From IMG/VR virus record IMGVR_UViG_3300006112_000842, positions 1 to 22,088 of that record: a stretch of 22,088 bases of DNA. One strand, 5' to 3'. The position numbers and the translations under genes were made by a program. Source of the stretch: a virus. The notes under the pieces are model-generated. The model was not told the DNA's origin. It did not search any database and saw only the letters and a list, made by a program, of their open reading frames with translations. Shown here one piece after another: positions 1 through 22,088 of this stretch. Each line of letters starts with the position of its first letter. Within the stretch, counting starts at the first letter, position 1.

Positions 1-657
1 AATATCGTAGTTGCTTGTAATGCACCTAGAATGTTGAGAGAAGTTCAATTATACTTAGGTAAAAAGAAAGTAATTTATTTACCTAATTTTTATCCACAAT
101 CATACAAAAAGAAAAAACTGGATACTGAAAAGTATTGGATTGATATTTCTTGTTTTGGTGCCGTGCGACCATTAAAGAATCACATGGTACAAGCTTTTGC
201 TGCCATTGAATTTGCCGAAAAATTAGGTAAACAACTAAGATTCCATATCAATGCTGGTCGTATCGAAATGAATGGTAGTCCAGTTCAAAATAATCTCAAA
301 GGTCTCTTTCAGCATCTACACGAAAAAGGTCATAAATTAATCAATCATCAATGGACACCAAGAGAAGAATTCTTAGAATTGTGTTCACAGATGGACATTG
401 GATTACAATGTAGTTTTTCTGAAACATTTAATATTGTTGGTGCTGATTTGACCTCTCAAGGAATACCTTTGATTGGTTCTTCTGAGATTCCATGGTCTAG
501 TTATTTCAACAATGCCGACCCAACAAATAGTGAAGATATTTGCAGAGCTCTAATGAAAGCCTATAAACATCCACAGTTAAATGTCTTTAGGAATCAGTAC
601 CATCTGAAACGTTACACAAATAAGACAAAAAAGATTTGGAATAAATACTTCCTTTAA
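1..657 (+). CDS. GT-B fold glycosyltransferase, 3' part (5' end outside window)
   Basis: The reading frame is open from base 1, so the gene begins upstream; 218 residues are visible and an internal ATG at 31 is not the real start. The visible part looks like the C-terminal, nucleotide-sugar-binding half of a GT4-like glycosyltransferase. A 'FGAVRPLKNH' strand-loop is followed by an SETFNIVGADLTSQGIPLIG stretch (window residues about 140-159), which resembles the acidic E-x7-E type donor-binding motif and the following strand. Such enzymes move a sugar from an activated donor to an acceptor in the cytoplasm; in phages they modify DNA, virion proteins or host surface glycans. The acceptor cannot be told. 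It lies 11 bases before the next gene on the same strand. The sugar-gene cluster at the other end of the window suggests the phage invests heavily in glycosylation. Confidence 0.7.
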   Translation, partial: NIVVACNAPRMLREVQLYLGKKKVIYLPNFYPQSYKKKKLDTEKYWIDISCFGAVRPLKNHMVQAFAAIEFAEKLGKQLRFHINAGRIEMNGSPVQNNLKGLFQHLHEKGHKLINHQWTPREEFLELCSQMDIGLQCSFSETFNIVGADLTSQGIPLIGSSEIPWSSYFNNADPTNSEDICRALMKAYKHPQLNVFRNQYHLKRYTNKTKKIWNKYFL

Positions 658-662
658 AGGAA
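649..662. repeat. Perfect 14-base palindrome over a stop codon and ribosome binding site
   Basis: TTCCTTTAAAGGAA equals its own reverse complement. It contains the stop codon of the glycosyltransferase (655-657) and the AAAGGA ribosome binding site of the next gene. A hairpin over it would have only a very short loop, so it may be a chance product of a strong SD next to a Phe-Leu-stop ending rather than a regulator. Confidence 0.3.
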
Positions 663-668
663 AACCAA

Positions 669-866
669 ATGCACACAATTCATAAAGTCGTATCTCACAT
701 CTGGAATGATGGTCAATTAAAGTCTTTCATCAATTCTTTTGCTAATTTTGAGCAAGCCATGAACTTTGCTAGAAGCTTAAACTGCCATGCTATTAAAGTT
801 TATGACCATAACGAAGAATTAGTTCACACCGCTGGTGCAGTTGAAGATCCAGCAACTTACGCTTAA
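669..866 (+). CDS. Small conserved-looking phage protein, function unknown
   Basis: This is a 65-residue soluble protein with no signal peptide or membrane segment, rich in His, Asn and Ala. I do not recognise a family with confidence. It has the compact alternating helix and strand look of small T4-like phage proteins of unknown role ('FANFEQAMNFARSLNCHAIK' suggests a helix). The ATG at 669 has a Shine-Dalgarno AAAGGA at 656-661, eight bases upstream, and that SD lies inside a perfect palindrome. The stop codon directly abuts the stop codon of the convergent adenylate cyclase gene, with no bases between them. Confidence 0.7.
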   Translation: MHTIHKVVSHIWNDGQLKSFINSFANFEQAMNFARSLNCHAIKVYDHNEELVHTAGAVEDPATYA

Positions 867-2879
867 TTACTTAGAAGTAGCACGATAAGTACCATCCCAA
901 TTGGCTGGAAGACCTTCTTCCAGCCTTTCTAACATATTCTTGTAGTATTGATTCAATTCATTGTTTTCTTCAATCAATTCTTTACAGAGTTTCTTTGCTT
1001 TAGTCCAGTCACCAGAGTAGTAACAATCTAAGTACGTTTGATGTTTATAATTAGGTTTACCTAAAGTAAATATCTTTACACCTTCTGTTTTACCCTTAAC
1101 AGCAATACAATCCAATTCAACAACAGGATATTCGTCCCTCACTTGTTCTGCGGTTAATGTACCAAGGACAATGCGAACTCCATAAGGCTTTGATTGACCT
1201 TCAAGACGAGATGCGAGATTGACTGTATCACCGAGGCAGGTATAGTCAAAACGTTGCTCAGACCCCATATTACCCACAACAACGACCCCGGTGTTAATAC
1301 CCAAACCCATACCAAAAGGTGGAATGCCTTCTTTAGTAATTTCAGTATTGAATTCATCTAAACTCTCCATCATTTGTAATGCAGTTTTAACCGCCATCTT
1401 TGCATGATTAGGTTCATCAACAGGAGCATTCCAAAATGCCATCTGTGCGTCACCAATATATTTGTCTAATGTACCATTGTTTTCTAAAATCTTTTTCGTC
1501 ATAGCAGTCATATAACGATTCATAATCTTAGTTAATCCTTGAACATCTTTTCCATAATGCTCAGAGATTGTAGTGAAACCTCTAACATCGGTGAACATAA
1601 TGGATAATTCTTTTGATTCTCCGCCGAGAGTAAGAAGTTCAGGATTTTTCTGGAGTTTTTCGACCAATGCGGGACTGAGGTATGTTCCGAATTGTTTTTT
1701 GATTTGTTGTTTTTGATACCATTCAGACACAAATTTGACAACATATCCATGTGTGAAGGTAAAAAATATGGTGAAAAGTGGGAAAGTAATATCAATGAGG
1801 TATTGGTATCTATCAAATAGTTCATGACTTCCGAAATAGGTGATTCCTGCCACAAAGAAGATTGCGATGTAACCATGTGTGTACCTTGTAAAAAATAAAG
1901 TTATTAAGCATAATGCAATTGTGTATAATAACTCTCCTCCATCAGCCCAATCAGGCCTGGAGATGTTTGTTCCTGAAATGAGAGTACTTAGTACTGCTGC
2001 TTGAAGATTATGTGGATAGACTGCACCGGTAGCTGTTGCAACGGGGTTATTAAGTCCTTTGGCTGTGAGACCGACAATGACGATGGAATTATTAAAGTTC
2101 TCTGGTAATTTTGATAAAGAATATTCTGTTGGTTTGCTTGACCAATCGACCCAAATTCTACCGACTGCATCTGTGGTGATTTTTCCAAATTTAGGAATTC
2201 TGACCGCTTGTATTCCGTATTCGCCAATTTTAACTTGGAAGCTTGGGTCGCCTGATGCAACTCTGAGGGTTTCAAGACTAATTGAAGGGTATAACAATCC
2301 TTGGGACTGTACGACCATTGGCACACGACGTGTGACGCCATCAATTTCGGGGAAAGTATTAACAATACCAATGCCAGCAGCTGTTTCATTTAAGGCCTTT
2401 ACATTTGGTTGAATTGAATTATAATCTACTCCGGCAAAACCTTCACCAATTACTGAAACACCAGGTCTAAATGGAATAACACTACCTTGTTTGTCATTAG
2501 AACCAGCTTGTGGAAGGATTACTGGATACTTCCTGAATGTGTTAGCCAAAGCATCATCCTGAAAAAACCTATCGTTATCAGGCATATAAACATTAAACAC
2601 AACAAGCCCAGCACCACGTTGATACAAATCTCGGATAATTTTGGCATATTCGCCCCTTGGAAAAGGAAATTGACCTTTTTGTTTTAAAGTTTCATCATCA
2701 ATATTAACAATCACCACATCTTTAGATTGTGTTACTGGTTTACTAGTAATTACAGTATCAAGATATCTGTATTTTACCGATTCAACAAAAGCAGGTTTAT
2801 CAACAAAAACACAAATACATAATGCCATTGTCAATAAAGCTGTCAACGGAGATAATAATAACTTTCTAATTTTTTTCAT
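867..2879 (-). CDS. Transmembrane CHASE2-domain class III adenylate cyclase
   Basis: This 670-residue receptor cyclase is predicted to make cAMP from ATP at the inner membrane. Layout: N-terminal membrane segment (about 7-27), periplasmic CHASE2 sensor domain (about 35-305, with DVVIVNIDDETL and the GIVNTFPEIDGVTRRVP block typical of CHASE2), three membrane segments (about 316-332, 336-350, 358-378), a short linker, and a cytoplasmic class III catalytic domain (about 420-605). All expected catalytic positions are visible: metal-binding Asp431 (FTDVRGF) and Asp477 (YIGD), adenine-selecting Lys473, Thr547 (YTCLGD, the usual bacterial partner), and transition-state Asn554 and Arg558 (VNLASRLE). 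The C-terminal 65 residues look helical, as in many bacterial cyclases of this class. It is the last gene of the curli block, and its start overlaps the 45-residue gene by 14 bases. Its length is full for the family and nothing suggests decay. ATP rather than GTP preference is inferred from Lys473 and Thr547. Confidence 0.93.
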   Translation of the reverse strand: MKKIRKLLLSPLTALLTMALCICVFVDKPAFVESVKYRYLDTVITSKPVTQSKDVVIVNIDDETLKQKGQFPFPRGEYAKIIRDLYQRGAGLVVFNVYMPDNDRFFQDDALANTFRKYPVILPQAGSNDKQGSVIPFRPGVSVIGEGFAGVDYNSIQPNVKALNETAAGIGIVNTFPEIDGVTRRVPMVVQSQGLLYPSISLETLRVASGDPSFQVKIGEYGIQAVRIPKFGKITTDAVGRIWVDWSSKPTEYSLSKLPENFNNSIVIVGLTAKGLNNPVATATGAVYPHNLQAAVLSTLISGTNISRPDWADGGELLYTIALCLITLFFTRYTHGYIAIFFVAGITYFGSHELFDRYQYLIDITFPLFTIFFTFTHGYVVKFVSEWYQKQQIKKQFGTYLSPALVEKLQKNPELLTLGGESKELSIMFTDVRGFTTISEHYGKDVQGLTKIMNRYMTAMTKKILENNGTLDKYIGDAQMAFWNAPVDEPNHAKMAVKTALQMMESLDEFNTEITKEGIPPFGMGLGINTGVVVVGNMGSEQRFDYTCLGDTVNLASRLEGQSKPYGVRIVLGTLTAEQVRDEYPVVELDCIAVKGKTEGVKIFTLGKPNYKHQTYLDCYYSGDWTKAKKLCKELIEENNELNQYYKNMLERLEEGLPANWDGTYRATSK
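903..925 (+). terminator. Hairpin, likely terminator for the + strand, inside the cyclase gene
   Basis: GGCTGGAAG (903-911) and CTTCCAGCC (917-925) form a perfect 9-bp stem. An extra A-T pair (912/916) can close a 3-base loop. The stem is GC-rich in an AT-rich genome, and on the + strand it is followed by TTTCT and further T-rich sequence. It lies 37 bases after the stop of the 669-866 gene but within the last codons of the convergent adenylate cyclase, because no intergenic space exists between the two stops. The T tract is short, so termination efficiency is uncertain. On the - strand no T-run follows. Confidence 0.5.
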
Positions 2880-3003
2880 ATTGTTTTCGTATATTTTTCA
2901 AATCACGCTCTAATTTTAATTCTTCTCTTTTATCGCAAACATATACTATTGCCCATACAAGGCACCAACCAAATACTCCACCAAGAAGTTGAACTATAAT
3001 CAT
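2866..3003 (-). CDS. 45-residue single-span membrane protein with charged helical tail
   Basis: This short gene fills the apparent gap between the PA14-curlin gene and the cyclase. Its ATG (3003-3001) overlaps the upstream stop as ATGA, and it ends in TAG at 2866, 14 bases inside the cyclase gene. The protein begins MIIVQLLGGVFGWCLVWAIV, a hydrophobic segment of about 21 residues. A strongly charged, Lys/Glu/Arg-rich helix with heptad-like spacing follows (residues 24-44). That is the shape of a small bitopic membrane protein with a coiled-coil tail. The double overlap argues for a real, translationally coupled gene. It has no recognisable family. It may assist the cyclase or the FecR protein, but that is a guess from position only. 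Confidence 0.75.
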   Translation of the reverse strand: MIIVQLLGGVFGWCLVWAIVYVCDKREELKLERDLKNIRKQYEKN

Positions 3004-4328
3004 TGGCGTACCGTTACTGTTCCACAAGTAGTTACACAAGTTTGAGTGATGTTATATGTTTGTCCACCAGTTTGTGTTACGTTTACTGAAGCTGGTGCAC
3101 CTGCATTATTTAGAACTATTGTGGCAGCGTTAGCACCAGAAGCACTACTGTTGTTTTGAGTAACTACTGCTGAGTTACCATTACCTGTGGTGGTTATACT
3201 AAGATAATCTTTACTTGTTCCTGTTTGACTAGTAGTAACTGTATTACTATTACCGGTCACACTAGCAAATAATTGTTTTTGTGCATTACCCGTTTGTGTG
3301 ATGCCAACAGTATTCAAATTACCAATAACTACTAAACTAGAAAATTGATTACCTGATACGCCAGTATTTTCTTGTACTACTGTAATATTATTATAACTGC
3401 CATTGATATAATCAAATTGATAGTGTCCGCCTTGGTCTAATCCTGTATAATTTCCATTAACATCTGTACCTTGATTTAAATTAAGTGTGTTGTTTCCACC
3501 AATTGCAGCTAAATCTATTAAATTATTTCCTGTTTTTGCCATAGGATCACCTTGTCGTATGGTAATATTATTACTACCACCAGTAATAGGTGCTGACTGT
3601 TGATAACCTGCTACTCCAGTAGAACTATTATAATTTGCACCATCAATTTTGTTAGCATAACCAACTTGTGTAATGTTAATAACATCACCGTTTCCTGTTT
3701 GATTAATGTAAATACTATTTGATGAAGCAGTAGTAACACCGGACATTCTAGTGACTACTGAAGAAACTTGAGCCGACTGGCCGCCGGTAATTGAACTAGT
3801 ATACTGTGGTGCCGGCATACTGGTATACAAACTTGTGGAAGGAACAACCTGCCAACTATTATTTTGATACCATTGAAAATTGACTAATGCACCGCCACCG
3901 TTTTCATAATACCAAACACTAATTGGAACAGCGCCAGCAGGTAAATTAATACTGCCTTGTCTGAAACTACCACCATCTTCTTGCCAACTATTAATTATAG
4001 TAGTATTATTAATGCTTATAACTAATCCGTCATCTGCATTACCCCCGAATGTATATGTTCCGGCAGTAGGTATATTGATGTATCCAGTAAAATGAATAAT
4101 AACTTGGTCAACACGACCTGATGTTAAAACATAACCACTACCCCAATTGTAATTAATATTACTTACTATACCTGAACTCAATGGATTTGGATATGCCAAG
4201 TTTGTATAATTTGGCGTGGCACCAGTACCAGCATAAGTTACATAATTTAATCCTGATGTTTGTGAATAAGATTTTGGTGCACAAAATCCTAATAATCCAG
4301 CAAGAAGAAATGTGAATAATATTTTCAT
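3000..4328 (-). CDS. Secreted PA14-domain protein with C-terminal curlin-like repeats
   Basis: This 442-residue protein has a Sec signal peptide (cleavage likely after about residue 22, SYS|Q). It continues with a PA14-type beta-sandwich domain (about 50-170, with GTYTFGGNADDGLVISIN at 90-107, carrying the Asp-Asp-Gly motif, and ALVNFQWY at 147-154). A tail of curlin-like repeats runs from about 205 to the end: NSIYINQTGNGDVINITQ, then several N-x-V-x-Q-T-G-N units. PA14 domains usually bind carbohydrates, sometimes through Ca2+ held by the Asp pair. Curlin repeats stack into the cross-beta core of curli. The likely role is a fibre subunit or tip adhesin that shows a glycan-binding head on an amyloid stem, exported through the CsgG encoded upstream. 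Its start shares a base with the FecR stop (TAATG). Two late Cys (in the CVTTC stretch near the C-terminus) could pair. The fusion itself is unusual. Confidence 0.85.
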   Translation of the reverse strand: MKILFTFLLAGLLGFCAPKSYSQTSGLNYVTYAGTGATPNYTNLAYPNPLSSGIVSNINYNWGSGYVLTSGRVDQVIIHFTGYINIPTAGTYTFGGNADDGLVISINNTTIINSWQEDGGSFRQGSINLPAGAVPISVWYYENGGGALVNFQWYQNNSWQVVPSTSLYTSMPAPQYTSSITGGQSAQVSSVVTRMSGVTTASSNSIYINQTGNGDVINITQVGYANKIDGANYNSSTGVAGYQQSAPITGGSNNITIRQGDPMAKTGNNLIDLAAIGGNNTLNLNQGTDVNGNYTGLDQGGHYQFDYINGSYNNITVVQENTGVSGNQFSSLVVIGNLNTVGITQTGNAQKQLFASVTGNSNTVTTSQTGTSKDYLSITTTGNGNSAVVTQNNSSASGANAATIVLNNAGAPASVNVTQTGGQTYNITQTCVTTCGTVTVRQ

Positions 4329-5464
4329 TAGTTTTGTTTGGTGGTTATGAAAGTATTACCACCGGCATTAATGCGGTTAGTAATAGTTACATTACCTGAT
4401 TGTGTTTGACTTACTGTTGCGTTTTGTGTTTTTGGTGTTGTGATACAAGAAGTATTACTACCTGCATCCGACCGACACAACTGAACTGATATAGCATCGA
4501 CTGTGGCCACTACACCTGTTTTAGAATTATAGTCTGGCAATAAACTATTCTTTTGTGGTGCCAATAAATTGCCAAATTCTTGTGATAGTTCTTCATTCAA
4601 TAATTGTAAAACATTTGCAAGAAAGTCTTGGTCTAAAAAATTACGTTGTAAAGCATTGGTATAAATTTGAGAATTTTCTGCTGCCAAGACACTACTTAAA
4701 TCCACACCTTGTAAGAAGTTTTGGCTTAACGCTGTCACCACACCTTGTTTTTCATCTTCACGTTGTTTAATAGCATTTTTAATTTCTTGTGGTGGTGCAA
4801 GAATCAACATATTATTAATACTATCTTCATTTAATTTTATTGTAACAGGTTTTGTGGGCGCCACATTTCTAGCTGTAACTTTAGTGGCTTGAAATGGTTG
4901 GTCTAATGTAACTGAACCGCCATCATTGATTACTTCAATCTTACCTGTTTTACATTCATGTTCAACATCTATTGGATTTTTTGTAGGACAACTAGGTAAT
5001 AAAATTACTGTACTGGCACCTAGTTCATCAACCGTAGCTGTGAAATCAGTACCACGGACAGCCACAGTAGCGGTAGGAGTGTTGATAGCAACTTTATTAG
5101 GATTGTCGTGAGCGATGGCGCCGCTGGCATAACGGACCGTGCCGGCCGCCATATTGAGAGCCAGTTTTCCAGCACCTTTATTTTTTGGATCATAAACGAA
5201 CTCATCAATGACCAATTTAGAATTTTCATTTACTTGTACTTTTGTATTATCGGCAAAAATGATGCCAACCTTACCTTGTTTGGTATTGATGGCATCTTCC
5301 ATTTCGACACCAGTACCTTTGGTGCCGGTTAAAGTTGTTTTAGCTCTTTGTATTGATGCTGGTGTATTCACTTGCTCCGTTATTGTCCCCACCGCTGCTA
5401 ATGTGGGGACTGAGCAAGTCAGCAAAATCAAGAAACTCAGTATTATCAGGATTCTTTTCTTCAT
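4328..5464 (-). CDS. Periplasmic FecR-domain protein with curlin-like C-terminus
   Basis: This 378-residue protein has a clear signal peptide (residues 1-23, ending TLA). A FecR domain follows at about 55-200, recognisable from AINTKQGKVGIIFADNTKVQ, the NMAAGTVRYASG segment and the NTPTATVAVRGTDF core (128-141). In bacteria FecR domains are periplasmic sensors or scaffolds, and FecR-domain proteins often lie next to CHASE2 cyclases. After a helical middle region (about 225-310), the last 35 residues hold curlin-like units (NATVSQTQSGNVTITN, then NTFITTKQ). The protein could therefore touch the curlin subunits directly, as nucleator, anchor or monitor. Cys159/Cys171 and Cys331/Cys340 are possible disulfides. 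The ATG at 5464 is the only in-frame start, since a TGA lies upstream, and it has only a weak SD; translation may be coupled to upstream reading. A function in signal passing to the cyclase is inferred. Confidence 0.87.
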   Translation of the reverse strand: MKKRILIILSFLILLTCSVPTLAAVGTITEQVNTPASIQRAKTTLTGTKGTGVEMEDAINTKQGKVGIIFADNTKVQVNENSKLVIDEFVYDPKNKGAGKLALNMAAGTVRYASGAIAHDNPNKVAINTPTATVAVRGTDFTATVDELGASTVILLPSCPTKNPIDVEHECKTGKIEVINDGGSVTLDQPFQATKVTARNVAPTKPVTIKLNEDSINNMLILAPPQEIKNAIKQREDEKQGVVTALSQNFLQGVDLSSVLAAENSQIYTNALQRNFLDQDFLANVLQLLNEELSQEFGNLLAPQKNSLLPDYNSKTGVVATVDAISVQLCRSDAGSNTSCITTPKTQNATVSQTQSGNVTITNRINAGGNTFITTKQN

Positions 5465-5506
5465 ATTCTTTAATCAGTTCTTTGAGCGTAATCATAGTTT
5501 TTCCAA

Positions 5507-6445
5507 TCAATGTGTTTGATGAATAGTCCAAGTGTTGTTACTGCCACTACTTTGGATATTTGTGGTGTTATTACCTGTTGCAGCACCTTGTGTAACATTA
5601 AATGTATTAGTACTTCCTGTCAAACCAAGAATAAATGTATTATCAGCATTACCTGTTTGTGAAACAGTTACAGAGTTACTAGAACCATTTAACGAACCAC
5701 TTGGTGTTGTAGTAGATCCACTATAACCTCCAACAGTAACAGTATTGCCATTGGTGCCACCATTTTGTGTAATACCAAATGTGTTGCTTGCACCAGTAGA
5801 ATTCAATGTAACAGAACTTGTGGTAGAAGCAGTTGTAGAATTACCTTGATTCAAAGTAAAACTATTTGAACCGCCACCATTCATATTAACAGTATCATTA
5901 TTGCCTGTACCATTAACAGTTGCAACCACACTATTGTTTGTGCCGCCAGCAGTTGTTGCAGTTAGATTGTTTCCTGTTCCTAAAATATTCACATTCAAAT
6001 TAGAGTTGTTACCTGTTTGAGTTACATTAACATTGTTGCTTGCACTTGTTCCAGAACCATCATTGTTACTATTGATGACAGCAGTAGAGTTGCTACCTGT
6101 AATAGAATAACTATAATTGTTACCATTTGAAATACCATTCGCAACAGTAGTCTGAATACCTAGTTGTAAAGTATCACCTGTACCAACTTGATTAACAGTA
6201 ACTTGATTGCTATTGCCATTGATTACTGCCGGCGTAGTTGCACTTGAACCAGTAGTCTGAACTCCTTCTACGGCATTACCTGCACCATTTTGTGTTACAC
6301 CAATAGTCGAATTGCTTCCTGACTGATTGATATAAATGGTATTATCTCCGGCTACTGCCAGTCCCGACAACAGCATTACAGCTGTCATTAGAATTGCGGA
6401 TAATTTTCTCGACAATCCGCCAGCGCCTTTTAAGCTCTTTTTCAT
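5507..6445 (-). CDS. Curlin-repeat protein, likely major fibre subunit (CsgA/CsgB-like)
   Basis: This 312-residue secreted protein has a signal peptide (residues 1-32, AVA followed by GDN). Low-complexity sequence rich in Asn, Gly, Thr, Ser and Gln follows, with repeated curlin-like units: NSTIGVTQNGAGNAVEGVQ, NSNQVTVNQVGTGD, NNVNVTQTGN, NTFGITQNGG, NSVTVSQTGN and a final NNTWTIHQ. The pattern N/S-x5-Q-x-G-x-x-N matches the strand-turn-strand unit of CsgA and CsgB. It is about twice as long as E. coli CsgA, so more or longer stacked turns are expected. It sits directly after csgG with a 9-base gap and a strong SD (AAGGA). It probably forms extracellular amyloid once exported through CsgG. Whether it acts as CsgA, CsgB or both cannot be decided from sequence. 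Asn/Thr-rich composition alone could mimic other beta-helical proteins, but the csgF-csgG context supports curlin. Confidence 0.87.
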   Translation of the reverse strand: MKKSLKGAGGLSRKLSAILMTAVMLLSGLAVAGDNTIYINQSGSNSTIGVTQNGAGNAVEGVQTTGSSATTPAVINGNSNQVTVNQVGTGDTLQLGIQTTVANGISNGNNYSYSITGSNSTAVINSNNDGSGTSASNNVNVTQTGNNSNLNVNILGTGNNLTATTAGGTNNSVVATVNGTGNNDTVNMNGGGSNSFTLNQGNSTTASTTSSVTLNSTGASNTFGITQNGGTNGNTVTVGGYSGSTTTPSGSLNGSSNSVTVSQTGNADNTFILGLTGSTNTFNVTQGAATGNNTTNIQSSGSNNTWTIHQTH

Positions 6446-6454
6446 TTCTTTTCC

Positions 6455-7426
6455 TTATTGTTTTACTACTCCCATCTTGGCTGCCACATCCGCTGGCGTG
6501 TCTTTTTTACTAGACATACCCAATGGAATACTCGGCGTTGCTGAGATGGTTGGATTAGGTTGTGCTTCCATGATTGTACCATAATCCCAAACACCTTTTC
6601 TTTGTCCTTCTTTAATTAATTCAACCACACTTGCTTCAATTGTTGTCTTTAATGCTATAGTTGTTGCCTCATTGATTGTCAAACCAGATTCAAACTGAAA
6701 GATGGCCGCAGTTGGACTTACCGACCCATTGTTGGGTGCACCAATCTGTGATATCATACTTCCTATTCCACCTGGTTCGATACTTTTAAAAATTGCTATA
6801 GCATCTGCTGTACTATAAACAATCTTTGTAACTGTTACAGTTGCCAATACTTTACCTGTATTAACTGATATTGCTCTTAAACTAACAGTAATAATATCTT
6901 TACTGTATTGTGTTGTTGGACCAATACCTAAAAAGTTATAACCTAATCCGCCTGATTCTAAACCTGTATCGTAACCAATAATACCACCTTCAAGTATAAT
7001 ACCAGCAAAAGTTAAAGGCATTAATTTTTGTGCTTGCGGACCTTCATATGCTTGTCGCATCTGTGTAATGATTAAACGTTCTTTAGTAAGAGCATCAATG
7101 TTACCACGCTCAACTACATCAAACCATCTACCATGACCAACATCTTGTAATGAACGAATCAATAAGGCATCAGCACCTTGTGTAACTGCGGTACTAAATG
7201 ATGCGATACCAGGAATAGCTTTACGTTGTCCTGTTTTATCTGTGAATTGATAAACTGCTACAACCAATCTGCCTTTAGATGGTGGTGGAATTTCATCGAA
7301 CTCTTTTTGTAATTTGTTCTCTAATACTTTTGGCTCATGTTCAACGCCAACCATTTGGCCGGCTTTTTGTGAAATAGCACAACCAGAAAGAATAAGAACT
7401 GATAGTATTAACAATAATTTTTTCAT
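6455..7426 (-). CDS. csgG: CsgG-family outer-membrane curli secretion pore lipoprotein
   Basis: This 323-residue lipoprotein has a lipobox LSGC with Cys16 as the lipid anchor. Along its length it shows the CsgG pattern: RLVVAVYQFTDKTGQ (53-67), the constriction-loop region ending FSTAVTQGADALL (77-89), WFDVVERGNIDAL (101-113), the membrane hairpin region around GGIIGYDTGLESGGLGYNF (147-165), and RKGVWDY near 276-282. CsgG forms a nine-fold outer-membrane beta-barrel pore that exports unfolded curlins. In E. coli the constriction is made by Tyr51, Asn55 and Phe56 of the mature protein. Here the aligned positions read Ile71, Ser76 and Phe77, with one extra residue in the loop. About 40 more C-terminal residues than E. 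coli CsgG are present. Its start overlaps csgF by ATGA. No csgE-like adaptor was found in the window. Confidence 0.95.
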   Translation of the reverse strand: MKKLLLILSVLILSGCAISQKAGQMVGVEHEPKVLENKLQKEFDEIPPPSKGRLVVAVYQFTDKTGQRKAIPGIASFSTAVTQGADALLIRSLQDVGHGRWFDVVERGNIDALTKERLIITQMRQAYEGPQAQKLMPLTFAGIILEGGIIGYDTGLESGGLGYNFLGIGPTTQYSKDIITVSLRAISVNTGKVLATVTVTKIVYSTADAIAIFKSIEPGGIGSMISQIGAPNNGSVSPTAAIFQFESGLTINEATTIALKTTIEASVVELIKEGQRKGVWDYGTIMEAQPNPTISATPSIPLGMSSKKDTPADVAAKMGVVKQ

Positions 7427-7890
7427 GGACCACTTCCTGTAATATTAAATGAGCCAAGTGGCACATTAATTGTGGTCATATTACCGACATTATCGGTTAC
7501 TTGTAATTGAATATTTGTACCTGTATTAGTCCAAAATATTGTGTTACCTTGAAAGTTCATTTGACCTGAAGTAGATGAACCACCAGCAAACATGGCAGTT
7601 GCCAAGTTCTGTGAAATTTGAGCGTAAATACGGGATTCTAAGTTTGTTAGAAATTGATTGATTGGTGTATTGGCGGCATCTGCTTTTGCTTGTTGCTTTG
7701 CAGCTTCCATAGCTTGAAGAATAGCCTGTGAACGAGCATATTGCTCATTTTCCAATGCCATTTGAAATGCGCCGTACCCATTACCATTTAAAGAAGGACT
7801 CTTAAACTGATAATCAGCAATAGTTGTAGCAAAAGCGGAACTACTTAATAACGCTAGAACTAGACTTTTTAGTATCTTGTTTATCTTCAT
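7423..7890 (-). CDS. csgF: CsgF-family curli assembly protein
   Basis: This 155-residue secreted protein has a signal peptide (residues 1-21, SSSAFA). The mature N-terminus TTIADYQFKSPSLNGNGYGAF aligns with the conserved F-Q-F-x-x-P-x-F-G-G-N-x-x-x-G-A segment of E. coli CsgF. That segment sits inside the CsgG barrel and forms a second constriction. The C-terminal part (NIQLQVTDNVGNMTTINVPLGS) matches the CsgF end that carries N-x-Q-L-x-V-T-D and a final Thr/Ile-rich strand. CsgF couples the pore to extracellular nucleation of the fibre. The gene start lies 50 bases inside the preceding membrane-protein gene, a long overlap, but no later Met could keep the signal peptide. It overlaps csgG by 4 bases, so the pair is probably made in step. 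Confidence 0.92.
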   Translation of the reverse strand: MKINKILKSLVLALLSSSAFATTIADYQFKSPSLNGNGYGAFQMALENEQYARSQAILQAMEAAKQQAKADAANTPINQFLTNLESRIYAQISQNLATAMFAGGSSTSGQMNFQGNTIFWTNTGTNIQLQVTDNVGNMTTINVPLGSFNITGSGP

Positions 7891-8122
7891 CCTTAATTTC
7901 CCGTAACATCAATACGATGTTTAGCTTTTGATTCAATCTAATCAAATCATTATCTAACATCCTGACACGGTCAATCAAAGCAATCAAAACATTACTTGCT
8001 TCACTTAAAACAGGCTTAATTTCTTGTGTTGCCCATTTCCACACATAAAATATAAGGTAACCCATGCCGCCTGCGGCAACAATAGGAAAACCATACTTAT
8101 TAACTAATTCTACTGGATCCAT
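7841..8122 (-). CDS. Small membrane protein, GFPI type, paralogue of the gene at 8301-8579
   Basis: This 93-residue protein has one membrane span near the N-terminus (about residues 10-30, after the motif KYGFPI). A helical, partly charged region follows (IALIDRVRMLDNDLIRLNQK) and then a polar Lys/Ser tail. It aligns without gaps to the upstream 92-residue protein: GFPI, GY, F, K, ALxxRV, D and IR occupy the same positions. A short N-terminal span behind a GFPI motif followed by a coiled-coil tail recalls BhlA/UviB-type small holin-like proteins, but this resemblance is weak. Its ATG shares a base with the stop of the 58-residue gene (TAATG), and its end overlaps csgF by 50 bases. It could help open or stabilise the membrane for the curli system, or be a lysis protein; neither is shown. 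Confidence 0.8.
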   Translation of the reverse strand: MDPVELVNKYGFPIVAAGGMGYLIFYVWKWATQEIKPVLSEASNVLIALIDRVRMLDNDLIRLNQKLNIVLMLREIKDEDKQDTKKSSSSVIK

Positions 8123-8298
8123 TATACTTCTTCTTTGTATTTTTGTTTAGCAATTTTCATAAAACTAGAAGAACACTTCATAATTTGTAATGCTAACTCA
8201 CTATCGATATCGAGCAATTGAGTGGCAGCCAAACGAGCCGCATCATCAAAATTGATGGCGATATCTTCTAAATCATCCAATTCTTTATATAATGGCAT
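8122..8298 (-). CDS. 58-residue acidic helical protein, function unknown
   Basis: This short gene lies between the two paralogous membrane-protein genes. The ATG (8298-8296) is preceded by AAAGGA at the end of the upstream gene, and the stop (8124-8122) overlaps the next start as TAATG. The product is soluble and helix-rich (YKELDDLEDIAINFDDAARL, then an ALQIMKCSSSFMKIAKQKYK helix), acidic at the N-terminal half and basic at the C-terminus, with no signal peptide. I recognise no family. Its tight packing within the operon and good SD support a real gene. Confidence 0.75.
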   Translation of the reverse strand: MPLYKELDDLEDIAINFDDAARLAATQLLDIDSELALQIMKCSSSFMKIAKQKYKEEV

Positions 8299-8300
8299 AA

Positions 8301-8579
8301 TTAGTCCTTTCGAGCATCATTTTTGCCGTCTGCACGAGCAATACGGTCGGTGTCAGGTTTAACTCCTAATGCGCTTGACATTAGAGTATCAATTCTGATA
8401 ACATCATGATTCATGGTTTTAACACGATTGTCTAAAGCAGTAATAATACCACTTAAAGACTTCACAGAAGAAGTGACTCCTGCCAGAATAAATTTCAAGG
8501 TCAGGAATACAAAATAACCGGCAGCCATCGCTGCGGCAATTGGAAAGCCAAGTTCGGCAACTAATTTAAAAAAATCCAT
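8301..8579 (-). CDS. Small membrane protein, GFPI type, first gene of the curli block
   Basis: This 92-residue protein has one N-terminal membrane span (about 10-32, beginning ELGFPIAAAMAAGY). A helical region follows (GIITALDNRVKTMNHDVIRID) and then a charged tail rich in Asp, Lys and Arg. It is a clear paralogue of the 7841-8122 product, so this pair arose by duplication with the 58-residue gene now between them. It is the first coding sequence after the TATAAATA late promoter element (leader about 60 bases). The SD is weak (ACAAAAATGG). Holin-like topology (short N-terminal tail, one span, amphipathic cytoplasmic or periplasmic helix) is visible, but function is unproven; a link to curli export rests on position. 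Confidence 0.8.
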   Translation of the reverse strand: MDFFKLVAELGFPIAAAMAAGYFVFLTLKFILAGVTSSVKSLSGIITALDNRVKTMNHDVIRIDTLMSSALGVKPDTDRIARADGKNDARKD

Positions 8580-8586
8580 TTTTGTA

Positions 8587-8615
8587 TTGACAATCGTTGG
8601 TTAATCGTATATAAT
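8587..8615 (+). promoter_or_regulatory. Consensus sigma70 promoter for the replication block
   Basis: TTGACA at 8587-8592 and TATAAT at 8610-8615 are both perfect consensus hexamers with the ideal 17-bp spacer. Transcription would start near 8622 and run right into the Sm-like gene (start 8675, SD AGGAGA), then gp43 and onward. A fully consensus promoter is what a phage needs to seize host RNA polymerase early. The leader of about 50 bases contains the late promoter element of the opposite strand. Confidence 0.85.
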
Positions 8616-8644
8616 CACCAAAGCATCAATATAAGTAACAAGTA

Positions 8645-8652
8645 TATTTATA
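8645..8652 (-). promoter_or_regulatory. T4-type late promoter element for the curli/cyclase block
   Basis: On the - strand this reads TATAAATA, the exact T4 late promoter -10 element used with the gp55 sigma factor. It lies about 65 bases upstream of the first gene of the minus-strand block and points into it. T4 late promoters need no -35. The eight bases could occur by chance in AT-rich DNA, but the position in the only intergenic gap before a ten-gene minus-strand block supports a role. Confidence 0.7.
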
Positions 8653-8674
8653 CCAATTTTATTAGGAGAAAATA

Positions 8675-8986
8675 ATGGACATTAAAGTATTGAAATTAAC
8701 GACCGGAGAAGAGGTTTTGAGTGAAATTGAATCGGAATCTGAGACCGAATATGTATTGAGTAATCCAGTTGGTATTGCTGTAGTTCGTGGTAAAGATGGT
8801 CAACCTAGTGTTGGACTGGCCCCATTCCCGCTTCATGCTGAACAAAAGAAAGATGCCACTATTGCCATTTCTAAGCGTAGTGTAGTATACTCCTATGTTC
8901 CTGCTGAAGATTTTATTAGTAATTATAAACAAATCTTTGGTGCTGGTATTATCGTTCCTCCACAAAAATCATTGATTACAGGCTAA
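8675..8986 (+). CDS. Small Sm-like fold phage protein (tentative)
   Basis: This 103-residue soluble protein opens with IKVLKLTTGEEVLSEIE, a strand-turn-strand pattern with a T-G-E-E turn. That pattern is common in small Sm-like domain proteins of T4-like aquatic phages. A conserved-looking APFPLHAE stretch follows, then a SKRSVVYSYVPAEDFISNY end. Sm-like folds often bind RNA or act as small beta-barrel adaptors; here the role is unknown. The ATG at 675 bases into the 8 kb region has a strong SD (AGGAGA, 8664-8669). It is the first gene after the consensus sigma70 promoter and lies one base before the polymerase start, so it is likely made early and together with gp43. Confidence 0.8.
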   Translation: MDIKVLKLTTGEEVLSEIESESETEYVLSNPVGIAVVRGKDGQPSVGLAPFPLHAEQKKDATIAISKRSVVYSYVPAEDFISNYKQIFGAGIIVPPQKSLITG

Positions 8987-8987
8987 A

Positions 8988-11528
8988 TTGAGCAATTTCT
9001 ATACTAATGTACAAAGTTTCGGTAACAGTATTCTCTATCGAGGCATTCGTGATGGTCAGGTAGTGAGGGAGAAAGTTGATTATTCTCCTTCATTATATCT
9101 TCCTTCTCGTAAAAACCCACAAGGTGTTTATTCTTCATTAGATGGTCTACCACTTGACCAAAAAGTCTTTGGTGACCTTCGTGCTGCTAGAGACTACATC
9201 AAGCAATTTGATGGAGTGCCAGGTTCTCCAGTAATCTATGGTCAAACACGATTTGAATATGCTTATATCGCTGAACAACATCGTGGCATGGTCGACTATG
9301 ATTATGATAAGGTTCAGATTGCCGTAATCGATATTGAGGTTGGTTCAGAGAATGGATTTCCTGACCCATACAAAGCAAACGAACCAATCACCGCTATCTG
9401 TATCAAATTTCTAAATCAAACTCCTTTTGTATTTGCCTGTGGTGAGTATGAAGTACAAGGTAATGAAGTTTATGTTCGTTGTAAAGATGAGTATTCTCTT
9501 TGCAAACAATTCATGGCATTTTGGAAAGACAAGTATCCTGATATCATTACAGGATGGAATACAAAGTTTTTTGATATACCTTATCTCATCAATCGATTTC
9601 GTAAAATTCTTGGCGAACCAGAAACTAAGAAGTTGTCACCTTGGAATTTTATTTCTGAAAGAAAGACTATAATCAATGGCCGAGAGATGATTGCTTATGG
9701 TCTACTTGGCGTTGAATCACTAGACTACATCGAACTATACAAATGGTATGCTCCTGGCGGTAAGTCACAAGAGAGTTATCGTCTTGATGCTATTGCACAG
9801 GTAGAACTTGGTGAAGGCAAAATCTCTTATGATGAATATGATAACCTACACGCATTGTATCGTTTGAACTTTCAAAAGTTTATTGAGTATAACATCAAAG
9901 ACGTTGAACTCATTATCAAATTAGAAGATAAGTTGAAACTGCTTGAACTGGCAGTAACTCTTGCTTATGACACCAAGACAAACTTTGAAGATGTCTTTGC
10001 TCAAACTCGTATGTGGGATTCTTTGACTTATGCTTACTTGTATGAGAAGAATATCATTGTACCGCCTCGTATCACTAAACACAAAGATGGTATGTTTGAA
10101 GGTGCTTATGTTAAAGAGGTTCAAGTAGGCAAGCATGATTGGGTGGCATCGTTTGACTTGAATAGTTTGTATCCTCACTTGATGATGCAATATAATATTA
10201 GTCCTGAAACTCTGATTGAACCTGAAGATTACACAGATGAAATGCGTGACATTCTGGAACAAGGCGTTGATGTTAATAAGATGTTGGCCAAGAAAGTTGA
10301 TTTAACAAGACTTAAAGGTGCAACACTAACTCCTAATGGCCAATTCTTTTCTACTGTCAAACAAGGTTTCTTACCTAAGATGATGGAAGAAATGTATACA
10401 GACCGTAAGAAGTTTAAGAACATGATGTTGGCCGCAAAGCAAGAATATGAAAATGAAACTGACGAATCTAAAAAGTATGAAATTGAAAAACGTATTGCAA
10501 AATATAATAACATCCAGTTGGCAAAGAAAGTATCACTTAATTCTGCTTACGGCGCTCTTGGCTCTCAGTATTTCAGATTTTATGATTTGCGTATGGCTCT
10601 TGGTGTTACGACCGCTGGCCAGTTAAGTATTCGTTGGATTGAAGCTAAACTTAATGAGTGGATGAACAGGATATTAAAAAGTGAGAAAGATTATGTTATT
10701 GCGTCAGATACAGATTCGATTTATCTCAACCTTGGTCCATTGGTTGATAGCATTGTTAAAACAAAGACTGAAACTTCAAAAGTTATCTCCATCATGGACC
10801 GTATATGTGAAGATAAAATTCAACCTTTTATTGACAAAAGTTATCAGGAGCTTGCAGAGTATGTTTGTGCATATGCTCAAAAGATGGAAATGAAACGTGA
10901 AGGTCTTTCTAATGTAGGAATTTGGACTGCAAAGAAAAGATATATTCTGAATGTGTATAATAATGAAGGTGTGCAATACAAAGAACCACAACTCAAAGTC
11001 ATGGGTCTTGAAATGGTTAAATCTTCAACACCATCTGTCATTCGTGTTAAGATGTATGATTTGATTAAACTTCTTGTAACCGGTACAGAAGATGATGTAC
11101 ACAAATTTATTGAGGACTTTAAAGAAGAATTCAAGGCATTACCACCAGAAGATATTTCTTCACCAAGAGGCTGTAATGGTTTGGCTAAATATTATGATTC
11201 GGTGACATTGTATAAACTTGGTACTCCAATTCATGTTAAGGGTGCCATTCTTTATAATCATTATCTCAAAGAAAAAGGACTAACCAAAAAGTATCCTTTG
11301 ATTCAAGAAGGTGAGAAGTTAAAGTATAGTTATCTTAAAACACCAAATCATTTTAAGAATACCGTTATTTCTTTTCCTGGTAGATTACCAAAAGAGTTTG
11401 GGCTTGACAATTATATCGATTATGATTTACAATTTGAAAAGTCATTTATTGAACCCATCAAAGTCATTCTTGATTGTATGGGCTGGACAACAGAGAAAAT
11501 AAGCAGTCTGGAGGATTTCTTCTCATGA
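8988..11528 (+). CDS. 43: T4-like family B DNA polymerase gp43
   Basis: This 846-residue replicative DNA polymerase has 3'-5' proofreading exonuclease. Exonuclease motifs are visible: Exo I VIDIEV (Asp115, Glu117), Exo II NTKFFDIPYL (Asp196) and Exo III YNIKDVELI (Asp305). Polymerase motif A is FDLNSLYP (389-396, Asp390), motif B is KVSLNSAYG (Lys514, Asn518, Tyr521) and motif C is ASDTDSIY (Asp574, Asp576). The C-terminus ILDCMGWTTEKISSLEDFFS resembles the T4 gp43 tail that docks on the sliding clamp gp45. The start is TTG at 8988: the resulting N-terminus SNFYTNVQSFGNSILYRGI aligns with the T4 N-terminus FYISIETVGNNIVER, so a later ATG would remove conserved sequence. It is slightly shorter than T4 gp43 (898). 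It is intact, with no intein or split as seen in some T4-like phages. Confidence 0.97.
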   Translation: MSNFYTNVQSFGNSILYRGIRDGQVVREKVDYSPSLYLPSRKNPQGVYSSLDGLPLDQKVFGDLRAARDYIKQFDGVPGSPVIYGQTRFEYAYIAEQHRGMVDYDYDKVQIAVIDIEVGSENGFPDPYKANEPITAICIKFLNQTPFVFACGEYEVQGNEVYVRCKDEYSLCKQFMAFWKDKYPDIITGWNTKFFDIPYLINRFRKILGEPETKKLSPWNFISERKTIINGREMIAYGLLGVESLDYIELYKWYAPGGKSQESYRLDAIAQVELGEGKISYDEYDNLHALYRLNFQKFIEYNIKDVELIIKLEDKLKLLELAVTLAYDTKTNFEDVFAQTRMWDSLTYAYLYEKNIIVPPRITKHKDGMFEGAYVKEVQVGKHDWVASFDLNSLYPHLMMQYNISPETLIEPEDYTDEMRDILEQGVDVNKMLAKKVDLTRLKGATLTPNGQFFSTVKQGFLPKMMEEMYTDRKKFKNMMLAAKQEYENETDESKKYEIEKRIAKYNNIQLAKKVSLNSAYGALGSQYFRFYDLRMALGVTTAGQLSIRWIEAKLNEWMNRILKSEKDYVIASDTDSIYLNLGPLVDSIVKTKTETSKVISIMDRICEDKIQPFIDKSYQELAEYVCAYAQKMEMKREGLSNVGIWTAKKRYILNVYNNEGVQYKEPQLKVMGLEMVKSSTPSVIRVKMYDLIKLLVTGTEDDVHKFIEDFKEEFKALPPEDISSPRGCNGLAKYYDSVTLYKLGTPIHVKGAILYNHYLKEKGLTKKYPLIQEGEKLKYSYLKTPNHFKNTVISFPGRLPKEFGLDNYIDYDLQFEKSFIEPIKVILDCMGWTTEKISSLEDFFS

Positions 11529-12445
11529 TTTACTTAACATTTTTATGTGCCTTGGCATTATCTGGTATTGCTGCCTACTATTCGGTAATCGGATTGGCAG
11601 CAATCTTTACTGGTGCGTTTTGGCCAATCGTCTTTATGGGCGGAGTTCTTGAAGCCAGTAAACTGGTTACTGCATCATGGTTATATCGTAATTGGAAGAC
11701 CTGCCCACTTTTATTGAAAACATACTTGACAACCGCAGTGATTGTTTTGATGATGATTACTAGTATGGGTATTTTTGGTTTCTTGGCCAAAGCACATATT
11801 GATTCCACACTTGATGCGGGCGCCAATAATGTAGAAGTCAAAACATTAAATCAACAAGAGAAAATTACCAAAGATAGATTAGATTATTTGTTGGCACGAG
11901 CCAAAGATCCATCAACGGCAAACAATCGACTTGATAAACAAATTCAAGATACTCAAAAAGAATTAACCGAAATCAGTAAGAAAAAATTACCATTATTAAA
12001 AGAATCTAATAAACTTGTGGCAGAAGTAGGTCCTATTAAGTATGTTGGTGATTTGGTATATGGTAGTGATGACGATAATGCTTTAGACAAAGCAGTTCGT
12101 TTGGTAATCATGTTGATTATGGTTGTATTTGACCCGCTAGCTGTGTTATTATTGATAGCAGCAAATATGTCATTGAAGCCACCACCTGGAAAACCCATCG
12201 TAAAAGATGGTGAAATTACTGGTTTAACGGCAAGTGACATACCAGTATTTACTGAAACTAAACCTGACGATAAAATTGAAGTTGAAAAAGAAAACATTGC
12301 CGAGTTTGAAAAGGCACAGCCAATTGTATTAGATGAAGCATCAGGTGAAACTATGCCTCCATTATCAGCAGGAGTTAGAACTAAAGTCTTAGAACCTAAG
12401 TATGATTACAATGCTGAATTTGCATTTCGTGAAAAAGGAAAATAA
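11525..12445 (+). CDS. Four-span membrane protein with central coiled coil, function unknown
   Basis: This 306-residue protein has three membrane segments near the N-terminus (about 2-24, 30-50, 67-88), a charged coiled-coil region (about 105-165) and a fourth span (about 191-213, LVIMLIMVVFDPLAVLLLIA). A soluble acidic, proline-containing tail follows. The start is taken at ATG 11525 because it overlaps the gp43 stop as ATGA and has GGAGG upstream (11511-11515); an earlier in-frame start at 11474 would lie deep in gp43. Conserved-looking blocks are GGVLEASKLVTASWLYRNWK and the FDPLAVLL span. Sitting between gp43 and uvsX, it may tether replication or recombination to the inner membrane, but I know of no proven function. 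Confidence 0.85.
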   Translation: MIYLTFLCALALSGIAAYYSVIGLAAIFTGAFWPIVFMGGVLEASKLVTASWLYRNWKTCPLLLKTYLTTAVIVLMMITSMGIFGFLAKAHIDSTLDAGANNVEVKTLNQQEKITKDRLDYLLARAKDPSTANNRLDKQIQDTQKELTEISKKKLPLLKESNKLVAEVGPIKYVGDLVYGSDDDNALDKAVRLVIMLIMVVFDPLAVLLLIAANMSLKPPPGKPIVKDGEITGLTASDIPVFTETKPDDKIEVEKENIAEFEKAQPIVLDEASGETMPPLSAGVRTKVLEPKYDYNAEFAFREKGK

Positions 12446-13525
12446 ATGAGTATACTTGACAAAATTAAAAAGAATAGTAGTATTAAAGATTCGGCTATTC
12501 TATCTAAATCAAAATTCTTTACAAACAAAGATATGATTCCAACCTCGGTGCCCATTATCAATGTGGCACTTTCTGGTAAATTAGATGGCGGTTTAACACC
12601 AGGTCTTACAATGTGGGCAGGCCCATCAAAACACTTTAAGACTGCTTTCTCACTTTTGATGGCAAAATCTTACTTGGACAAATACGAAGATGCTGCTTTA
12701 TTATTTTATGATAGCGAGTTTGGTACTCCTCAGTCTTATTTTGATTCCTTTGGAATCGATACTAATCGTGTTCTGCACACTCCTCTTACTGATATTGAGC
12801 AATTAAAGTTTGATGTGATGCAACAACTCACCAATCTTGAACGTGGTGAACATTTGATTATTGTAATTGATTCAATTGGTAATTTAGCATCAAAAAAAGA
12901 AGTCGATGATGCACTTGATGGCAAATCTGTTGCCGATATGTCAAGAGCAAAACAAGTTAAATCATTATTCCGAATGATTACACCACACTTATCACTTAAA
13001 GATATTCCAATGATTGTTGTCAATCATACTTACAAAGAAATCGGAATGTTCCCTAAAGATATCGTTGGTGGTGGTACAGGTTCATATTATTCTGCCGATA
13101 ATATTTTTATTATTGGTCGTCAACAAGAGAAAGAAGGTACAGAAATTGTTGGATATAATTTTATCATTAATGTCGAAAAGTCTCGATATGTTAAAGAGAA
13201 GTCTAAGATTCCGGTCACCGTTCGTCATGATGGTGGTATTAGCCGTTGGAGTGGGTTACTTGACATCGCTCTTGATTCAGGTCATGTCATCAAACCATCC
13301 AACGGTTGGTACTCTAAGGTGGATACGGAATCTGGCGTTATAGAAGATAAGAAATACCGTATCAAAGAAACTGATACATCAGAATTCTGGTTACCAATTC
13401 TTAAACAGAAATCTTTCCAACAATATGTACAAGACAAATACCAAATTGCAACAGGTGGTATTATCAAAGAAGAAGTAGAACAAGCATTTGAAGTGGAGAC
13501 TACTAACGGAGTAGAAGATGATTGA
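12446..13525 (+). CDS. uvsX: UvsX, RecA-like strand-exchange recombinase
   Basis: This 359-residue T4-type RecA homologue forms a filament on single-stranded DNA and drives recombination-dependent replication and repair. Walker A is GPSKHFKT (59-66) and the catalytic glutamate region is FYDSEFG (Glu91). Walker B is LIIVIDSIGNL with Asp142, directly followed by ASKKEVDDAL as in T4. DMSRAKQVKSLFR, the VNHTY segment and GGGTGSYYSAD are L1/L2-region matches, and VEKSRYVKEKSKIP is near-identical to T4 UvsX. The ATG follows directly on the previous stop; a GGAA-type SD lies at 12437-12440. Length is close to T4 UvsX (391), with a shorter acidic C-terminal tail. Confidence 0.97.
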   Translation: MSILDKIKKNSSIKDSAILSKSKFFTNKDMIPTSVPIINVALSGKLDGGLTPGLTMWAGPSKHFKTAFSLLMAKSYLDKYEDAALLFYDSEFGTPQSYFDSFGIDTNRVLHTPLTDIEQLKFDVMQQLTNLERGEHLIIVIDSIGNLASKKEVDDALDGKSVADMSRAKQVKSLFRMITPHLSLKDIPMIVVNHTYKEIGMFPKDIVGGGTGSYYSADNIFIIGRQQEKEGTEIVGYNFIINVEKSRYVKEKSKIPVTVRHDGGISRWSGLLDIALDSGHVIKPSNGWYSKVDTESGVIEDKKYRIKETDTSEFWLPILKQKSFQQYVQDKYQIATGGIIKEEVEQAFEVETTNGVEDD

Positions 13526-13838
13526 AGGCGTTGATTACTGTTATATTTACCCAAAAGAAGATGCCGCTTCGGTACACATTAAATTTTTAGAAGGTCCGTA
13601 CAAAGGCACTCTTTACAAATATGGTAGAGTTAAGTTTGAAGAAAAAGGTGATGAGGTCCATTTACTTTTTGCTTACGATGTGTTAGAATCACCAATCGAT
13701 AAGCCAAAGAAGTTAGAAAAGGATGAAACCTTTAAGAATTACATTGGTGATTTATTGGTAGAAATTATGAGTAGTAATATTGAACAGGAAGTATACGATG
13801 AAGCTGGAACAAGCGATATTAAAGAATCTGATTTATAA
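13518..13838 (+). CDS. Small acidic protein between uvsX and gene 41, unknown function
   Basis: This 106-residue soluble protein begins 8 bases before the uvsX stop and extends 41 bases into gene 41. The N-terminal half looks like a small beta-barrel (VHIKFLEGPYKGTLYKYGRVKFEE, several alternating strands, reminiscent of KOW/SH3-like folds). The C-terminal half is acidic and helical. No family is recognised with confidence. Its fixed position between the recombinase and the replicative helicase suggests a helper in replication, perhaps helicase or recombinase loading, but nothing in the sequence proves it. Confidence 0.8.
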   Translation: MIEGVDYCYIYPKEDAASVHIKFLEGPYKGTLYKYGRVKFEEKGDEVHLLFAYDVLESPIDKPKKLEKDETFKNYIGDLLVEIMSSNIEQEVYDEAGTSDIKESDL

Positions 13839-15183
13839 TGAAGATTATTTAAGAAAAGTATTACCGTTTTTAAAATCTGATTATTTCTCCGACAGAACGG
13901 AGAGGACATTATTCAATGAAATTACATCATTCACGGAAACTTACAATTCTCCACCATCGGTTGAGGCAATTAGTATTGCCGTCAAAGAAAAGAGTACTCT
14001 TACATCTGACGAAGTTGAGGGATGCGAAACTTATCTCAAAGAAATTGAGGCAAATAGCAAAGCAGAAACCGAAGTTCAATGGCTTGTTGACAAAACCGAA
14101 AAGTTCTGCCAAGAGAAGGCGATTTATAATGGTGTACTACGGGCTATTTCAATTCTCGATGGCAAAGATAAAAATCAGGACAAAGGTGCGATTCCCTCTA
14201 TATTATCGGACGCCTTGGCCGTTTCATTCGATACCACAGTAGGTCACGATTATCTCGAAAACTCCGATGAACGATATGAGTTCTATCATCGCAAAGAAGA
14301 AAGAATCCCCTTTGATTTGGAATATTTTAATAAAATCACTAAAGGTGGTTTACCTGCTAAGACTCTTAATATTGCTCTTGCTGGCACCGGTGTTGGGAAG
14401 TCTTTGTTCATGTGCCATGTTGCTTCTAGCTGTATGGTTCTTGGTAAAAACGTATTGTATATCACTTTGGAAATGGCTGAAGAAAAGATTGCTGAAAGAA
14501 TAGATGCAAATCTTTTGAATGTATCTTTGGATGATTTGATGGATTTACCAAAAGATATGTATGATAAGAAAGTTGCTCGGGTTAAAGAAAAGACAACAGG
14601 CAAACTTATCATCAAAGAATACCCAACCGCATCGGCTTCTGTAACTCATTTTAGGACATTATTAAATGAACTTAATCTTAAACGCAGTTTTGTACCTGAT
14701 ATCATCTTTGTTGATTATCTTAACATCTGTTGTTCTAGCCGTATCAAGGCTGGTGCAAATATTAATTCCTACACATATGTTAAATCGATTGCTGAAGAAC
14801 TTAGAGGACTGGCAGTCGAGTATAACGTACCAATTGTTTCCGCAACTCAAACGACACGAAGCGGATTCACATCATCCGATCCAGGACTAGAAGATACTTC
14901 TGAATCTTTTGGACTTCCTGCTACTGCCGATTTGATGTTTGCTTTGATTTCTTCCGAAGAATTAGAAGAACTCGGACAGATTATGGTAAAGCAATTGAAG
15001 AATCGATACAATGATCCATCTTATTACAAACGATTTGCAATTGGTGTCGATAGATCCAAAATGAAATTGTATGATGTGGAACAATCTGCACAACAAGGTA
15101 TTGCTGATGCCGGTACTGCACCTGTTGGCGCATTTAACAAAATTCAACCACAGAAAAAATCATTTGACGGATTTAAAGTATGA
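13798..15183 (+). CDS. 41: gp41, DnaB-like replicative helicase
   Basis: This 461-residue hexameric 5'-3' helicase unwinds the fork and works with a primase (gp61 in T4). Its N-terminal helical domain aligns with T4 gp41 (ILKNLIYNEDYLRKVLPFLK). The RecA-like domain has Walker A AGTGVGKS (195-202), ITLEMAEE (catalytic Glu225), Walker B DIIFVDYLN (Asp306), SYTYVKSIAEELRGLA and SATQTTRSG, and a C-terminal KNRYNDPS block, all as in T4. The start is placed at ATG 13798 with SD AGGAAG at 13786-13791. A TTG at 13780 in frame would add six residues but has a poorer site. It overlaps the preceding small gene by 41 bases and the next gene by ATGA. Confidence 0.97.
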   Translation: MKLEQAILKNLIYNEDYLRKVLPFLKSDYFSDRTERTLFNEITSFTETYNSPPSVEAISIAVKEKSTLTSDEVEGCETYLKEIEANSKAETEVQWLVDKTEKFCQEKAIYNGVLRAISILDGKDKNQDKGAIPSILSDALAVSFDTTVGHDYLENSDERYEFYHRKEERIPFDLEYFNKITKGGLPAKTLNIALAGTGVGKSLFMCHVASSCMVLGKNVLYITLEMAEEKIAERIDANLLNVSLDDLMDLPKDMYDKKVARVKEKTTGKLIIKEYPTASASVTHFRTLLNELNLKRSFVPDIIFVDYLNICCSSRIKAGANINSYTYVKSIAEELRGLAVEYNVPIVSATQTTRSGFTSSDPGLEDTSESFGLPATADLMFALISSEELEELGQIMVKQLKNRYNDPSYYKRFAIGVDRSKMKLYDVEQSAQQGIADAGTAPVGAFNKIQPQKKSFDGFKV

Positions 15184-16289
15184 TATTAACTAGAGAACAA
15201 GCACTACATTGTTCCAAAGTATTCCACGATTACTTTAGTAATATTGGAAGTACCGAAGAATATATGCGTGATGAGAAGATAAAAAACCTTGAAGATTTAC
15301 CTTCTTCATTGTTTCCACCAGAAGATGATTTGTTTTCTGATTTCTCGGTACATCCAAAAGATATGGATATTGAAGTTTGTGAAATACCAAATGCTCAGTT
15401 TGAAACATTGCTTGCCATTACCAGTTCCCACATCAATAAGGCACCAGTTGGTAAGAATATACAATTGGCTGTCAAAGAGAAGAACTCAGGAAAGATTCTA
15501 GGTTTCATTCGGTTAGGTTCACCAGTAATCTATATGAAACCTCGAAATGAACTCTTAGGACAGGTCTGGATTCAGCAGGAGGATACTGCCAAACGATTCA
15601 ATACTGCTTGTGTTATGGGTTTTGTAATTGTACCAAGTCAACCATTCGGTTTTAATTATCTAGGTGGTAAACTTCTATCTGCCATTTGTACCAGTCATAC
15701 TGTAAGAGAAATGTGCAATAAGAAATATGGTATGAATGTATGTCTATTTGAAACTACCAGTCTATACGGAAGTACCAAGTCAGTATCACAGTATGATGGC
15801 ATTAAACCATATATTCGTTTTCGTGGCTTGACTGAATCGGATATTGTGCCAATGATGCACGGTGGACGATATCATGATTTGAAAAATTATGTGGAGAATA
15901 TTACTGGAGATTTGTTGGCAGGTGATACATCAACTACCAGTAGAAAACTAAGAACTTTTACTAAAATTATTGCTTTAACTAAAGCAGCACTTAAAGGTAC
16001 ACCTGAAGGGGAGGCATTCTCTTTAACGATTGAGAACGCCAAAAAGTTGACAGAAAAGAAAAGATATTATACTTCAGATTATGGATTTAAGAATTCCGTT
16101 GATTACATGAATTGCAAAACCGATACTTTGATTCCAGGTGAAAACTATCAAAAACATGAATTAAACAACATCGTTGAGTGGTGGAAGCAGAAGGCAACAA
16201 ATCGATATGAAACACTTAAAGCAGAAGGTCGCCTCCGTACAACAGTTGAAGTCTGGACTAATGATACAAACATTGACATCATCCGGTAG
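15180..16289 (+). CDS. DruA/DUF4338-like protein (tentative)
   Basis: This 369-residue soluble protein overlaps gp41 by ATGA. The middle section recalls the DUF4338 domain named after DruA of the Druantia defence system: KILGFIRLGSPVIYMKPRNE (105-124; family pattern LVGF-x-x-F-G-S-P-x-x-x-x-x-x-R-D), then RFN at 139-141 and FVIVPSQP, then NYLGGKLLSAI (159-169; the nLas-iLs helix), then KYGMNVCLFETTSLYGSTK (182-200; the 'YG-P-LLETFVD-x-x-x-G-T' block). The C-terminal part is basic and helical. DruA-type proteins are thought to act on DNA, though their biochemistry is not something I can confirm. In a phage replication operon it is more likely a DNA-metabolism protein than a defence protein. 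The match is by eye, so certainty is limited. Confidence 0.8.
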   Translation: MILTREQALHCSKVFHDYFSNIGSTEEYMRDEKIKNLEDLPSSLFPPEDDLFSDFSVHPKDMDIEVCEIPNAQFETLLAITSSHINKAPVGKNIQLAVKEKNSGKILGFIRLGSPVIYMKPRNELLGQVWIQQEDTAKRFNTACVMGFVIVPSQPFGFNYLGGKLLSAICTSHTVREMCNKKYGMNVCLFETTSLYGSTKSVSQYDGIKPYIRFRGLTESDIVPMMHGGRYHDLKNYVENITGDLLAGDTSTTSRKLRTFTKIIALTKAALKGTPEGEAFSLTIENAKKLTEKKRYYTSDYGFKNSVDYMNCKTDTLIPGENYQKHELNNIVEWWKQKATNRYETLKAEGRLRTTVEVWTNDTNIDIIR

Positions 16290-16300
16290 GTGTGTATAAT
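16273..16300 (+). promoter_or_regulatory. Consensus sigma70 promoter before the 16330 gene
   Basis: TTGACA (16273-16278) and TATAAT (16295-16300) are both perfect consensus hexamers with a 16-bp spacer. The -35 lies inside the last codons of the DruA-like gene, and transcription would begin near 16307 in the 40-base gap. An AATAAATA (16298-16305) overlaps the -10 and resembles the T4 late element with one mismatch, so the site might serve both programmes. Confidence 0.75.
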
Positions 16301-16329
16301 AAATACTCCTTAACAAAATGGAGATTTAC

Positions 16330-17415
16330 ATGGCGTACACATTTTTTCCCACTTCTGCTGCTGAAATACAAAAGACCCTACGAGGAGATAAACTCCGTGT
16401 AGGCGAAATCATTAGTGTATTTGGAACACTTAAAAAGATGTTCCCTAAAGAGACATCACCTATCAATATCGATCCACTCAAATTGAGTAAGATTAATGTT
16501 ACCCGTAGACTTTCAGGTGAAGTTGATTTAAGACAATTAAAAGTTAAAGCAAAAGCACAAAGAATCACCATGAAATTTGGTGAAGGTTCTTCAGGTGGTC
16601 GAGGTGTAAAAAATCAAGGTAATGCTTTTGAAGGTATCTTTGCAACAGCAATTGAAAAGTGGTGGGCTGGCGAAGAACAAGATATGAAGTTATCTAAAGC
16701 CGTTGAAGATGTTGCTGAAATCTATAAATTAAAAGAGTTAAAAGAATTAAAGGTAGAGATTGAAGTTAAAACTGTTGGTGAATTAAACAATAGACGACCA
16801 ATCGTATACACACCAAAAGTTTTGATTTCATCTAAGATACCCGTTAGAGATAATAATTTAGGACAAGTTGTTAGTGATGTAACCTTAATTAGTCAAAAGA
16901 AAGAATATTATTTAAGTTTAAAAACTTCTGGTACTGTAACATTTTTTAATTCTGGCATTAAACAGGTTTTTCTGACATCTGAAATCAAGAGCGGTAAAAT
17001 TGAAAATCCTAATGGAATAAAATTGTTAGAAATGTTTAACATTAAGAATGAATTGTTTTGTGATATCTACAATGGTAAATTGAAACAAGGATATTCAGAA
17101 GATGTATTTAAAACAATGACACCAGCACAGAAATCCAATCTTAAAGATTTCTTAAAGTCTGGCATTGGCCATGGTTATACTATCGTACACAAAATTGGCG
17201 GCAGTATTAAAGTGTATGAGATTGATAAACCATACATGGAAAAAGCAGCAACTCCTTTATCTTGTACAGTATATTACGGTGGAAAAACCGGTACGGGAAA
17301 AAGGATAGATATGGAAATAGAAACGCAAAAGTATATTCTAAAAGTGAATATTCGTGATACACAAGGCGGTGACGGATACCCAACAAGAATTATGTGTGAT
17401 TATAGTTATAGATAA
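16330..17415 (+). CDS. Unassigned phage protein, possible PD-(D/E)XK-like nuclease fold
   Basis: This 361-residue soluble basic protein starts at ATG 16330, since GGAGA lies at 16320-16324 with ideal spacing; an ATG at 16318 has no SD. It has no signal peptide or membrane span. The central part holds NQGNAFEGIFATAIEKWW (Glu101 in a helix), then VSDVTLIS (Asp183) and twelve residues later YYLSLKTSG (Ser196-Leu-Lys198). This helix, then Asp-strand, then x-x-Lys-strand arrangement is the layout of restriction-endonuclease-like domains, with Ser in place of the usual Glu/Asp before Lys. I cannot verify the fold. It has its own consensus promoter, so it begins a new transcript with the downstream genes. 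It may be a nuclease or a structural protein. Confidence 0.85.
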   Translation: MAYTFFPTSAAEIQKTLRGDKLRVGEIISVFGTLKKMFPKETSPINIDPLKLSKINVTRRLSGEVDLRQLKVKAKAQRITMKFGEGSSGGRGVKNQGNAFEGIFATAIEKWWAGEEQDMKLSKAVEDVAEIYKLKELKELKVEIEVKTVGELNNRRPIVYTPKVLISSKIPVRDNNLGQVVSDVTLISQKKEYYLSLKTSGTVTFFNSGIKQVFLTSEIKSGKIENPNGIKLLEMFNIKNELFCDIYNGKLKQGYSEDVFKTMTPAQKSNLKDFLKSGIGHGYTIVHKIGGSIKVYEIDKPYMEKAATPLSCTVYYGGKTGTGKRIDMEIETQKYILKVNIRDTQGGDGYPTRIMCDYSYR

Positions 17416-17424
17416 AGGTGAAAT

Positions 17425-17703
17425 ATGGGATTAATTGATTTTGATAAACTCGCTAAACAATACGCAGATGATAATGATTTTGGTTTCTCTGCTGTATCCG
17501 AAGAAGAATATAATTCAGTAATTAATAAAACTGCTGCAACGGCAGAAGATTATAAAGCAAGATTGAATGAATTAGAAAAGATGATTGTACCTTTCTTGAC
17601 TAAATTACATTCTACTGGAGATAAAGAATACATATATTGGCCAAATCGTAAACCCGTAATTGAAGCACAAATAGAAAAGATTTTAAAACTGACAAGAGAT
17701 TAA
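17425..17703 (+). CDS. Small conserved-looking phage protein, function unknown
   Basis: This 92-residue soluble, helix-rich protein has an acidic N-terminus. The C-terminal half EKMIVPFLTKLHSTGDKEYI followed by YWPNRKPVIEAQIEKIL resembles a short conserved block (…K-x-x-E-Y-I-x-W-P-N-R-x-x-x-I…) that I associate with unassigned small proteins of T4-like phages. No catalytic motif is visible. The SD AAAGGTG lies at 17415-17421, and the next gene begins 2 bases after its stop. Confidence 0.8.
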   Translation: MGLIDFDKLAKQYADDNDFGFSAVSEEEYNSVINKTAATAEDYKARLNELEKMIVPFLTKLHSTGDKEYIYWPNRKPVIEAQIEKILKLTRD

Positions 17704-17705
17704 TT

Positions 17706-18428
17706 ATGACCGCAACTGTGATTATACCAACTACTGGCGCAGCAGAAGTACACGAAGCAATTAAATCTGTATTAAATCAAACATACGAAACCAAGTGTTA
17801 TATTGTTTGTGATGGACCTGAATATGTTTATGCTGTAAAGAATCATATTAAACAATTTGAGAAACATCCAAATTATAAAAATATTATAATGTGTGGTTTA
17901 CCAATCAATGTCGGTGCCAAAGGTTTTTATGGACACCGTGTCTATGCAGCGTTTACCCATTTAGTCGATACTGAATATGTGATGTATCTTGACCAAGATA
18001 ATTGGTTAGGAGACCGTCATGTACAAACTTGTGTTGAAACAATTCAAAGACGAAATCTTGACTGGTGTTATTCATTGAGACAAGTACACGACAAAGCTGG
18101 TAACTTTGTTTGCTTTGATGATTGTGAATCATTAGGTAAATGGCAAACTTACCATGGTGTACACCATATTGATACTAATAGTTATTGCCTTAAAACGTCA
18201 GTTGCTGTATCATTGGCTTCTGCGTGGCATGGTGGTTGGGGCCAAGATAGAGTATTCTTACAAGCCGTAACTCAACACTATCAAAAGTGGGATTGCACAA
18301 ACGAATACACAACACATTATCGTGTTGATGGTGGTAAAGGTTCTGTCACGGCAGACTTCTTTATTAATGGTAATGAAGTAATGATGAAAAAATATGATGG
18401 GAAATATCCATGGCGAACAAAAACTTAA
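17706..18428 (+). CDS. GT2-like (GT-A fold) glycosyltransferase
   Basis: This 240-residue protein begins TATVIIPTTGAAEVHEAIKS, the nucleotide-binding opening of family 2 glycosyltransferases (VIIPT, then the A-I-x-S-V-L-N-Q-T helix). The metal-binding acidic motif is YLDQDNW (95-100; D-x-D at 96-98). A GWGQDRVF segment (177-184) matches the later acceptor/ED-like region. It would transfer a sugar from an NDP-sugar in the cytoplasm; acceptor unknown. It is short for the family and has no membrane span, as usual for phage copies. It is the first of six adjacent sugar-related genes and overlaps the next by 19 bases. Confidence 0.88.
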   Translation: MTATVIIPTTGAAEVHEAIKSVLNQTYETKCYIVCDGPEYVYAVKNHIKQFEKHPNYKNIIMCGLPINVGAKGFYGHRVYAAFTHLVDTEYVMYLDQDNWLGDRHVQTCVETIQRRNLDWCYSLRQVHDKAGNFVCFDDCESLGKWQTYHGVHHIDTNSYCLKTSVAVSLASAWHGGWGQDRVFLQAVTQHYQKWDCTNEYTTHYRVDGGKGSVTADFFINGNEVMMKKYDGKYPWRTKT

Positions 18429-19249
18429 TCATTGGTGGTGCAACAAATTACGGCATCAATCAATTAAAACCTTGGGTTCTATCAGCAAAAGAAGTTGCTG
18501 GTATTGATAATGATGTTGTCTTAGTTGTAGGTAATGCCACACAAGAAACAATTGAATGGTTAGAAGGACAATATGTAAAAGTTGTTCCTATGATTAATGT
18601 TCAAGGTGTACCTATTCATGTATTACGATTCTTATCAATCTACGATTATTTACAAAAACATTGGCAAGAATATGATTATGTGGTTACCACAGATGTCAAA
18701 GATGTTTATTTTCAAGTAGACCCATTTAAATTTCTAGTTGACCGTAAATTAGTTGTTGCTTCAGAAGGTCTAAGGTATAAAAATGAACCTTGGGGTAATG
18801 AAAATTTATATCAGACTTATGGGCCTTATGTTTACGAAAAATTCAAAGATAATGAAATCTTTAATGTTGGAACATTCGGAGGCACATCTGAATATGTAAA
18901 AGATATGGTGTTCAATATCTTCACTAATGCAACAAACAGGCCTATTCCTATTGTTGACCAAGCTGTATTCAATGTACTAATCAACACCCAACCATTTAAA
19001 GATGTGATACAAACAAGTACACAATGGGCGGCTGAATTAGGTACAATCATGGATCCTTCTAAGATTGAACAATTCAGACCCAATTTACTTTTCCCTGAGC
19101 CTGTATTTGAAGATGGTTTAGTGAAAGACTGGACTGGCCATGTTTACCCTATTGTACACCAGTATGACCGAGTGCCAGAATTAAAGAAATTTGTCCAAGA
19201 GAAGTATGGACAAGAAGATGAATCAGAATTATTTATTTACAGGACTTAA
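18410..19249 (+). CDS. GT-A-like glycosyltransferase
   Basis: This 279-residue protein opens with KNLIIGGATNYGINQLKPWV, then VLVVGNATQETIEWL. It has a TTDVKDVYF motif (93-101), where Asp95 and Asp98 are likely metal/donor ligands, as in GT-A transferases of the GT8/DUF-type group. NVGTFGGTSEYV and VDQAVFNVL are the following N-x-G-x-x-G and D-Q blocks that these enzymes share. The substrate is unknown. The start ATG at 18410 lies 19 bases inside the preceding gene with GGGAA upstream. The neighbouring transferase, epimerase and methyltransferases suggest it adds one sugar of a small branched or methylated glycan. Confidence 0.82.
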   Translation: MANKNLIIGGATNYGINQLKPWVLSAKEVAGIDNDVVLVVGNATQETIEWLEGQYVKVVPMINVQGVPIHVLRFLSIYDYLQKHWQEYDYVVTTDVKDVYFQVDPFKFLVDRKLVVASEGLRYKNEPWGNENLYQTYGPYVYEKFKDNEIFNVGTFGGTSEYVKDMVFNIFTNATNRPIPIVDQAVFNVLINTQPFKDVIQTSTQWAAELGTIMDPSKIEQFRPNLLFPEPVFEDGLVKDWTGHVYPIVHQYDRVPELKKFVQEKYGQEDESELFIYRT

Positions 19250-19250
19250 T

Positions 19251-19778
19251 ATGGACTTTGAACAAGAATATCAAGACGCTTGTGTTAGAAACACAGATAT
19301 GCACGAACATTTACCATGGATTTCAGAATTAACATCTGAGTGTAAACACGCAACTGAATTAGGTGTTGGCTATGCACAGAGTACCAGAGGTTTTCTGAGA
19401 CACGACATTGAAATGCACAGTTATGAAATTTCTCCGTATGATGTAACTCGTCAATACTTTGCTGACGCACAAGCATCCGGTCGTAATGCAACACTCCATG
19501 TATGTTCTACATTAGAAACTGAAATTGCACCAACAGAAATTATGCTCGTTGATAGTTATCATTCATATGAACAAGTCAAAGGTGAATTGGCACTTCATGC
19601 TGATAAAGTGAGCAAATATATATTATTCCATGATACAGAATTATTTGGTGAACGTGGTCAAGGTGGTGAAGAAGGTGTTTGGAAAGCAATTCAAGAATTC
19701 TTAGATGCTAATCCACAATGGCAGTTAGTTGAACGAAGAACTAATAACAATGGTATGACTTTGATTAAGAGAGTATAA
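19251..19778 (+). CDS. SAM-dependent methyltransferase-like protein (CmcI/Methyltransf_24 type)
   Basis: This 175-residue protein carries a Rossmann motif I TELGVGYAQSTRGFL (35-49), the motif II region HSYEIS (56-61), DSYHSYEQVKGEL (101-113), and YILFHDTELFG (123-133). The V-D-S-x-H-x-Y and F-H-D-T signatures are typical of the CmcI/class I methyltransferase group, in which His/Asp hold a metal. It would methylate a sugar hydroxyl or a similar group. The start is ATG 19251 with SD AGGA at 19241-19244; an upstream in-frame start would overlap the previous gene by 60 bases. It shares a base with the next gene's start (TAATG). Confidence 0.85.
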   Translation: MDFEQEYQDACVRNTDMHEHLPWISELTSECKHATELGVGYAQSTRGFLRHDIEMHSYEISPYDVTRQYFADAQASGRNATLHVCSTLETEIAPTEIMLVDSYHSYEQVKGELALHADKVSKYILFHDTELFGERGQGGEEGVWKAIQEFLDANPQWQLVERRTNNNGMTLIKRV

Positions 19779-20791
19779 TGAAAATCTTTATTACAGGATT
19801 AGCAGGATTTCTAGGTAGTCACCTTGCTGATAGATTTATTGAATTAGGACATGAAGTAATTGGTAATGATACCTTGATTGGTGGTTATCGTGATAATGTT
19901 CCAAAGAAAGCCAAACTCTATGTTGTTGATTGTTGCGATAACGATAAGATGGCGTATATCATGCAAGGTTGTGATATCGTTGTTCATACTGCTGCAACAG
20001 CACATGAAGGACTATCTGTATTCTCTCCTAGTTTTATTACAAAAAACATCTTTGAGGCAAGTGTATCTACAATCTCTGCTGCCATTCAAAATAAAGTAAA
20101 ACGATTTGTCTATTGCACATCAATGGCACGATATGGTGACCAAGAAGCACCATTTCATGAAGGCATGGATCCTAAACCAGTAGACCCATACGGTATTGCA
20201 AAAGTTGCCGGTGAAGATGTATTAAAAGCATTGTGTGAAACTCATGGCATGGAATGGAATATTGCTGTGCCACATAATATTGTCGGTCCACGCCAACGAT
20301 ATGACGATCCGTTCCGTAATGTAATGAGTATTATGATTAATCGTAATCTACAAAATAAGCCAGCAATTATCTATGGTGATGGTTTACAAACTCGTTGCTT
20401 CTCATATGTTGGTGACTGTATCAACTGTTTAGAGAAGATGGCATTGGATCCAAATATTGTGAGTGAAATTATCAACATTGGTCCTGATGAGGGTACCATT
20501 ACTGTTGCAAAGTTAGCCGAATTAGTTGCTGACGAATGTGACATGAGAAAAGATACTATTTGGCCACCAATTCATATGCCTGACCGACCAAGAGAAGTTA
20601 AACACGCTTCTTGTACCGCAGACAAAGCTCGTAAATTGTTAGATTATGAAACCAAAACGGATTTAAGAAAAGCAATTCAAGAAACTGTGGCATATGTTAA
20701 ACGAAAAGGACCTAAACCTTTTGATTACACTTATCCACTTGAAATCATTTCTGATAAAACACCTCGTACATGGAAAGATAGGTTGATGTGA
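19778..20791 (+). CDS. NAD-dependent nucleotide-sugar epimerase/dehydratase (extended SDR)
   Basis: This 337-residue enzyme has the NAD-binding TGLAGFLGSHLADR (6-19), the catalytic Ser115 (CTSMARYG), and Tyr138 and Lys142 (PYGIAK). FSYVGDCINCL and INIGPDEGTITV match the C-terminal substrate-binding part of UDP-glucose 4-epimerase-like enzymes. It would change the configuration of, or dehydrate, an NDP-sugar and so supply donors for the neighbouring transferases. Exact substrate cannot be read from sequence. All catalytic residues are present and length is normal. ATG overlaps the previous stop; the end overlaps the next gene by one base (TGATG). Confidence 0.94.
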   Translation: MKIFITGLAGFLGSHLADRFIELGHEVIGNDTLIGGYRDNVPKKAKLYVVDCCDNDKMAYIMQGCDIVVHTAATAHEGLSVFSPSFITKNIFEASVSTISAAIQNKVKRFVYCTSMARYGDQEAPFHEGMDPKPVDPYGIAKVAGEDVLKALCETHGMEWNIAVPHNIVGPRQRYDDPFRNVMSIMINRNLQNKPAIIYGDGLQTRCFSYVGDCINCLEKMALDPNIVSEIINIGPDEGTITVAKLAELVADECDMRKDTIWPPIHMPDRPREVKHASCTADKARKLLDYETKTDLRKAIQETVAYVKRKGPKPFDYTYPLEIISDKTPRTWKDRLM

Positions 20792-21363
20792 TGAATACTT
20801 TAGTTGATATTATTATTGAGAAGAATTTGCGTAATGATACACATTATGAATTTGGTACAGATAAAGAATTCAATCACAAATATTGTAGTGGCTTTTATGA
20901 TGAAGCCTTTGCACCATACAAAGATAAACCTATTCGCTTGTTAGAAATTGGTATTCACCGTGGCGGCAGTTTGGCCTTATGGCATCATTATTTCCCTGAA
21001 GCTGATATCTATGGTCTTGATGCTTTTGATTTTGGTGCTAAACAAAACTGTGAACCTTACCCAAGAGTTAAAGTCACTTATGCGGATGGTTATCGTAAAG
21101 ACTTTGCTGATACACTTCCATCATTTGATATTATCATTGATGATGGTCCACACACCAAAGAAAGTCACCTACAATCATTAGATTTGTATTTGCCAAAATT
21201 AAAACCTGGTGGTATGTTTGTAATTGAAGATATTGCAAGCATGGAATGGGTATCTGAATATATGATGTTGGTACCTAATGATATGAGTTACAGAACGGTT
21301 GATTTAAGAGAACCTTCTGGTATGTCTGATAGTATTATTTTTTGTGTGACTAATAATGGTTGA
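20791..21363 (+). CDS. SAM-dependent methyltransferase, TylF/CmcI-like
   Basis: This 190-residue protein has motif I LLEIGIHRGGSLALW (50-64), the acidic DAFD (77-80) after strand 2, and IIIDDGPHTKESHLQSL (114-130), a D-D-x-x-H motif of metal-dependent sugar O-methyltransferases. GGMFVIEDI (140-148) follows. The N-terminus DKEFNHKYCSGFYDEAFAPY is like the TylF/macrocin O-methyltransferase group. It probably O-methylates a sugar made or attached by the neighbours. ATG 20791 is preferred, overlapping the epimerase stop; a GTG at 20788 would add one residue. Confidence 0.9.
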   Translation: MNTLVDIIIEKNLRNDTHYEFGTDKEFNHKYCSGFYDEAFAPYKDKPIRLLEIGIHRGGSLALWHHYFPEADIYGLDAFDFGAKQNCEPYPRVKVTYADGYRKDFADTLPSFDIIIDDGPHTKESHLQSLDLYLPKLKPGGMFVIEDIASMEWVSEYMMLVPNDMSYRTVDLREPSGMSDSIIFCVTNNG

Positions 21364-22084
21364 TATTTCTTTTTGTCATCTTGCCTCAGCAGGCAAAAAA
21401 GTATCTACTGAAAAGATGGTAGAGAATATTCGTAAGTATTATCCTGATGCTTATTATTTCCTAGGTTCGGATGCCGCAGATGATTTATCAGATATTGGTG
21501 TTGCCAATAATTGTGATTATTTTCCATTTTCGGTTAAAGTTGGATATCCTAGTTACAATTTAGAAAAACTGTTAGTATGGTTTGAACGATTTAAACTCGC
21601 TTGCCAGAAATGTGAGACTTCACATATAATGATGATGGAAGACGATGTTTGGATTAAAAAGGAAATTACAATAAATGATTCTTGGGAAATGGCAGGCCAC
21701 AACATTACTGTTGGCAATATCATTCCCGAAAACATTATAGATAGTATTACAGAGTTTTCAGGTAGACGACCAATCACTAATCAATATGGTTGTGGTGGCG
21801 GTTCAATCTTTAGAGTGTCGACCTTTCTGAATAACTATGATAAAGTGATTGAATGGTTCAAACAAAATCATGATAACTTTCAAAAGCAATACGAACCATT
21901 AGGTTTTATGGATTGTTATATGGTGGTGTTTTATATGTTATGTGGAAAAGATTATTCAGTTAATCCTTATTTGACAGACACACATCACCATAAAAATGAT
22001 GGTTATGATTATGATAAATTTGTTGAAACTACTCCAGCACACATTGAAATTGTTAATAACTATAAAAGGTATTATTGGGTATGA
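21356..22084 (+). CDS. GT-A-like glycosyltransferase (tentative)
   Basis: This 242-residue protein overlaps the preceding gene by 8 bases. The N-terminus VDISFCHLASAGKK and the acidic MMMEDDVW (92-99; Glu-Asp-Asp in place of D-x-D) are typical of GT-A transferases. NQYGCGGGSIFRVSTF and GFMDCYMVVFYM resemble the acceptor-side region with a conserved G-G-G and an Asp. No membrane span or signal is seen. It closes the visible sugar cluster. A further gene begins in the last bases of the window (ATG at 22081 or 22085). Confidence 0.78.
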   Translation: MVDISFCHLASAGKKVSTEKMVENIRKYYPDAYYFLGSDAADDLSDIGVANNCDYFPFSVKVGYPSYNLEKLLVWFERFKLACQKCETSHIMMMEDDVWIKKEITINDSWEMAGHNITVGNIIPENIIDSITEFSGRRPITNQYGCGGGSIFRVSTFLNNYDKVIEWFKQNHDNFQKQYEPLGFMDCYMVVFYMLCGKDYSVNPYLTDTHHHKNDGYDYDKFVETTPAHIEIVNNYKRYYWV

Positions 22085-22088
22085 ATGA

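Follow-up and report, generated by a model that had tools for sequence, protein, structure and literature searches.

A phage type VIII (curli) operon, probably late, predicted to build lectin-headed fibres

The left third of the window, the 22,088-nucleotide stretch of T4-like phage DNA analysed here (IMG/VR record IMGVR_UViG_3300006112_000842), carries an operon-like run of eight genes on the minus strand (867-8579) that is a well-supported member of a published kind of viral type VIII (curli) secretion cassette. Its most likely output is a set of lectin-bearing curli-type fibres predicted to be exported late by infected cells, and on balance we favour the reading that this probably late operon makes lectin-headed fibres which hold cells or particles near the burst. 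Adjacent open reading frames of the run overlap or nearly abut, with the exception of approximately 120 bp before the cyclase gene and 180 bp separating the two genes for small membrane proteins, and the divergent plus strand encodes the T4-like replication proteins PolB, UvsX and a DnaB-type helicase. The first-pass annotation of this DNA had described a cassette of five consecutive phage genes for curli secretion and fibres, encoding CsgF, CsgG, a curlin-repeat subunit, a FecR protein and a PA14-curlin fusion. Every test run agrees with this description, and the coordinates, order and strand of all five genes are correct, but the proposed span of 3000-7890 does not reach the limits of the cassette, having missed the cyclase gene (867-2879) and the two genes for small membrane proteins (7841-8122 and 8301-8579). 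PolB was also considered as a guide to the host; it shares only about 50% identity with cyanophage gp43 and the host is therefore left unnamed. The IMG sample number may point to a freshwater source.

CsgG (6455-7426, minus strand), the outer-membrane secretion pore lipoprotein with the lipobox LSGC, scores well over the Pfam cut-off (PF03783, 2.2e-39), and its family profile aligns with the E. coli CsgG structure 3x2r over 267 positions, which is nearly the whole chain (2.7e-71). The pore-associated assembly factor CsgF (7423-7890, minus strand) carries a signal peptide, reaches 56.5 bits against a cut-off of 25.8 (PF10614, 4.3e-15) and is 36-40% identical to its homologues in Pelagibacter phage HTVC008M and Methylophilales phage Melnitz, so that both initial identifications hold. 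In the CsgG tree viral rows split from bacterial rows at 100/100, with one bacterial row, locus L061, nested inside the viral part. The CsgG of the window is only 37% identical to that of HTVC008M and falls into a separate subclade. Family searches of the cassette proteins gave no match to CsgE, CsgC or CsgD. CsgE and CsgC are not required for type VIII membership because both are also reported as absent from alphaproteobacterial and pelagiphage systems in the available text of Wittmers 2022 (PMC9599517).

Curlin-1 (5507-6445, minus strand) is a protein of 312 amino acids and the candidate major fibre subunit. Its repeats are fewer and less regular than those of bacterial curlins, and Curlin_rpt (PF07012) matches it in four stretches at 9e-4, slightly under the cut-off (19.6 versus 20.7 bits), while the CsgG, CsgF, FecR and PA14 families all score above theirs. 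The repeats seen by eye in the first reading are nevertheless beyond chance: curlin-1 contains eight N-x-h-x-h-x-Q motifs versus a shuffle mean of 0.37, and curlin-2 seven versus 0.62, numbers that were reached in 0 of 2000 shuffles in either case. The curlin-1 family profile matches the solved curli structures 8c50 (4e-16) and E. coli 8enq (0.0024), and that of curlin-2 likewise finds 8c50 (3e-9). Together the shuffles and the matches to 8c50 and 8enq make the curlin assignment a firm one.

Curlin-2 (3000-4328, minus strand, 442 amino acids) is composed of a PA14 head (PF07691, 1.7e-11) in which the residues DDG are invariant, curlin repeats and a C-terminal unit with a Cys pair, which bears out the proposed fusion of PA14 and curlin in a single protein. 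The AlphaFold2 model has a mean pLDDT of 71, and in Foldseek its head resembles yeast flocculins and PA14 domains with bound sugar. The C-terminus is constant among relatives and of curlin type, with an invariant Cys pair (C431/C435), and the N-terminal part varies. Approximately 33 of 78 distinct curlin-2 proteins are short (118-346 amino acids) and mostly headless; the other 45 are long (370-852 amino acids) and most of them carry a head of about 130-600 residues. Among the 55 curlin-2 proteins scanned for head families, eight have PA14, three GLEYA and five F5/8 type C domains, and the PA14 heads are dispersed over the CsgG tree, with seven changes for seven PA14 rows. Curlin-2 is thus modular, a constant curlin C-terminus being combined with a variable head (none, PA14/GLEYA, F5/8 type C or unassigned). 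We infer a fibre subunit whose lectin-type head is exchangeable and is predicted to bind sugar. Neither 'PA14' nor 'lectin' appears in the available text of Wittmers 2022 (PMC9599517).

The gene between the two curlins (4328-5464, minus strand) encodes a FecR-domain protein with a helical linker and a C-terminal ladder of beta-strands, ending in ...ITTKQN. The FecR domain is its sole Pfam match (PF04773, 8.5e-11, above cut-off), its N-terminus reads as a signal peptide, and it comes without an anti-sigma domain and without a sigma factor among the cassette genes. This sets it apart from sigma-regulating FecR proteins, which have an N-terminal cytoplasmic anti-sigma domain, a transmembrane helix and a partner sigma factor, and the cassette features argue against FecR acting as an iron regulator. 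The AlphaFold2 model (mean pLDDT 77, with a poorly predicted linker) resembles FecR/PupR signalling domains in Foldseek, and it also matches the cell-surface anchoring domain of an RTX adhesin, 5ix9, over 62 residues (TM 0.72 of target, E 0.016), a domain that the sequence profile picks marginally (E 0.38). The tail had initially been called curlin-like. In favour of this label the model places six strands at 318-376 (ladder pLDDT 83-92), and the protein has a curlin-type ending; h-x-h-x-Q followed by zero to three residues terminates 61 of 86 distinct viral FecR proteins, which are homologous and thus not independent events, compared with 33 of 1301 background ORFs, 0 of 112 CsgG and 0 of 81 cyclases. 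The label fails at the level of profile homology, since hhalign gives a probability of less than 2% for homologous curlin repeats, and what remains is the terminal motif and the modelled strands. We read the protein as a putative exported anchor or sensor whose end resembles that of curlin.

The last gene of the cassette (867-2879, minus strand) encodes a CHASE2 sensor joined to a class III adenylate cyclase (670 amino acids, PHROG 35576). Both domains are beyond their Pfam cut-offs (CHASE2 3.1e-39, Guanylate_cyc 7.2e-23), the protein matches the PDB adenylate cyclase 6fht at 5e-35, and D, K, D, N and R are present at catalytic-type positions. The first two genes encode small membrane proteins that are paralogues of each other, one of 92 amino acids (8301-8579, minus strand; PHROG 18771, 1.3e-36; no Pfam match) and one of 93 (7841-8122, minus strand; PHROG 18771); this pair and the cyclase had been overlooked in the first reading. 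The published module places a histidine kinase ('HK') upstream of csgF (PMC9599517, available text). The small proteins were considered as such kinases and rejected, as they match no kinase family and their candidate His is not conserved in every family member. Small membrane proteins of this kind also stand at this position in HTVC008M and Melnitz, and it is therefore the 'HK' label that appears doubtful rather than the membership of the window in the viral module.

The composition of the cassette is conserved among viruses. Two viral scans gave 57 and then 80 loci, the latter being 80 of at least 583 viral contigs that match one CsgG profile, which makes viral curli cassettes very common. 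In 70 distinct viral cassettes with sufficient flank, CsgF, curlin-1 and FecR are each kept in all 70, the cyclase in 67, curlin-2 in 65 and the membrane-protein family in 58. That CsgF, both curlins, FecR and the cyclase are kept together indicates that selection maintains the fibre set as a whole rather than just the pore. Nearly all of 80 genome-derived loci, mostly alphaproteobacterial, consist of csgF, csgG and curlins, with neither FecR nor a cyclase within 10 kb. The exceptions are L061, a Hyphomonas MAG locus with bacterial neighbours, and the viral-looking MAG contigs L080, L104, L138 and the short L106. A search of 385 alphaproteobacteria with the L061 FecR as query yielded no other full-length match of comparable strength (E 3.5e-19 for the next best versus 2.5e-223), and csgG was not found in the short flanks of the alphaproteobacterial FecR matches. 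The idea that many bacterial csg operons include FecR and a cyclase was dropped, none having been found beyond L061 in this set. FecR and CHASE2 cyclase genes do occur as neighbours in some bacteria without csg genes. Such adjacency is not a bacterial rule, as FecR was located within approximately 1.5 kb of only 3 of 30 CHASE2 loci; further neighbours appear in the coordinate lists (e.g. G110:C28, G157:C1 and G040:C13).

The spacer upstream of the cassette contains the T4-type late promoter motif TATAAATA (8645-8652, minus strand), which starts 73 nucleotides upstream of the first cassette gene and is the single exact match in the window. A window of this size is expected to contain 2.7 such matches by chance, so that the evidence for a late promoter lies in its position and its recurrence. 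NATAAATA is found within 120 nucleotides upstream of 26 of the 35 distinct cassettes that start with a membrane-protein gene, which are mutually not independent, compared with 51 of 423 (12%) other genes. A perfect sigma-70-type site at 8587-8615 faces the opposite way, for the replication genes. The arrangement suggests that one divergent spacer would serve late transcription of the cassette and early transcription of the replication genes, and the cassette is probably transcribed late in infection.

A mechanism can be proposed on this basis. Curlin-1, the FecR protein and the head-bearing curlin-2 would be exported via the host Sec system, and the CsgG-CsgF pore in the outer membrane would release the curlin chains, which would polymerise into cross-beta fibres on the infected cell. 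The constant C-terminus of curlin-2 would join the fibre and its PA14 head would turn the fibre into a sugar-binding adhesin, the head being exchanged between phages. The folded domain of FecR would stay in the periplasm with its strand-rich tail ending like a curlin subunit; most likely it would anchor or plug the junction between CsgG and the fibre, replacing the missing CsgE, and/or it may sense the junction and report to the cyclase through the CHASE2 domain in the periplasm, and the cyclase would then make cAMP. The fibres would keep neighbouring cells or glycan-rich particles by the coming burst and progeny would reach hosts sooner. A more specific version is advanced only tentatively: the fibres may form an exchangeable glycan-binding net with swapped curlin-2 heads and late display, and with FecR as a pore-plug anchor that reports to the CHASE2-cyclase. 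Head swapping between phages would in this version resemble the exchange of tail-fibre tips. The turnover of lectin-type heads, faster than that of the pore, together with the late promoter motif and the exported FecR leads to the prediction of late, glycan-binding, CsgG-anchored fibres; if true, phages remodel the exterior of the doomed cell and influence where their progeny land. Against tethering fibres stand the score of curlin-1 under the Pfam cut-off and the FecR tail that is not curlin by profile, as well as Melnitz, which has the cassette gene order of the window with a headless rather than a PA14-headed curlin-2 and whose infected cultures showed no clumping (Buchholz 2022, PMC9004378).

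The main rival to tethering, which we consider rather unlikely, is superinfection exclusion or surface coating, in which the fibres would mainly shield the infected cell from rival phages. Exclusion usually acts early in infection, for which a late promoter motif is ill timed, and variable lectin-type heads point to binding partners and not to a simple shield. It would need the same parts as a tethering fibre, a glycosyltransferase-like gene is present elsewhere in the same window, and exclusion has been suggested for marine homologues (Wittmers 2022, PMC9599517, available text). It is improbable that CsgG and CsgF form a lysis-timing pore, pinholin-like or a gated secretin, without any fibres. 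This was argued for Melnitz, in which csgA and csgB were thought to be missing (Buchholz 2022, PMC9004378), and the small membrane proteins encoded next to csgF resemble holins very weakly (E 0.02-0.3). However, the premise fails, as two proteins in the Melnitz record are annotated with curlin repeats and all 70 viral cassettes surveyed contain curlin-1, and CsgG is an outer-membrane pore and no inner-membrane holin; the cassette evidence argues against a lysis pore. Very improbable, too, is a role in nutrient uptake, raised in the available text of PMC7029224 and PMC9599517, in which a CsgG left open without CsgE would admit large molecules while FecR and the cyclase regulate metabolism: CsgE was indeed not found in the cassette and FecR-CHASE2 neighbours also exist in csg-free bacteria, but this role leaves unexplained why the curlins are so strictly conserved and why there are CsgF and lectin-type heads. 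Least probable of all is that the repeat proteins belong to the virion, as ordinary tail fibres or as adhesins built of beta-helices, a caveat raised at the outset, since beta-solenoid repeats and PA14-type heads, as modelled, could in principle serve virions but the proteins have signal peptides and a curli pore next door, match curlin and not tail-fibre families, and recur beside csgG in all 70 loci.

The favoured tethering fibre would belong to a system that is better documented than was first supposed. The full cassette with its substrates had been taken as less described, which does not hold: csgF and csgG were reported in pelagimyophages with a proposed 'sibling capture' role (Zaragoza-Solas 2020, PMC7029224), and the order CsgF-CsgG-CsgA/B-FecR-CsgA/B-cyclase in podo- and myoviruses, together with expression of marine homologues in sea metatranscriptomes (Wittmers 2022, PMC9599517; available text of both). 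The HTVC008M and Melnitz records have the same order, and HTVC008M is like the window in its genes including FecR, the cyclase and a second curlin with a PA14 head. Details not found in the available text of PMC9599517 and PMC7029224 are the modularity of curlin-2 with its lectin-type head, the late promoter motif, the architecture of the exported FecR and the membrane proteins at the 'HK' position. Bacterial curli systems, including E. coli csg and the alphaproteobacterial csgF-csgG-curlin loci, have CsgG, CsgF and curlin-repeat substrates in common with the window, which differs in having FecR and the CHASE2-cyclase in the operon and no detected CsgE, CsgC or CsgD. MpAFP, an RTX adhesin with a sugar-binding PA14 domain and an anchoring domain at its N-terminus, is alike by fold in its lectin-type PA14 head and FecR-like beta domain, an analogy and not a membership, and where MpAFP is one giant protein exported by a type I system the window encodes separate proteins and a curli pore.

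In 18 of the 70 distinct viral cassettes compared, a separate ORF lies directly before csgF; its product, of approximately 100-130 aa, corresponds to the CHASE2-cyclase C-terminal region, at profile positions ~565-671. This cyclase-tail ORF is exemplified by the related csgG locus L010 (9089-9439) and is also found in L007, L034, L145 and further viral loci. The csgA and csgB genes of the Methylophilales phage Melnitz are reported to be missing (Buchholz 2022, PMC9004378); contrary to the paper, the deposited record (MZ577097, locus L060) annotates two curlin-repeat proteins.

The order csgF-csgG-curlin-fecR-cyclase also occurs on a 705 kb Hyphomonas MAG contig (L061:9456-15479), where the neighbours of the cassette are bacterial genes and the encoded CsgG is placed within the viral clade of the CsgG tree. 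This locus may reflect transfer from a virus to a bacterium, or possibly a donor lineage which still survives. OR851715 (H7), a 1499 bp unannotated record labelled 'Salmonella phage', encodes CsgG and is probably a host fragment rather than a phage cassette.

Within the window, a candidate short ORF of ~58 aa was read by eye between the two small membrane genes (8122-8300, minus strand). A gene matching Druantia DruA (15180-16289, Pfam 8.5e-9) sits amid the phage replication genes, which are flanked by a plus-strand cluster of glycosyltransferase-, methyltransferase- and epimerase-like ORFs (17706-22084 and 1-657); one of the two cluster ORFs scanned (17706-18428, plus strand) matches Glycos_transf_2.

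Follow-up and report, generated by a model that had tools for sequence, protein, structure and literature searches.

Two promoters of different temporal classes that face each other across a gap of only about 95 bp raise the question of whether their opposition acts as a regulatory switch or whether two separately timed promoters have been packed tightly between two operons. Such a pair lies in the sequence analyzed here (the window, 22,088 nucleotides), a fragment of an uncultured T4-like aquatic phage (IMG/VR record IMGVR_UViG_3300006112_000842). The entire window is matched at 99.87% identity by a 56-kb contig (G001), which also carries clamp loader and sliding clamp (gp45) genes. No match was obtained in a megablast search of the window against annotated phages or in a tblastn search of the phrog_527 protein against phages. 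The left arm of the window (867-8579) is transcribed leftward and contains a curli-related gene block, which in G001 is the sole long gene stretch on its strand, while the right arm (8675-22084) is transcribed rightward and contains phrog_527, DNA polymerase, UvsX-like recombinase, DnaB-like helicase, and other genes. The main genes on the two sides of the gap are as follows.

867..6445, minus strand: remainder of the curli block, encoding curlin-repeat, FecR, PA14, and CHASE2-cyclase proteins (domain assignments)
6455..7426, minus strand: CsgG (PF03783; homologues in Melnitz and HTVC008M)
7423..7890, minus strand: CsgF (PF10614)
8301..8579, minus strand: phrog_18771 small hydrophobic protein, first gene of the curli arm (65% identical in Melnitz)
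8664..8669, plus strand: Shine-Dalgarno-like AGGAGA of the right gene (sequence)
8675..8986, plus strand: phrog_527 small protein, first gene of the replication arm (phrog_527 assignment)
8988..11528, plus strand: DNA polymerase, T4 gp43-like (phrog_262)

The curli arm thus opens with a gene starting at 8579 (minus strand) and the replication arm with one starting at 8675 (plus strand). Two phrog_18771 small hydrophobic proteins are encoded nearly in tandem directly before CsgF (7841-8122 and 8301-8579, minus strand), and a gene of this family lies beside csgF/csgG in many phages, where its product could be a holin-like partner. In contrast to the clear AGGAGA before phrog_527, no Shine-Dalgarno sequence is visible before the first phrog_18771 gene at 8577-8600 (minus strand), nor in several relatives.

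The initial annotation had described a perfect TTGACA-17-TATAAT promoter reading rightward into the replication genes, and this element is present exactly as described, with its -35 and -10 hexamers conserved in relatives.

8587..8615, plus strand: consensus sigma70-type early promoter, TTGACA-17-TATAAT, with a predicted start at about 8622 (sequence; -35 and -10 conserved in relatives)

The -35 hexamer occupies 8587-8592 and the -10 hexamer 8610-8615, so that the consensus boxes, a spacer within 16-18 bp, and a position 5' of early genes are all found together. Full-consensus sigma70 pairs are above chance in the window (two observed against 0.09 expected), whereas weaker promoter-like sites occur at chance level (86 against 79.8). 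The second full-consensus promoter, TTGACA-16-TATAAT at 16273-16305 (plus strand), runs straight into ATAAATA (TATAATAAATA) before a gene at 16318. In four related loci (L089, L028, L030, and L038), phrog_527 is separated from the promoter by a tRNA gene, so the early transcript would begin with a tRNA there; in the window itself, neither the Rfam scan nor the tRNA scan gave a match. Two further loci (L237 and L244) have face-to-face sigma70/late pairs directly 5' of DNA polymerase, with no phrog_527 called between.

Opposite this promoter lies a T4-type late element. Promoters of this type consist of TATAAATA, with a variable first base, about one helical turn 5' of the start, and need no -35 element (PMC2988020, PMC1524935). 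The box is exact at 8645-8652 on the minus strand, reading toward the curli block and separated from the early TATAAT by exactly 29 bases (8616-8644), as had been claimed; its start was placed from the published position of the late box, -13 to -6 (PMC1524935).

8645..8652, minus strand: T4-type late promoter TATAAATA (-13 to -6), predicted start 8639, leftward into the curli block (box exact; conserved at divergent gaps only)
8622..8639: predicted overlap of the two transcripts, about 18 nt (starts estimated from promoter geometry)

A single TATAAATA in the window is no more than chance would provide (one observed against 2.74 expected), and the significance of the box therefore rests on its conservation in relatives. 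A sigma70 reading of the same spot on the minus strand (TTGGTA-17-TATATT) was rejected, as its spacing is not preserved among relatives. Regarding the claim that the two transcripts cross, the face-to-face order is confirmed, and the crossing itself stands as a prediction of about 18 nt from estimated starts near 8622 (plus) and 8639 (minus). Polymerase footprints at the pair should overlap by far more than this, but such an overlap is nearly forced by a gap of only about 95 bp and alone gives no sign of selection.

The use of the late motif across the lineage is consistent with this identification. Intergenic ATAAATA lies almost exclusively on the dominant gene strand in long relatives (10:0 in G008, 7:0 in G009, 15:1 in G007, and 16:1 in G002), where it stands ahead of genes for the tail sheath, head scaffold, tube cap, and Hsp20, that is, in sense orientation 5' of late genes across the lineage. 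The gp55 gene is present in eight of ten long contigs and gp33 in seven of ten; neither was found in G001, a 56-kb fragment. Judged by these sequence patterns, T4-type late promoters are used by this lineage, and both promoter identities in the initial annotation, early sigma70 and late T4-type, agree with the exact boxes, their conservation in relatives, and the sense-oriented ATAAATA before virion genes.

The comparison of the gap in related phages that had been suggested was carried out on 80 fetched relatives of each flanking gene, the gap 5' of phrog_527 being examined after deduplication. Loci numbered from L203 upward had been retrieved by searching for the face-to-face pattern, and they entered the counts only where their contig was already in the set. 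The division into divergent and codirectional gaps was made partly by hand, as the simple gene caller took false overlapping minus-strand ORFs in some loci, and codirectional loci (e.g., L014, L016, L037, L043, and L071) were reassigned through conserved plus-strand reading frames. Both promoters proved to be conserved. Of the 44 divergent gaps, 39 contain the minus-oriented core TATTTAT, for which shuffled sequences gave a mean of 5.4 and at most 11; the count rises to 43 if TATTTAG is also accepted. The core is found in none of the 11 gaps where the neighbour 5' of phrog_527 is codirectional; the plus-oriented late core is absent from all 44 divergent gaps. Its occurrence in divergent but never in codirectional gaps indicates that the late element serves the leftward gene rather than forming part of the rightward mRNA. 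Among the deduplicated divergent junctions, which are homologous and not independent, 35 are face-to-face and six back-to-back. In the latter (L117, L119, L130, L116, and L036, with L070 doubtful), the late element lies left of the -35 at the homologous junction, so that in these five or six clusters the transcripts would diverge without crossing. A phrog_527 tree (103 columns) is too poorly resolved for counting gains and losses, or for correcting the Fisher value of the divergent/codirectional contrast, which takes no account of relatedness. It scatters the five back-to-back cases, and its supported branches provide only three independent pairs relating motif presence to divergence, all of which agree.

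The late element is not confined to this junction. In distinct phrog_18771 upstream regions that face phrog_527, it stands in sense orientation in 22 of 24 and in antisense in none, and among 42 upstream regions not facing phrog_527, some of which are distant paralogue hits, it is sense in 25 and antisense in five. In the cultured phage Melnitz, phrog_18771 is preceded by GATAAATA at a distance of about 62 nt, and in HTVC008M a terminator upstream of the curli cassette is followed by TATAAATA. By its position in these sequences, the element is linked to the phrog_18771-csgF-csgG cassette in other genome contexts as well, Melnitz included. Since it precedes the cassette at other loci, the curli block is probably expressed late, independently of this junction, and since the cassette has its own late element where it does not oppose the polymerase operon, late timing would need no opposing early promoter. 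The proposed timing of early replication and late curli expression is therefore likely, with an early box before the replication arm and a late element accompanying the curli cassette elsewhere. A pelagiphage infection transcriptome covers other phages and contains no curli genes.

These observations favor a tight packing of two separately timed promoters over a dedicated collision switch, with a probability of roughly 0.7, the crossing of transcripts not being needed for timing. Early in infection, host sigma70 polymerase would read the early promoter rightward through phrog_527, DNA polymerase, and the replication genes. At a later stage, polymerase with gp55, together with gp33 and the gp45 clamp, would read the late promoter leftward through the phrog_18771-csgF-csgG block, the available sigma factor being the main determinant of timing. 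The promoters would stand nose to nose because the gap is only about 95 bp and each lies close to the gene that it does not drive. With overlapping footprints, each promoter may mildly suppress the other, so that mutual occlusion, which is physically plausible, would be a by-product or a minor sharpener. As a counterpoint, the face-to-face majority among these homologous, non-independent junctions exceeds what indifferent placement would give.

The interference switch proposed initially, in which late transcription would silence the early promoter, early transcription would keep the late one off, and the crossing would sharpen the transition, is unlikely. Convergent promoters are known to interfere with one another, as in phage 186 (PMC7708051, PMC6593788), the face-to-face order with overlapping footprints has been kept over much divergence, and in curli-bearing phages the spacing hardly varies and the stretch between the promoters includes a conserved block. 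Against this, five or six clusters show the back-to-back order at the homologous junction, and the distance between early and late boxes ranges from 0 to 55 bp across groups, with no predicted transcript overlap at 10 bp. Probable late control of the curli genes is also present without an opposing early promoter in Melnitz, HTVC008M, and other contigs, while face-to-face pairs also occur at junctions whose left gene is unrelated and non-curli. In IMG/VR at large, among the matches listed, which derive mostly from unrelated phages, face-to-face pairs fall at divergent gaps in 34 of 104 cases and back-to-back pairs in 41 of 114, giving no excess of the face-to-face order. Crossing as an early-to-late switch is thus unsupported as the main mechanism, given the back-to-back relatives, the non-curli junctions, and the late element of the cassette elsewhere.

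The conserved block bears on a narrower possibility, limited to the curli-bearing phages.

8625..8644, between the promoters: inter-promoter block ATCAATATAAGTATCAATAC, conserved in curli-bearing relatives (identity 0.89; alignment A1)

In 16 sequences with 34-bp spacing, block identity is 0.89, whereas the -35/-10 spacer reaches 0.61 and the third codon positions of the gene next to it 0.66. A spacing of 33-36 bp is seen in 22 sequences and is nearly constant in most curli-bearing relatives. Block and near-fixed spacing may indicate that the geometry in curli phages is more than packing. A selected switch module is conceivable on this basis but quite doubtful: the block of about 20 bp and the opposed boxes 33-36 bp apart would make polymerase occupancy mutually exclusive or bind a regulator, and late firing for the curli pore/lysis block would shut off the replication operon. 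It is distinctly improbable that the block, as a regulator-binding site or a shared initially transcribed region, actively chooses the promoter in these phages. Its high identity and constant spacing, its position between the two predicted start sites, and its restriction to this junction in the six sequences scanned would suit such a function; yet it is missing from back-to-back junctions and from Melnitz, and the second half of the window's own copy has diverged and is 5-6 bp shorter, which leaves 29 bp between the boxes. Neither leader folds better than shuffled sequences, no Rfam match was found, and the conservation may merely reflect preferences of initially transcribed regions. Finally, a reading of TATTTATA as part of the rightward early mRNA leader rather than as a leftward late promoter is very improbable: although most face-to-face loci have it 11-38 nt 5' of the start of the right gene, it is absent from all 11 codirectional gaps 5' of the same gene, falls outside the rightward transcript in back-to-back relatives, and recurs elsewhere with its orientation relative to phrog_18771 unchanged.

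The favored arrangement of two tightly packed, separately timed promoters has partial parallels in known systems. As in T4, the 8-bp late box is identical, sense-oriented copies precede virion genes, and homologues of gp55, gp33, and gp45 occur in relatives or in the twin contig; unlike T4 late promoters, the box here lies opposite a sigma70 early promoter within a single gap, before a curli-pore cassette. T4 late transcripts can have either polarity, and several T4 sites are read from both strands, with the two directions active at different times (PMC2988020); early and late transcription in opposite directions is thus already familiar in this group. In RB49 and S-PM2, which lack MotA/AsiA, early sigma70 and late boxes are reported to overlap 5' of the same genes and give a middle mode of expression (PMC2984593). 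The present pair likewise combines both elements in one short region, but they point in opposite directions instead of driving one gene, and it is the promoter at 16273-16305 that resembles the tandem early/late overlap described for these two phages. With phages 186 and P2, the locus shares two opposing phage promoters and the potential for transcriptional interference (PMC7708051); those, however, are repressor-based bistable lytic/lysogenic switches of temperate phages, whereas two sigma factors and no repressor are involved in this T4-like phage. The gene content recalls pelagimyophages and the Methylophilales phage Melnitz, in which CsgF, CsgG, curlin-repeat, FecR, and cyclase genes also follow phrog_18771 homologues (PMC7029224, PMC9004378), but the curli block of Melnitz and HTVC008M is codirectional with gp32/gp59-type genes, while here it is inverted and lies opposite the polymerase operon.

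No description of this opposed promoter pair was found in the literature searched, which does not prove its absence; if true, interference would be a device for sharpening the early-to-late transition that is undescribed in the T4-like literature searched. With the late box, a usable motif for late promoters becomes available in relatives of a group where prediction of middle and late promoters reportedly failed (PMC7029224). Proposed roles of curli pore genes in aquatic phages include uptake, sibling capture, and lysis timing (PMC7029224, PMC9004378). The presence of a late promoter with the cassette in many genome contexts would place it in the late programme, a placement that fits a role in lysis or release better than early modification of the host.
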